51,197 nt of DNA, taken from positions 1 through 51,197 of the forward strand of contig CAIRBH010000002.1 in assembly GCA_903876765.1 (NCBI GenBank). Reading direction: 5' to 3'. The notes under the pieces were generated by a model, which ran no database searches, had not been told where the DNA came from, and saw only the letters and a list, made by a program, of their open reading frames with translations. A program made the translations under genes and the position numbers. Shown here one piece after another: positions 1-51,197 of the stretch (its first letter is position 1; each line of letters starts with the position of its first letter). The DNA comes from an uncultured Pseudomonadota bacterium (GTDB lineage: Bacteria > Pseudomonadota > Gammaproteobacteria > Burkholderiales > Methylophilaceae).

Positions 1-367
1 GCTGTATATCAAAATCATCATTATCATCATCTTCGTGCGCTGTGACAGCAAAATCAGAGGCTGCGCCAATCAAATAATTAAAATTTAAAATAAGCGCTAG
101 CGGCATATCATTCAAGCAGCGTTGGCAGGTGGTAATTAAATTCGCCTTCAAGGATAAGCTTAAAAGAGACTGGTCTGCCGCATCAGTTTTTCCTAACAAT
201 TCATAGCTAATCGTGCCTGAAGGAATGCTGTTTGACTGAGATATCTGGGCAGCGTGTAGCAATAGATCATTCAATCTAGGGCAATCCACCAATAACAACT
301 CACCAGCAAGGCGCTCATTTTTTTTAGCAAAGGCAAGGTTGTCGATAAATATTGTGCGTATAGTCAT
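1..367 (-). CDS. yceD: YceD/DUF177 family protein (3' end outside the window)
   Basis: Reading the minus strand from the ATG at 365-367 gives an open frame of 122 codons that runs off the window edge without a stop, so this is the N-terminal part. It begins MTIRTIFIDNLAFAKKN and contains a CQRC motif followed by an acidic stretch (HEDDDNDDFD), both typical of the YceD/DUF177 family. YceD is linked to 23S rRNA accumulation in E. coli and usually sits directly upstream of rpmF (L32) and plsX. Those genes would lie beyond position 1. In many proteobacteria yceF (maf) is the divergent neighbour. Here yceF is on the plus strand at 3930, with the pyruvate carboxylase genes between them. Confidence 0.8.
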   Translation of the reverse strand, partial: MTIRTIFIDNLAFAKKNERLAGELLLVDCPRLNDLLLHAAQISQSNSIPSGTISYELLGKTDAADQSLLSLSLKANLITTCQRCLNDMPLALILNFNYLIGAASDFAVTAHEDDDNDDFDIQ

Positions 368-461
368 TCTAATGTTCTAAAATTTAGGTCAAATGGGATT
401 TGGCTATCAGATTTCACATGTTACAATTGCTCGGTTTGATTGAATAATTAAGGCAAGCAAC

Positions 462-1880
462 GTGTTTAAAAAAATTCTTGTGGCTAACCGTGGTGAAATC
501 GCAGTGCGCATTGTACGCGCTTGTTCTGAAATGGGCATTAAGTCTGTGGCGATATATGCGGATGCAGATCGTCAGGCGCTACATGTAAAAAAAGCCGATG
601 AAGCCTATAACATAGGCGCAGATCCAGTTGCGGGCTATTTAAACGCACATAATATTGTCAATTTAGCAGTTGCCGCGGGTTGCGACGCCTTACATCCTGG
701 CTATGGATTTTTATCAGAGAACCCAGAATTAGCCGAAATTTGCGAGCGTCGCGGCGTTAAATTTATTGGCCCCAATGCGGATGTGATAAGACAAATGGGC
801 GATAAAATTCAGGCAAGAAATGCCATGACCAATGCCGGGATACCATGCACACCAGGTAGCGATGGGAATTTAGCCAATCTGGATGAAGCGGTAACTTTAG
901 CAGATAAAATCGGTTACCCCGTCATGCTAAAAGCCACCAATGGCGGTGGTGGTCGCGGCATACGCCGTTGTGATAGCAAAAAAGAATTATTAAGCAATTA
1001 TGACCGTGTGATATCTGAGGCTAGCAAGGCATTTGGTAAGCCTGAGGTGTTTTTAGAAAAATGCGTGGTCACACCACGGCATATTGAAGTACAAATACTT
1101 GCCGACTCGCAAGGCAATGTCATTCATTTATTTGAGCGTGATTGCTCAATTCAGCGGCGTAATCAAAAGTTAATTGAAATCGCCCCATCCCCACAATTAA
1201 GTCAAGCCCAGCGCGAGTATATTGGCGGGTTGGCAGTAAAAGCGGCAAAAGCAGTAGGTTATGAAAATGCCGGTACAGTAGAGTTTCTATTAGACGCTGA
1301 TAATACTTTCTATTTCATGGAAATGAACACTCGCTTGCAAGTTGAGCATACCGTCACAGAAACGATTACTGGCATTGATATAGTGCAAGAGCAAATTCGA
1401 GTGGCGTATGGTTTGCCATTGCAATATGTTCAAACTGAAGTGCAGTTTAGAGGCTATGCGATGGAATTTCGCATCAATGCGGAAGATCCTAAGAATGATT
1501 TTCTGCCTAGCTTTGGTAAAATTACTCGCTACTATGCCCCTGGCGGCCCGGGCGTTCGCATGGATGCAGCGATTTATAGTGGCTACGTCATCCCGCCTTA
1601 TTACGATTCTATGTGCGCAAAATTAACTGTTTGGGCACTTGATTGGGAAAGCGTGATAGAGCGCGGTCGCCGAGCGCTTGATGATATGCTGATTTATGGG
1701 GTAAAAACAACCATTCCTTATTATCAAGAAATATTGAAACATGAAGATTTTAGAAACGCTAATTTCAATACCAGCTTCGTTGAAGCGCACCCAGAACTGA
1801 CGCACTACGCCAATGAAATACCGCCAGAAATGATAGCAGCGGCTATCTCTGCTGCCATTGCGGCCCATGAAGGCATTTAA
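462..1880 (+). CDS. pycA: Pyruvate carboxylase subunit A (biotin carboxylase)
   Basis: A 472-residue stand-alone biotin carboxylase that uses ATP and bicarbonate to carboxylate the biotin of its partner subunit. Visible motifs are the N-terminal KKILVANRGEIAVRI, the ATP-grasp glycine loop KATNGGGGRGIRR near residue 160-172 and the catalytic segment MEMNTRLQVEHTVTE near residue 286-300. The start is GTG at 462, preceded by AAGG about 8 nt upstream; the protein begins at the usual position for the family. An accC of a fatty-acid acetyl-CoA carboxylase would look similar. The adjacent carboxyltransferase-biotinyl subunit makes the two-subunit pyruvate carboxylase the better call. Role: anaplerotic oxaloacetate supply. 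Confidence 0.87.
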   Translation: MFKKILVANRGEIAVRIVRACSEMGIKSVAIYADADRQALHVKKADEAYNIGADPVAGYLNAHNIVNLAVAAGCDALHPGYGFLSENPELAEICERRGVKFIGPNADVIRQMGDKIQARNAMTNAGIPCTPGSDGNLANLDEAVTLADKIGYPVMLKATNGGGGRGIRRCDSKKELLSNYDRVISEASKAFGKPEVFLEKCVVTPRHIEVQILADSQGNVIHLFERDCSIQRRNQKLIEIAPSPQLSQAQREYIGGLAVKAAKAVGYENAGTVEFLLDADNTFYFMEMNTRLQVEHTVTETITGIDIVQEQIRVAYGLPLQYVQTEVQFRGYAMEFRINAEDPKNDFLPSFGKITRYYAPGGPGVRMDAAIYSGYVIPPYYDSMCAKLTVWALDWESVIERGRRALDDMLIYGVKTTIPYYQEILKHEDFRNANFNTSFVEAHPELTHYANEIPPEMIAAAISAAIAAHEGI

Positions 1881-1931
1881 AAATAAATAGAACATATAGT
1901 TAAACATATCAATTTGAGTAAAGAGTTAATT

Positions 1932-3794
1932 ATGGCTAAAACACCGCAAGCATCAAAAGTACAGATCACAGAATTGGTTTTACGTGATGGGCATCAATGT
2001 CACATTGCCACGCGCATGCGTACCGAAGACATGCTACCTATTTGTGCCAAGTTAGATGCTATCGGCTTTTGGTCTTTAGAAGCTTGGGGCGGCGCTACTT
2101 TTGATGCCTGTGTACGTTACTTAAAGGAAGATCCTTGGGAGCGCTTAAAAACGCTGCGCAAAGCACTGCCTAATTCAAGGATACAAATGCTATTGCGCGG
2201 TCAGAATTTGCTTGGCTATCGCCACTATTCTGATGATGTAGTGCGTGCTTTTGTGCAAAAATCTGCTGATAACGGTGTAGATGTATTTCGTGTGTTTGAT
2301 GCACTAAACGATACACGTAATTTACGTGTGTCTATTGAGTCTGTAAAAAAAGCGGGTAAACATGCTGAAGGCACGATTAGTTACACCACCAGCCCAGTGC
2401 ATGACATCAACCATTTTGTTGGCATTGCAAAAGAGCTCGAAGAAATGGGGTCTGACACTATCGCCATTAAGGACATGGCAGGCTTACTGACGCCACAAGC
2501 CACCATAGATTTAGTCAAAGCACTACGCAACAATGTAAACCTACCTATCCATATTCATAGCCATGCAACAAGTGGGTTAGCTAGCATGAATATGTTGCGC
2601 GCACTAGAAAACGGCGCGCTGATGATAGATACCTGCTGCGCTGCCTTCTCAGAAGGAGCAAGCCATCCAACGACTGAGAGTATGATTGCGGCGCTGCAAG
2701 GTACAGAATTTGACACGGGTTTAAATATAGCTGCGGTGCAAGAAGTGACGGCATATTTCCGCGAAGTGCGTAAAAAATACTGGCAATTTGAAAGTGAGTT
2801 TTCTGGCGTTGATACACGCGTCTTATTGAACCAAGTGCCAGGCGGCATGATTTCAAATTTAAGCAACCAACTTAAAGAGCAAGGTGCGTTAGATCGCATG
2901 AATGAAGTCTTGGCTGAAATCCCATTGGTACGTCAAGATTTAGGTTACATTCCTTTAGTGACCCCTACCTCGCAAATTGTAGGTACACAGGCCGTGCTCA
3001 ACGTCATGACTGGCAAGCGTTACAAATCGATCACTAACGAAGTAAAAAACTACTTTTCTGGCCAATACGGCAAAGCCCCTAGCTCAGTCAATGCTGAAAT
3101 TAAACAATTAGCGATAGGTGACGCACCAGCGATCACCTGCCGACCAGCGGACTTATTAGCGCCTGAAATGGTTAAACTCACCAGCGAAGCTGAGCGTTTT
3201 GCTCAATCTGAAGAAGATGTACTGACCTATGCCATGTTCCCCGACATTGGTAAAACTTATTTGCAAGAACGCAATGCAGACTCGCTCACCCCAGAAGTAC
3301 TGTTAGATAAAGCCGCCGCTCATGCTAGCGCTTCGCGTTACGCCCCCAGCGAATTTAAAGTCACCTTGCATGGCGAGACTTTCCACATCAACCTAACTGG
3401 TAGCGGCCATGCTGGGCAAGAAAAACGGCCATTCTATGTATCTATAGATGGCATAGCTGAAGAGGTCATGGTTGAAACTTTAAGTGAGATAGAAGTTTCA
3501 AGCAATGGCGGCAGTAATGGTAAAAAGAAAGCTATCTCTAACAAAGGCGTTAGCGGACGTCCACGGCCATCACATGCAGGACACGTCACCACCTCAATGC
3601 CAGGTACGATAGTTGCCGTCAAGGTCAAAGCAGGCGATAAAGTCAATGCAGGCGATGGCGTGCTTGTGATTGAAGCGATGAAGATGGAAAATGAAATACA
3701 AGCAGCCACTTCAGGGATAGTAGTTGCCGTACATGTGGTTAAAGGTGATACCGTCACACCAGATGAATCACTGCTTGAAATTCAGCCAGAATAA
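1932..3794 (+). CDS. pycB: Pyruvate carboxylase subunit B (carboxyltransferase plus biotinyl domain)
   Basis: A 620-residue protein combining a DRE-TIM carboxyltransferase domain (about residues 10-290), a conserved carboxylase domain and a C-terminal biotinyl domain. The domain shows LRDGHQ at the N-terminus, the lysine in IKDMAGLL and the metal-binding HIHSHATSG. The biotinyl lysine lies in EAMKMENE at about residue 584. An in-frame TTG at 1914 would add six residues. The ATG at 1932 is preferred because AAAGAG lies 7 nt upstream, whereas the TTG has no ribosome-binding site. The same architecture occurs in the alpha subunit of oxaloacetate decarboxylase. No membrane beta/gamma subunits are present and a biotin carboxylase lies 51 bp upstream, so pyruvate carboxylase is favoured. 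LRDGHQ is followed by CHIATRMRT rather than the more usual SLLATRMRT. Confidence 0.85.
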   Translation: MAKTPQASKVQITELVLRDGHQCHIATRMRTEDMLPICAKLDAIGFWSLEAWGGATFDACVRYLKEDPWERLKTLRKALPNSRIQMLLRGQNLLGYRHYSDDVVRAFVQKSADNGVDVFRVFDALNDTRNLRVSIESVKKAGKHAEGTISYTTSPVHDINHFVGIAKELEEMGSDTIAIKDMAGLLTPQATIDLVKALRNNVNLPIHIHSHATSGLASMNMLRALENGALMIDTCCAAFSEGASHPTTESMIAALQGTEFDTGLNIAAVQEVTAYFREVRKKYWQFESEFSGVDTRVLLNQVPGGMISNLSNQLKEQGALDRMNEVLAEIPLVRQDLGYIPLVTPTSQIVGTQAVLNVMTGKRYKSITNEVKNYFSGQYGKAPSSVNAEIKQLAIGDAPAITCRPADLLAPEMVKLTSEAERFAQSEEDVLTYAMFPDIGKTYLQERNADSLTPEVLLDKAAAHASASRYAPSEFKVTLHGETFHINLTGSGHAGQEKRPFYVSIDGIAEEVMVETLSEIEVSSNGGSNGKKKAISNKGVSGRPRPSHAGHVTTSMPGTIVAVKVKAGDKVNAGDGVLVIEAMKMENEIQAATSGIVVAVHVVKGDTVTPDESLLEIQPE

Positions 3795-3812
3795 ACGGCT
3801 AGTGCTTAACAG

Positions 3813-3900
3813 AAAAGTCGATACTATGCTTAGCTGGCATGGCTTAGACGCCGTGGCTCAGATGGGGTTGTTCAGACGGCATGCTGCTGTCGACTTTTTT
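3813..3900 (+). terminator. Long stem closing on a T-run after pycB (possible terminator)
   Basis: AAAAGTCGA at 3813-3821 is the exact reverse complement of TCGACTTTT at 3890-3898, and the second arm runs into TTTTTT. The outer 9-bp stem encloses about 68 nt of repeated sequence that can form smaller inner stems. Position and T-run suggest a rho-independent terminator for pycAB. The very large enclosed loop is atypical, so this is uncertain. Confidence 0.4.
3826..3881 (+). repeat. Four degenerate 14-bp tandem units
   Basis: The segment reads as four consecutive 14-nt units starting at 3826, 3840, 3854 and 3868. They are ATGCTTAGCTGGCA, TGGCTTAGACGCCG, TGGCTCAGATGGGG and TTGTTCAGACGGCA. The shared core is approximately GCTYAGAYG. 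No reading frame uses the repeat. It lies inside the inverted repeat between pycB and yceF. Confidence 0.55.
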
Positions 3901-3929
3901 ATCAACTGATAGCTGGCTGGCAACAATAA

Positions 3930-4511
3930 ATGACTAGACCCTTAATTCTTGCATCTTCTTCAATCTATAGACGTGAACTGCTGGCGCGACTACAACTGCC
4001 ATTTACCTACATATCGCCTGAGGTTGATGAGCGCAGTCTAACCGACGAATTACCGCAACACACCGCCCTAAGATTGGCACAATTAAAAGCTAAAATAGTC
4101 GGCATGCATTATCCGAATGCCCTGATTATTGGTTGCGACCAAGTGGCGACCTTAGATAACGTACAACTCGGCAAGCCACTTAGCCATGCTAATGCTGTGA
4201 AGCAATTAACTGTGATGCGCGGGCGCGAAGTGGTTTTTCATAGTGCTTTATGTCTATACAACACGGCTACTGGTAATATGCAGGCAGAGGTTATTCCCTA
4301 CTTGGTAAAATTCAGAAATTTAACTGACCAGCAAATTGAAAATTACCTTATTAAAGAGCAACCATACGATTGTGCGGGTAGCGCTAAATCAGAAGGGTTG
4401 GGCATTGCCATCATTGAGAAAATGACGGGTGAAGACCCCAATGCACTGATAGGATTGCCTCTCATTAAACTGGTTAGTATGCTGCAAAATGAAAACCTTG
4501 CAGTGATATAA
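3930..4511 (+). CDS. yceF: Maf/YceF-type nucleotide pyrophosphatase
   Basis: A 193-residue Maf-family protein. The family hydrolyses non-canonical or modified nucleoside triphosphates to monophosphates; the YceF subgroup of E. coli prefers m7GTP. The N-terminal signature [15 protein letters not shown] is the Maf fingerprint. The segments [22 protein letters not shown] and [12 protein letters not shown] match the YceF subgroup rather than YhdE. Length is normal. The ATG at 3930 has no strong ribosome-binding site. The gene follows the structured pycB-yceF spacer and is separated by 70 bp from the next plus-strand gene. Confidence 0.88.
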
Positions 4512-4581
4512 GAATATTCCGCCACATCACTATACTGCTACATATCTAAATGACAATCATCAAATGGCAATAAAAGGTTAA

Positions 4582-5298
4582 ATGGCTCAACAATACGGCA
4601 CTATCTATCTCATTCCTGTCACGCTAGGTGAAGACAATATCAGCAAGGTATTGCCAGCGGACGTAGTGAGCGTAGTGCAGAAGCTTGATCATTTTGTGGT
4701 TGAAAGTGAAAAATCAGCCCGCCATTTTTTGAGTAACATTAAAACCATTAAGCCAGTACGTGAGTTAAGCTTAAATCTACTCAATGAACATACCGAAGCC
4801 AAGGACGTAGCTGCCCTACTAGCACCTTTGCTAGCAGGTAAAGATTTAGGGCTAATGAGTGATGCTGGATGCCCAGGTGTGGCTGATCCTGGCGCGCAGT
4901 TGATAGCCTTAGCTCATGAAAAAGATATTCGCGTGGTACCTTTTGTCGGGCCAAGTGCCATCTTACTTAGCCTCATGGCTTCTGGGCTCAATGGACAACA
5001 ATTTTCGTTCTTAGGTTACTTGCCTATCGATAAAACGCAACGTAATCAAAAACTCAAAGAAATCGAAAAACGCTCGCTTACCCATCATGAAACGCAACTT
5101 TTCATCGAAACGCCTTATCGTAATCAGCACATGTTGGAGGCGATAATCAGCACCTGTCAGGCGACTACTAGGCTGTGTGTGGCTTGCGATATTAGTCTAT
5201 CAACAGAATTTATTAGCAGCAAAACCATCGCCGCATGGAAAAAATCACCCTTACCTAATTTGCATAAGCGGCCTACTGTATTTTTATTGCTGGCGTAA
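4582..5298 (+). CDS. RsmI-like SAM-dependent methyltransferase paralogue
   Basis: A 238-residue member of the tetrapyrrole-methylase superfamily. It resembles RsmI, which methylates the 2'-hydroxyl of C1402 of 16S rRNA: the N-terminal GTIYLIPVTLG, the SAM-site segment LMSDAGCPGVADPGAQLI (about residues 92-109) and VVPFVGPSAILLSLMASGL line up with RsmI motifs. It is shorter than RsmI (about 280), and SDAGCPGVADPG replaces the typical SDAGTPLISDPG. It is therefore more likely a widespread paralogue of unknown substrate than RsmI itself. It ends 4 bp before the 3' end of the convergent rnhB. Confidence 0.7.
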   Translation: MAQQYGTIYLIPVTLGEDNISKVLPADVVSVVQKLDHFVVESEKSARHFLSNIKTIKPVRELSLNLLNEHTEAKDVAALLAPLLAGKDLGLMSDAGCPGVADPGAQLIALAHEKDIRVVPFVGPSAILLSLMASGLNGQQFSFLGYLPIDKTQRNQKLKEIEKRSLTHHETQLFIETPYRNQHMLEAIISTCQATTRLCVACDISLSTEFISSKTIAAWKKSPLPNLHKRPTVFLLLA

Positions 5299-5302
5299 TT
5301 TT

Positions 5303-5887
5303 TTAGAGAATTAGTTTTTTAACTGGGGAATAGGTCAACCTGTGCATGGGTGTAACCCCATGTTTAGCAAGCATTGCTAGATGTAAGGGGGTAGGATAAC
5401 CCTTATGTTTGGCAAATCCATATTGTGGATATTGCTGATCTAATTGGTATAACTCCTCATCGTGCGCTACTTTAGCTAGTATGGATGCAGCCGATATGGC
5501 GGGCACTTTACTATCACCCTGCACTATCGCCTCACATGGTAAATCGATATTTGGACACCGATTACCGTCTACTTGCACAAAAATTGAACGACTATCGTGA
5601 TGCATAAGCAGCGCCTCAATAGCCCGCTGCATCGCCAATAGGCTGGCTTGTAATATATTCATCTGGTCAATTTCTTTTGCGCTACAACTAGCGATAGCCC
5701 ATGCTAAGGCATATTGCTTAATTTCATCACTCAAGCGATCACGTTTTTTTTCTGAGAGTATTTTAGAGTCGGCCAAACCAATTAACGGTCGCTCAGGGTT
5801 TAAGATGACGGCAGCCGCATAAACACCACCTGCCAATGGCCCACGCCCCGCTTCATCTACACCACATATTAAGGAGAAAGAAGACAT
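5303..5887 (-). CDS. rnhB: Ribonuclease HII
   Basis: A 194-residue RNase HII that cleaves the RNA strand of RNA-DNA hybrids and excises single ribonucleotides. The active-site signature [13 protein letters not shown] is at residues 8-20 (Asp and Glu), a further acidic site is in VQVDGN, and [10 protein letters not shown] is the conserved SILAK region. Start ATG at 5885-5887. It is the last gene of the minus-strand envelope block, 7 bp after lpxB, the same place as in E. coli (lpxA-lpxB-rnhB). Confidence 0.95.
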
Positions 5888-5894
5888 TTAGTAT

Positions 5895-7028
5895 TTATGG
5901 CAAATAACCAAGGATGACGTCAGCCGCTTTTTCTGCGGCGTTTTGCTTAAGGCTATGATGAATTTTGCTAAATTCAGCCTTAATTTCCGTAAGATGCTTA
6001 GTATCACTGATGAGCATAATCGCCGATTCGGCGATCTTTTCAGGTGTAGCATCATCTTGTAGTAATTCTGGCACGATGAATTTTTCCGCCAGTATATTAG
6101 GCAAACCCACATAAGGCTGTAAGCGCATACGTTTAAGAATGTGCCAGCTTAATGTAGACATGCGATAACAAATAACCATAGGCTTTTTCAACAGCGCCGC
6201 CTCAAGTGTAGCCGTGCCAGAAGCGACTATCACCACATCTGAGGCCTGCATAGCATCATGTGCATGACCAAATAAAATTTGTATAGGCAAAGCCATGTTT
6301 TGATGAAAAATGGCTGATTCAAAAATCCGTCTTGTTTCTCGTGTAATGAGCGGCACTAAGAATATTGCATCGGGGTATTGGGCGTAAATTAATTCAGCTG
6401 TTTTAACAAACAGCTCAGCATGTTGCTGGACTTCACTTTGGCGGCTACCTGGCAACATGGCTACTACCAAGCTAGATGACTTTAATTTTAAGATATCTCT
6501 TGCTGTAGAAATATTTGGCTGCATGGGCAGTATATCTGCCAATGGATGGCCTACATAAGTCACTGGAATGCCCTCGCCTTGATACAAAGCCGCCTCAAAT
6601 GGAAACAGCGTCAACATGTGCGATACTGCTTTTTTAGTCTTTTTAATTCTATTTTTACGCCAAGCCCATACGGAAGGACTGACGTAATGAATAGTTTTAA
6701 TGCCTTTATTTTTTAATTTTCTTTCAAGCCAAAAATTAAAATCAGGCGCATCCACACCTATGAATAAATCTAGTTGCTGACTAACAAGCTGTTTGAGCAG
6801 CTGACGCCTGAGCCTTAAAAGGCCAAATAAATGCTTAATGACTTCTATATAGCCGCGCACAGAAAGACGCTCAATAGGGAATAAGGATTGGGCGCCTTCA
6901 TTTATCATTTTAGGCCCCGCAATGCCTACAAATTCAATATCTGAGCGCTTTTGCTTGAGTGCTTGAATGAGGTGGCTACCAAGTAAATCGCCTGAGGCCT
7001 CACCAGCCACGATACCAATTCTAAGCAT
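5895..7028 (-). CDS. lpxB: Lipid-A-disaccharide synthase
   Basis: A 377-residue GT19 glycosyltransferase that joins UDP-2,3-diacylglucosamine and 2,3-diacylglucosamine-1-phosphate into the lipid A disaccharide at the inner membrane. Diagnostic segments are GIVAGEASGDLLGSHLI at the N-terminus, FIGVDAPDFN, HYVSPSVWAWRKNRI and the C-terminal AMLPGSRQSEV and VIVASGTATLEAAL. Length matches the family (about 380). It lies 9 bp after lpxA. Confidence 0.96.
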   Translation of the reverse strand: MLRIGIVAGEASGDLLGSHLIQALKQKRSDIEFVGIAGPKMINEGAQSLFPIERLSVRGYIEVIKHLFGLLRLRRQLLKQLVSQQLDLFIGVDAPDFNFWLERKLKNKGIKTIHYVSPSVWAWRKNRIKKTKKAVSHMLTLFPFEAALYQGEGIPVTYVGHPLADILPMQPNISTARDILKLKSSSLVVAMLPGSRQSEVQQHAELFVKTAELIYAQYPDAIFLVPLITRETRRIFESAIFHQNMALPIQILFGHAHDAMQASDVVIVASGTATLEAALLKKPMVICYRMSTLSWHILKRMRLQPYVGLPNILAEKFIVPELLQDDATPEKIAESAIMLISDTKHLTEIKAEFSKIHHSLKQNAAEKAADVILGYLP

Positions 7029-7037
7029 TTTAGTCAG

Positions 7038-7820
7038 TTAGCGGATAATGCCGCGGGTGGATGTGCTTAAAAAATTAGTCAGCGGGCTAATTTCAGGTAT
7101 AGTTTTTTGCATAGTAGCGAGCTCTATTTTCGCCTCATCTAAACTTAGTCCATTGCGATAGAGCAGCTTATAAGCGCGTTTTATTTGCAGTATGCTCTCT
7201 GCACTATAACCACGTCGCTTTAAACCTTCAGCATTGATGCCATGCGGCTTAGCATCATAGCCAGCGGCTGTAATGTAAGGCGGAATATCTTTAAAGATGA
7301 CTGAGCCGACTGCGGTGATGACGTGTGAGCCGATTTTGCAAAACTGATGAATCAGGGTAAATCCCCCTAAAATTGCATAATCATCAATACTCACATGCCC
7401 TGCCAATGAAGCATTGTTGGCTAAAATAGTATGGCTGCCTATTTCACAGTCATGTGCGATGTGCACATAGGCCATAATCCAATTATCACTTCCAATTTTA
7501 GTCATACCTTTATCTTGTACTGTGCCGCGATTAAAAGTACAAAATTCACGTATGGTATTGTTATCGCCAATTTCTAGTGAAGTTGGCTCATCCTTATATT
7601 TTTTATCTTGCGGTGCTTCGCCTAATGAAGAATATTGAAATATATGATTATTTTTACCTATGGTGGTCGGACCATTAATGATAACGTGTGGGGCTACCCG
7701 TGTACCAGCGTCTATTTTGACATTTGCACCTATGATTGAATAAGCGCCAACTTCCACACTAGAATCAAGCTCAGCATTAGCATCAACGATTGCCGTCGCA
7801 TGAATTTTTGTTGCCTGCAT
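7038..7820 (-). CDS. lpxA: UDP-N-acetylglucosamine acyltransferase
   Basis: A 260-residue left-handed beta-helix acyltransferase catalysing the first step of lipid A synthesis. Hexapeptide repeats cover about residues 5-190. The catalytic-histidine segment HIAHDCEIGSHTILANN corresponds to E. coli His125. The C-terminal helical domain begins near INAEGLKRRGYS. The gene starts 3 bp downstream of the fabZ stop, indicating a tight operon. Confidence 0.96.
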   Translation of the reverse strand: MQATKIHATAIVDANAELDSSVEVGAYSIIGANVKIDAGTRVAPHVIINGPTTIGKNNHIFQYSSLGEAPQDKKYKDEPTSLEIGDNNTIREFCTFNRGTVQDKGMTKIGSDNWIMAYVHIAHDCEIGSHTILANNASLAGHVSIDDYAILGGFTLIHQFCKIGSHVITAVGSVIFKDIPPYITAAGYDAKPHGINAEGLKRRGYSAESILQIKRAYKLLYRNGLSLDEAKIELATMQKTIPEISPLTNFLSTSTRGIIR

Positions 7821-7823
7821 GGC

Positions 7824-8300
7824 TTAGCTCTCTTTTTTATCGATCGCTTTCAAAATACACATCATCTGTGCTTCTGCCACAATGGCGCCGTCCACACGAG
7901 CTACGCCAGAATATTTCCAAATGCCTTTTAAAATACGATCAATTTTAACGTTAAATATAATTTGATCACCTGGCGAAACTGGCTTTTTAAATCGAGCGCT
8001 ATCTATGCCTGCAAAATAATAAACGGAATCATCGCTAGGTTTAACGCCCATGGTTTTGAATGATAGTATAGCCGCGGCTTGTGCCATAGCTTCTACAATC
8101 AGCACGCCAGGCATCACAGGGTGGTAAGGAAAATGGCCAGGAAAGTAAGGCTCATTAATAGTCACATTTTTTAGCGCAACAATTTCTTTACCTAATTCCA
8201 TAGAAATAACACGGTCAATTAAGACAAATGGGTAGCGATGCGGTAAGTGCTCCAATATTTCATGAATATTCATGCTGCTAGGATGTGTGTTATCTGTCAT
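7824..8300 (-). CDS. fabZ: (3R)-hydroxyacyl-ACP dehydratase FabZ
   Basis: A 158-residue hot-dog-fold dehydratase of type II fatty-acid synthesis. The family core is [13 protein letters not shown], and the catalytic His and Glu lie in [20 protein letters not shown]. The outer ATG (8298-8300) is chosen because a GAGAA sequence lies upstream. An internal ATG at 8271-8273 would give the more usual 149 residues but lacks a ribosome-binding site. It sits between lpxD and lpxA as in most Gram-negatives, where FabZ and LpxA share the hydroxyacyl-ACP pool. Confidence 0.94.
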
Positions 8301-8365
8301 TTTTATTCTCAGCTTACTTTTTTAGTTGATAGCTATTGGGGTATATTTTTAATAACTAGGCATTA

Positions 8366-9400
8366 CTAGCTAGATTTTAACAGAGCTATGTGTTTTTCTA
8401 GACTTTTAATTTTATCTGACAATGAATCTAAATGTCGAATGTTTGCAGCGCTATTAAGCCAAGCTTTATGTGTCTGAAAAGGCATTAACGCTGTATAGGT
8501 ATCAGCAATCAGTAAAGAGCGCGTAATCATACTGCCAGGCGAAACAGTGACATGGTCTGCTATCTCTAAATGACCTAATATCATTGCAGCGCCGCCAATC
8601 TTGCAATGCTTACCAATTTTTGCACTACCTGCTACACCAGTACACCCAGCGATGACGGTGTGAGCCCCTATGATACAGTTGTGACCTATCTGTATGAGGT
8701 TATCCAGCTTTACTCCCTCTTCAATAATAGTATCGTCTAGCGTACCTCTATCTATAGTGGTGTTGGCGCCGACATCAACATTATTATGTAATACAACACG
8801 CCCAATTTGGGGTATTTTTAGCCAAACATCGGCTTCTTGGGCGTAACCAAAGCCGTCTGAACCTATCACTGCACCTGAAAAAATATGGCAATTTTCACCG
8901 ATGATACTATGGTGTTTAATCGTGGCATTCGCTTCTAAACATGAATTGTCAGCAATGCTGACGTTATGCTCTATGACACATCCACTTCCGATAACGACAT
9001 TTTCGCCTAATACGACATTCGCGCCTATCACAGCTAAAGCAGCAACACTGCATGATGGCGGAATAGTTGCAGTAACGTCGATAACAGCAGTTGCTGCTAG
9101 GCCTAAGTCAGGCTTAATCGGAGGATTTAATAGCGCTGTGAGCTTAGCGAAATAAGCATAAGGATGGTCAACGATAATTCTTGGCAAAGCAGTTAAGTCG
9201 GAATCTTTGCCAGCCAGCACGTAAGCACTGGCTCGGCATGTCGCGAGGGATTTTTGGTATTTACTTGTATGAATAACGCAAATATCACCAGATTTCGCGC
9301 TGCTTATCGATGAAACACGACTAACCAGCGTATCTTCATCGCCAATAACGGACCCACCTAGCAACTTGGCTATCTCACCAAGCGAGTACTGTTTCATCAT
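8366..9400 (-). CDS. lpxD: UDP-3-O-(3-hydroxyacyl)glucosamine N-acyltransferase
   Basis: A 344-residue hexapeptide-repeat acyltransferase performing the third step of lipid A synthesis. The N-terminal uridine-binding domain is followed by a beta-helix (about residues 105-310). The catalytic His is in IQIGHNCIIGAH, and GSDGFGYAQE is conserved in LpxD. The frame remains open to a TTG at 9415, but that region holds GAGG about 8 nt before the ATG at 9398-9400, so the ATG is the likely start. The C-terminus is a short helix (SDKIKSLEKHIALLKS). Confidence 0.94.
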   Translation of the reverse strand: MMKQYSLGEIAKLLGGSVIGDEDTLVSRVSSISSAKSGDICVIHTSKYQKSLATCRASAYVLAGKDSDLTALPRIIVDHPYAYFAKLTALLNPPIKPDLGLAATAVIDVTATIPPSCSVAALAVIGANVVLGENVVIGSGCVIEHNVSIADNSCLEANATIKHHSIIGENCHIFSGAVIGSDGFGYAQEADVWLKIPQIGRVVLHNNVDVGANTTIDRGTLDDTIIEEGVKLDNLIQIGHNCIIGAHTVIAGCTGVAGSAKIGKHCKIGGAAMILGHLEIADHVTVSPGSMITRSLLIADTYTALMPFQTHKAWLNSAANIRHLDSLSDKIKSLEKHIALLKSS

Positions 9401-9449
9401 TATAATAAACCTCAAAAACTGAGTATCAATAATGAAGGCGCGATATGAA

Positions 9450-9953
9450 TTATTTTTTACCTAATAATTTCAATACCTTATCAGTGATGTCTATTTTATC
9501 AGCCGCATATGCTACGCCACTGTACATGACTAAATCATAGCTCTCAGCTTTTGCCACGGATTGTACTGCTTTGTTAATTCTATCTTGCAAGCTGCCAAGC
9601 TCTTCATTCTTACGCAAATTAATATCTTCGCGTAGTTCACGTTGCTTACGCTGAAACTCAATTTTAATATTTTGCACATCCCGTTCTTTATTACGACGCT
9701 CTGCTTCTGTAATGGTTAAACCATCTTTATCTAGTGCAGTTTCTAACTCTTTAATTTGCTTAGCCATACGATCTAACTCTTGTGATCTGGGACTAAATTC
9801 ACGTTCTAATTTCTTGCCACTTTCCGCAGTTTGCGGGGCTTCTTGCAGAATTTTATCTACTTGCACATAACCCACTTTCAACTCTGCCGATTGTGCAGAC
9901 ATGGCAAATATCATAAAACTAGCTAAAACTAAATTCTTTAATGTATGGCTCAA
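9450..9953 (-). CDS. skp: Skp/OmpH periplasmic chaperone
   Basis: A 167-residue OmpH-family chaperone that escorts unfolded outer-membrane proteins. A signal peptide (LVLASFMIFAMSAQSA) precedes the conserved LKVGYVQVDKILQEAP. Long charged coiled-coil arms follow (about residues 45-130), and the protein ends near YAADKIDITDKVLKLL. The start is TTG at 9951-9953: AGGAG lies about 7 nt upstream and no ATG precedes the signal peptide. The gene is between bamA and lpxD, the usual order. Confidence 0.9.
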   Translation of the reverse strand: MSHTLKNLVLASFMIFAMSAQSAELKVGYVQVDKILQEAPQTAESGKKLEREFSPRSQELDRMAKQIKELETALDKDGLTITEAERRNKERDVQNIKIEFQRKQRELREDINLRKNEELGSLQDRINKAVQSVAKAESYDLVMYSGVAYAADKIDITDKVLKLLGKK

Positions 9954-10049
9954 TTCAATCTCCTAAATCACTCACTTTAATTACATAACATTATGCCACA
10001 ACTAGTCTAAACATCAGCTCACTATGAGCTGCTTGATATTGCATAAATT

Positions 10050-12395
10050 TTAAAACTGCTGACCAAGTTGAAATTGTATAGTTTCAGTCGTGTCTGCCGC
10101 CGTACTGTTTAACGCTTTAGCATAAATCAACTTCAAAGGGCCAAATGGTGAAAACCAACTCACACCTACACCTGCTGAATATTTCAAATCACTTAAATTA
10201 TAAGATTGATTTGAGCCCCATACATTCCCCGCATCGGCAAAGGCACTCAATCTAAACTGTTTGGAGTCTTTTAAGCCGGGGATAGGCATAAAAAACTCAG
10301 CGTTACCAAGTATGTTCTTAGTACCGCCTACAGAATATTCTAAGCCATTACTAGTTGCTTTAGGCCCTAAAGTGCCAATCGCATAGCCTCTTACCGAGTT
10401 AACCCCACCCATAAAGGTATTTTTAAAGAATGGGAAGTCCTTGCCCCCATAAGCACCAGAATAGCCAATTTCCCCGTTAAGCATAAACGTCAAGTCTTTG
10501 ACAACTTCGGTATACCAAGAATGCTTATAATTGAGTTTATAGTATTGCAGATCTAGTACTGGTAGGGAAATTTCGCCACTTAATCTTTGATAAACGCCAC
10601 GGTTGGTATATAAAATACTATCTCTTGAGTCATGCGCCCAACCCGCGCTGGCAACTACCGAGTTACTGGTACATCCAGTAGTATTGTGGCAAAAATCTTG
10701 ATACTGCTGAGGACTACTAGTAGATAAAGTAATGTCAGTAAAGTCGCCTGCTAACCCCACACTGAAACCATCACGCTCATTTAATGGTATGCCAAACCTA
10801 ACGCCACCGCCATAGGATGAAGTGCTGTAATTAGCCACGTTATTAGTCGACCCTGTATTGACATCGCGTCGATACACATCAAAACCACGGCTTACACCAT
10901 CTGGCGTAAAGTAAGGATCTGTATAAGATAACGAGTAAGTCGTATTGGTTTTACCAGTATTAACTTGTGCACTGACCCGGTTACCCGTGCCTAAAAAGTT
11001 ATTTTGGTTAACGGTAATACCAAACACCACGCCTTCGCTGCTCGATAAACCTGCACCAAACTGTATGCTGCCAGTCGATTGTTCAGTCACACTGACGTTT
11101 AAATCGACCTGATCGGCAGTGCCAGCTACGGCTGGTGTTTCAATATTGACATCAGAAAAATATTGCGTGCGTACCAGCCGCTCTTTGGAGCGGTCAATTT
11201 TATTTGAGGCATACCAAGCAGATTCTAACTGTCTGACTTCCCGACGCACGACTTCATCTCGGGTGCGAGTGTTACCGACGATATTAATGCGTCGCACATA
11301 AACACGCTTGCCTGGATCAATGAAAAAAGTGAATGCCGCGGTGTGCAATTCTTTATTCACTTCAGGTACTGGATTGACATTGGCAAAGGCATACCCATCA
11401 TTACTCAGACGGTCACTAATGGCCTTGCTCGATTGTGTAATATTATTACGACTGAATGTCTCACCTTTTTTAACTAAAATTAATTGTTGAAGCTCTGCAT
11501 CTGGCACAATAGTCTCGCCAGCCAACTTCACTTCTGAAATAGTATATTTTTGCCCTTCTGTGACATTTACGGTGATATAAATATCTTTTTTATCGGGCGT
11601 GATTGATACCTGAGTGGAGTCAATATTAAACTCCAAATAACCCTGATTCATATAGAAAGATCTTAGTGTTTCCAGGTCGGCATTTAATTTTTGTTTTGAG
11701 TATTGGTCGTCTTTATTCCACCAGCTCATCCAATTGGGGGTGGTCAATAAAAATTCCGCCCGCAAATCATCTATAGAATAAGCTTGATTACCCACTATAT
11801 TAATACTACGAATTTTTGAAACCGCCCCTTCTTCAATATCAAAACGAACAGCCACTCGATTGCGCTCTAAGGGTGATACCACCGCTTTAACAGTGGCGCC
11901 GTATTTGCCTTGAGATAAATACTGTCGCTTAATCTCTTGCTCGGCGCGGTCTAGTTGAGATTTATCAAATATTTGCCCTTCAGCAATGCCAATTTGCTTA
12001 AGACCTTCTTTCATTTTGTCAGTTGGGAAGGATTTATTACCACTAAAATCGATCTGTGCCACAGATGAGCGTTCTTGCACAGTAATGATTAATACGCCGC
12101 TTTCACTTTCAATTCGCACATCTTTAAAAAACCCTGTACCGTATAAAGCTTTAATGGCCTGTGAGGCCAGCTCATCGCTCATAGTATCGCCAACTTTAAC
12201 TGGCAGATTAGTAAAAACAGTACCAGCCTCTGTGCGCTGTATACCCTCAATACGTATGTCTTTGACGACAAATGGCTCAAGTGCTAGCGCTGATTCTGCA
12301 TAAAAAATAAAAGCTAAAAAAAGAATAGATTTAAGCTTGAGATTCATCCACTTACTTTTTGCTTGATTTGATAATATTAATTTTTTTATAGTCAT
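10050..12395 (-). CDS. bamA: Outer-membrane protein assembly factor BamA
   Basis: A 781-residue Omp85 protein that inserts beta-barrel proteins into the outer membrane. After a signal peptide ending near ALA, five POTRA domains span roughly residues 40-440 (first repeat FVVKDIRIEGIQRTEAG). The barrel follows, with the lid-loop motif NSVRGYAIG and a C-terminal phenylalanine (QFQLGQQF). The ATG at 12393-12395 is 4 bp from the rseP stop. An internal ATG at 12345-12347 would give a more conventional signal peptide (MNLKLKSILFLAFIFYAES) and may be the real start. Confidence 0.95.
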   Translation of the reverse strand: MTIKKLILSNQAKSKWMNLKLKSILFLAFIFYAESALALEPFVVKDIRIEGIQRTEAGTVFTNLPVKVGDTMSDELASQAIKALYGTGFFKDVRIESESGVLIITVQERSSVAQIDFSGNKSFPTDKMKEGLKQIGIAEGQIFDKSQLDRAEQEIKRQYLSQGKYGATVKAVVSPLERNRVAVRFDIEEGAVSKIRSINIVGNQAYSIDDLRAEFLLTTPNWMSWWNKDDQYSKQKLNADLETLRSFYMNQGYLEFNIDSTQVSITPDKKDIYITVNVTEGQKYTISEVKLAGETIVPDAELQQLILVKKGETFSRNNITQSSKAISDRLSNDGYAFANVNPVPEVNKELHTAAFTFFIDPGKRVYVRRINIVGNTRTRDEVVRREVRQLESAWYASNKIDRSKERLVRTQYFSDVNIETPAVAGTADQVDLNVSVTEQSTGSIQFGAGLSSSEGVVFGITVNQNNFLGTGNRVSAQVNTGKTNTTYSLSYTDPYFTPDGVSRGFDVYRRDVNTGSTNNVANYSTSSYGGGVRFGIPLNERDGFSVGLAGDFTDITLSTSSPQQYQDFCHNTTGCTSNSVVASAGWAHDSRDSILYTNRGVYQRLSGEISLPVLDLQYYKLNYKHSWYTEVVKDLTFMLNGEIGYSGAYGGKDFPFFKNTFMGGVNSVRGYAIGTLGPKATSNGLEYSVGGTKNILGNAEFFMPIPGLKDSKQFRLSAFADAGNVWGSNQSYNLSDLKYSAGVGVSWFSPFGPLKLIYAKALNSTAADTTETIQFQLGQQF

Positions 12396-12399
12396 GCAA

Positions 12400-13779
12400 T
12401 CAGCCTACTATCCACCTATTTATATCATTATAAAATGCTATGACCATCATAAAACCTAGCATAGAAAACCCAATTTTTTGCCCGATGACCATCACAGACT
12501 CAGGTACAGGTTTGCCAGTCAAAATTTCAACCATATAGTACATCAAATAGCCGCCATCTAAAACTGGTATAGGCAATAGATTTAACATCCCTATACTAAT
12601 GCTAATCAGCGCCAAGAAGCCGATAAATACCTTAATACCCATACTGGCGCTTTGCCCTGCATAATTAGCAATGGTCACAGGCCCACTCATACCCTTCCAT
12701 GATGCTTGCCCAGCCAGCATTTTACCTAATATTTTTAAGCTAAATATTGCGGTATCCCAAGTTTTTACTATGGCTTTCATCAGCGCGTCAGTTGCCGAAT
12801 AATGCACAGTGATAAAAAAGTCATCCAGCTGACTTTTTGCCACTTGCAGTCCTGCACCAATACGCCCTACCGTGATGCCTTGCTCTAATTCAGGCTTGGG
12901 TCGCACTGTTAATTTCACTTCAGCGGCATTACGCAGCACCAGTACATCTAGCGGTTGATTCGCATGCTGCTTAATCACTTCAACAAAATCTTGCCAATCC
13001 TTAACTTTAATACCCGCAACTGATAGCACTAAATCATTTGTTTTTAAACCTGCAAAATCTGCTGGGCTAGCCGTTAATACCTCCCCTATTCGCGCTGGAA
13101 TACTGGGTTGGTTTACTGTCAAACCGAGCAAAGTCAAAACATCATGCCTAACATCGTCAATATTGATAGCTGACAAGCTCAACTGATGCGTTCTGACTTC
13201 TTGATCAGCGCTAATGACTTGAACTTGAACGCTAGTATGTTTTAAAGATTCGTTCAACAAAGCCCAACTCACCTCTTGCCATGTCGATACATCTTTACCA
13301 TTGATTTTTTGTATGGTCTCACCAGATGAGAAATTTGCTGTCGCCGCTGGGCTAGGATAGAGCACTTTGCCTAGCGTAGGCTTCATACCCACTACTCCTG
13401 TCATGAATAGCAGCCAATATAAGAGAATTGCGAGTAATAGATTAGCCATGGGCCCTGCCAGCACAATAGCAATGCGCTTGGTGACGGATTGGCGATTAAA
13501 CGCTCGCTTGAGCTCTAGTTCCGAATAAGCTGTAGATGATAGTTCATCTCGGCTTAGCTCGCGCTCATCTAGCATTTTAACAAAGCCACCCAAGGGTATA
13601 GCGGCTATGACAAATTCGGTTTGATCTAGGCCAATTTTTTTTGAGAAAAGCGGCTTACCAAAGCCGATAGAGAACTTTAATACCTTAACGCCGCACCATT
13701 TTGCCACCTGAAAATGGCCATATTCATGGACCACCACCAACAAGCCTAAAGTGACGATAAAAGCCAATATGGTTAACAT
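12400..13779 (-). CDS. rseP: Site-2 zinc metalloprotease RseP
   Basis: A 459-residue inner-membrane intramembrane protease that cleaves anti-sigma factors such as RseA and remnant signal peptides. HEYGH at residues 18-22 supplies the zinc ligands, and LLPIPVLDGG near the C-terminus the third ligand region. Two PDZ domains lie between the first and last membrane segments (about residues 125-300). Start ATG at 13777-13779, overlapping the dxr stop by 7 bp, which suggests translational coupling. Confidence 0.95.
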   Translation of the reverse strand: MLTILAFIVTLGLLVVVHEYGHFQVAKWCGVKVLKFSIGFGKPLFSKKIGLDQTEFVIAAIPLGGFVKMLDERELSRDELSSTAYSELELKRAFNRQSVTKRIAIVLAGPMANLLLAILLYWLLFMTGVVGMKPTLGKVLYPSPAATANFSSGETIQKINGKDVSTWQEVSWALLNESLKHTSVQVQVISADQEVRTHQLSLSAINIDDVRHDVLTLLGLTVNQPSIPARIGEVLTASPADFAGLKTNDLVLSVAGIKVKDWQDFVEVIKQHANQPLDVLVLRNAAEVKLTVRPKPELEQGITVGRIGAGLQVAKSQLDDFFITVHYSATDALMKAIVKTWDTAIFSLKILGKMLAGQASWKGMSGPVTIANYAGQSASMGIKVFIGFLALISISIGMLNLLPIPVLDGGYLMYYMVEILTGKPVPESVMVIGQKIGFSMLGFMMVIAFYNDINRWIVG

Positions 13780-14978
13780 AAAGCTTCAACCCGCACACTG
13801 GCAGACTGTCTTGCCAGACCATCAATCAAGACTAATTGCTCTATAGATTCAATGGGTTCAATATGAGCGACTGATAAGACTTGCTCAATGAGCTGAGGAA
13901 TATCCATAAACCCAATTTTTTTCGCCAAAAATGCTGCTACCGCAATTTCATTGGCTGCATTTAATATGGCTGGTGCACTACCGCCGGCATTTAGCGCATG
14001 GTAAGCAAGTCGTAAACAGGGAAAACGTACTAAATCAGGGGCACTAAAATCCAACCTTGCGGTAGTGAGCAAATCTAAACTACCAACCCCACTTGTTAGG
14101 CGCTCTGGATAAGCTAGGCCATAAGCAATAGGTGTGCGCATATCTGGATTGCCTAACTGCGCTAATATGCTGCCATCAATATATTCAACCATAGAATGTA
14201 TGACGCTTTGCGGATGTACAACCACATCAATTTGCTCAGGCAGCGCATTAAACAGCCAGTGCGCCTCTATGACTTCTAAACCTTTATTCATCAAAGTGGC
14301 GGAATCTATGGTGATTTTTGGTCCCATCACCCAATTGGGGTGATTTAATGCCTGAGCGCAGCTAACTGCTTTTAATTCAGCAATAGTTGCATTTCTAAAA
14401 GGGCCGCCAGATGCGGTTAACAAAACGCGTTTTACGCCCATGCTAGCCAGACTACCCTGCTTGTTTTGTGGCAATGCTTGAAATATAGCATTATGTTCGC
14501 TATCAATAGGAAGCAAGGTAGCGCCGCCATCAGCCACTGCTTGCATAAACAAATTACCAGCCATCACCAAAGTTTCTTTATTGGCTAACAATATGCGCTT
14601 ACCCGCTTTTGCCGCCGCCATTGCTGGGTGTAACCCCGCTGCACCGACTATCGCCGCCATGACAATATCTACCTGCTCATGGGCAGATATTTCGCACAGC
14701 GCCGCATCGCCATGCAACACAACCGTGCTAGACCCTATGCTTTTTAGTTGAGCGGCCAACAGGGTGGCTGCAGATTGCTGCAACATCACAGCATAAGACG
14801 GCTGATATTTTTCACATAAGGCATACATGCCTTTCACATTACTATTAGCAGCTAAAGCAAAAATAGCGAAGCGTTCGGCATGCTGTGAAATAACGTCTAG
14901 CGTTTGTAGCCCTATAGTGCCAGTAGCACCGAGGATAGTCACATATTGAATTTTTTGCGGACTCAATTTATCTAACAT
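13773..14978 (-). CDS. dxr: 1-deoxy-D-xylulose-5-phosphate reductoisomerase
   Basis: A 401-residue NADPH-dependent enzyme converting DXP to MEP in non-mevalonate isoprenoid synthesis. It shows the dinucleotide-binding VTILGATGTIGLQTLDV, the metal and substrate site LPIDSEHNAIFQAL, and ASGGPFR. The frame is open to a TTG at 14994-14996, but the ATG at 14976-14978 gives the family-typical N-terminus. It overlaps the cdsA 3' end by 11 bp, implying coupling. Its product feeds uppS in this cluster and the squalene genes at 44.6 kb. Confidence 0.95.
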   Translation of the reverse strand: MLDKLSPQKIQYVTILGATGTIGLQTLDVISQHAERFAIFALAANSNVKGMYALCEKYQPSYAVMLQQSAATLLAAQLKSIGSSTVVLHGDAALCEISAHEQVDIVMAAIVGAAGLHPAMAAAKAGKRILLANKETLVMAGNLFMQAVADGGATLLPIDSEHNAIFQALPQNKQGSLASMGVKRVLLTASGGPFRNATIAELKAVSCAQALNHPNWVMGPKITIDSATLMNKGLEVIEAHWLFNALPEQIDVVVHPQSVIHSMVEYIDGSILAQLGNPDMRTPIAYGLAYPERLTSGVGSLDLLTTARLDFSAPDLVRFPCLRLAYHALNAGGSAPAILNAANEIAVAAFLAKKIGFMDIPQLIEQVLSVAHIEPIESIEQLVLIDGLARQSASVRVEALC

Positions 14979-15795
14979 GCAATTGTAGATGTGCAAAAAT
15001 AGGAAAGTAGATGTAAAACAAAATCAGAGGCAGAGTAGAAATTAAACCATCTATTCTATCTAGCACGCCGCCATGGCCCGGCAGTAGATGGCTACTATCT
15101 TTTTTGCCAGCCTGACGCTTTAACAAGGATTCAAATAAATCACCCATAATACTGAGCACAACAATCAGCCACAAGCCCACAATTAACCAACGGCTAATAT
15201 GCCAATAATAGCAAAGCGTTAAGCCATATAAAGTTGAGGCTAACATAGCGCCCGCCACGCCTTCCCAAGTTTTTCCAGGGCTGATTTCTGGCGCAAGTTT
15301 ATGCCGACCAAAGCGTTTTCCTGCAAAATACGCGGCGCTATCGGCCAGCCAAACCGTTGATAACACTGCCAATAACAACCAAGGACTGATATGTTGCAGG
15401 CCATTTAAAGCAACCCAAGTGGCAAGTAGCAACACTAAGCCCAAAGCTGCCATAACTAATTTATTGCTGACTTTTTTTCTAAATATCAGCCAAACTGGCA
15501 CCAAGCCCAACCAAAATAAACTAGCTAAACTTAACAAAGCAATTTCTAGCTCATCTTTATAGTAGCCGTAGTTGCTAGGCGAAGCAGACATCATCAATAC
15601 GCCTAAACTTAACGCCGTGGCTAAATTAAGCAACATTTGCGACTTAGACAAGTGAATTAAATGCGACCACTCCCATACTGCAATCAAGGTTGCCGCCAAT
15701 GTAATCCAGGCCCAAGTCTGATTTGACGACTTAAACAAAGCGATAGAAAACGCAATAGCAAGTACGATAGCGGTGATTATTCTGGTTTTAAGCAT
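14968..15795 (-). CDS. cdsA: Phosphatidate cytidylyltransferase
   Basis: A 275-residue polytopic membrane enzyme making CDP-diacylglycerol from phosphatidate and CTP, the branch point of phospholipid synthesis. About eight hydrophobic segments are present. The C-terminal CDP-diglyceride synthetase signature is visible in GDLFESLLKRQAGKKDSS followed by LPGHGGVLDRIDGL, with the metal-binding aspartates. It lies between uppS (16 bp) and dxr (overlap). Confidence 0.95.
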   Translation of the reverse strand: MLKTRIITAIVLAIAFSIALFKSSNQTWAWITLAATLIAVWEWSHLIHLSKSQMLLNLATALSLGVLMMSASPSNYGYYKDELEIALLSLASLFWLGLVPVWLIFRKKVSNKLVMAALGLVLLLATWVALNGLQHISPWLLLAVLSTVWLADSAAYFAGKRFGRHKLAPEISPGKTWEGVAGAMLASTLYGLTLCYYWHISRWLIVGLWLIVVLSIMGDLFESLLKRQAGKKDSSHLLPGHGGVLDRIDGLISTLPLILFYIYFPIFAHLQLHVR

Positions 15796-15811
15796 TTAAA
15801 ATATCATCATA

Positions 15812-16582
15812 TTATTGAGCAGTACTGGAATCTTTATCAATTAACTGTTCGCTAGTACGACCGAATCTACGCTCACGCTTTTGGTAAGACTGTATCGCTA
15901 AATCTAAGGCCTCTTGATTGAAATCTGGCCATAAAGTATCAGTGAAATAAAGCTCAGTATAAGCGAGCTGCCAAAGCAAAAAATTGCTAATACGACTCTC
16001 GCCACCAGTGCGTATAAATAAATCTGGCTCAGGCGCATAATGCATGGATAAATATGGCGTGAGATGCTCTTCTTGATAGAGCCCTACAAGATCAGGTGTT
16101 GCCAGCTGCATCTTATTGACTGCTTGCAACACATCCCAGCGGCCGCCATAATTAGCGGCTATGGTAAGCACTAGGCCAGTATTGTTTGCAGTCAGCTGCT
16201 CGGATTCTTCAATTTGAGTCACTAGTTCAGCATCAAAACGGCTGCGATCACCAATCATAACCAGTTTAATATTGTTTTTATGCAGCTTCACCACTTCACG
16301 TTTTAGCGCATGCATAAATAAACCCATCAAAAATGAAACTTCTTCTGCGGGTCTGCGCCAATTTTCGCTACTAAATGCAAACAAAGTCAGAAATTCAACT
16401 TTAAGGGCGACGCAATGTTTGACTAAGTCCCGAACCGTTTCTACGCCACGCTTATGACCAGCGACTCTGGGTAGAAATCGATTGCGCGCCCAACGACCAT
16501 TGCCATCCATAATCACGGCAATATGCTGTGGTATTTCATTGACAACTGGAATATTTTTTGTCGCGCTAGAAAAAAAAGCCAC
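15812..16582 (-). CDS. uppS: Undecaprenyl diphosphate synthase
   Basis: A 256-residue cis-prenyltransferase producing the C55 carrier lipid for peptidoglycan and O-antigen. The catalytic aspartate is in AVIMDGNGRWARNR, the hydrophobic pocket in TLFAFSSENWRRP, and the diphosphate-binding segment is RTGGESRISNFLLWQ. The start is GTG at 16580-16582, with GGAA about 7 nt upstream. An overlapping ATG at 16584 is out of frame. Confidence 0.95.
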   Translation of the reverse strand: MAFFSSATKNIPVVNEIPQHIAVIMDGNGRWARNRFLPRVAGHKRGVETVRDLVKHCVALKVEFLTLFAFSSENWRRPAEEVSFLMGLFMHALKREVVKLHKNNIKLVMIGDRSRFDAELVTQIEESEQLTANNTGLVLTIAANYGGRWDVLQAVNKMQLATPDLVGLYQEEHLTPYLSMHYAPEPDLFIRTGGESRISNFLLWQLAYTELYFTDTLWPDFNQEALDLAIQSYQKRERRFGRTSEQLIDKDSSTAQ

Positions 16583-16651
16583 ATTTATTCCAATTAGGTT
16601 GAATTAAATATTTTAAATAAAGCAAAATGTACTAAGGATGGCGCGATGCAC

Positions 16652-17209
16652 TTAAACAGCCATTAATTCGGCTTCTTTTACTTGTAGCATCTTATCTACT
16701 TCTGCAACCGCCTTATCTGTCGCCTTTTGGATGTCATCTTGCGCACGACGCTCATCATCTTCAGGAATTTCTTTGTCTTTTAACATTTTCTTAAGAGCAT
16801 CATTCGCATCGCGACGTACATTGCGAATAGATACCTTTGCGCCTTCTGCTTCTGCACGTACAATTTTAGTCATATCACGACGGCGTTCTTCAGTGAGCAT
16901 AGGCATAGGCACTCGAATTAAGTCGCCATTCGTCGCTGGATTTAGGCCTAAATCACAATCACGAATCGCTTTTTCAACTTTACCTATCATGCTTTTTTCA
17001 AAAGGCTGCACATTGATCGTACGTGCATCACCTAAATTGACGTTGGCCACCTGATTAACTGCCACCATAGATCCATAGTATTCAACCATCACATGATCTA
17101 ATAAACCAACATGGGCGCGGCCAGTACGTACTTTAGCTAAATCATTTTTTAGTACCTCTAATGATTTTTGCATTTTTAAAGCGGCATTTTTTTTCACTTC
17201 ATCTAACAT
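16652..17209 (-). CDS. frr: Ribosome recycling factor
   Basis: A 185-residue RRF, the standard length, which splits post-termination ribosomes together with EF-G. Family segments are [33 protein letters not shown] and [20 protein letters not shown]. The ATG at 17207-17209 is preceded by GGAGAAG, a strong ribosome-binding site. It follows pyrH by 97 bp in the universal rpsB-tsf-pyrH-frr order. Confidence 0.97.
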
Positions 17210-17306
17210 TTACTTCTCCAACTAAAGGCTTGTATATTTTAAGCATATTAATATTGACATCAGTCTTAGCACCTAAGCGTAAAAAAACTCAGGCTAAACA
17301 TTAGAA

Positions 17307-18023
17307 CTAAGGTGTAACCATAGTGCCCTCATCTTCACCCATCAATACTTTTTTTAGTGCGCCCTGTTTAAAAATACTAAATACGATAATGGGCAGCTTT
17401 TGGTCACGGCATAGCGTCAGTGCGGTAGCATCCATTACTTTAAGATTCTTAATAATAGCTTCATCAAAAGTGATGGTTTTGTAACGCATCGCTTCTGGAT
17501 TTGTTTTTGGGTCATCCGTATAAATGCCATCTACTTTTGTGGCTTTAATCACCACTTCAGCATTCATTTCCATGCCCCGCAGCGCCGCAGCCGTATCGGT
17601 AGTGAAAAATGGATTACCAGTACCCGCGCCAAATATAACCACGCGCCCCTCTTCTAAATAACGAATGGCTTTACCGCGAATATAGGGTTCAGCCACTTGC
17701 TCAATATTCAAGGCACTCTGCACCCTGGCATTGAGTCCAATATTTTTCATGGCATCTTGAAGCGCCATAGCATTCATTACAGTTGCCAGCATACCCATGT
17801 AATCAGCAGTTGCTCTATCCATACCCTCGGCTACTGGTGCTACACCCCGGAAGATATTGCCGCCGCCTATCACTACCGCAACTTGCACACCTAAATCAAC
17901 TACCTCTTTGATTTCATTCACTATGCGGCTGATGGTTGCTCGGTTAATACCATAGGCATCATCACCCATCAAAGCTTCGCCAGAAAGTTTAAGTAAGATG
18001 CGTTTGTAGGCGGGTGCTGCCAT
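17307..18023 (-). CDS. pyrH: UMP kinase
   Basis: A 238-residue amino-acid-kinase-fold enzyme phosphorylating UMP to UDP. Motifs include [15 protein letters not shown] at the N-terminus, [14 protein letters not shown], the UMP-binding [16 protein letters not shown] and the ATP-site [14 protein letters not shown]. Length is typical. A terminator-like hairpin (18125-18159) separates it from tsf, so it may have its own promoter in the 180-bp gap. Confidence 0.97.
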
Positions 18024-18124
18024 AATAATTCTCTATTATTTAAGTATGCTTATTTAAGCATAAAAACACCTTTTTAGGCATAAAAAAATGCCATAGGCGT
18101 CAAAATCAGCCATCCCTTCATGTC

Positions 18125-18159
18125 AAAAAAAATGGACTAAGCGATAAACTTAATCCATT
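18125..18159 (-). terminator. Rho-independent terminator after tsf
   Basis: On the minus strand AATGGATTAAG pairs with CTTAGTCCATT (one G-T type mismatch) around a 7-nt loop, followed directly by eight Ts. It lies 46 bp beyond the tsf stop, before pyrH. Confidence 0.8.
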
Positions 18160-18204
18160 TTATACGCCAAGCTTTAGCTTAGCTCTAGCACAAGCTAGCT
18201 AACT

Positions 18205-19098
18205 TTAAGCTGGCTTATTCGTTAGATCGGCTGCGGCTGCAGCCACTTCTGCGGCGTAATCCACTACCACCTTCTCTATGCCCTCACCCACTGTAAACAT
18301 AGTAAATGAAGCGACAGAAGCGCCTTTAGACTTGAGCAATTGTTCAATCGTAAACTTGTCGTCTTTAACAAAAATTTGACTTAACAAAGTCACATCTTTT
18401 AAGAATTTTTGTACTGTACCGTCAGCTATTTTCTCTAGCATGCTGTCTGGCTTACCCGCTTCTTTTGCTTTTTCTATCGCCACACGACGCTCAGCTTCAA
18501 TCAAACTTGCATCAATGCCAGAGACATCCAATGACCTAGGTTTAGCGGCAGCAATGTGCATCGCAATATCTTTAGCTAGAACATCATCACCACCAACTAA
18601 ATCGACTAGCACACCAATTTTACTGCCATGAATATAACTGGCTAATTTACCTTGCACAGTTGGGCAAACAAAACGACGTGGTGTGATATTTTCACCAATT
18701 TTACCAACCAATTGTGCACGTGTGCCTTCTACTGTGGAATCACGCATAGCCAGTTCAGAAACCGCAGCAATGTCAGCAGGTTTATTAGTCGCTACTATCG
18801 CCGCTAGTTCGTTGACAAACTTTAAAAAATCTTCATTTTTTGCACAAAAGTCAGTTTCTGAGTTGACTTCAATCATTGCGCCAGTTTTTCCGTCAGCACT
18901 AATGCTAATGCCAACTGTACCCTCTGCAGCAACACGGCCAGCAGCTTTACTTGCTTTATTACCAAAACGAACGCGTAGAATTTCTTCACCACGCGTCATA
19001 TCACCTTCAGCTTCCGTCAGTGCTTTTTTACAATCCATCATGGGCGCATCAGTGCGTTCACGTAATTCTTTTACCATGCTTGCGGTAATTTCAGCCAT
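18205..19098 (-). CDS. tsf: Elongation factor Ts
   Basis: A 297-residue EF-Ts, the nucleotide-exchange factor for EF-Tu. The N-terminal UBA-like domain contains the signature [19 protein letters not shown]. The core has [12 protein letters not shown], and the second half of the dimerisation/core domain contains [12 protein letters not shown]. Length is close to the E. coli protein (283). It follows rpsB by 121 bp with a terminator-like hairpin between them. Confidence 0.97.
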
Positions 19099-19181
19099 TT
19101 TAAGCTCCTAAATTATTATAAGCTGCTTTAAATACGCAGCTTAATCTATTGATTTAATGTACTAATATATATTTTTAAACT

Positions 19182-19206
19182 AAAAAAGGGGCACTAAGCC
19201 CCTTTT
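19182..19206 (-). terminator. Rho-independent terminator/attenuator between rpsB and tsf
   Basis: On the minus strand AAAAGGGGC pairs perfectly with GCCCCTTTT around a TTAGT loop and continues into further Ts. Only 14 bp separate it from the rpsB stop. Partial termination here would lower tsf expression relative to rpsB. Confidence 0.8.
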
Positions 19207-19219
19207 CACTCAAGGTTAA

Positions 19220-19966
19220 TTAAGCGGCAGCGACTTCGGCCACTTCTGCTGTTTCTTCAGCAGCAGATTTAACTAACTCAGAAATTACTGAGCTACGGCC
19301 TTCTAAGACTGCATCAGCAATACCGCGAGCATACAAACGAATTGCACGACTAGAGTCATCATTCCCTGGAATGATGAAAGCCACGCCATCAGGAGAGTTG
19401 TTGGTATCAACCACGCCTATCACTGGAATGCCCAATTTAGCCGCTTCAGTGATAGCGCCGCTTTCATGTCCAACGTCAATAATGAAAATTGCATCTGGCA
19501 ATCCGCCCATTTCTTTAATGCCGCCAATAGAGCGCTCTAATTTTTCAATTTCACGCTTGTAGCCTAATGCTTCTTTTTTACCAAATTTCTCTAAACTGCC
19601 ATCCAATAGCATCGCTTCAAAATCTTGTAAGCGTTTAATTGATTGTTTAACCGTTTTAAAGTTAGTCAACATGCCACCTAACCAACGGTGGTTAACGTAA
19701 GCACAACCAGCACGACTTGCTTCTTCTTTTACAATATCGCGCGCTTGGCGTTTAGTACCTACAAATAAAATACGGCCCTTGTTTGCAGCTAAAGTGCGTA
19801 CGTGTTTAAGCGCATCTTCAAATAAAGGCAACGTTTTTTCAAGGTTTACGATGTGGATTTTATTGCGGTCACCAAAAATGAATGGTGCCATTTTTGGGTT
19901 CCAATAACGGGTTTGATGGCCAAAATGGACGCCAGCTTCTAACATATCACGCATAGTGATTGACAT
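19220..19966 (-). CDS. rpsB: 30S ribosomal protein S2
   Basis: A 248-residue S2. It shows the family start [20 protein letters not shown], then [31 protein letters not shown] and [13 protein letters not shown]. The C-terminal tail is alanine/glutamate rich ([12 protein letters not shown]). Start ATG at 19964-19966. It is the promoter-proximal gene of the long minus-strand block and is divergent from the HDOD gene, with a 356-bp leader/promoter region. Confidence 0.97.
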
Positions 19967-20322
19967 AATATTTCTCTTTTCTAAAGGGTTATTAATTCAC
20001 ACAACACCAAAAACACTTTGATTTATAAGCAATTATTGCCAGCTTTAAACTTTAAGCACCCTAGATTGGGTTGTGTGTAAATTTACAGTAGCTTATTGAT
20101 ACTGCATTTCTGCTAAATTGCAGTGCGCGCATATTACCATCATCTAACTATGTTTGCTAGTCTAGGCTTAGACTTTTACGCTGATCATGAATAATAAATT
20201 CATTGTAATGCGAAGCTCTAGGCTAATCTAATGAAAAGCAAGGCTTTTATTGCGCTTTTTAGAGATTCCAATCGCCCTGAGATTGTGTATGTTATGCATG
20301 AATCATTCAGAGGCTATGTCAA
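19967..20322. promoter_or_regulatory. Divergent rpsB / HDOD-gene promoter region (356 bp, no gene)
   Basis: No reading frame is supported here. The region must hold the rpsB promoter and leader (minus) and the HDOD-gene promoter (plus). On the minus strand an imperfect hairpin is visible at 20101-20124, made of ACTGC/GCAGT plus ATTT/AAAT around AGCAG. It could belong to an rpsB leader, since S2 commonly represses its own mRNA. AGAGG lies about 9 nt before the HDOD-gene ATG. No convincing -35/-10 pair was identified. Confidence 0.5.
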
Positions 20323-21156
20323 ATGACATTTACACCAGAACTTGCACCTAACGATATAGACGCTTGGGTCAGTTTTTTATGTACTGCAGAAATTCCTGTA
20401 CTTAGAAACACCAGTGAAGAAATTGAGCAATTACAGCAAGATGAAGATAAATTGTGTCCGCGTGCACTAGCCGCTAGTATTATCAACGACCCAATGATGG
20501 TGTTTAGAGTGCTGTGTTATTTGCAAAAAAATAAAAGTAGCCACCAATTGCAAGATTTAGCACAAGTTGAACAAGCCGTGTTAATGATGGGCACCACGAC
20601 TTTTTTTAATAATATTCCAACTGAATTTTTAGTAGAAGATATATTGGCGGACAACCCTATTGCACTCAGTCATCTGCTTAAGCTCATACATCGCTCGCAC
20701 CGCGCGGCTAACTTTGCGACTGACTGGGCAACTCATCTTGCTGATTTTCATGCAGAAGAAGTGCGCACAGCAGCTTTACTGCATGATTTATCTGAAATAT
20801 TAATGTGGTGCTTTTCACCGAAAAAAATGAATACTATTTATACCATGCAGCTTGCGGATAAAACCATACGCAGCAACAGTGCACAGCAGGAAGTACTTGG
20901 CTTTAAATTACAGGATTTACAAAAAGCATTAGTTACAGCCTTTGAATTGCCTCCATTACTTTCAAGTCTAATGCTAGATGATGCATCAAACGAACAGCGT
21001 GTTAGAAATGTAGCGCTTGCTGTTAATCTTGCACGACATTCTGCAAATGGCTGGGACGATGCCGCACTGCCAGATGACTTTCATGAAATTGCTGCATTAT
21101 TGAGAATGGATGTTGAGCAAGTAAAGCGCATCGTAGGCGTGCCTGAGATTACTTAG
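20323..21156 (+). CDS. HDOD domain protein
   Basis: A 277-residue single-domain HDOD protein. These are HD-related proteins usually lacking the full metal-binding set and acting in signalling. The family pattern appears in LAASIINDPMMVFRVLCYLQ, then VEQAVLMMGTTTFFNNIP and RSHRAANFATDWATH, with RTAALLHDLSEILMW as the HD-like segment. No output domain is attached. It lies between rpsB (divergent) and map (53 bp downstream), a place where map normally directly faces rpsB. The specific role is unknown. Confidence 0.75.
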   Translation: MTFTPELAPNDIDAWVSFLCTAEIPVLRNTSEEIEQLQQDEDKLCPRALAASIINDPMMVFRVLCYLQKNKSSHQLQDLAQVEQAVLMMGTTTFFNNIPTEFLVEDILADNPIALSHLLKLIHRSHRAANFATDWATHLADFHAEEVRTAALLHDLSEILMWCFSPKKMNTIYTMQLADKTIRSNSAQQEVLGFKLQDLQKALVTAFELPPLLSSLMLDDASNEQRVRNVALAVNLARHSANGWDDAALPDDFHEIAALLRMDVEQVKRIVGVPEIT

Positions 21157-21208
21157 AAGTGTCATGACTATGCTAAAATAGCGTTCCATTTATCTAACTC
21201 GCAAGCTC

Positions 21209-22015
21209 ATGGCAATCTCAATCAAAAATCAGCAAGATGTTGAAAAAATGCGAATTGCAGGAAAACTCGCATCAGAAGTACTAGACTATATAGCGCCTTA
21301 CGTCATACATGGCGTCACGACGGATCAGTTAGATAAACTTTGTCATGATTATATTGTGGACGTGCAACAAGCAATCCCCGCCCCGCTAAATTACGCCCCT
21401 GACGGCCACAAGCCTTATCCAAAATCAATTTGCACCTCAATCAACCAGCAAATTTGTCACGGTGTGCCTAGCGAAAAAGTATTAAAAAATGGCGATATTT
21501 TAAATATCGACATTACGGTGATTAAAGACGGTTATCACGGCGATACAAGTCGCATGTTTTATGTCGGTGAAGTCACTCACCAGGCTAAACGCTTATGTGA
21601 GATTACTTATCAAGCGATGTGGCTAGGTATTAGCAAGGTCAAGCCAGGGGCAACATTGGGCGACATAGGTTATGCCATACAAACCTTTGCCGAAAAAAGT
21701 GGCTACAGCGTAGTACGTGAATTTTGTGGCCACGGCATAGGTAAGGTGTTTCATGAGGATCCACAAGTGCTGCATTACGGCAAACCAGGAGCAGGTATTA
21801 GCCTGAAAGCTGGCATGATGTTTACCATAGAGCCTATGATTAATGCTGGCAAACGTGATATCAAACAAATGCCAGACGGCTGGACTATTGTCACCAAAGA
21901 CCGCAGCCTATCAGCACAGTGGGAACACACTATTTTAGTCACAGACACGGGCTTCGAAGTCATGACATTATCTAGCGGATCACCAGCAACGCCCAACTTT
22001 GTTTTAGCCCAATAA
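21209..22015 (+). CDS. map: Methionine aminopeptidase, type I
   Basis: A 268-residue type Ia enzyme that removes the initiator methionine after deformylation. All metal ligands are visible: the two aspartates in LNIDITVIKDGYHGDTSR, the histidine in CGHGIGKVFHE, the glutamate in MFTIEPMIN and the glutamate in AQWEHTILVT. It is followed 14 bp downstream by glnD, the same pair as in E. coli. Confidence 0.97.
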   Translation: MAISIKNQQDVEKMRIAGKLASEVLDYIAPYVIHGVTTDQLDKLCHDYIVDVQQAIPAPLNYAPDGHKPYPKSICTSINQQICHGVPSEKVLKNGDILNIDITVIKDGYHGDTSRMFYVGEVTHQAKRLCEITYQAMWLGISKVKPGATLGDIGYAIQTFAEKSGYSVVREFCGHGIGKVFHEDPQVLHYGKPGAGISLKAGMMFTIEPMINAGKRDIKQMPDGWTIVTKDRSLSAQWEHTILVTDTGFEVMTLSSGSPATPNFVLAQ

Positions 22016-22029
22016 AGTACTTAAATTTT

Positions 22030-24663
22030 ATGGCCTTTGATGATCTAGATACGATAAAAAGTACAGTCATTCAGAATGTGGCAGAGTGGCGGCGGCGTTT
22101 AAAAGAAAATCTTACCTTACTTAAAAGCGGTTTCTTAAAAAAACCTAGCAGCACCTCTTTGTTTAAGCAACATTGCCAGCTTATTGACAACTTGCTTGCA
22201 GAAATTTGGGCAGCAACACAAATCCATCATCAATGTTGCTTAGTCGCAGTTGGGGGCTATGGCCGTGGCGAACTCTACCCCTACTCTGATGTTGATCTAC
22301 TCATTTTAATTCCAGATACAACTGGCAGCGACAGCTTAATTAGTAGCAAGGTTGAGATGTTGATAGGCCTATTATGGGACATAGGCTTAAATGTAGGGCA
22401 TAGCGTGCGTACTTTGTCTGAATGTATTGTAGAAGCAAAAAAAGACATTACGGTACAAACCAATCTAATGGAATCGCGTTTCTTAATTGGCGATGTGCAA
22501 CTATATCAAACCTTCTTAAAAGACATTGACAGCATGTTTGCTGACCCTGAGATGGTGATGAAGTTTTACCAAGCTAAACTTAAAGAACAAAGTCATCGGC
22601 ATGCTAAATTCAATGATACTGCTTACAATTTAGAGCCCAATATCAAAGAAAGCCCAGGCGGATTAAGGGATTTGCATATCATTTTTTGGATTATGCAAAG
22701 TCTGAATAGGCAAAACGCTCGCCCATCTTCTATGAATAAAGCTTGGAAGCTACTCACACAAGAAAATCTAATTTCGGCCCAAGAAGCTAGCCAAATTAAA
22801 AAACATCAAAAAAGTCTGCAATTATTGCGCATACGCTTACATTTTATAAGCAACCGTCGTGAAGACCGCTTATTGTTTGATTTTCAGAATGAACTAGCAG
22901 ATGCTTTAGGTTATGTAAATTCGGTTGGCAAACGGGCAAGCGAACAATTAATGCAAAGTTATTATCGAAGCGTGAAGTTTGTACAATTAATGAATGAGAT
23001 TTTACTTAAATCTTTCCAAAAAATTCAATCTACTAGCCCCGTGCAGATTAGGCAAATAAATAATAATTTTGAAGCACATGGCCCGCTTTTAGAAGCCAAA
23101 ACTGCCGGCTTGCTGCAACAACAACCCAGCGCTATTTTAGAAGCCTTTTTATTATTGGAGCAACATTCTGAATTAACTGGCATGACAGCCAATTTATTAC
23201 GCAATTTAATTCGTGTAAAAAAATTAGTAAACCGAGATTTTAGAAATAACAAACAAAACAAACTGTTGTTTATTGAAATACTGTCACAGCCTAGCGGCGT
23301 CAATCATGCCTTACGCGCGATGAATCAGTATGGCATTTTAGGATGCTACATTCCCGCCTTTGGCAGAATTACAGGGCAAATGCAGCATGATTTATTTCAC
23401 GTCTACACGGTAGATGAACATATTCTGAATGTATTAAGCAATTTGCGGCGCTTTTCAAAACCTGAGCTAAAACATGAATTTCCGCTTTGTAGCCAGTTAT
23501 TTGCTGAGTTTGATGCGCCGCACTTACTCTATATAGCCGCCTTATTTCATGACGTTGCCAAAGGCCGTGGTGGTGATCATTCCACTTTAGGTGCGGTGGA
23601 CGCTCACCGATTTTGTAAAGCACACGGGCTTTCTAAAGCCGATAGCTCACTGGTAGCTTGGCTAGTATTAGCCCATTTGCAAATGTCCTCAACGGCACAA
23701 AAATCGGACTTATCAGACCCTGCCGTCATAGAATTATTTTCTCAATTTGTACAAAACGAACGTAGATTAACTGCATTATATTTGCTTACCGTAGCAGACA
23801 TACGCGGCACAAGCCCACTAGTATGGAATGCTTGGAAAGCCAGGCTCCTAGAAAGCCTATTTAATGCAACTAAACATGCGCTCACCAACAAGCTGTTATA
23901 TGTAGAGCAAGTAATCGCCTCGCGTAAATCAGAAGCATCTAATAAGTTACTTAAATTTGGCTTGAGCGCCCATTCCTATGAGAATTTATGGGGTAAATTT
24001 GGGCATAATTACCTAGTTCGCTATGAAAGCGATGAAATCGCTTGGCATAGTCGGCTACTAACCCCGCACTTAAATACAGCTCAGCATATTGTGCGCTCGC
24101 GACTAAGCCCCAGTGGGGACGGCATTCAGGTAATGATTTACAGTAAAGATCAAAACGATTTATTTGCAAGAATTTGTAATTTTTTCGACAATATGGGCTA
24201 TGGCATTGTTGAAGCTAAAATCTACACGACCGACCATGCTTACGCACTCGATACTTTTATAGTGTTAGACCAATCTGGCAAATCCGTCAGCTATACTGGC
24301 CTGCTAAAATTTATTGAAGTTGAGCTGGCTAAAAAGCTAGATGAAAAAGTCAGCTTGGAAGCACCTTTAATCGGCCGTATTAGTCGTCAAGTTAAATACA
24401 TGCCGATAGAAGCGCAAGTATCGATTACCGAAGAACTAGATAACAATAGCCATAAGTTAGAGATCATCGCAAACGACAGGCCTGGTTTACTGGCGGCGAT
24501 TGCACATAAATTACTATCTCAAGAAATTCAATTGCACAACGCTAAAATTAATACCTTAGGTAACCGCGCAGAAGATACTTTTTTAATCTCGGCCGCAAAA
24601 GGTAAGAAATTATCACTAGCAAAAATTGATATATTACGCAGCATGCTCATGGCAGAAATTTAA
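22030..24663 (+). CDS. glnD: Bifunctional PII uridylyltransferase/uridylyl-removing enzyme
   Basis: An 877-residue GlnD, the glutamine sensor that uridylylates and deuridylylates PII. Domain order: nucleotidyltransferase with GGYGRGELYPYSDVDLL (about residues 74-90), GlnD PII-UTase domain with NIKESPGGLRDLH, HD hydrolase with ALFHDVAKGRGGDHS (about residues 502-516), and two C-terminal ACT domains (VMIYSKDQNDLFARI and LEIIANDRPGLLAAI). Length matches the family (860-900). A strong terminator follows. Confidence 0.96.
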   Translation: MAFDDLDTIKSTVIQNVAEWRRRLKENLTLLKSGFLKKPSSTSLFKQHCQLIDNLLAEIWAATQIHHQCCLVAVGGYGRGELYPYSDVDLLILIPDTTGSDSLISSKVEMLIGLLWDIGLNVGHSVRTLSECIVEAKKDITVQTNLMESRFLIGDVQLYQTFLKDIDSMFADPEMVMKFYQAKLKEQSHRHAKFNDTAYNLEPNIKESPGGLRDLHIIFWIMQSLNRQNARPSSMNKAWKLLTQENLISAQEASQIKKHQKSLQLLRIRLHFISNRREDRLLFDFQNELADALGYVNSVGKRASEQLMQSYYRSVKFVQLMNEILLKSFQKIQSTSPVQIRQINNNFEAHGPLLEAKTAGLLQQQPSAILEAFLLLEQHSELTGMTANLLRNLIRVKKLVNRDFRNNKQNKLLFIEILSQPSGVNHALRAMNQYGILGCYIPAFGRITGQMQHDLFHVYTVDEHILNVLSNLRRFSKPELKHEFPLCSQLFAEFDAPHLLYIAALFHDVAKGRGGDHSTLGAVDAHRFCKAHGLSKADSSLVAWLVLAHLQMSSTAQKSDLSDPAVIELFSQFVQNERRLTALYLLTVADIRGTSPLVWNAWKARLLESLFNATKHALTNKLLYVEQVIASRKSEASNKLLKFGLSAHSYENLWGKFGHNYLVRYESDEIAWHSRLLTPHLNTAQHIVRSRLSPSGDGIQVMIYSKDQNDLFARICNFFDNMGYGIVEAKIYTTDHAYALDTFIVLDQSGKSVSYTGLLKFIEVELAKKLDEKVSLEAPLIGRISRQVKYMPIEAQVSITEELDNNSHKLEIIANDRPGLLAAIAHKLLSQEIQLHNAKINTLGNRAEDTFLISAAKGKKLSLAKIDILRSMLMAEI

Positions 24664-24686
24664 CTAATTTTGCGACGCAAAAAATA

Positions 24687-24714
24687 AAAAAGCCTTGAAT
24701 AATCAAGGCTTTTT
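24687..24714. terminator. Bidirectional terminator between glnD and the cupin gene
   Basis: A perfect 12-bp stem, AAAAAGCCTTGA (24687-24698) with TCAAGGCTTTTT (24703-24714) around ATAA. The A and T tracts flank both sides, so it can serve the convergent glnD (plus) and the cupin gene (minus). Confidence 0.88.
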
Positions 24715-24751
24715 AACATCAATTAAATCTAAAGACTTAATTAATTATGTA

Positions 24752-25027
24752 TTAACTATGTTTGTAATGTTTTTTTAATTGCTTCACTACTTCCCAGTTT
24801 GACTTCATGCCTTTAGGAAACACCACAAAATCACCAGCTTTAATCACGACTTTTTCGCCACCTTGTGGTGTTACGTGTATTTCACCTTCAAGCACGTAAG
24901 CACTCTCTGTCATGCCAAAATCAAGTGGGAATTTTGAAGGTGCGCAATCCCAAATAGACCAACTTGAAACGCCTAAGGCTTTCAATTTTTCTTCTGACGG
25001 ATTATGTTCTACGGTAATTTGAGTCAT
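24752..25027 (-). CDS. Small cupin (DUF861-type) protein
   Basis: A 91-residue single cupin barrel of the DUF861/Cupin_3 type. It contains SIWDCAPSKFPLDFG, then ESAYVLEGEIHVTP and IKAGDFVVFPKGMKSNWEV, the latter matching the second cupin motif. The first motif has few histidines, so metal binding is uncertain. Such proteins are annotated as ureidoglycine-aminohydrolase-like or of unknown function. It lies alone between the glnD terminator and tRNA-Ser. A second, unrelated-looking cupin is encoded at 44021-44374. Confidence 0.72.
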   Translation of the reverse strand: MTQITVEHNPSEEKLKALGVSSWSIWDCAPSKFPLDFGMTESAYVLEGEIHVTPQGGEKVVIKAGDFVVFPKGMKSNWEVVKQLKKHYKHS

Positions 25028-25055
25028 TATAATTTCCTAGCTAAAAGTATCAATA

Positions 25056-25084
25056 AAAAAACAAAGCCGCTTAATAGAAGCGGC
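25056..25084 (-). terminator. Terminator after tRNA-Ser
   Basis: On the minus strand GCCGCTT and AAGCGGC form a 7-bp GC-rich stem around CTATT, followed by TTTG and a run of seven Ts. It begins 21 bp beyond the tRNA CCA end. Confidence 0.8.
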
Positions 25085-25105
25085 ATCAAGATGAGGTATA
25101 AAATT

Positions 25106-25195
25106 TGGCGGAAGAGGTGAGATTCGAACTCACGGTGGGCTCGCACCCACGACAGTTTTCAAGACTGTAGCATTAAACCGCTCTGCCACTCTTCC
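25106..25195 (-). tRNA. tRNA-Ser (anticodon UGA)
   Basis: The minus strand folds as a class II tRNA of 90 nt with an encoded CCA. Acceptor arm GGAAGAG pairs with CTCTTCC. The anticodon arm is ACAGT-CTTGAAA-ACTGT with anticodon TGA. A long variable arm (CGTGGGTGCGAGCCCAC region) is followed by the T-arm GTGAG-TTCGAAT-CTCAC. The long variable arm and TGA anticodon identify serine. On the minus strand a TATAAT (25254-25259) lies about 60 bp upstream and may be its -10 element. Confidence 0.95.
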
Positions 25196-25267
25196 TTCTG
25201 TAAAAATAAGCTATACAGCACGCTAAAATCGTTGCGCTTTTAGCGAAAGCAGGATTATAGCAAAGAA

Positions 25268-25834
25268 TTAGTCGTCTTGAACATCCTGATTAGGGAAAAA
25301 TACACTGGTATAACCAAAATCTTTTAAATCAGCAATTCTCATGGGATATAAAACACCGTCAAGGTGATCACATTCATGCTGTACGACTCTGGCGTGAAAG
25401 CCACTTACCAGCCTATCAACAGGCTGACCATACTGATCAAAGCCAGCATAATGCAAGCGAGTATAACGTGGCACTACGCCGCGCATACCAGGCACAGATA
25501 GGCAGCCCTCCCAGCCATCCTCTTGCTCAGCGCTAATTGGGGTAATCACTGGGTTAATCAGCACTGTATAGGGTACAACATCAGCATCAGGGTAGCGTGG
25601 GTTAATGGCTTGATCCGCTAGCGCTTGGTCAGCTTGTGGTTTTTGACCAAAAATAACCACTCTTAAACTTACCCCTATCTGCGGGGCGGCAATGCCTGCG
25701 CCATTCATATAGGCCATAGTATCTTCTAAATCTTGTATTAAAGCATGCAGCGCGGGTGTATCAAACTGCTCCACTGCGGCTGCTTTTAACAACAAGCATG
25801 GCTCACCCATGCGCAAAACTGTCTTGATTGCCAT
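25268..25834 (-). CDS. def: Peptide deformylase
   Basis: A 188-residue PDF removing the N-formyl group from nascent chains. All three active-site motifs are intact: [18 protein letters not shown] and [10 protein letters not shown], giving Cys and two His metal ligands plus catalytic Glu. The HECDHLDG form and the segment [10 protein letters not shown] resemble the PDF1A-like branch. There is no fmt neighbour, so the genome may carry another def elsewhere. It lies 24 bp downstream of mtnP. Confidence 0.92.
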
Positions 25835-25858
25835 TTGATTTTATCTTTATTAATGTCT

Positions 25859-26605
25859 TTATGTCTCGTTTTGTTTAACTAGCTGAACGATGATTTTTCG
25901 CACGCGCGACATGGTTTGGTTTAGATTTTCTACCAACACCTCATATTGAATACTATGAAGACTGTCGCCACGCCCTGCCGCATGATTGGCAATCGGGCAT
26001 ATTGCGGCATAGCTAATATCAAGCTCTCTAGCTAGCGCAGCTTCTGGCATACCTGTCATACCTACCATTGTTGCGCCATCGCGTGCTAGACGATCTATTT
26101 CAGCCGCGGTTTCTAATCGTGGTCCTTGCGTTGTAGCATAAACACCATGGTCAACCAACTGCTCGCCTATCGCTGTGGCCGCCTGTTGCCATTGGGCACG
26201 CAGTTGAGCAGAATAAGGTTCCGTAAAATCAATATGCTTAACTGGAAAATCAACCCCATCAAAAAAAGTATTTTTTCTAGCGTAAGTATAGTCAATAATT
26301 TGGTGTGGCATTGCAATCATGCCTGGCGATAAAGTGGCATCTATGCCGCCAACTGTTGCTACTGCTGCGATTTTGGTCACGCCCTGTAAGTGTAGCGCCC
26401 AAATATTAGCCCGATAATTGACTTGATGCGGCGGTATGGTATGACCATTGCCGTGCCTAGCTAAAAAAATAACTTCCCGTCCAGCTATTTTGCCAAATAT
26501 CAGCGGCTGAGATGGCTCACCATAAGGGGTGCGTACAATTAAATGCTTAGTAATCTCAAGATTATCTAATTGGGTTAAGCCTGTACCACCGATAATTGCT
26601 AACAT
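25859..26605 (-). CDS. mtnP: S-methyl-5'-thioinosine phosphorylase (MTAP family)
   Basis: A 248-residue purine nucleoside phosphorylase of the MTAP/PNP trimeric family, with LAIIGGTGLTQL, FLARHGNGHTIPPHQVNYRANI and MVGMTGMPEAALAREL. Where MTAPs specific for adenine nucleosides carry an aspartate (ATDYD type), this protein has ICPIANHAAGR. The asparagine suggests 6-oxopurine specificity, as in the Pseudomonas aeruginosa methylthioinosine phosphorylase. The frame opens at a TTG (26656), but the ATG at 26603-26605 with AAGG about 8 nt upstream gives the family N-terminus. Role: methylthioadenosine salvage after deamination. Confidence 0.82.
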   Translation of the reverse strand: MLAIIGGTGLTQLDNLEITKHLIVRTPYGEPSQPLIFGKIAGREVIFLARHGNGHTIPPHQVNYRANIWALHLQGVTKIAAVATVGGIDATLSPGMIAMPHQIIDYTYARKNTFFDGVDFPVKHIDFTEPYSAQLRAQWQQAATAIGEQLVDHGVYATTQGPRLETAAEIDRLARDGATMVGMTGMPEAALARELDISYAAICPIANHAAGRGDSLHSIQYEVLVENLNQTMSRVRKIIVQLVKQNET

Positions 26606-26696
26606 TCTTTCAACCTTATTATTAACTGTATTGCCCATCACTATGGCATGAGCCAAGTTTAATTGGCAAGCTAATCAAATAGAACAGCTAGGCTGT

Positions 26697-27335
26697 TTAC
26701 TTCTTTCTATGCGCCCAAACGGCAGCTTCAAGGCGACTAGTCAATTTTAGCTTACTCAGTAAGTGCTTGATATGGACTTTGACGGTTGTATCGCTAATAC
26801 CCAACGAGCGTGCGATCGTTTTATTGTTTAAGCCATTGGCTAGGCATTCAAGTATTTCGCGCTCGCGCTCGGTTAAAGAAACCTGCTCTTCAGTTCTGCT
26901 TAAAGAAGGACTAATCAGGGCATTTTTAAGGATTTCCGTTAGACTTTCGTGCAGCACAGTAACGCCTGACATGGCTTTTTTTAAATTCTCACATAAGTCT
27001 TCTGGCTCCATGTCTTTTAGCAAATAGCCATCAGCGCCAGCACGCAATGCTTCAAGCAAATCAGCCTCGGCGTCTGAAACGGTTAAGACTATACATTTTG
27101 CCTCTAGCTTAGCTTCTTTAATATGACTGAGCGTTTCTATGCCATTCATGCCTTTCATGTTTAGGTCAATCAAGACTAAGGCTGGCTTCAGCTGCTCAAC
27201 TAACAATAAGCCTTCTGCGCCTGATGCGGCTTCACCAATCACTAAAAAATCAGGGCTGGCAGATATCATCTGACTGACACCTCTTCGGAATAAAGCATGA
27301 TCATCAATGATAATCACGGTTGTTGGCATAGTCAT
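26697..27335 (-). CDS. NarL-family response regulator
   Basis: A 212-residue response regulator. The receiver has IIIDDHALFRRGVSQM at the start, phospho-acceptor Asp57 in VLIDLNMKG and lysine in LLKDMEPEDL. The LuxR/NarL helix-turn-helix is LTEREREILECLANGL followed by NNKTIARSLGISDTTVKVHI and KHLLSKLKLTSRLEAAVWAH. The TVKVHxKH segment equals the NarL recognition helix (NarL Lys188, Val189 and Lys192 contact DNA). The frame opens at a TTG (27362), but the ATG at 27333-27335 has GGAG 6 nt upstream. It follows the kinase gene by 41 bp. NarL-type 7-2-7 sites occur upstream of five nearby genes, so it is the obvious candidate regulator. Confidence 0.88.
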   Translation of the reverse strand: MTMPTTVIIIDDHALFRRGVSQMISASPDFLVIGEAASGAEGLLLVEQLKPALVLIDLNMKGMNGIETLSHIKEAKLEAKCIVLTVSDAEADLLEALRAGADGYLLKDMEPEDLCENLKKAMSGVTVLHESLTEILKNALISPSLSRTEEQVSLTEREREILECLANGLNNKTIARSLGISDTTVKVHIKHLLSKLKLTSRLEAAVWAHRKK

Positions 27336-27376
27336 ATCAGTCTCCATAGGTTTAAATTCCAATTCATTAGCGATAT

Positions 27377-29206
27377 TTATTCTGGGTGGAATAATAATCT
27401 AACACGCGTACCGCCTAGCCTTCTAGGAAGTATCTCTATTGTTCCACCTAAGCAGAGCGCGCGCTCGGTCATGATGGCTAAGCCATAATGATGTGGTTTA
27501 GCTTTATCAAAAGAGATGCCTTTGCCATCGTCATCAATCGTCACCACAATATCGCCTGAAGACTGCAACACCAGTGCTATGGTGACCTTCTCAGCGCCAG
27601 AATGACGTACGATATTAGACAATGCCTCTCTTACCACGTGTAGCAAATGAAACTCTTCGTTCACGCTCAATCTACATTCTTGCAGCCTATTGTCTAAGGT
27701 AATAGTTAAGCTCGACCTTTGTGAGAACTCCTCTATCGCTTCCTCTAGTACGTGATCTAGGCCTCGCACATCCATACGTACTCTAAAAGTGGTGAGCAAC
27801 TCACGCAGTTCACGATAAGCATTGTCTAAACCTTCACGCATATCATTAACGATGACTTCTGCGCCAGTGTCAATCAATTGCGTACTAAAGTTAGTCTGTA
27901 AGCGTGCCATTTGAAATTTCATATATGACAAAGATTGGGCCAGTGAGTCATGTAACTCTCTTGCAATCACAGCACGCTCTTCTAGTAAGGCAACGCGGCG
28001 ACTTTCTTGCTCTTTGGCTTGAAACCCCATAGACAATGCCAGCATTTGCGCAGTCACCTCAAATAACTGCAATTCAGCATCTTCAAAATAATGATTAGCC
28101 TCTGTCTCTAATAGCAAAATGCCTAACCAACCGCTGGGGCTGGGCAATGGTACCGTCACGCATTGCACACATTCACCTCTAATTAACTTGGTTTCTTGAT
28201 TGACCAGTTGGTGCTGATTGGTTTCGTCAAACATCTGCTCATCAAAAGTCAAAGGCATATAGCTTGAAAAAAGTGCACGCTGCGCGGAAATTCTAGAGCC
28301 TTTATCACTAAAAACCAAGGCTACATTACTGACGCCTAAAGTTCGCTCTAAGGAGTACAGCGTTTTTTTGAGGGTGGCCTCGCTTAAACCTGAGCTGCCT
28401 ATCAGTTTGGTCAGCTTCAACAAAAAGTCCTGGGCAAGAATCATTTTTCTCATTTTCTCAGCACTGGTTTTATTGATCCATTTTGTTTCCACTTGAATGC
28501 CTTCAAGGCGAGCGGCCATGCCAGAGGTTAATTTTTCCAGCAACTCAAATTCATCTTCAAATTTTTTGTTACTTTCTGTGAGCAGCAAATCTTTAGGTAC
28601 GGATGCAATTACCTTGCCTAGCCTATGTATTAAAATATTCCAGGACTGCAACATAATGCATGCAGCGGTGCAGAATACTAGTACCAAACATAGTAATTGC
28701 AGCAATGAGACCAGTGACTGCTTAATGATGACGTCTTTTTCTGCCGTGCTAACAAAGTTATTGTAGGCATGAATTACCGCCTGACCTTTATCTATTAATT
28801 GCTGCTTAGTTTCACCATGCACCCTTGCCATGGCAAAGTCGGCTCTTGCTGACAATAAATTCTTATATGACACGTCCAATTTCGTATCTTTTTGATTTTT
28901 AGCCCATATATACAAACCGTCTTCAAATTCACTTTGCGTCTCGTTGAGTCGATTGAAGATTTCATTTTTTTTATCGAAATTACTTTCTAGCTGGCTTACC
29001 CCAAGCTTCCATACTGATTGGTCTTGGTAGGCCTTGTGTATGATAGAAAGATGATCAGGAATGTAATCAAACAGAAATAGCGACCCCGCCTGCATCAATA
29101 ATACGGTAAGCACCATAGAGACAACTAAGGCATGCAAGTTTGCATAAAGCTTATGTTTCTTAATAAATTTACGTATTAGGATGAGAATGTTAGAAATATT
29201 TTGCAT
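27377..29206 (-). CDS. NarX-like membrane sensor histidine kinase
   Basis: A 609-residue kinase. TM1 is about residues 24-46, a helical periplasmic sensor domain about 48-160 (type IV PilJ-like, as in NarX), TM2 about 163-188, then HAMP, a GAF-like central region (about 255-395), HisKA_3 and HATPase. The phospho-acceptor His419 lies in ARELHDSLAQSLSYMKFQM, nearly the NarX sequence. The ATPase shows VREALSNIVRHS and IDDDGKGISF. Just after TM1 the NarX P-box AGSLR is represented by AGSLF (residues 40-44), so the arginine that holds nitrate in NarX is phenylalanine. The ligand is therefore unknown. AGAG precedes the ATG at 29204-29206. Confidence 0.88.
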   Translation of the reverse strand: MQNISNILILIRKFIKKHKLYANLHALVVSMVLTVLLMQAGSLFLFDYIPDHLSIIHKAYQDQSVWKLGVSQLESNFDKKNEIFNRLNETQSEFEDGLYIWAKNQKDTKLDVSYKNLLSARADFAMARVHGETKQQLIDKGQAVIHAYNNFVSTAEKDVIIKQSLVSLLQLLCLVLVFCTAACIMLQSWNILIHRLGKVIASVPKDLLLTESNKKFEDEFELLEKLTSGMAARLEGIQVETKWINKTSAEKMRKMILAQDFLLKLTKLIGSSGLSEATLKKTLYSLERTLGVSNVALVFSDKGSRISAQRALFSSYMPLTFDEQMFDETNQHQLVNQETKLIRGECVQCVTVPLPSPSGWLGILLLETEANHYFEDAELQLFEVTAQMLALSMGFQAKEQESRRVALLEERAVIARELHDSLAQSLSYMKFQMARLQTNFSTQLIDTGAEVIVNDMREGLDNAYRELRELLTTFRVRMDVRGLDHVLEEAIEEFSQRSSLTITLDNRLQECRLSVNEEFHLLHVVREALSNIVRHSGAEKVTIALVLQSSGDIVVTIDDDGKGISFDKAKPHHYGLAIMTERALCLGGTIEILPRRLGGTRVRLLFHPE

Positions 29207-29272
29207 ATTTTCTCTGGAAGTTTTTATACTCTATTACTATAACAACATGTGTTAAAAATTGGATCTATCACC

Positions 29273-30634
29273 ATGAGCATATTTATTTTTTCCACACTCA
29301 TCATTAGTATTATTTTCTTTGTCATATTAGGCTCATGGTACAGCATTCAAGGGCCTTTTTTACTGCATATTGTCATGATAATTTCTGCTGCCGTTGCTAT
29401 CTTTTCTGCTGCCGTTGTTACTGTCATACAACCTTTATTCAGCTCAAAAAAATCACGCGTTAGTCAAAACTTAAACCAAGAGTCCGCATGGGGGCGAGAA
29501 GTTTCTAGTACATTATCCTCACCAGCGGCCATACTTGATGGCTTCGTAGTTAAATTCATCAATACGCCCTTTCTACAAACTTTGGGCATGGCCGATATGG
29601 CTGACCAAATCATAGGTATGCCATTTACCAACTTGATACATCCTGCTGACCATCAAAGCTTTGCAAATCTTAGCGCTGAAGCAGCAACTGGCAAAATTCA
29701 AAATGACCCAACTAAGATACGCCTAGTATGCGCCGATGGCACTACAGTGCCATCTAATGCCAGCCTCACACTTATGCGAGAAAAGGGGCAAAATAATCTC
29801 AACCTATTCCAGTTCACCCCCATTTCTGCCATCAGTCCTTTAACCAATGATTTTGAATCGCAATTTAACTACCATTTAATTATCGACAGACTTGACGAAA
29901 TTGTCTTTCAACTTAGCGCCGAAGCTAAAGTGATTTTCCTCAACCCCTCTTGGACAAAATTGCTTGAATATAATGTGCAAGATTGTCTTAATAAATCACT
30001 ATTAGATTTTTTTCACCCAGAAGATCGCCCCATGCTTGAATCAAGGTTAGATTCTCTAACCCAAGGCAAAAGATCTCATTGCACCATAGAAGCAAGACTG
30101 CTAACTATCCATGGCTACCCAAGCTGGATAGTTATGCGGGCTAAAACTACATCGGTTTCAGTTGGAGAACGCACCAGCGTCATTGGCACCATGACCAGTA
30201 TACAAAATAGTAAAGAAGCAGACGCAAATAAATTGGCGAGCCGTCGATCATCTAACTCGCTACTGAGTAATATTCCTGGGATGTTGTATCGATGTAGAAA
30301 TGACCCTTCATGGACTTTCGAGTTTGTTGGTGACGGCTGTATAGACATTACTGGCTATGACCCCTTAGAGCTAATTGATAACCGAAACGTCACTTTTAAT
30401 TTAATTATTCACCCTGAAGACCGAGCGCCAGTGTGGGAGTCTGTCAAACAGCAGATTAGCTTGGGTGAAAAATTTAAGCTGATTTACCGCATAGTCACAC
30501 GTAAAGGCGAAACAAAGCTGGTGCTAGAGCATGGTCGAGGCATTTTCTCTAGCACGGGTGAGCTATTAGCGTTAGAAGGGTTTATTACCGAAATCCCTGA
30601 GCCAGAATATAGAGTCAACTCCACACTCAATTAA
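29273..30634 (+). CDS. Membrane-anchored multi-PAS protein without output domain
   Basis: A 453-residue protein with two N-terminal hydrophobic segments (SIFIFSTLIISIIFFVILG and HIVMIISAAVAIFSAAVV). Three PAS-like modules follow, recognisable by ADQIIGMPFTNLIHPADHQSF, VFQLSAEAKVIFLNPSWTKLL...DFFHPEDRPM and PSWTFEFVGDGCIDITGYDPL...IHPEDR. No GGDEF, EAL, kinase or HTH follows the last PAS. The frame is also open from a GTG at 29249; the ATG at 29273 directly precedes the membrane helix and is preferred, though neither has a strong ribosome-binding site. It is divergent from the NarX-like kinase and convergent with the N-demethylase genes, suggesting an accessory sensor role (inferred). Confidence 0.75.
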   Translation: MSIFIFSTLIISIIFFVILGSWYSIQGPFLLHIVMIISAAVAIFSAAVVTVIQPLFSSKKSRVSQNLNQESAWGREVSSTLSSPAAILDGFVVKFINTPFLQTLGMADMADQIIGMPFTNLIHPADHQSFANLSAEAATGKIQNDPTKIRLVCADGTTVPSNASLTLMREKGQNNLNLFQFTPISAISPLTNDFESQFNYHLIIDRLDEIVFQLSAEAKVIFLNPSWTKLLEYNVQDCLNKSLLDFFHPEDRPMLESRLDSLTQGKRSHCTIEARLLTIHGYPSWIVMRAKTTSVSVGERTSVIGTMTSIQNSKEADANKLASRRSSNSLLSNIPGMLYRCRNDPSWTFEFVGDGCIDITGYDPLELIDNRNVTFNLIIHPEDRAPVWESVKQQISLGEKFKLIYRIVTRKGETKLVLEHGRGIFSSTGELLALEGFITEIPEPEYRVNSTLN

Positions 30635-30659
30635 ATTATAGTCCATAAAATGGCTATAT

Positions 30660-31700
30660 TTACTCAGGCTGAGTGCCGACCGACAAGGTTTCCCCGTCAT
30701 CAAATTGAGATAACCATTCGACCATCATTGGGTGAAATTTAGTCATGCCCTTATATTCCACTAGATCAGGATGCATGGTTTTTTGCACACGGTGCAAACG
30801 CTTTGCCCATCTAGGATAAGTTGCAAGCTCTTTGAGGCTAATCAAATAGCAGCGAATGCTGAACACAATGCCGTTGCTACGTGGCAACCTAAACAGCGAC
30901 TGCAACTCAACTCGCAGATGTATTTTATCTTCGATATTCTCGGGATTCACAGTATTCCTATCCGTCCCCCATAGCGGGTAGTTTTCTGGTGATGTATCCA
31001 AACGCGGATTAACCGTCATCGTCCAGTTTAATCTGCGTACTGGGCTCCCTAATTGAATATTCATCAAATATTTAAGCGCCCTATCCATGACGCCTAGCTC
31101 AGTTGCACGCGGCACTGGTGCATGCCATTCTCGCCAAGACATGCCCACATCAAAGGCTAGCGACCAGTCAGCTTGGCTAGTGACAAACCCGCCATCGGCA
31201 TACAAAGTATCATCACGCTGATCTAGCAGCACAAAATCACCTTGCACTTGCCGGCTCATATATTCAAAAGGGTCCATAGGCATGGTAGAGGCATCGCCAA
31301 ACACAAAGCTATGCTTGATGTTGAGTGGTTTATTTTCCCATGTCCAGTTTAGCCCATCTTTCTTTAAAGAAAAATGTTCAGGGTAATCATTTGCCAAAGC
31401 CTCCATAGTGAGCTCAACAAAGTCCCATTGTGCATCCATCATGTGCGGTAAGACTGCATATCTACCGCGATCTAAATCCAGCGTAATCTGCTTGTCTAAG
31501 CACTCCCCAACGTAGTGCTCATCTACATCAAAAGCAAATTCACAGACACTACCTGGCTTACCTTTGACATGGGGCTCTATGTTCACCGAGTACATGTATT
31601 GATCTTCGGCAAATGGAAACGGAAAGCGTTTGATCGCATCTTGAGAATTGCTATAGTCATAATTATCACGAAACGTTTCTTTTTTAAATGCTAAGGGCAT
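30660..31700 (-). CDS. Heme-dependent oxidative N-demethylase subunit (DUF3445; dimethylamine monooxygenase)
   Basis: A 346-residue DUF3445 protein, the family of the catalytic heme subunit of heme-dependent oxidative N-demethylase/dimethylamine monooxygenase, which oxidises dimethylamine to methylamine and formaldehyde with O2 and NAD(P)H. Conserved-looking segments are CEFAFDVDEHYVGECLDKQI, DFVLLDQRDDTLYADGGFVT and SPVRRLNWTMTVNPRL...VELQSLFRLPRSNGIVFSIRCYL. The frame opens at an ATG five codons upstream (31715), but AAGGTG precedes the ATG at 31698-31700. It is the third gene of an operon with a flavin/2Fe-2S reductase and a DmmA-like protein. No GcvT-like fourth subunit is in the window. 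Confidence 0.82.
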   Translation of the reverse strand: MPLAFKKETFRDNYDYSNSQDAIKRFPFPFAEDQYMYSVNIEPHVKGKPGSVCEFAFDVDEHYVGECLDKQITLDLDRGRYAVLPHMMDAQWDFVELTMEALANDYPEHFSLKKDGLNWTWENKPLNIKHSFVFGDASTMPMDPFEYMSRQVQGDFVLLDQRDDTLYADGGFVTSQADWSLAFDVGMSWREWHAPVPRATELGVMDRALKYLMNIQLGSPVRRLNWTMTVNPRLDTSPENYPLWGTDRNTVNPENIEDKIHLRVELQSLFRLPRSNGIVFSIRCYLISLKELATYPRWAKRLHRVQKTMHPDLVEYKGMTKFHPMMVEWLSQFDDGETLSVGTQPE

Positions 31701-31758
31701 TATGTTCACCTTCATTTTGATGTTTAAGACCAGATGATCTTAAATTTACTCTATTACG

Positions 31759-32712
31759 CTAAAGATCTAAAACCAATTTTTGACATCTAGCTCGAGACAC
31801 ACAGGGCATGATTTTTTTACCCGAAGCTTTTTCCGCGTCAGTCAAGAAGTGATCGTGATGCAACAATGCACCATCAGATTCGAGCACATCGACTTCACAG
31901 CGGCCACAAACCCCGCCTCTACACAAATAATCAGCTTCTACGCCCGCCAATTCAATGGCTTCTAGCATGCTCATATCGGCTGGCACGTGCACTTCTATTT
32001 CCGATTTTTTAAGATGAATTTTAAATGGCTCGCCTACACCAGGTGATAAAAACTGCTCGCTATGTATAGTGTTATCTGGCCAGCCTAAATTTTTTGCCGT
32101 TTCAATCACGGCAACAACCATAGGATTAGGCCCGCAAACATAAACGTGGGTACCTAATGGCTGCTTGCTTAATAAAGCCAACAGATCAATGCGCCCACCT
32201 TGACTATCGGTGTAGCAACGTAATTGACTGCCATAACTGGCTTTTAACTGATCAGCAAACGCCCCATGCTCGGGTGATCGATAGGCGTAATGCAATTCAA
32301 AATTTGCATTTAATCTATGCAAATCAAATAATTGCGACATAAACGGCGTAATGCCGATGCCGCCAGCAATTAAAATATGTTTATGTGCCTTTTTTGCCAA
32401 TGCAAAAAGATTGACGGGGTAGGTAATTTGCAAGGAACTGCCAACCTCAATACTTTCATGCATGAAAAGAGAACCACCTCTTGAATGCTCTTGCTTACGC
32501 ACTGAAATGTGATAGGCGCTTGTATCTGCTGGTGAACCCATTAAGGAATATGGGTTGCGAAAAACTCGACCACCGACATTCATGGATACCACCACATGAC
32601 TACCACCTGAAAAAGCGGGAAACGCCAAGCCGTCCTGCCTCACAAAAGTAAAATGTTTCACCAGCGGTGTTACTTGCTCAACAGCAGCCACCTTTACATC
32701 TATCATGCTCAT
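31759..32712 (-). CDS. FMN/2Fe-2S oxidoreductase subunit of dimethylamine monooxygenase (VanB/phthalate-reductase type)
   Basis: A 317-residue PDR-family reductase. The flavin-binding segment is RNPYSL, nicotinamide binding is LIAGGIGITPFMSQL and YVCGPNPMV, and the C-terminal plant-type ferredoxin domain has cysteines in YLCRGGVCGRCEVDV plus PCVSRA. It passes electrons from NAD(P)H to an oxygenase. The gene overlaps the upstream DmmA-like gene by 4 bp and precedes the heme subunit gene by 58 bp, making it the electron donor for that enzyme by context. Alone, the sequence would be annotated only as an oxygenase reductase. Confidence 0.85.
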   Translation of the reverse strand: MSMIDVKVAAVEQVTPLVKHFTFVRQDGLAFPAFSGGSHVVVSMNVGGRVFRNPYSLMGSPADTSAYHISVRKQEHSRGGSLFMHESIEVGSSLQITYPVNLFALAKKAHKHILIAGGIGITPFMSQLFDLHRLNANFELHYAYRSPEHGAFADQLKASYGSQLRCYTDSQGGRIDLLALLSKQPLGTHVYVCGPNPMVVAVIETAKNLGWPDNTIHSEQFLSPGVGEPFKIHLKKSEIEVHVPADMSMLEAIELAGVEADYLCRGGVCGRCEVDVLESDGALLHHDHFLTDAEKASGKKIMPCVSRARCQKLVLDL

Positions 32713-33305
32713 GGATATATTTCCTCAATTTCAGGTAAATCGCCAGGAGATTCAGCATCTACCATTAAGCCCATATAAGCGCCTAAATGACGAGAAAAAT
32801 GGTCTCGCACAAATAGCATACGCCCACAACCGCTGCATTTACCGATATTGGTCGTGACATCATGGGTAATAGCCTTGCAATGCACGCAATAAATCGGTCT
32901 TGCCAGCGTACCAGTGAGCTCCTTCATCATGCCAGCATCTTCAATGCCAAACTTATTCGCCACTTTTGCTACCGTCCACATAAAATCTTCTGACCCTGCA
33001 ATGTAAAGCCGCATACCCATATACAGGGTGTGTAAGGTGCTATCTAGTTTTTGCAGAATTTTTTCTTCCGTGTCCAAAATATGCAAGCCCTCAGGCACTA
33101 CTTTTAACAAGGTTTTAGAATAATCTGCATCGGATTGTGGTGTGTAGAGCACAGTGATAGGCTGCTTGGGATGCATGAGTTGCAACAGCTTCAAGACTGC
33201 CATACCGCCCTGCCCCTGCGCAACGATTAAATGTGATGTGGCTTTTTCATGCCAGAGCAGTGATGTATAAACTGGCTTACTTCTAATCCAATACCCGCGT
33301 TCCAT
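32709..33305 (-). CDS. dmmA: DmmA-like dimethylamine monooxygenase subunit
   Basis: A 198-residue protein. The N-terminal two-thirds has a Rossmann-like pattern (SHLIVAQGQGGMAVLKLLQ and ITVLYTPQSDADY). The C-terminal zinc-ribbon-like region has two CxxC pairs, YCVHCKAITH and KCSGCGRMLFVRDHFS, ending in HLGAYMGLMVDAESPGDLPE. This layout fits the small dimethylamine monooxygenase subunit family named DmmA-like in domain databases. It is the first gene of the operon: AAAGG lies upstream of the ATG at 33303-33305, and a NarL-type palindrome is centred about 200 bp upstream. The symbol rests on family resemblance and context. Confidence 0.72.
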   Translation of the reverse strand: MERGYWIRSKPVYTSLLWHEKATSHLIVAQGQGGMAVLKLLQLMHPKQPITVLYTPQSDADYSKTLLKVVPEGLHILDTEEKILQKLDSTLHTLYMGMRLYIAGSEDFMWTVAKVANKFGIEDAGMMKELTGTLARPIYCVHCKAITHDVTTNIGKCSGCGRMLFVRDHFSRHLGAYMGLMVDAESPGDLPEIEEIYP

Positions 33306-33496
33306 AATTAACCTTTCTTGCCTTTAGAAAGCGCTTTGCATAGACAAATTATGCCAGCCAGCTTGATGTGCTCTTGTTGATTACTTAATTTGAATACTGC
33401 CACTTTGGCTATTTTCCCTACTTTGAATGTTGATATTATTAAATATTGCCTACACAGTATCGGAATAGAAAAATAGAGAAAATTCTCATGAAGGTG

Positions 33497-33512
33497 TACT
33501 ACCTAAGAGGTA
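33497..33512. promoter_or_regulatory. NarL-type 7-2-7 operator A (dmm operon)
   Basis: TACTACC-TA-AGAGGTA matches TACYYMT-N2-AKRRGTA at 12 of 14 informative positions, and the right half is perfect. It also contains CTACCT-AAG-AGGTAG as an exact inverted repeat. On the minus strand it is followed 7 nt downstream by ATGAGAATT, shared with operator C at the same spacing. Centre about 200 bp upstream of the dmmA-like ATG. Confidence 0.65.
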
Positions 33513-33535
33513 GAAAATTGTCTGGTAATGAATCT

Positions 33536-33595
33536 AAATAAAAACGCTAGCAATGCATTGATGGTTGCGTCTTAGCCCATCAATACATTCTAGCG
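33536..33595 (-). terminator. Terminator of the tmd-etf operon
   Basis: A long near-perfect stem: 33545-33564 (CGCTAGCAATGCATTGATGG) against 33577-33595, about 19 bp with one bulge and one mismatch. On the minus strand TTTTTATTT follows. It lies 36 bp beyond the etfA stop. Confidence 0.87.
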
Positions 33596-33631
33596 CATTA
33601 TACAAATTGACTATTTGTAAGCCTTTTGTGA

Positions 33632-34597
33632 CTAAGCTGCTAATTGGTTATTGAGCTCTTCTTCAAAATCAAAAATATCAGCCACTATGCCGTACTTAGC
33701 AATACTAAAAATCGAGGCACTAGGGTCAGTATTAACGGCAACGATGGTCGGCACATGCTTCATGCCAGCCATGTGCTGAATTGACCCAGAAATGCCTAAA
33801 GCCACATAAAGCTTGCATGAACCAACAACTTTGCCAGACTGCCCCACTTGCCTTGATTTTGGTAGCCAGCCTGCATCGGCAATCGGACGTGAGCAGCACA
33901 GCGTAGCACCCGCAGTTTCGGCCAATTCTCTAAACTGTTCAACGTTGCTCTCTTCACCAATGCCGCGACCAATAGACATAATAAAGTCCACCGTAGTGAT
34001 ATCTATATCATTGCCGCCACCTAACTCAACAAAGCCTTTATTTTGGCTACGCGACTGCACGGTTGGCAAATTAAACTGCGTGATTGTCGGGCTGCTTGCA
34101 CCTTCTAAAGGTTTAAACACACTGGCACGTATAGTCATGAGCACTATACTTTTGTCTGGAAAATCTACTTCAACATTCACTTTTTGATTATACCCGCCGC
34201 GAGTTGCGACTAAATCAGCGCCTTGATACTCCGCCATAAACACGTCGGTGGCAAAGCCATACCCCGCCTGACTTGCCAATGTAGCCGCATACCCCAAGGA
34301 ATCTACTGAATGTGGCAGCAAGACCACGCTAGGCTTATTAACCTCAATCAAAGCTGATACCGCAACTTGATATATATCTGGATCAAATTCCGCAACAGCT
34401 GCGTCAACCACGACGACTTCATCCACCCCAGTCACAGACAATGCGGCGGCAAAGCTCTGCGCCTGACTGCCAATCACAGCAACCATGACCTGGTCATCGG
34501 CTGATTTTTTCAAGCCTTGTGCTGCGGCAATCAGCTCAAAACTGACTGGGCGCAACTCTTGACGGCGGTGTTCGGCAATTACCAAAATTGTACTCAT
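33632..34597 (-). CDS. etfA: Electron transfer flavoprotein alpha subunit
   Basis: A 321-residue EtfA. Domain I (about residues 1-190) and the C-terminal FAD domain are recognisable: CCSRPIADAGWLPKSRQVGQ, then GISGSIQHMAGMKH and IVAVNTDPSASIFSIAKYGI. From memory it is highly similar to the W3A1 ETF alpha subunit, the physiological electron acceptor of trimethylamine dehydrogenase. It is the last gene of the tmd operon, 2 bp after etfB, followed by a strong terminator. Confidence 0.95.
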   Translation of the reverse strand: MSTILVIAEHRRQELRPVSFELIAAAQGLKKSADDQVMVAVIGSQAQSFAAALSVTGVDEVVVVDAAVAEFDPDIYQVAVSALIEVNKPSVVLLPHSVDSLGYAATLASQAGYGFATDVFMAEYQGADLVATRGGYNQKVNVEVDFPDKSIVLMTIRASVFKPLEGASSPTITQFNLPTVQSRSQNKGFVELGGGNDIDITTVDFIMSIGRGIGEESNVEQFRELAETAGATLCCSRPIADAGWLPKSRQVGQSGKVVGSCKLYVALGISGSIQHMAGMKHVPTIVAVNTDPSASIFSIAKYGIVADIFDFEEELNNQLAA

Positions 34598-34599
34598 GT

Positions 34600-35394
34600 T
34601 TAAACTCCTTTAAATTCGTTCATAATTTGAATCAACTTTGCCGCCTGTTCCGCAATCGTGCCTTCTATCATCTGTGCACGTCCTTTAGATGGAATATACA
34701 TGCGACGAACTCGTGACATAGAATGAGTCGCCCCTACATCTGCCGCAGATAGGCCAATTTCAGACAGTGACATTTGCTCTATAGCTTTGGCTGCAGCTTG
34801 TTTGATACCCCTTAATGATGCGTATCTTGGCTTGTTAATACCTAATTGTATGGTCAATACCGCAGGGCAGTTAATCTCTACTTCTTGCAACAAACCACCT
34901 TCTAACTCACGGCGGATTAGCGCGCTTTGATTACCCGGTTGATATTGCAAATTGGCAACCACAGCGGCATGCGGCCAATTAAGATAAGCTGCTGTTGAAA
35001 TGCCAGTAGCCGCGTAAGCTTGATCCGAGGACTGAACCCCAGCAAACAGCATATCAGGGGCTTCTTTTTGTGCAACTGCCGCCAGTATGCGGCCTATGGC
35101 GATAGCATCTGAGCCTTCAATGCTGTCATCCCAAATCCTAATGGCACGATCAGCGCCTTTAGCTAGACATTTACGCAAACTTTCATCCACCCGATCTGGG
35201 CCGACAGACACCACGACCACTTCAACTTCTGAGGCGCTAGCTTCTTTAATTTTCATGGCTTCTTCAAGCGAAAAGTCGTCCCACTCATTTAAGTCGTATA
35301 ACAAAAAATCCTCATCTACATCTTTTTCATCTGCGCGGATTTCAAAGTCTTCATCTAATGCCGCCACTTGCTTTACTGCAACTAAAATTTTCAT
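34600..35394 (-). CDS. etfB: Electron transfer flavoprotein beta subunit
   Basis: A 264-residue EtfB starting MKILVAVKQVAALDEDFEI, the same N-terminus as the W3A1 ETF beta subunit as remembered. It contains LLYDLNEWDDFSLEEAMKI, FAGVQSSDQAYAATGIS and the signature-like INKPRYASLRGIKQA. The frame extends ten codons further upstream (to 35424, overlapping the repeat-protein gene), but the ATG at 35392-35394 has GGAG about 9 nt before it and gives the family start. AMP/FAD-binding partner of EtfA. Confidence 0.95.
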   Translation of the reverse strand: MKILVAVKQVAALDEDFEIRADEKDVDEDFLLYDLNEWDDFSLEEAMKIKEASASEVEVVVVSVGPDRVDESLRKCLAKGADRAIRIWDDSIEGSDAIAIGRILAAVAQKEAPDMLFAGVQSSDQAYAATGISTAAYLNWPHAAVVANLQYQPGNQSALIRRELEGGLLQEVEINCPAVLTIQLGINKPRYASLRGIKQAAAKAIEQMSLSEIGLSAADVGATHSMSRVRRMYIPSKGRAQMIEGTIAEQAAKLIQIMNEFKGV

Positions 35395-35420
35395 ACTGGT
35401 TTTCTCCATGAAACTAAATA

Positions 35421-36824
35421 TCAAGCACTACTTTTTATAAAACGATTTGCAAAATAACTCAAGGCAGTAAATCTGACCTGATAATCGGGGTCCAAACACA
35501 ATGGCCATTTATCTTTATCTGGCAATCTATGATTAGCCACCAGCATTAAGCGATGCAAATAATAGTCATCTTGCAACAAAGCTAACAATGTCAGGCGTGT
35601 CGCACTCTTATTTAAAATAACACCGCGTCTTACATCTGCCGCCGCAGATGCGCTTAATTTTTTTAATATTGACTGCGGTGTATTTGGGTTATTGGCCACC
35701 CCACTTAGTACATCTAGCGAACTATCTTGCGCGAGATTTTTCAATAAGCGCTTGCTAGCTTTACCTTGGTAAGCCACTGCGGAGCGCACCCAATCATTAT
35801 CATCATTAGCCAACACACTCAATAACCTTAACGGGCAGCTAGCATTTCTAGCTACCCCACGTCGCACATCGACAGCGGAGTCTTTAGACAGTTTATCTAG
35901 CACGCTACTAGCAACAATCGGGTTACGAGCCAACTTTTGCCTAACCCAAACGTCAGTGTCATGTATTAAGTGGCTAATCGTGGCTGCCGTTAAATCAACT
36001 CTAGTTGCTATCAAGCGCCTCACTAGCTCACATTCATCAATGGCTAAGCGCCTGATAAGTGCTTGAGAAAGCGCTAAATTTGCTGCCAATCTACAACGCA
36101 CCGCCTTATCTTGCTGCAAAGCCAAACTTGCCATCAGCTTGTGGCTAATGCGTTTATCTGCGGCCAGTTGCCGTTGAATTAACACGTTTTCATCATATAC
36201 GACAGCCTCAATCAACTGTGCTGGGCAGTGATCATGCGCTATCACGGCTGCTTTAATGCGAACATCTGGCAGCTCAAACAAATGCACTAGCAAGTCAATT
36301 GTTGCAGCGGGATGTTGGCTTATATTTTTTTGTAATGCCTGCAATATATGAGTGTTAGCAAATCTATCTAGCAAAATAGCGAACGCCTCGCTGGTTGCTG
36401 CCATATTTTTACTCAGGGCCAATACCGTCGCTTCATCCTGCTCAAACTGGGCAATATGCTTTAACATTGCGGGCGAAGCATGTCTATGTTGGGCAAGTAA
36501 AACCGTCATATTTGAACGACTTTTACTCATTAGGCCTTGCGCAACATAAAGCTTAGATAATGCTTCTGACGGCGTATTCTGGTTCTTGTCTAATTTAATC
36601 ACCATCGCTTCATCAGCTACACTAGCCAAAGCTTCTAACACCAATGCTGGCGTATGTTCCCAACGGGCCAGTGCTAAGGCATCTCGGCGTCGACTAAACA
36701 TCATCGCTTGTAACTTGGTCTTATCTTTATCCTCGGCAATCGCATATACAGCTGCAGCCATATACGGATCATTTGCTTTCAATGCTAAGTTGACTAATCC
36801 AGCAGCACTGTCAGGTAGTTGCAT
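35421..36824 (-). CDS. Variant leucine-rich repeat (LRV/HEAT-like) protein in the TMADH-ETF operon
   Basis: A 467-residue helical repeat protein of unrecognised specific function. In the C-terminal half about six units of 25-26 residues follow one another, with the pattern VRxxVAxNxxxPxxxLxxLAxDxxxx. Examples are VRQKLARNPIVASSVLDKL, VRRGVARNASCPLRLLSVL and VLSGVANNPNTPQSILKKL. The N-terminal half has more diverged units. This resembles the variant leucine-rich repeat (LRV) family; the Azotobacter LRV protein carries an Fe-S cluster, but no cysteine cluster is visible here. The gene begins 1 bp after the ETF-dehydrogenase-like gene stop and precedes etfB by 26 bp, so it is co-expressed. An assembly or interaction role is inference. 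Confidence 0.75.
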   Translation of the reverse strand: MQLPDSAAGLVNLALKANDPYMAAAVYAIAEDKDKTKLQAMMFSRRRDALALARWEHTPALVLEALASVADEAMVIKLDKNQNTPSEALSKLYVAQGLMSKSRSNMTVLLAQHRHASPAMLKHIAQFEQDEATVLALSKNMAATSEAFAILLDRFANTHILQALQKNISQHPAATIDLLVHLFELPDVRIKAAVIAHDHCPAQLIEAVVYDENVLIQRQLAADKRISHKLMASLALQQDKAVRCRLAANLALSQALIRRLAIDECELVRRLIATRVDLTAATISHLIHDTDVWVRQKLARNPIVASSVLDKLSKDSAVDVRRGVARNASCPLRLLSVLANDDNDWVRSAVAYQGKASKRLLKNLAQDSSLDVLSGVANNPNTPQSILKKLSASAAADVRRGVILNKSATRLTLLALLQDDYYLHRLMLVANHRLPDKDKWPLCLDPDYQVRFTALSYFANRFIKSSA

Positions 36825-36825
36825 A

Positions 36826-38952
36826 TCACGCTGTCACAGCACTGTCTTCCCAAACTTCATATTCAACGCATTCGTCAATTAACTCAATGAGCTCACGCAC
36901 CACAAAGCGGCCTTCATAGCCTGAAGTTTTAAGCGCGTCTTCAAACATGGTCAAATCTTTGGGACATGACACCACAAACACCTGCAAGCCTTCAATCTGC
37001 CCCGCTTCTTTCATGCGGTTAGCCGAAGGCTTCTCTAAGCCTACTGGGTCAGGTATCCAAATGCGGCCACCGCCAGCCCCACAACAGAATGAGTTATCGC
37101 GATTTCGTCCCATTTCAACCAATTCACAGCCCAATAATTTCAATACTTCACGCGGTGCGTCAAAACCTTTGTTATAACGGCCTAAATGGCAAGGGTCATG
37201 AAAAGTGACTCGGCAATCTAGCTTCTTCTTTAGTTTGATTTGACCAGTTTCAATCAAACGCTTGACCAAAGTCGTATAGTGCTCAATCTCAAATTGGCCA
37301 CCAAAATCAGGGTACTCATTACGTATGGTGTTAAACGAGTGCGGATCTGTGGTGACAATAGAGGCAAAATCACAAGCTTGCAGCGTGCCTATGTTAGAAG
37401 ATGCGAGAAGTTCATATAGGCCTTCCTCCCCAACTCGACGCACATCATTGCCCGCGTTTAACTCGGCTTCAAATAACAGGCCAAAATCCACGCCAGCATG
37501 CTGCATTAGCCTAGCAAATGACTTGGTCACTTTTTGGTTACGCGGGTCAAAAGAGGCGTAGTCGCCAACAAACCACAATATATCTACAGGCTCAGTGCGC
37601 GCATCTTTTACTTCAAATGGCAGTTCTTTGGTCCAAGCGGCACGCTTGCGTTTAGATTCACCAAATGAATTGCCAGTTTTATGTATGGTTTGTAGAGTTT
37701 TTTCTAGCAAAGGCTCCATTTCACCTGCTTCCACCAAATTGCGTCGCATCTGCACAATAATCGGCACATGCTCTACCGCTACTGGGCATATCTCTACACA
37801 AGCTAAACAAGTCCGGCATGACCAAAGTGTTTCCATAAACACCTGACCTATGCCTTTGCCATGAATATCCAGCTCGGCCTCTTTGGGTAATTCTTTGCTG
37901 CTCAAAGCGTGATTGGCAAACTCTCTTAATGAAAGTATGACGTCTCTTGGTGACAATGGGGCGCCAACGGCATTGGCTGGGCAAGCCTCTTGGCAGCGGC
38001 CACATTTGGTACAGGCATCAAGGTGCAGCAGGTTTTTCCAAGTCAGGTCGGTAATGGTTTTGTAACCCGCTGTTTTTTGCTCATCAGGCACCATGGGCAG
38101 TCTTCTGCCAGCTAGAGGATCTTTAAACATCAAGGAACTGGCGGCGGTGAAAATGTGTTTGATTTTGCTATAGGGAATACAAGCAATAAATGTCAAAGAA
38201 AGTAAGCCGTGAAACCACCACAAGTAGGGACGCAATACACCTGCACTTTGATCTGTTAAGCCTAAGCCATGCATAATTTCAGCGAGCAAAGCGCCTACTG
38301 GTGACCAAAAGCGATAATCCCAAACTGTTGCTTGCTCACTCAGCCAAACCAAACGGCTAGCCTCTAAAATAAAGCCAGTGATGCCAATTAATATGAATGA
38401 CCAAAGAAAAGCCCAATCTTCACGGCGATATTGGCTGCGATCAAAGTCAGGGTCGCCTGGCTGCCTATCGACTCTTTTGTAATCCAGCTTAGGTAGATTC
38501 AGCCATTGCCGCCTATACATCATATAAAGCAGGCCGACTATTAAACTTAAACCGGCTACATCGAGCACGAGTGAGAATATTAAATAAAAATTACCATACC
38601 AGAACTTAATGCCAAACAAGGGTTCAAGGATGTCATATTCCAGCGTAATGGTAGATGTGCCAATGAACAACAACACAAAACCCAAGAATATCAAGCCATG
38701 CGCACGCCCTGCACTTTTGTCACGGCGCACCAAGGTACGATGCGTGGCCATGGTTTTAAGCATATCAACAAAACGACCAAACAGCTCGTTCCAAGAGCCA
38801 TCGGCCTTGCCACGACGATATTTGCGAATTTGTACAAAAACGCCATAAATGAAAATTGCAATGGCTAAGTAACCGATGGCATAGAATAAATGTATTGCCT
38901 GTGGTTCAAAGCTCTCAAACAGCACTCGAGTGATTTGTTTTGCATTATCCAT
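36826..38952 (-). CDS. Membrane (Fe-S) ETF:quinone oxidoreductase-like protein (EMO/DUF224 type)
   Basis: A 708-residue three-part protein. Residues 1-270 hold about six membrane helices of the nitrate-reductase-gamma/HdrE type with candidate heme histidines. Residues about 305-410 carry two 4Fe-4S motifs (CTKCGRCQEACP and CRTCLACVEICP). The rest is a heterodisulfide-reductase-like domain with HDPCHLGRYNKG and the CCG motif FCCGAGGGRIW. This is the architecture of membrane ETF:(methyl)menaquinone oxidoreductases. Located between tmd and etfBA, it is the natural exit for ETF electrons into the quinone pool. CGGAGC precedes the ATG at 38950-38952. Confidence 0.82.
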   Translation of the reverse strand: MDNAKQITRVLFESFEPQAIHLFYAIGYLAIAIFIYGVFVQIRKYRRGKADGSWNELFGRFVDMLKTMATHRTLVRRDKSAGRAHGLIFLGFVLLFIGTSTITLEYDILEPLFGIKFWYGNFYLIFSLVLDVAGLSLIVGLLYMMYRRQWLNLPKLDYKRVDRQPGDPDFDRSQYRREDWAFLWSFILIGITGFILEASRLVWLSEQATVWDYRFWSPVGALLAEIMHGLGLTDQSAGVLRPYLWWFHGLLSLTFIACIPYSKIKHIFTAASSLMFKDPLAGRRLPMVPDEQKTAGYKTITDLTWKNLLHLDACTKCGRCQEACPANAVGAPLSPRDVILSLREFANHALSSKELPKEAELDIHGKGIGQVFMETLWSCRTCLACVEICPVAVEHVPIIVQMRRNLVEAGEMEPLLEKTLQTIHKTGNSFGESKRKRAAWTKELPFEVKDARTEPVDILWFVGDYASFDPRNQKVTKSFARLMQHAGVDFGLLFEAELNAGNDVRRVGEEGLYELLASSNIGTLQACDFASIVTTDPHSFNTIRNEYPDFGGQFEIEHYTTLVKRLIETGQIKLKKKLDCRVTFHDPCHLGRYNKGFDAPREVLKLLGCELVEMGRNRDNSFCCGAGGGRIWIPDPVGLEKPSANRMKEAGQIEGLQVFVVSCPKDLTMFEDALKTSGYEGRFVVRELIELIDECVEYEVWEDSAVTA

Positions 38953-39030
38953 TTAGCTCCGCCTACAGATGGGTATTACGTATGAGTGATTATTAGGATT
39001 TTTTTGATGATTAAATGACACAAGTTAAAT

Positions 39031-39063
39031 CAAGCTCGCCGCAAACAGTCTACAGCGAGCTTG
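39031..39063 (-). terminator. Hairpin between tmd and the Fe-S oxidoreductase gene (attenuator or processing site)
   Basis: A perfect 9-bp stem, CAAGCTCGC (39031-39039) with GCGAGCTTG (39055-39063), around a 15-nt loop, 12 bp beyond the tmd stop. On the minus strand the downstream tract is ATTTAAC, a poor T-run. Partial termination or a 3'-end stabiliser for tmd mRNA is more likely than full termination. Confidence 0.6.
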
Positions 39064-39074
39064 ACAGCACTCAT

Positions 39075-41327
<2,253 letters not shown>

Positions 41328-41349
41328 CTAAACAATAACCCTCATGGCT

Positions 41350-41365
41350 TACTACTTAGGTGTTA
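41350..41365. promoter_or_regulatory. NarL-type 7-2-7 operator B (tmd)
   Basis: TACTACT-TA-GGTGTTA fits the NarL 7-2-7 pattern at 10 of 14 positions (left half 6 of 7) and differs from operator E by only two bases. Centre about 90 bp upstream of the tmd ATG. On the minus strand ATGAGGGTT follows, like the ATGAGAATT of operators A and C, but 3 nt closer. Confidence 0.55.
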
Positions 41366-41390
41366 CTAAAAACTGGGGTGGGGAGCCCAT

Positions 41391-41425
41391 AAAAAAGCGA
41401 GCGGACATTACGCCCGCTCGCTTTT
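41391..41425 (-). terminator. Terminator after the APC permease gene
   Basis: A 12-bp perfect stem, AAAAGCGAGCGG (41393-41404) with CCGCTCGCTTTT (41414-41425). On the minus strand the second arm continues into TTTTTT. It separates the permease transcript from tmd, which must have its own promoter in 41268-41390. Confidence 0.9.
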
Positions 41426-41445
41426 ATTTAAAACAAATCATTCAA

Positions 41446-43143
41446 CTACATACTATGCAAATACCAAACCAAGGCGATACCTGCAACTAGTGCGATATAG
41501 GGCAGCAACCCCGCTTTGTTTGAAACGCCAGCCTCATCAACAAATAAGTGCATGTCATCCAACATTTGTGCGGGAAATACGCCCTTATCTTGAATAAAGT
41601 GACGATAAACAAATACTGGAAGTATCAAAGCGGCAAATATTAATCCAGCTTTTAATGTACCAGCACCCCACGTGTCAGCACCCAAACCCATGATACCTAA
41701 ATTAACGAAGCCAAGTAAACCGCCTAGCACCAGCAATATAGTCGGCGCTTTGTAGGGCCTATCCCATGTTGGTCGGTCGATACGATGTATCCAACCTGCG
41801 TTAAGGTTTAAGAAGTTGAAAATGATATAACCTACGTTTGATGCTGCAAGAATAAACACATAATCTGACATCATCAATAATAGTAAATTAAAGCAAAGAT
41901 CTGTCCACATCGCTCTGGTTGGTGCGCCATGATCGTTCACATGTGACAAATACTTAGGTAACCAGCCGTCTACAGATGCTTGATAAAGTGTACGTGATGA
42001 GCCTGCCATAGATGTCATGATAGAGAGCATTAAGGCAAGCACCATCATGATAACCATCAGATTAGCCACAAATGCACCACCACCAATAATATCTGAAAAT
42101 GCCGCTGCCACGCCCATGCCACTATAGATTGACGCCTCCAGCATACCATCATAAACCGCTGGCGTTGTTACCACACCAGCCGCATCTACCACCGCAGGGG
42201 TGACCATGTGACCCAAGCCCAAATGACTTTGGAAGGCAATAGGCACTAAGGTAAACACTGCCACACAGAGTAAGCCAGAATAAAAAATAGCTTTAAAAGT
42301 ATCTGATTTAGGGTTTCTAAATTCCCGCGTATAACACACGGCAGTTTCAAAACCATAGGTAGACCAAGCAGCAATAAATAAGCCGCCCGCCATCAACTTC
42401 CAACCGTCGATATTCCAAACACCGTCAATGACGTTACCTGCTGCATCATGAGCCAGTGGCGCTAATGGAAAAAAGTTTGCTTGTGCAATATCGCCAGTCA
42501 TTAATGGCACTAACCCAATCAGCATCAAAGGTATTAATGCAATAACGCCAAGTATCATGGTGGTTTTAGCAGAGCGCAAGATGCCGCCGTGTTGTACTGC
42601 AAATACGGACAGCAAAACAGCCGCGCCGACAACAAAGGTGGCATTAATTCTTAACACTAGGCCATCTTTAATCATACCTAAGTCTAACAAGGTAATCTGC
42701 CAAGTATTAATCACAGCGTCAGGTGCAAACAAGGCACTAAGCATATAGCCTGCGGCTAAGCCTGAGCCTATGGCTAGCACTGGCGACCAAGCAAACCAAT
42801 TACACCAAACGGATACGGGGGCAATAAATTTACTGTATTTCACCCAGGCTACCGCCCCATAAATTGAAGCCCCGCCTGATTTATGCGGAAACAAACCCGC
42901 AATTTCCGCATAAGTAAACGCTTGAATAAAACCAAATGCAATGGAAATAGCCCATATCATCCATGCTGGCTTACCTACTGTCGCAGCAATCGCACCGATT
43001 GAAAATAAAACAAGTGCAGGAACGCCACTCGCCACCCAGAAAGCACCTTGCCAGCCAATTTTTCTGTGTAACGTTGCATTTTGCCCGACAACGTTATCAG
43101 AAAGATCAGCTGAAATTGCATCAACCGAAGAATTTGCACTCAA
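41446..43143 (-). CDS. APC-superfamily permease (probable methylated-amine transporter)
   Basis: A 565-residue transporter with about twelve hydrophobic helices. Its N-terminal region has WQGAFWVASGVPALVLFSIG, FTYAEIAGLFPHKSGGASIYG (helix 3, typical of APC carriers) and WSTYGFETAVCYTREFRNPK. The sequence alone says amino-acid/amine permease. The position next to tmd, with an operator of the same class upstream (operator C), makes trimethylamine or a related methylamine the likely substrate. That is inference. A strong terminator follows. Confidence 0.8.
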   Translation of the reverse strand: MSANSSVDAISADLSDNVVGQNATLHRKIGWQGAFWVASGVPALVLFSIGAIAATVGKPAWMIWAISIAFGFIQAFTYAEIAGLFPHKSGGASIYGAVAWVKYSKFIAPVSVWCNWFAWSPVLAIGSGLAAGYMLSALFAPDAVINTWQITLLDLGMIKDGLVLRINATFVVGAAVLLSVFAVQHGGILRSAKTTMILGVIALIPLMLIGLVPLMTGDIAQANFFPLAPLAHDAAGNVIDGVWNIDGWKLMAGGLFIAAWSTYGFETAVCYTREFRNPKSDTFKAIFYSGLLCVAVFTLVPIAFQSHLGLGHMVTPAVVDAAGVVTTPAVYDGMLEASIYSGMGVAAAFSDIIGGGAFVANLMVIMMVLALMLSIMTSMAGSSRTLYQASVDGWLPKYLSHVNDHGAPTRAMWTDLCFNLLLLMMSDYVFILAASNVGYIIFNFLNLNAGWIHRIDRPTWDRPYKAPTILLVLGGLLGFVNLGIMGLGADTWGAGTLKAGLIFAALILPVFVYRHFIQDKGVFPAQMLDDMHLFVDEAGVSNKAGLLPYIALVAGIALVWYLHSM

Positions 43144-43336
43144 TTTAAGTCCCCTTTTTTATAAAAATCCCAATACAACCCCTGTACTTAATAACGGAAT
43201 TGTCCACCTGGGTGCAGCTGTAAAATCAGTTCTTTCACTTAATTAAATTAAAAAAATCTACGGCGTCTATATAAAACTTTCCGCATGGTTTACATTTGAA
43301 GGCAATCAACTGCTCTGTACAATTCTCATTATGGAT

Positions 43337-43352
43337 TACTCTTAAAGTAGTA
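43337..43352. promoter_or_regulatory. NarL-type 7-2-7 operator C (permease)
   Basis: TACTCTT-AA-AGTAGTA matches TACYYMT-N2-AKRRGTA at 12 of 14 positions (6 of 7 in each half). Centre about 200 bp upstream of the permease ATG, the same distance as operator A from its gene. On the minus strand ATGAGAATT follows at the same 7-nt spacing as in A. Confidence 0.65.
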
Positions 43353-43423
43353 TATATTGAAGGTCTGCTTGGTTTATTATTGTGCATTATGACTATCTTG
43401 CCTAAATACCTATAGCGACTCAA

Positions 43424-43439
43424 TACTGCTTAGGTATTA
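43424..43439. promoter_or_regulatory. NarL-type 7-2-7 operator E (truncated haemoglobin)
   Basis: TACTGCT-TA-GGTATTA, 14 of 16 bases identical to operator B, 10 of 14 to the NarL pattern. Centre about 97 bp upstream of the haemoglobin ATG, comparable to B and D (85-90 bp). Confidence 0.5.
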
Positions 43440-43528
43440 CGCCTTGAAGATAATGTTTGTAAGCATAAGCTCTGATTACTATTGCATCAGTTATATTTAT
43501 TTAAACATTCAGCACCAGAAAGCGATCA

Positions 43529-43945
43529 ATGGCGAACATGCAACCGTCCAACTACCAAGCTAGCAATGCGTCTTTATATGACTTGCTTGGTCGCGAGGCT
43601 GGGGTATTGAACTTAGTAAAAGTGTTTTATGACATGGTGGAAAGCGAACCGTTTGCGCACAAACTACTGTTATTACATCTCAGAGGGAATGGTTTAGCTC
43701 ACTCACGTGTTGAACAATTTCATTTTCTTTCAGAGTTTTTAGGTGGCCCAAGGTTATATGTTGAAAAACATGGTCATGCTAATATTAAAGCCATGCACGA
43801 ACACCTTGCAATTGACGCTGAATCTAAAGATATTTGGCTGCAATGTATGAATATGACGATAGATAAAATAAAACTAGAAGCGAGCATTAAAAACCAACTC
43901 ATGGTCAGCTTTACCCGTGCGGCTGAACGCTTAGTTAATACATAA
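43529..43945 (+). CDS. Group II truncated haemoglobin
   Basis: A 138-residue 2-over-2 globin. Features are the B-helix tyrosine in KVFYDMVESEP, the proximal histidine in IKAMHEHLAI and the group II G-helix tryptophan in DIWLQCMNMTIDK, with the preceding GGPRLYVEKHGHANI. Group II globins bind O2 or NO; roles proposed elsewhere include oxygen delivery and NO or peroxide detoxification. The gene stands alone between the permease and the cupin, with an operator of the shared class upstream. This suggests expression together with the amine-oxidising enzymes, one of which consumes O2. Confidence 0.88.
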   Translation: MANMQPSNYQASNASLYDLLGREAGVLNLVKVFYDMVESEPFAHKLLLLHLRGNGLAHSRVEQFHFLSEFLGGPRLYVEKHGHANIKAMHEHLAIDAESKDIWLQCMNMTIDKIKLEASIKNQLMVSFTRAAERLVNT

Positions 43946-43976
43946 AAAAAACATCTGCAATTGACTTGCAGATGTT
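43943..43976 (-). terminator. Terminator after the methylamine-island cupin gene
   Basis: AACATCTGCAA (43950-43960) and TTGCAGATGTT (43966-43976) form an 11-bp stem around TTGAC. On the minus strand seven to eight Ts follow, so it serves the cupin gene at 44021. In the plus direction (haemoglobin gene) the T-run is poor. Confidence 0.82.
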
Positions 43977-44020
43977 ATTCATCAAAACAGTATGTAGCGA
44001 TTAACTAGATTAGCAATGAA

Positions 44021-44374
44021 CTACAAAGGTGCACGTTGGCCGCAGAAGAATCCTACTGCAAAATCTGGAGTTTCAAAAGTAATGCGGCTGCCTGAGGGGA
44101 AATAAAATACGTCACCAGCAGTCGCTGTGACTTTTTGACCAGTTTCATCTGAAATAATGAAAGTGCCATCGACGATGCATTTCATTTCTTCATAATCATA
44201 GTCATATACTAATTTATCGCCTTTTTCTAAACGAAAAAAACCAGCACAAATTCTTTTATCTGGGTCAGCTGATACAAAAGTATCGCCCAACCAAGCTGGA
44301 ACACCAGGAATATTCATAGATGGTTGCGCATCTTTGATTGCTTGTTTTTTATAATGAAAGCCTTTTGTTGCCAT
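44021..44374 (-). CDS. EutQ-like cupin protein
   Basis: A 117-residue cupin with RICAGFFRLEKGDKLVYDYDYEEMKCIVDG (residues 41-70 approximately) and ATAGDVFYFPSGSRITFE, followed by FAVGFFCGQRAPL. It resembles the ethanolamine-utilisation EutQ/DUF861 cupins. The aspartate/tyrosine-rich YDYDYEE replaces the histidines of a classical metal-binding cupin. A strong GAGGAG ribosome-binding site precedes the ATG at 44372-44374, operator D is centred about 85 bp upstream and a terminator follows. It is thus a single-gene unit in the amine island. Function unknown. Confidence 0.8.
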   Translation of the reverse strand: MATKGFHYKKQAIKDAQPSMNIPGVPAWLGDTFVSADPDKRICAGFFRLEKGDKLVYDYDYEEMKCIVDGTFIISDETGQKVTATAGDVFYFPSGSRITFETPDFAVGFFCGQRAPL

Positions 44375-44451
44375 TCGTTCTCTCCTCTAGGTTGTTTAAC
44401 TGTTGTACATTTAATCGTGAAGCGTTTGCATGCACAATTACTCTTAAGTTG

Positions 44452-44467
44452 TACTCCTAAAGAAGGA
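44452..44467. promoter_or_regulatory. NarL-type 7-2-7 operator D (cupin)
   Basis: TACTCCT-AA-AGAAGGA is the best match of the set, 13 of 14 positions, with a perfect left heptamer. A second heptamer-like TACTCTT (44439-44445) lies 13 nt away. On the minus strand AGAGTAATT occupies the place of the ATGAGAATT flank seen at A and C. Centre about 85 bp upstream of the cupin ATG; hpnC begins 120 bp away on the other side. Confidence 0.65.
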
Positions 44468-44579
44468 TGAAAAAATATACGGCCATGCCGCTAATAACCA
44501 AGATTATTCTGCCTAACTTAACAGGTATAAACTGATATTTCTTAATAAAAAATCACCTGCTTTATGGCATACTCACGTC

Positions 44580-45467
44580 ATGACACCTAAGCACCCTCTT
44601 GAAGCTATCACACAAAGCAGTTTAACTTTGGCCTGCCAGCATTACGAGAACTTCCCTGTTGCCTCAGTGTTTTTACCGCAATATTTGCGTCAGCCTATCA
44701 GTTTAATTTATAGCTTTGCAAGACAAGCAGATGACTTTGCCGATGAAGGGGATTTGTCAATTGAGCAGCGCTTAAGCTTACTCAATAGCTTTCGTGATGA
44801 GCTTGACTTGCTGTATGCCTACATCAAACCGCCCTCTGCCTTGTTTGTGGCTTTGGGGGAAATAATTAAGACACACAATTTACCCTACCAAGCATTTTAC
44901 GATTTACTAGATGCCTTTAGCCAAGATGTTATAAAAACGCGCTACCACGATTATGACGAGCTACTAGATTACTGCAAACGCTCGGCAAACCCGATTGGCA
45001 GGTTACTATTGCAGCTTTATGGCCAAGCCAATGCCGCCAATATTCAACTGTCTGACCGTATCTGTAGCGCCTTGCAAATCATTAATTTCTTGCAAGACAT
45101 TGCGATTGATTTCAAAAAAAATGAGGGCAAACAACGTATTTATTTGTCTCAAGAAGAAATGGCGGGATTTGGCATCACTGAACGTCAAATTCAAGATTAC
45201 GTCGATGGCTTAAAGTTGGTAGATACTCATTGGCAACAATTTATGTTATTTAACCTAAGCCGCGTCAATGCTTTGCTCTATGCGGGCAAACCCTTGGGGC
45301 GCATATTACCTGGGCGTATTGGCTTTGAAATGCGCATGATAGTGGCAGGTGGCGAGCGTATTATTAGCAAGATCAGTGCGGTAAACGGTGATATATTTAG
45401 GCATAGGCCAACACTCAACTACACCGATTGGATATTCGTATTTTTTAAAGCCTTATTTAAGATGTAA
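44580..45467 (+). CDS. hpnC: Hydroxysqualene synthase HpnC
   Basis: A 295-residue trans-isoprenyl diphosphate synthase-like protein that converts presqualene diphosphate to hydroxysqualene. The two aspartate-rich motifs are FARQADDFADEGD (about residues 45-57) and NFLQDIAIDFKKNEGKQRIYL (about 170-190). It is the first gene of hpnC-hpnD-hpnE, so its assignment relative to HpnD rests on order and on the more diverged DD motif. Confidence 0.87.
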   Translation: MTPKHPLEAITQSSLTLACQHYENFPVASVFLPQYLRQPISLIYSFARQADDFADEGDLSIEQRLSLLNSFRDELDLLYAYIKPPSALFVALGEIIKTHNLPYQAFYDLLDAFSQDVIKTRYHDYDELLDYCKRSANPIGRLLLQLYGQANAANIQLSDRICSALQIINFLQDIAIDFKKNEGKQRIYLSQEEMAGFGITERQIQDYVDGLKLVDTHWQQFMLFNLSRVNALLYAGKPLGRILPGRIGFEMRMIVAGGERIISKISAVNGDIFRHRPTLNYTDWIFVFFKALFKM

Positions 45468-45477
45468 ACTCAAACAC

Positions 45478-46317
45478 ATGACCCCACAACAATACTGCCA
45501 AGAAAAAACCCAACAAAGTGGTTCTAGCTTTTATTACAGTTTTATGTTTTTATCAAAACAAAAGCGTGAGGCGATTACCGCGCTGTATGCATTCTGCCGT
45601 GAGGTAGACGATATTGCTGACGAATGCACAGAATTACATATTGCACAAACTAAGCTCAATTGGTGGCGCGATGAGATTGAAAATCTCTATCAGCATAAAC
45701 CGCAGCATCCTGTCAGTAAGGCTTTATTAGGCCCTATTACTCACTATAACCTTGCCGCCGAGCATTTTATTGAGATTATCGATGGCATGGCAATGGATTT
45801 ACAGTTCAATCGCTATGCAGACTTCAAACAATTGCAGCTATATTGCTATCGGGTAGCCAGTGTGGTGGGTTTGCTTTCTGCACAGATATTTGGCTTTAGC
45901 GACAGAAAAACGCTCAAATATGCCCATGACTTAGGCATGGCTTTTCAATTAACCAATATCATCCGTGATGTGGGAGAAGATGCTAGGCGCAATCGCATCT
46001 ACTTGCCACTGGATGAATTAGCTAAATTTAATGTCAGTGAAGATGATATTTTGCATAGCCACGAATCAAATGCGGTAAAGCAATTACTAGACTATCAAAT
46101 TGAGCGTGCCCAGAGCTACTACGACAAAGCGCTCAACGAATTACCACAGCAAGACCAAAAAAGCCAACGTGTGGGCCTCATGATGGCCGCTATCTATCGC
46201 ACTTTATTGACTGAAATTAAAGCCGATGGCGCACAAAAAGTATTAAATACTCGCACCTCGCTGGGCACTTTACGCAAAGTCTATTTAGCTTTTCGCGTGT
46301 GGCTGCACAATCTGTAA
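45478..46317 (+). CDS. hpnD: Presqualene diphosphate synthase HpnD
   Basis: A 279-residue squalene/phytoene synthase-family enzyme condensing two farnesyl diphosphates. Motifs: FCREVDDIADE (first Asp-rich motif), AFQLTNIIRDVGEDARRNRIYLP (second motif). The open frame begins 30 codons earlier inside hpnC, but the ATG at 45478, 10 bp after the hpnC stop, gives the standard N-terminus MTPQQYCQEKTQQSGSSFYY. Confidence 0.9.
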   Translation: MTPQQYCQEKTQQSGSSFYYSFMFLSKQKREAITALYAFCREVDDIADECTELHIAQTKLNWWRDEIENLYQHKPQHPVSKALLGPITHYNLAAEHFIEIIDGMAMDLQFNRYADFKQLQLYCYRVASVVGLLSAQIFGFSDRKTLKYAHDLGMAFQLTNIIRDVGEDARRNRIYLPLDELAKFNVSEDDILHSHESNAVKQLLDYQIERAQSYYDKALNELPQQDQKSQRVGLMMAAIYRTLLTEIKADGAQKVLNTRTSLGTLRKVYLAFRVWLHNL

Positions 46318-46328
46318 AGCAACTTTAT

Positions 46329-47672
46329 ATGCATAAACCCCAAATTGCTATTATTGGTGGCGGTTGTGCGGGTTTAAGCGCTGCGGCAAGCTTGGTCGAT
46401 CAAGGCTATGCAGTCACGCTATTTGAAGCCAGTACAGCTTTAGGTGGACGTGCACGTACCGTAGCGGTAAAGAGAAATACCCGTTTACACTTACTTGATA
46501 ATGGGCAACATATACTGATAGGTGCTTACAGCGCCACATTAGCCCTACTAGACAAAATAGGCGTAGATGAAAAGCAAGTGTTGTTACGCCTGCCATTGCA
46601 GATGGTAACGCGTAATTGCCAACAAAAAACCGTCTTTTCATTTAAATCACTGGCATATTTACCTACCCCGTTTGATCTGTTGTTTGCCTTACTGAGTTGC
46701 CAAGGCCTCCGTTTTGCGGATCGCCTGGCCGCCATTAAATTGATGACCTACCTTAAAATTCGCCGTTATCAAATAGACCATGACTGCCCTTTAGCCGATT
46801 TTTTATTGCTGCATAAGCAAAGCACACACTTAATCAGCCTGCTGTGGGAGCCTTTATGCCTAGCCGCGCTAAACACCCCCATTGCCATTGCCAGCACGCA
46901 GATTTTCTTAAACGCCTTACGTGATAGCTTTGCTAAACAAAAAACTAGCAAAGGCAAAAAAAATAGCGACTTTTTACTACCAAAAACCGATTTATCTAGT
47001 ATCCTAGCGCAGCCATTATCAAGCTATATCAGCGCTAAGGGCGCTGAGATTAAGCTAAATAATCGCGTCACAAGCATACAATTAGCAGACCACGGTTTTA
47101 GTTTAGAAAGCCAAGATGGCCTTAGTTTTTTTAGTCATGTCATCATAGCCACGCCACCTGCAAACTTAGCTAAACTTATTGCGGCTTGCCCACAATTGCA
47201 TCAGCTGGCAACAGTCACACATGGCTATCAGTATCAGCCTATTTACACGATTTATTTGCAATATGCCGACAACCTAAAATTAGCCAACGTCATGACGGGC
47301 TTGAGCGGCACATTAACGCAGTGGGTATTTGATAAGGGACAGTTATGCCAGCAACATGGTTTGATTGCTGTGGTCATTAGCGGCACTGGCTACCACCAAA
47401 CATTAAGCCATGAAGCACTGGCTTTACAAGTTGCGGAAGAATTGCGTCTAGCTTTTCCTGATCTATCTGAGCCACTATGGCATCAAGTAATTGCCGAAAA
47501 ACGCGCGACTTTCTCATGCACCATAGATTTAGCAAGGCCTGCGCACAAAACTCAGCAAAACAATTTATATCTAGCGGGAGACTACAGCCATGGCACTTAC
47601 CCTGCCACTATTGAAGGTGCGGTTAGAAGTGGGATCGCCTGCGCAAATTTAATCATACAAAGCGATAATTAA
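46329..47672 (+). CDS. hpnE: Hydroxysqualene dehydroxylase HpnE
   Basis: A 447-residue FAD-dependent amine-oxidase-fold enzyme that reduces hydroxysqualene to squalene. It begins with the dinucleotide fold IAIIGGGCAGLSAAASL and continues with TLFEASTALGGRARTV. The C-terminal FAD contact is LYLAGDYSHGTYPATIEGAVRSG. The frame also opens at a GTG overlapping hpnD (46299), but the ATG at 46329 gives the family start. Squalene would feed hopanoids; no squalene-hopene cyclase gene is in the window. Confidence 0.9.
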   Translation: MHKPQIAIIGGGCAGLSAAASLVDQGYAVTLFEASTALGGRARTVAVKRNTRLHLLDNGQHILIGAYSATLALLDKIGVDEKQVLLRLPLQMVTRNCQQKTVFSFKSLAYLPTPFDLLFALLSCQGLRFADRLAAIKLMTYLKIRRYQIDHDCPLADFLLLHKQSTHLISLLWEPLCLAALNTPIAIASTQIFLNALRDSFAKQKTSKGKKNSDFLLPKTDLSSILAQPLSSYISAKGAEIKLNNRVTSIQLADHGFSLESQDGLSFFSHVIIATPPANLAKLIAACPQLHQLATVTHGYQYQPIYTIYLQYADNLKLANVMTGLSGTLTQWVFDKGQLCQQHGLIAVVISGTGYHQTLSHEALALQVAEELRLAFPDLSEPLWHQVIAEKRATFSCTIDLARPAHKTQQNNLYLAGDYSHGTYPATIEGAVRSGIACANLIIQSDN

Positions 47673-47704
47673 CGGCCTTGGCCTAAATTGGTAGTTTATT
47701 TTAA

Positions 47705-49075
47705 TTAAGTATTTCTCAACTGATTAAGCGCCTGCTCTAAACGCTCAACGGCTATCACTTCCAGACCAGAAATTTTGCTTTTTGGTGCATTGGATTTTGG
47801 CACGATAGCCTTAGTAAACCCAAGCTTAGCGGCCTCTTTTAATCGCATTTGCCCGCCCTGCACAGGGCGCACCTCACCTGCTAAACCAACTTCACCAAAA
47901 ACAATAAGTTTATTATCTAATGGCTTGTTTTTTAATGAAGAAACAATAGCCAGCAATACTGCCAAATCCACGGCAGGCTCGGCAATTTTCACCCCGCCTA
48001 CCGCATTAATAAACACATCTTGATCAAAACACGGAATGCCTGCATGGCGATGTAATACTGCCAATAACATGGCTAAACGGTTTTGTTCCAAGCCCACACA
48101 TAAGCGTTTTGGGCTGGGGGAATGGCTCTCATCCACTAAAGCCTGAATTTCAATTAATAGCGGTCTTGTGCCTTCCATCGTCACTGTAATACAACTGCCT
48201 GATACCTGACCATCATGATGCGATAGAAATAATGCAGATGGGTTGGCCACCTCTCGTAGGCCTTTTTCAGTCATAGCAAACACGCCCAACTCATTGACTG
48301 CGCCAAATCTGTTCTTAAAGGCCCGAATCAATCGAAACGAAGAGTTTTGGTCGCCTTCAAAATAAAGCACCGTATCCACAATATGCTCTAACACGCGAGG
48401 TCCAGCCAGCGTGCCGTCTTTAGTGACATGACCTACCAAAATAACGGTAATGCCTAATTGCTTGGCAATACGGGTTAATTGCGCCGAACATTCTCGCACT
48501 TGCGCCACAGAACCAGGTGCAGACTGTAACGCCTCAGAATATACCGTTTGAATCGAGTCTATCACGGCAATATTGGGTTTGTGAGTTTGTAAGGTGGCTA
48601 AAATCTTCTCAAGATTAATTTCAGCCAAGAGTTCAACTTCACTGGCATCCAAACCTAAGCGTTTGGCCCGCATGGCAATTTGCTGCGGCGATTCCTCACC
48701 GCTGACATAAATCGCCTGAGCTGACTTGCCTAAATGGCACAATACTTGTAAAAGCAATGTAGATTTGCCTATGCCAGGGTCGCCGCCTATCAGCACCACA
48801 CCGCCTTCTACTAAGCCACCACCCAACACCCTATCAAACTCACTAATACCAGTGGGTTGGCGCGCAATATCTGCCGCTTTGATACTGCTTAATTTTTGCA
48901 ATGTGCTACTTTGTGCCAAACCTTCAAATTTATTGGCATAGCGGTTGCTGGTCGGCGTTTCTTCTATGCTCTCAACCAGCGTATTCCAAGCCATGCAGCT
49001 TGGGCATTGGCCTTGCCATTTGGGCTCGCTAGCCCCACATTCTGTGCAGCTATAGATGGTTTTAGCTTTAGCCAT
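47705..49075 (-). CDS. radA: DNA repair/branch-migration protein RadA
   Basis: A 456-residue RadA (Sms), a RecA-like helicase assisting recombination intermediates. Order: N-terminal zinc finger CTECGASEPKWQGQCPSC, Walker A GGDPGIGKSTLL (about residues 96-107), the RadA-specific KNRFG in RAFKNRFGAVNELG, and a C-terminal Lon-protease-like domain (KIAEPAVDLAVLLAI and VFGEVGLAGEVRPV). It lies 11 bp downstream of dnaB and converges with hpnE. Confidence 0.96.
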   Translation of the reverse strand: MAKAKTIYSCTECGASEPKWQGQCPSCMAWNTLVESIEETPTSNRYANKFEGLAQSSTLQKLSSIKAADIARQPTGISEFDRVLGGGLVEGGVVLIGGDPGIGKSTLLLQVLCHLGKSAQAIYVSGEESPQQIAMRAKRLGLDASEVELLAEINLEKILATLQTHKPNIAVIDSIQTVYSEALQSAPGSVAQVRECSAQLTRIAKQLGITVILVGHVTKDGTLAGPRVLEHIVDTVLYFEGDQNSSFRLIRAFKNRFGAVNELGVFAMTEKGLREVANPSALFLSHHDGQVSGSCITVTMEGTRPLLIEIQALVDESHSPSPKRLCVGLEQNRLAMLLAVLHRHAGIPCFDQDVFINAVGGVKIAEPAVDLAVLLAIVSSLKNKPLDNKLIVFGEVGLAGEVRPVQGGQMRLKEAAKLGFTKAIVPKSNAPKSKISGLEVIAVERLEQALNQLRNT

Positions 49076-49086
49076 GCGTGATGTTG

Positions 49087-50469
49087 CTAGTAATGGTCCG
49101 CCATATGGCCACTACCTGCATAGTTTTCAAAGCGTGTGTGCTGGCCAATAAAGGTCAGGCGTACCCGACCAATCGGGCCGTTACGCTGTTTAGCTACAAT
49201 AATTTCTGCCGTACCTTTATCTATACTGTCTGGGTTGTATACCTCATCGCGATAAATAAACAAAATAACGTCAGCATCTTGCTCAATCGCGCCAGATTCA
49301 CGTAAATCACTCATCACAGGACGTTTGTCAGGGCGCTGCTCCACACTACGATTAAGCTGTGATAGCGCCACAACTGGGCAATCCAGCTCTTTGGCCAAAG
49401 CTTTAAGTGAACGAGAAATCTCGGAAATCTCAGTCGCCCGATTTTCACCCTGACGCCCTGCGGGCGCTGCCATGAGTTGCAAATAATCCACCACGATTAA
49501 GCCTAACTTACCCGTTTGGCGATGCAATCGGCGGGCTCTGGCGCGTACATCAAAGCTACTCAAACCCGCACCCTCATCAATAAAGATAGGGGCTTCGTTT
49601 AGCTTACCCAGTGCGGTGGTGAGTTTTTCCCAATCTTCATCTTCCAACTTACCCGTTCGCATACGGTGCTGGTCTAAGCGCCCTACCGAGCCTATCATAC
49701 GCATTGCCAGTTGCGTTGAAGCCATTTCCATAGAGAAAACAGCTACTGGCAACCCGGTATCCAGCGCTACGTTTTCTGCCATATTCAGTGAAAAAGCCGT
49801 TTTACCCATAGATGGACGGCCTGCTACGATGATTAAATCGCCGCCATGCATACCAGATGTCATAGAATCTAAGTCAGCAAAGCCCGTCGGTACGCCAGTC
49901 ACGTCAGAGGGATTGTCACGCGAGAATAGCTGGTCAATACGGTCGGCCACTTGTGGCAACAACACTTTAATATCGACAAAACCTTGAGAACTGCGCTTGC
50001 CGCCCTCAGCTATTTGAAAAATTTTGGCTTCAGCTTCATCTAACAACTGTTGTGCATCACGGCCATTTGGCGCATAAGCGCTTTCTGCAATACCTGAACC
50101 CACCACGACTAATTGCCGCATGACTGCCCGTTCATGCACGATTTCGGCATAGCGCCGAATATTGGCCGCGGTTGGTGTGCTTTGTGCCAAAGCCCCTAAA
50201 TAGGCAATACCGCCTATACCAGAAAGCTCAGCAGTACTTTCCAGCGATTCGGCCACTGTGACAATATCCGCGGGCCTGTTGTGTTCTATCAACTTAGCGA
50301 TATGCTGAAATATGGCCTTGTGGTCATGTCGGTAAAAATCATTGGCTCTCAAAGTATCAGCGATTTTATCCAGCGCCTCATTCTCAAGCAATAAGCCACC
50401 AAGGACTGATTGCTCAGCTTCTACAGAATGGGGTGGGGTTTTTAGTGCATCTAATTGTTCATCAGCCAT
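49087..50469 (-). CDS. dnaB: Replicative DNA helicase DnaB
   Basis: A 460-residue hexameric replicative helicase. The N-terminal collar begins TPPHSVEAEQSVLGGLLLEN. The C-terminal RecA-fold domain holds Walker A IVAGRPSMGKTAFSLN, Walker B LGLIVVDYLQLM and RGENRATEISEISRSLK-type DnaB signatures. No intein is present. It follows rplI across a terminator, so it likely has its own promoter in the 103-bp gap. Confidence 0.97.
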   Translation of the reverse strand: MADEQLDALKTPPHSVEAEQSVLGGLLLENEALDKIADTLRANDFYRHDHKAIFQHIAKLIEHNRPADIVTVAESLESTAELSGIGGIAYLGALAQSTPTAANIRRYAEIVHERAVMRQLVVVGSGIAESAYAPNGRDAQQLLDEAEAKIFQIAEGGKRSSQGFVDIKVLLPQVADRIDQLFSRDNPSDVTGVPTGFADLDSMTSGMHGGDLIIVAGRPSMGKTAFSLNMAENVALDTGLPVAVFSMEMASTQLAMRMIGSVGRLDQHRMRTGKLEDEDWEKLTTALGKLNEAPIFIDEGAGLSSFDVRARARRLHRQTGKLGLIVVDYLQLMAAPAGRQGENRATEISEISRSLKALAKELDCPVVALSQLNRSVEQRPDKRPVMSDLRESGAIEQDADVILFIYRDEVYNPDSIDKGTAEIIVAKQRNGPIGRVRLTFIGQHTRFENYAGSGHMADHY

Positions 50470-50505
50470 GTTGTGATTATACTTAATTACTGAGCTCGCC
50501 CAATT

Positions 50506-50531
50506 AAAAAGGCTACCTAAGTAGCCTTTTT
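50506..50531. terminator. Terminator after rplI
   Basis: A perfect 11-bp stem, AAAAAGGCTAC (50506-50516) with GTAGCCTTTTT (50521-50531), around CTAA, with A/T tracts on both sides. It ends the minus-strand rpsR-rplI transcript upstream of dnaB. Confidence 0.86.
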
Positions 50532-50572
50532 TTTCAAATGCCTGAATAAATCAGGCAGTCAATTTTAATCAC

Positions 50573-51022
50573 TTAAGCTTCAGCCACCACTGTCACTGTG
50601 ATGTTAACTACCACATCATGGTGCAAGGCAACGGTTACCGCATGGTCACCTATGGTTTTAAGTGGGCCATTAGGCATACGCACGAAAGCTTTAGTCACTT
50701 CAAAACCTTGTGCCACTAATGATTCAGCAATATCACCGTTAGTCACTGAACCGAACAAGCGGCCATCAACACCCGCTTTTTGCGCCAGCGTAATCACAAA
50801 ATTAGCTAATTTTTCACCGCGCGCTTGCGCTGCGGCTAAAATAACTGCTTGTTGTTTTTCTAGTTCAACACGGCGTGCAGCTATTTCGGCCTTATTGGCC
50901 TCAGTTGCTCGCTTAGCTTTGCCTTGTGGAATTAAAAAATTACGGCCATAACCGTCTTTAACTTTAACGATGTCACCTAAACTACCTAGGTTACCCACTT
51001 TTTCTAATAAAATAATTTGCAT
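50573..51022 (-). CDS. rplI: 50S ribosomal protein L9
   Basis: A 149-residue L9, the usual length. The N-terminal rRNA-binding domain starts [19 protein letters not shown] with [13 protein letters not shown], followed by the long connecting helix ([17 protein letters not shown]) and the C-terminal domain containing [19 protein letters not shown] lies just before the ATG at 51020-51022. It is 12 bp downstream of rpsR, as in the rpsF-rpsR-rplI operon. Confidence 0.97.
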
Positions 51023-51034
51023 GGTAGCCTCCGA

Positions 51035-51197
51035 TTATTGGTGTTTATCTGTGTATGGAAGCAAAGCTAAGAAACGCGCAAGTTTAACTGCTGTCGTTAA
51101 TTGACGTTGATAACGTGCTTTTGTGCCCGTCATACGTGCTGGAATGATCTTTGCATTTTCTGAAATAAAATCTTTAAGTAAATCTACATCTTTATAA
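51035..51197 (-). CDS. rpsR: 30S ribosomal protein S18 (N-terminus outside the window)
   Basis: Reading the minus strand up to the TAA at 51035-51037 gives 53 codons that continue past the window edge. The peptide contains [40 protein letters not shown] and [13 protein letters not shown], which is the body and C-terminus of S18. Only the first twenty or so residues are missing. It is followed by rplI in the normal operon order. Confidence 0.95.

Follow-up and report, generated by a model that had tools for sequence, protein, structure and literature searches.

Why should palindromes that resemble the operator of the nitrate regulator NarL recur next to genes for the use of methylated amines? 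The question is raised by a window of 51,197 nucleotides, the whole stretch of DNA that was analysed, from an uncultured member of the Methylophilaceae. A sequence-only reading had noticed five such palindromes, here called A to E, and had tentatively assigned them to a methylated-amine regulon under a linked NarL-family regulator. The features are compiled in Table 1. The name trimethylamine dehydrogenase for the OYE protein of the tmd operon is borne by none of the family models used; it was given in that reading.

Table 1. Sites, regulatory genes and proposed target genes in the window
Feature	Position	Strand	Remarks
Site A	33497..33512	-	5' of dmm operon; -35-like TTTTCT 33477-33482, -10-like TACTGT 33454-33459
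Site B	41350..41365	-	5' of tmd; -35-like TTGTTT 41330-41335, 17-bp spacer, -10-like GAGAAT 41307-41312
Site C	43337..43352	-	5' of TMAO-permease-type gene; -35-like TTGTAC 43317-43322, -10-like TCAAAT 43294-43299
Site E	43424..43439	+	5' of truncated haemoglobin; poor -35-like TGTTTG 43454-43459, -10-like TACTAT 43477-43482
Site D	44452..44467	-	5' of EutQ-like cupin; -35-like TTGTGC 44432-44437, -10-like TTAAAT 44409-44414
NarL-family response regulator, putative DNA binder	26697..27362	-	receiver and GerE HTH
NarX-like HisKA_3 sensor kinase without NarX P-box	27377..29206	-	by profiles and alignment
Protein with three PAS domains and hydrophobic N-terminus	29249..30634	+	likely start ATG 29273; divergent from kinase
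dmm operon	30660..33305	-	DmmA family, reductase, HODM alpha-like; proposed target
tmd operon	33632..41267	-	OYE protein (trimethylamine dehydrogenase-type), Fe-S/CCG protein, LRV protein, etfB, etfA; proposed target
TMAO-type permease	41446..43143	-	NF053774, 838 bits vs cut-off 690; proposed target
Truncated haemoglobin	43529..43945	+	proposed target
EutQ-like cupin	44021..44374	-	proposed target

The five palindromes are real. Their coordinates and sequences proved exact on recheck, and they fit TACYYMT-N2-AKRRGTA at 12 (A, C), 10 (B, E) and 13 (D) of 14 positions, as had been claimed. Each is intergenic, with its centre about 200 bp (A, C) or 85-98 bp (B, D, E) from the start. As a search pattern the textbook NarL consensus had to be discarded; it performs near background and misses B and E. 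With up to three mismatches the NarL pattern is matched 53 times in the window, where 42.9 matches are expected (sd 6.4), which is no enrichment, and 8 of 100 shuffles equalled or exceeded this count. A matrix of 18 tmd-promoter sites from other genomes, chosen via a first matrix that had included the window sites, gives its five best scores in the window to A, B, E, C and D, in this order. Four window sites score at least 12, a value met on average 0.25 times per Markov shuffle (60 shuffles; mean best score 10.7, highest 21.0, in one shuffle). Site D is the weakest of the five: its score of 10.2 is followed closely by the next-best match in the window (9.7). Upstream sites are seen at seven dmmA loci, at globin orthologues and, in some relatives, at the cupin gene; many permease orthologues show the same upstream layout as at site C.

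The improved motif reads TAMYNCYWWRGNRKTA; it was written after the sites had been seen, and tmd sites were part of the training set of the matrix. The outer bases, TAC and GTA, and the 7-2-7 spacing are shared with the NarL operator TACYYMT-N2-AKRRGTA; positions 5-8 are unlike the E. coli NarL consensus. A looser TAC-N10-GTA is found 5' of the dmm reductase gene in Paraburkholderia and Caballeronia, where the regulator has 53-58% identity.

All five window sites keep one register, in which the palindrome is followed by 14 bp, a -35-like hexamer, 17 bp and a -10-like hexamer. Its combined hexamer score, 32, is the best of 60 offsets (mean 17.7, sd 5.0); the hexamer pair is weak at A and E, whose -35-like hexamers lack TTG. 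Among 35 tmd loci with sites, which were selected because nearly all carry one, 31 repeat this layout with TTGT 14 bp beyond the palindrome; after a 17-bp spacer, 29 of the 31 continue with GANAAT or GAGATT. The 58 distinct non-tmd entries show a TTG peak there as well (21 entries), with at most 8 at all other offsets. Exceptions are the mgd sites, which stand in different registers, and the cupin sites of L035, L036 and L040, where the -35/-10 spacing is not kept. The two distance classes of the sequence-only reading are correct as distances; since all five sites keep equal spacing to the hexamer pair, the classes seem to reflect leader length, and leaders of about 30-40 nt and about 140 nt would account for them.

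The recurring regulatory neighbours of the amine genes are two-component genes. The regulator of the window matches Pfam PF00072 (receiver) and PF00196 (GerE, LuxR-type HTH); its HTH is thus of the GerE and not of the AraC type. It aligns with the NarL structure 1a04 (E 3.6e-66) and, as had been stated, retains the recognition-helix core TVKVHxKH (TTVKVHIKH for STVKVHVKH in NarL), which in the rows of its clade reads TTVKVH[IV]K. This clade, 37 rows with a support of 100/100 in a tree whose deeper forks are weak and whose long branches are flagged, leaves out E. coli NarL and the nar-linked NarL of the family. The NarL name given by an NCBIfam model seems misleading for the whole clade.

The kinase has lost the P-box, the nitrate box of NarX. 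Where E. coli NarX has AINKAGSLRMQSYR, the window kinase shows IHKAYQDQSVW in the alignment, and no P-box was found in the aligned kinases of the clade; it is kept in E. coli NarX and in the narG-linked NarX-like kinase of G017. These calls were made by alignment because a strict pattern missed the latter kinase. The N-terminal region of the window kinase is predicted to be mostly helical (model pTM 0.35, mean pLDDT 73.5), and the 50 Foldseek matches listed are kinase-type structures of poor whole-length fit, uninformative for the sensor region. Of the 20 regions compared, 19 have a homologue of the PAS protein, a proposed accessory sensor, next to the kinase and regulator genes.

In the own genome the motif is matched exactly five times: at A, B and E, upstream of the N-methylglutamate (methylamine) operon, and inside an lpxC-like ORF. 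This total is not raised over the reversed-pattern control (7), yet four of the five matches lie at amine promoters. A first pattern, at two mismatches, was matched less often (715 times forward, 673 reverse) than its reversed control (920 and 879), and only the exact matches to the pattern are useful. Ten regulator-positive genomes together have 41 exact matches, 29 of them inside amine clusters.

Conservation upstream of tmd and dmm orthologues had been named as a check. It was found, also at permease and globin orthologues and, in some lineages, at mgd genes, with position and register kept across alpha-, beta- and gammaproteobacterial loci. Among 187 genomes of the family, 37 have the regulator, 30 have tmd and 28 have both, i.e. 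the regulator is present in 28/30 tmd genomes versus 9/157 others. Genomes that have the regulator average 5.11 pattern matches, those that lack it 1.64 (reversed control 4.73 versus 3.00); in regulator-positive genomes the count hardly exceeds the control, which itself is higher there. The argument rests on the placement of the sites and on the contrast with regulator-negative genomes. A site at most 250 bp from tmd was looked for in 33 tmd genomes: 10 of the 11 whose regulator has at least 64% identity carry one, as do 4 of 12 at 53-58% and none of the 10 that lack the regulator. An mgdA-promoter site scoring at least 13, by a matrix that includes the mgd site of G000, is seen in 16 of the 31 regulator-bearing genomes and in 1 of the 18 others; the remaining 15 stay below 13 despite the regulator, three of them at 10-13. 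The counts are not independent, because genomes and clusters are related. Deviating cases are G010 (6% contaminated), which has a strong mgdA-promoter site yet no regulator, and G087 and G198, two incomplete assemblies with tmd, 6 and 5 pattern matches and no regulator detected. A tmd site is also present in Zoogloea, whose closest regulator adjoins a P-box kinase.

Very probably, then, the palindromes are operators of a cluster-encoded, NarX/NarL-derived system that activates methylated-amine catabolism. Conserved sites, co-occurrence, a separate clade and P-box-less kinases bear out the regulon proposed at the outset, and by its sites it appears to extend, in some lineages, beyond the window to the methylamine (mgd) operon. 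Regulator, kinase and the membrane PAS protein would form the switch. The phosphorylated regulator dimer would bind TAMYNCYWWRGNRKTA, centred about 57.5 bp 5' of the transcription start; a second, degenerate site has the outer TA in common with the palindrome and abuts a weak -35 element. Binding would turn on the uptake permease, trimethylamine dehydrogenase and dimethylamine monooxygenase, and also the N-methylglutamate pathway, which is encoded on another contig. We infer a methylated-amine-related signal instead of nitrate; any methylated amine or downstream product fits as well as trimethylamine. A more detailed version is tentative and, in our view, rather doubtful: a conserved membrane-proximal motif of acidic and aromatic residues (F-L-x-D-Y, with W 18 residues on) might have replaced the nitrate box and allow direct sensing of methylammonium cations by the kinase, the PAS protein being a third component; gene transfer might have carried switch and operators jointly between methylotrophs of the beta-, gamma- and alphaproteobacteria.

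It is very unlikely that the system is a normal NarX/NarL pair which responds to nitrate and controls amine oxidation along with nitrate use or denitrification. The regulator does exceed the NCBIfam NarL equivalog cut-off (279 versus 250 bits), and the kinase resembles NarX and NarQ, although below their profile cut-offs. Globins are frequent companions of nitrogen oxides, and one is among the putative targets; in G017 a dmd-like gene has narG and narXL-like genes as neighbours. However, narG occurs in just 9 of the 37 regulator-positive genomes; G000 (90% complete) and the one-contig genomes G011, G013 and G105 are among those where it was not found. The clade kinases lack the P-box, and the other NarL-like proteins of the family, near narG in several genomes, form a distant clade with a different recognition helix. 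Nor does the 19.9-kb stretch of G017 that contains narG hold a site scoring at least 13.

That another amine-gene regulator binds the palindromes, e.g., an XRE-cupin (PuuR-like) or a TmaR-like AraC protein, is very unlikely. The XRE-cupin adjoins mgd, a EutR-like AraC gene adjoins a site in Methylophilus methylotrophus, and the pathway of Ruegeria is under an AraC regulator (PMC13390433). The palindrome, however, retains the outer bases of the NarL 7-2-7 operator, and it is two-component genes that recur beside the amine genes. The XRE-cupin is disfavoured as the binder, since its distribution does not follow the palindrome: it is present in 49/49 mgdA genomes, with or without palindrome, and was not found in the regulator-positive G022, G105, G115, G162 and G183, which have 4-8 pattern matches each. 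Chance resemblance within AT-rich intergenic DNA is extremely unlikely. The near-background E. coli NarL pattern in the window and the single Markov shuffle that reached 21.0 would be compatible with it, but it is already contradicted by the register at the tmd loci and the matrix ranking, as well as by conservation across three proteobacterial classes and by co-occurrence with the regulator.

Trimethylamine dehydrogenase is a classic enzyme. For its gene, no regulator of NarL-like type was found in searches of an open-access library. The analysis supplies specific candidates for regulator, operator and promoter register, open to trial in culturable methylotrophs. Joint control over the breakdown of tri-, di- and monomethylamine has a parallel in TmaR/TmoR of Ruegeria pomeroyi, which govern tdm, dmm, gmaS-mgs and mgd; TmaR, however, is of the AraC type and the window regulator of the GerE type (PMC13390433). 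In the text of that study, a word search found no mention of two-component systems, response regulators, NarL, LuxR, palindromes or Methylophaga. DmfR of Paracoccus aminophilus is likewise a LuxR-family activator of a pathway for a methylated nitrogen compound, but it governs dimethylformamide amidase genes (PMC4543880).

Another of the nearest known systems is NarX/NarL of Escherichia coli. Common to both are a receiver-GerE regulator with the same recognition-helix core, a 7-2-7 palindrome with TAC and GTA ends, and a HisKA_3 kinase, that of the window with its predicted, mostly helical N-terminal region. The system of the window differs by its separate clade, the P-box-less kinase, the changed positions 5-8, the amine-gene targets and the linked PAS protein, and narG accompanies it in just 9 of 37 genomes. 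A nitrate-regulator look-alike seems to have been re-purposed for methylated-amine use in several bacterial groups; if this reading is true, the scaffold of a nitrate sensor has here been adapted to a different signal.

The window belongs to a draft genome of 1.91 Mb in 53 contigs, about 90% complete. Its amine genes comprise two operons, dmm and tmd-FeS-LRV-etfBA, together with genes for a TMAO-type permease (above the NF053774 cut-off), for a truncated haemoglobin and for a EutQ-like cupin. They are adjoined by genes for a regulator of the NarL family, a kinase resembling NarX and a divergent three-PAS-domain protein. Tmd shares 88-97% identity with its counterparts in the Methylophilaceae loci that were detected, which include Methylotenera, Methylophilus, Methylovorus and Methylobacillus. 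In many clusters, this one included, tmd and etfBA are separated by genes for a large 4Fe-4S/CCG protein and an LRV-repeat protein, which may link ETF to quinone.

Coordinates of the features discussed (C31, own genome outside the window; L, loci of relatives)
Feature	Position	Strand	Context
Site A	33497-33512		dmm operon
Site B	41350-41365		tmd operon
Site C	43337-43352		permease
Site E	43424-43439		truncated haemoglobin
Site D	44452-44467		cupin
Regulator	26697-27362	-
Kinase	27377-29206	-
PAS protein	29249-30634	+
LRV-repeat and 4Fe-4S/CCG proteins	35421-38952
Further site	C31:34244		mgd operon
XRE-cupin regulator	L165:11443-12090		mgdA
dmd-like, narG and narXL-like genes	L166:7984-13691		G017
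Site before Amt-family gene	L290:2062-2077		Methylophaga sp. OBS4
EutR-like AraC gene	L294:1922-2956		Methylophilus methylotrophus
Looser palindrome	L061, L063, L065, L071, L097 (~8600-8690)		Paraburkholderia/Caballeronia

The palindromes A-E were confirmed in position and sequence. The E. coli NarL consensus, to which the sequence-only reading had fitted them, turned out to be a poor marker: it yields 53 matches with up to three mismatches versus 42.9 expected, and B and E are not among them. A palindromic matrix built from 18 sites that lie upstream of tmd in other genomes, and from none of the window, gives A (20.9), B (20.3), E (14.4), C (13.1) and D (10.2) the top five places in 51 kb, a ranking that is not wholly independent, since the 18 sites were chosen with an earlier matrix containing window sites. 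The next-best place scores 9.7, i.e., D is weak if taken alone. In 60 Markov shuffles the mean best score was 10.7, and 21.0 was reached once. The refined pattern TAMYNCYWWRGNRKTA, drawn up once A-E were known, occurs exactly at five places of the own genome: A, B, E, the C31 site and one within an ORF that we take to be lpxC-like; C and D show one mismatch each. The claim that such sites stand out from background holds for their placement, which is non-random in the own genome, and not for their number (5 exact matches versus 7 in the reversed control).

For conservation, the tmd loci of the 80 best among 139 relatives were scanned over their full length. The scanning matrix held 24 sites, 18 of them from tmd; with tmd matches thus arising partly by construction, a site lies 88-108 bp before the tmd start in 23 of 24 Methylophilaceae loci (L025-L044, L082, L083, L088, L104). 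The exception is L104, on a contig shared with L168, where a permease copy directly precedes tmd. Sites at tmd also occur in Methylophaga, Hyphomicrobium and Zoogloea loci. Not by construction, sites precede permease, dmmA and globin orthologues and some cupins. A strong site is also found before an Amt-family transporter gene in Methylophaga sp. OBS4, and a site adjoins a EutR-like AraC gene in Methylophilus methylotrophus, possibly a regulatory cascade. In the Paraburkholderia/Caballeronia clusters, whose regulator is about 55% identical, a looser palindrome, TACCCACTCGGAGGTA, precedes the dmm reductase gene.

Among 187 Methylophilaceae genomes, 37 contain the regulator (E 1e-75 or better), 30 contain tmd (at least 88% identity, two partial genes included) and 28 both. 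The regulator was not found in two tmd genomes, G087 (90% complete) and G198 (78% complete); the tmd contig of G087 ends within a HODM-like gene, just short of the position of PAS protein, kinase and regulator in relatives (L030). Two of the nine regulator-positive genomes lacking tmd were inspected (G094, G101): regulator, kinase, PAS protein, permease and dmm are clustered, and sites precede a GcvT-like gene, mgd, the permease and trimethylamine monooxygenase. The mean pattern count is 5.11 with the regulator versus 1.64 without, yet the reversed pattern is likewise more frequent in regulator-positive genomes (4.73 versus 3.00). The contrast persists within the genera g1 (Methylotenera), g31 and g33, with one-sided p values, not corrected for kinship, of 2e-6, 6e-4 and 0.02; in g35 one genome is regulator-positive. 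In 33 of the 80 tmd loci the whole genome was searched: the regulator has at least 64% identity in 11 and 53-58% in 12, and was not found in 10 (limit E 1e-45). A site scoring at least 13 within 250 bp of tmd is present in 10/11, 4/12 (L045 being borderline at 13.8) and 0/10, respectively. In ten regulator-positive genomes, 29 of 41 exact matches fall inside amine clusters, which were delimited post hoc; the very small binomial p ignores kinship. G213 has two further exact matches, before a dmd-like gene and an Amt-family transporter.

The C31 site precedes genes for sarcosine-oxidase-like subunits, a glutamine-synthetase-III homologue and a glutamate-synthase-like protein. These are the genes of the N-methylglutamate pathway; the names mgd, gmaS and mgs are given by analogy with the Ruegeria system. 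All 49 upstream regions of mgdA (49/187 genomes) were scored with a matrix containing the own mgd site: 16/31 reach 13 with the regulator versus 1/18 without, and 0/49 in reversed sequence. Among regulator-positive genomes, 10/13 of those of Methylotenera reach this score versus 6/18 elsewhere, so membership of mgd in the regulon is lineage-specific. An XRE-cupin (PuuR-like) gene accompanies mgdA in 49/49 genomes (50/187 overall). Being present with or without the palindrome, it was rejected as its explanation; it is a candidate for an mgd-specific regulator.

An alignment of 20 tmd promoters is gap-free from the palindrome to an ATTG element. In 31 of 35 tmd loci, nearly all selected for having a site, TTGT starts 14 bp past the palindrome, followed after 17 bp by GANAAT or GAGATT in 29/31 (L030 and L064 are off by one base). 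The others are L047 (TTGC), L048 and L053 (TTGG) and L052, where the matrix chose a different place and the register is visible next to a damaged left half-site. A-E all share this layout, with poor -35-like hexamers at A (TTTTCT) and E (TGTTTG). Summed over A-E, matches to TTGACA and TATAAT peak at offset 14 (32/60; mean of 60 offsets 17.7, sd 5.0). Pairwise identity of the 14-bp linkers is 57%, versus 27% for random intergenic 14-mers (0/5000 draws as high); with the preceding TA they resemble a second, degenerate 7-2-7 site. TTG likewise peaks at offset 14 (21; other offsets at most 8) in a set of 58 distinct non-tmd site-and-orientation entries. The register was not found at Methylotenera mgd sites or the cupin sites of L035, L036 and L040; in five g30 genomes TTGAC directly abuts the mgd palindrome. 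Provided that the -10 hexamers are real, the centre of the palindrome would lie at -57.5, and leader length would account for the two classes of distance seen earlier.

The regulator keeps the NarL recognition helix (TTVKVHIKH versus STVKVHVKH), as had been noticed. It scores 279 bits versus the NCBIfam NarL equivalog cut-off of 250 and would therefore be labelled NarL, despite its amine-gene linkage and a kinase without P-box. In a tree of 78 sequences, the fetched Methylophilaceae regulators of at least 68% identity (those of G093, G095, G096, G097 and G140, 5/37 regulator-positive genomes, are not included) form with Methylophaga and Hyphomicrobium a 37-row clade; its support of 100/100 applies to the clade, not to the deeper order, and long branches were flagged. 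E. coli NarL falls outside, as do the NarL-like proteins of Methylophilaceae that are about 40% identical; the latter carry STVKIHVQ-type helices and are encoded near narG in G002, G006, G007, G016 and G017. In G017 a dmd-like gene adjoins narG and narXL-like genes, then a 109-aa ORF similar to the C-terminal part of the regulator. narG itself occurs in 33/187 genomes and 9/37 regulator-positive ones.

The nitrate box of NarX, the P-box, was not found in the aligned kinases of the clade, whereas E. coli NarX, a Zoogloea kinase and the narG-linked G017 kinase retain it. In its neighbourhood F44, L45, D47 and Y48 are invariant in 21 aligned kinases, W66 nearly so. An AlphaFold model of the kinase, of low overall confidence, has a mostly helical N-terminal half. 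In Zoogloea (L048, L267) the tmd site is at its usual position, although the kinase next to the nearest regulator (57%) has the NarX P-box, possibly an intermediate.

The data are most economically explained by a NarX/NarL-derived system predicted to activate uptake and oxidation of methylated amines. Activation is suggested because the sites lie upstream of weak -35 elements, and a methylated-amine-related signal because of the targets and the lost P-box; the signal could be any of trimethylamine, dimethylamine and methylamine, or a later product. Among the open-access papers listed, covered mostly at abstract level and with few subscription journals, no NarL-type regulator of trimethylamine dehydrogenase was found. 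In Ruegeria an AraC regulator, TmaR, responds to a product of methylamine (PMC13390433).
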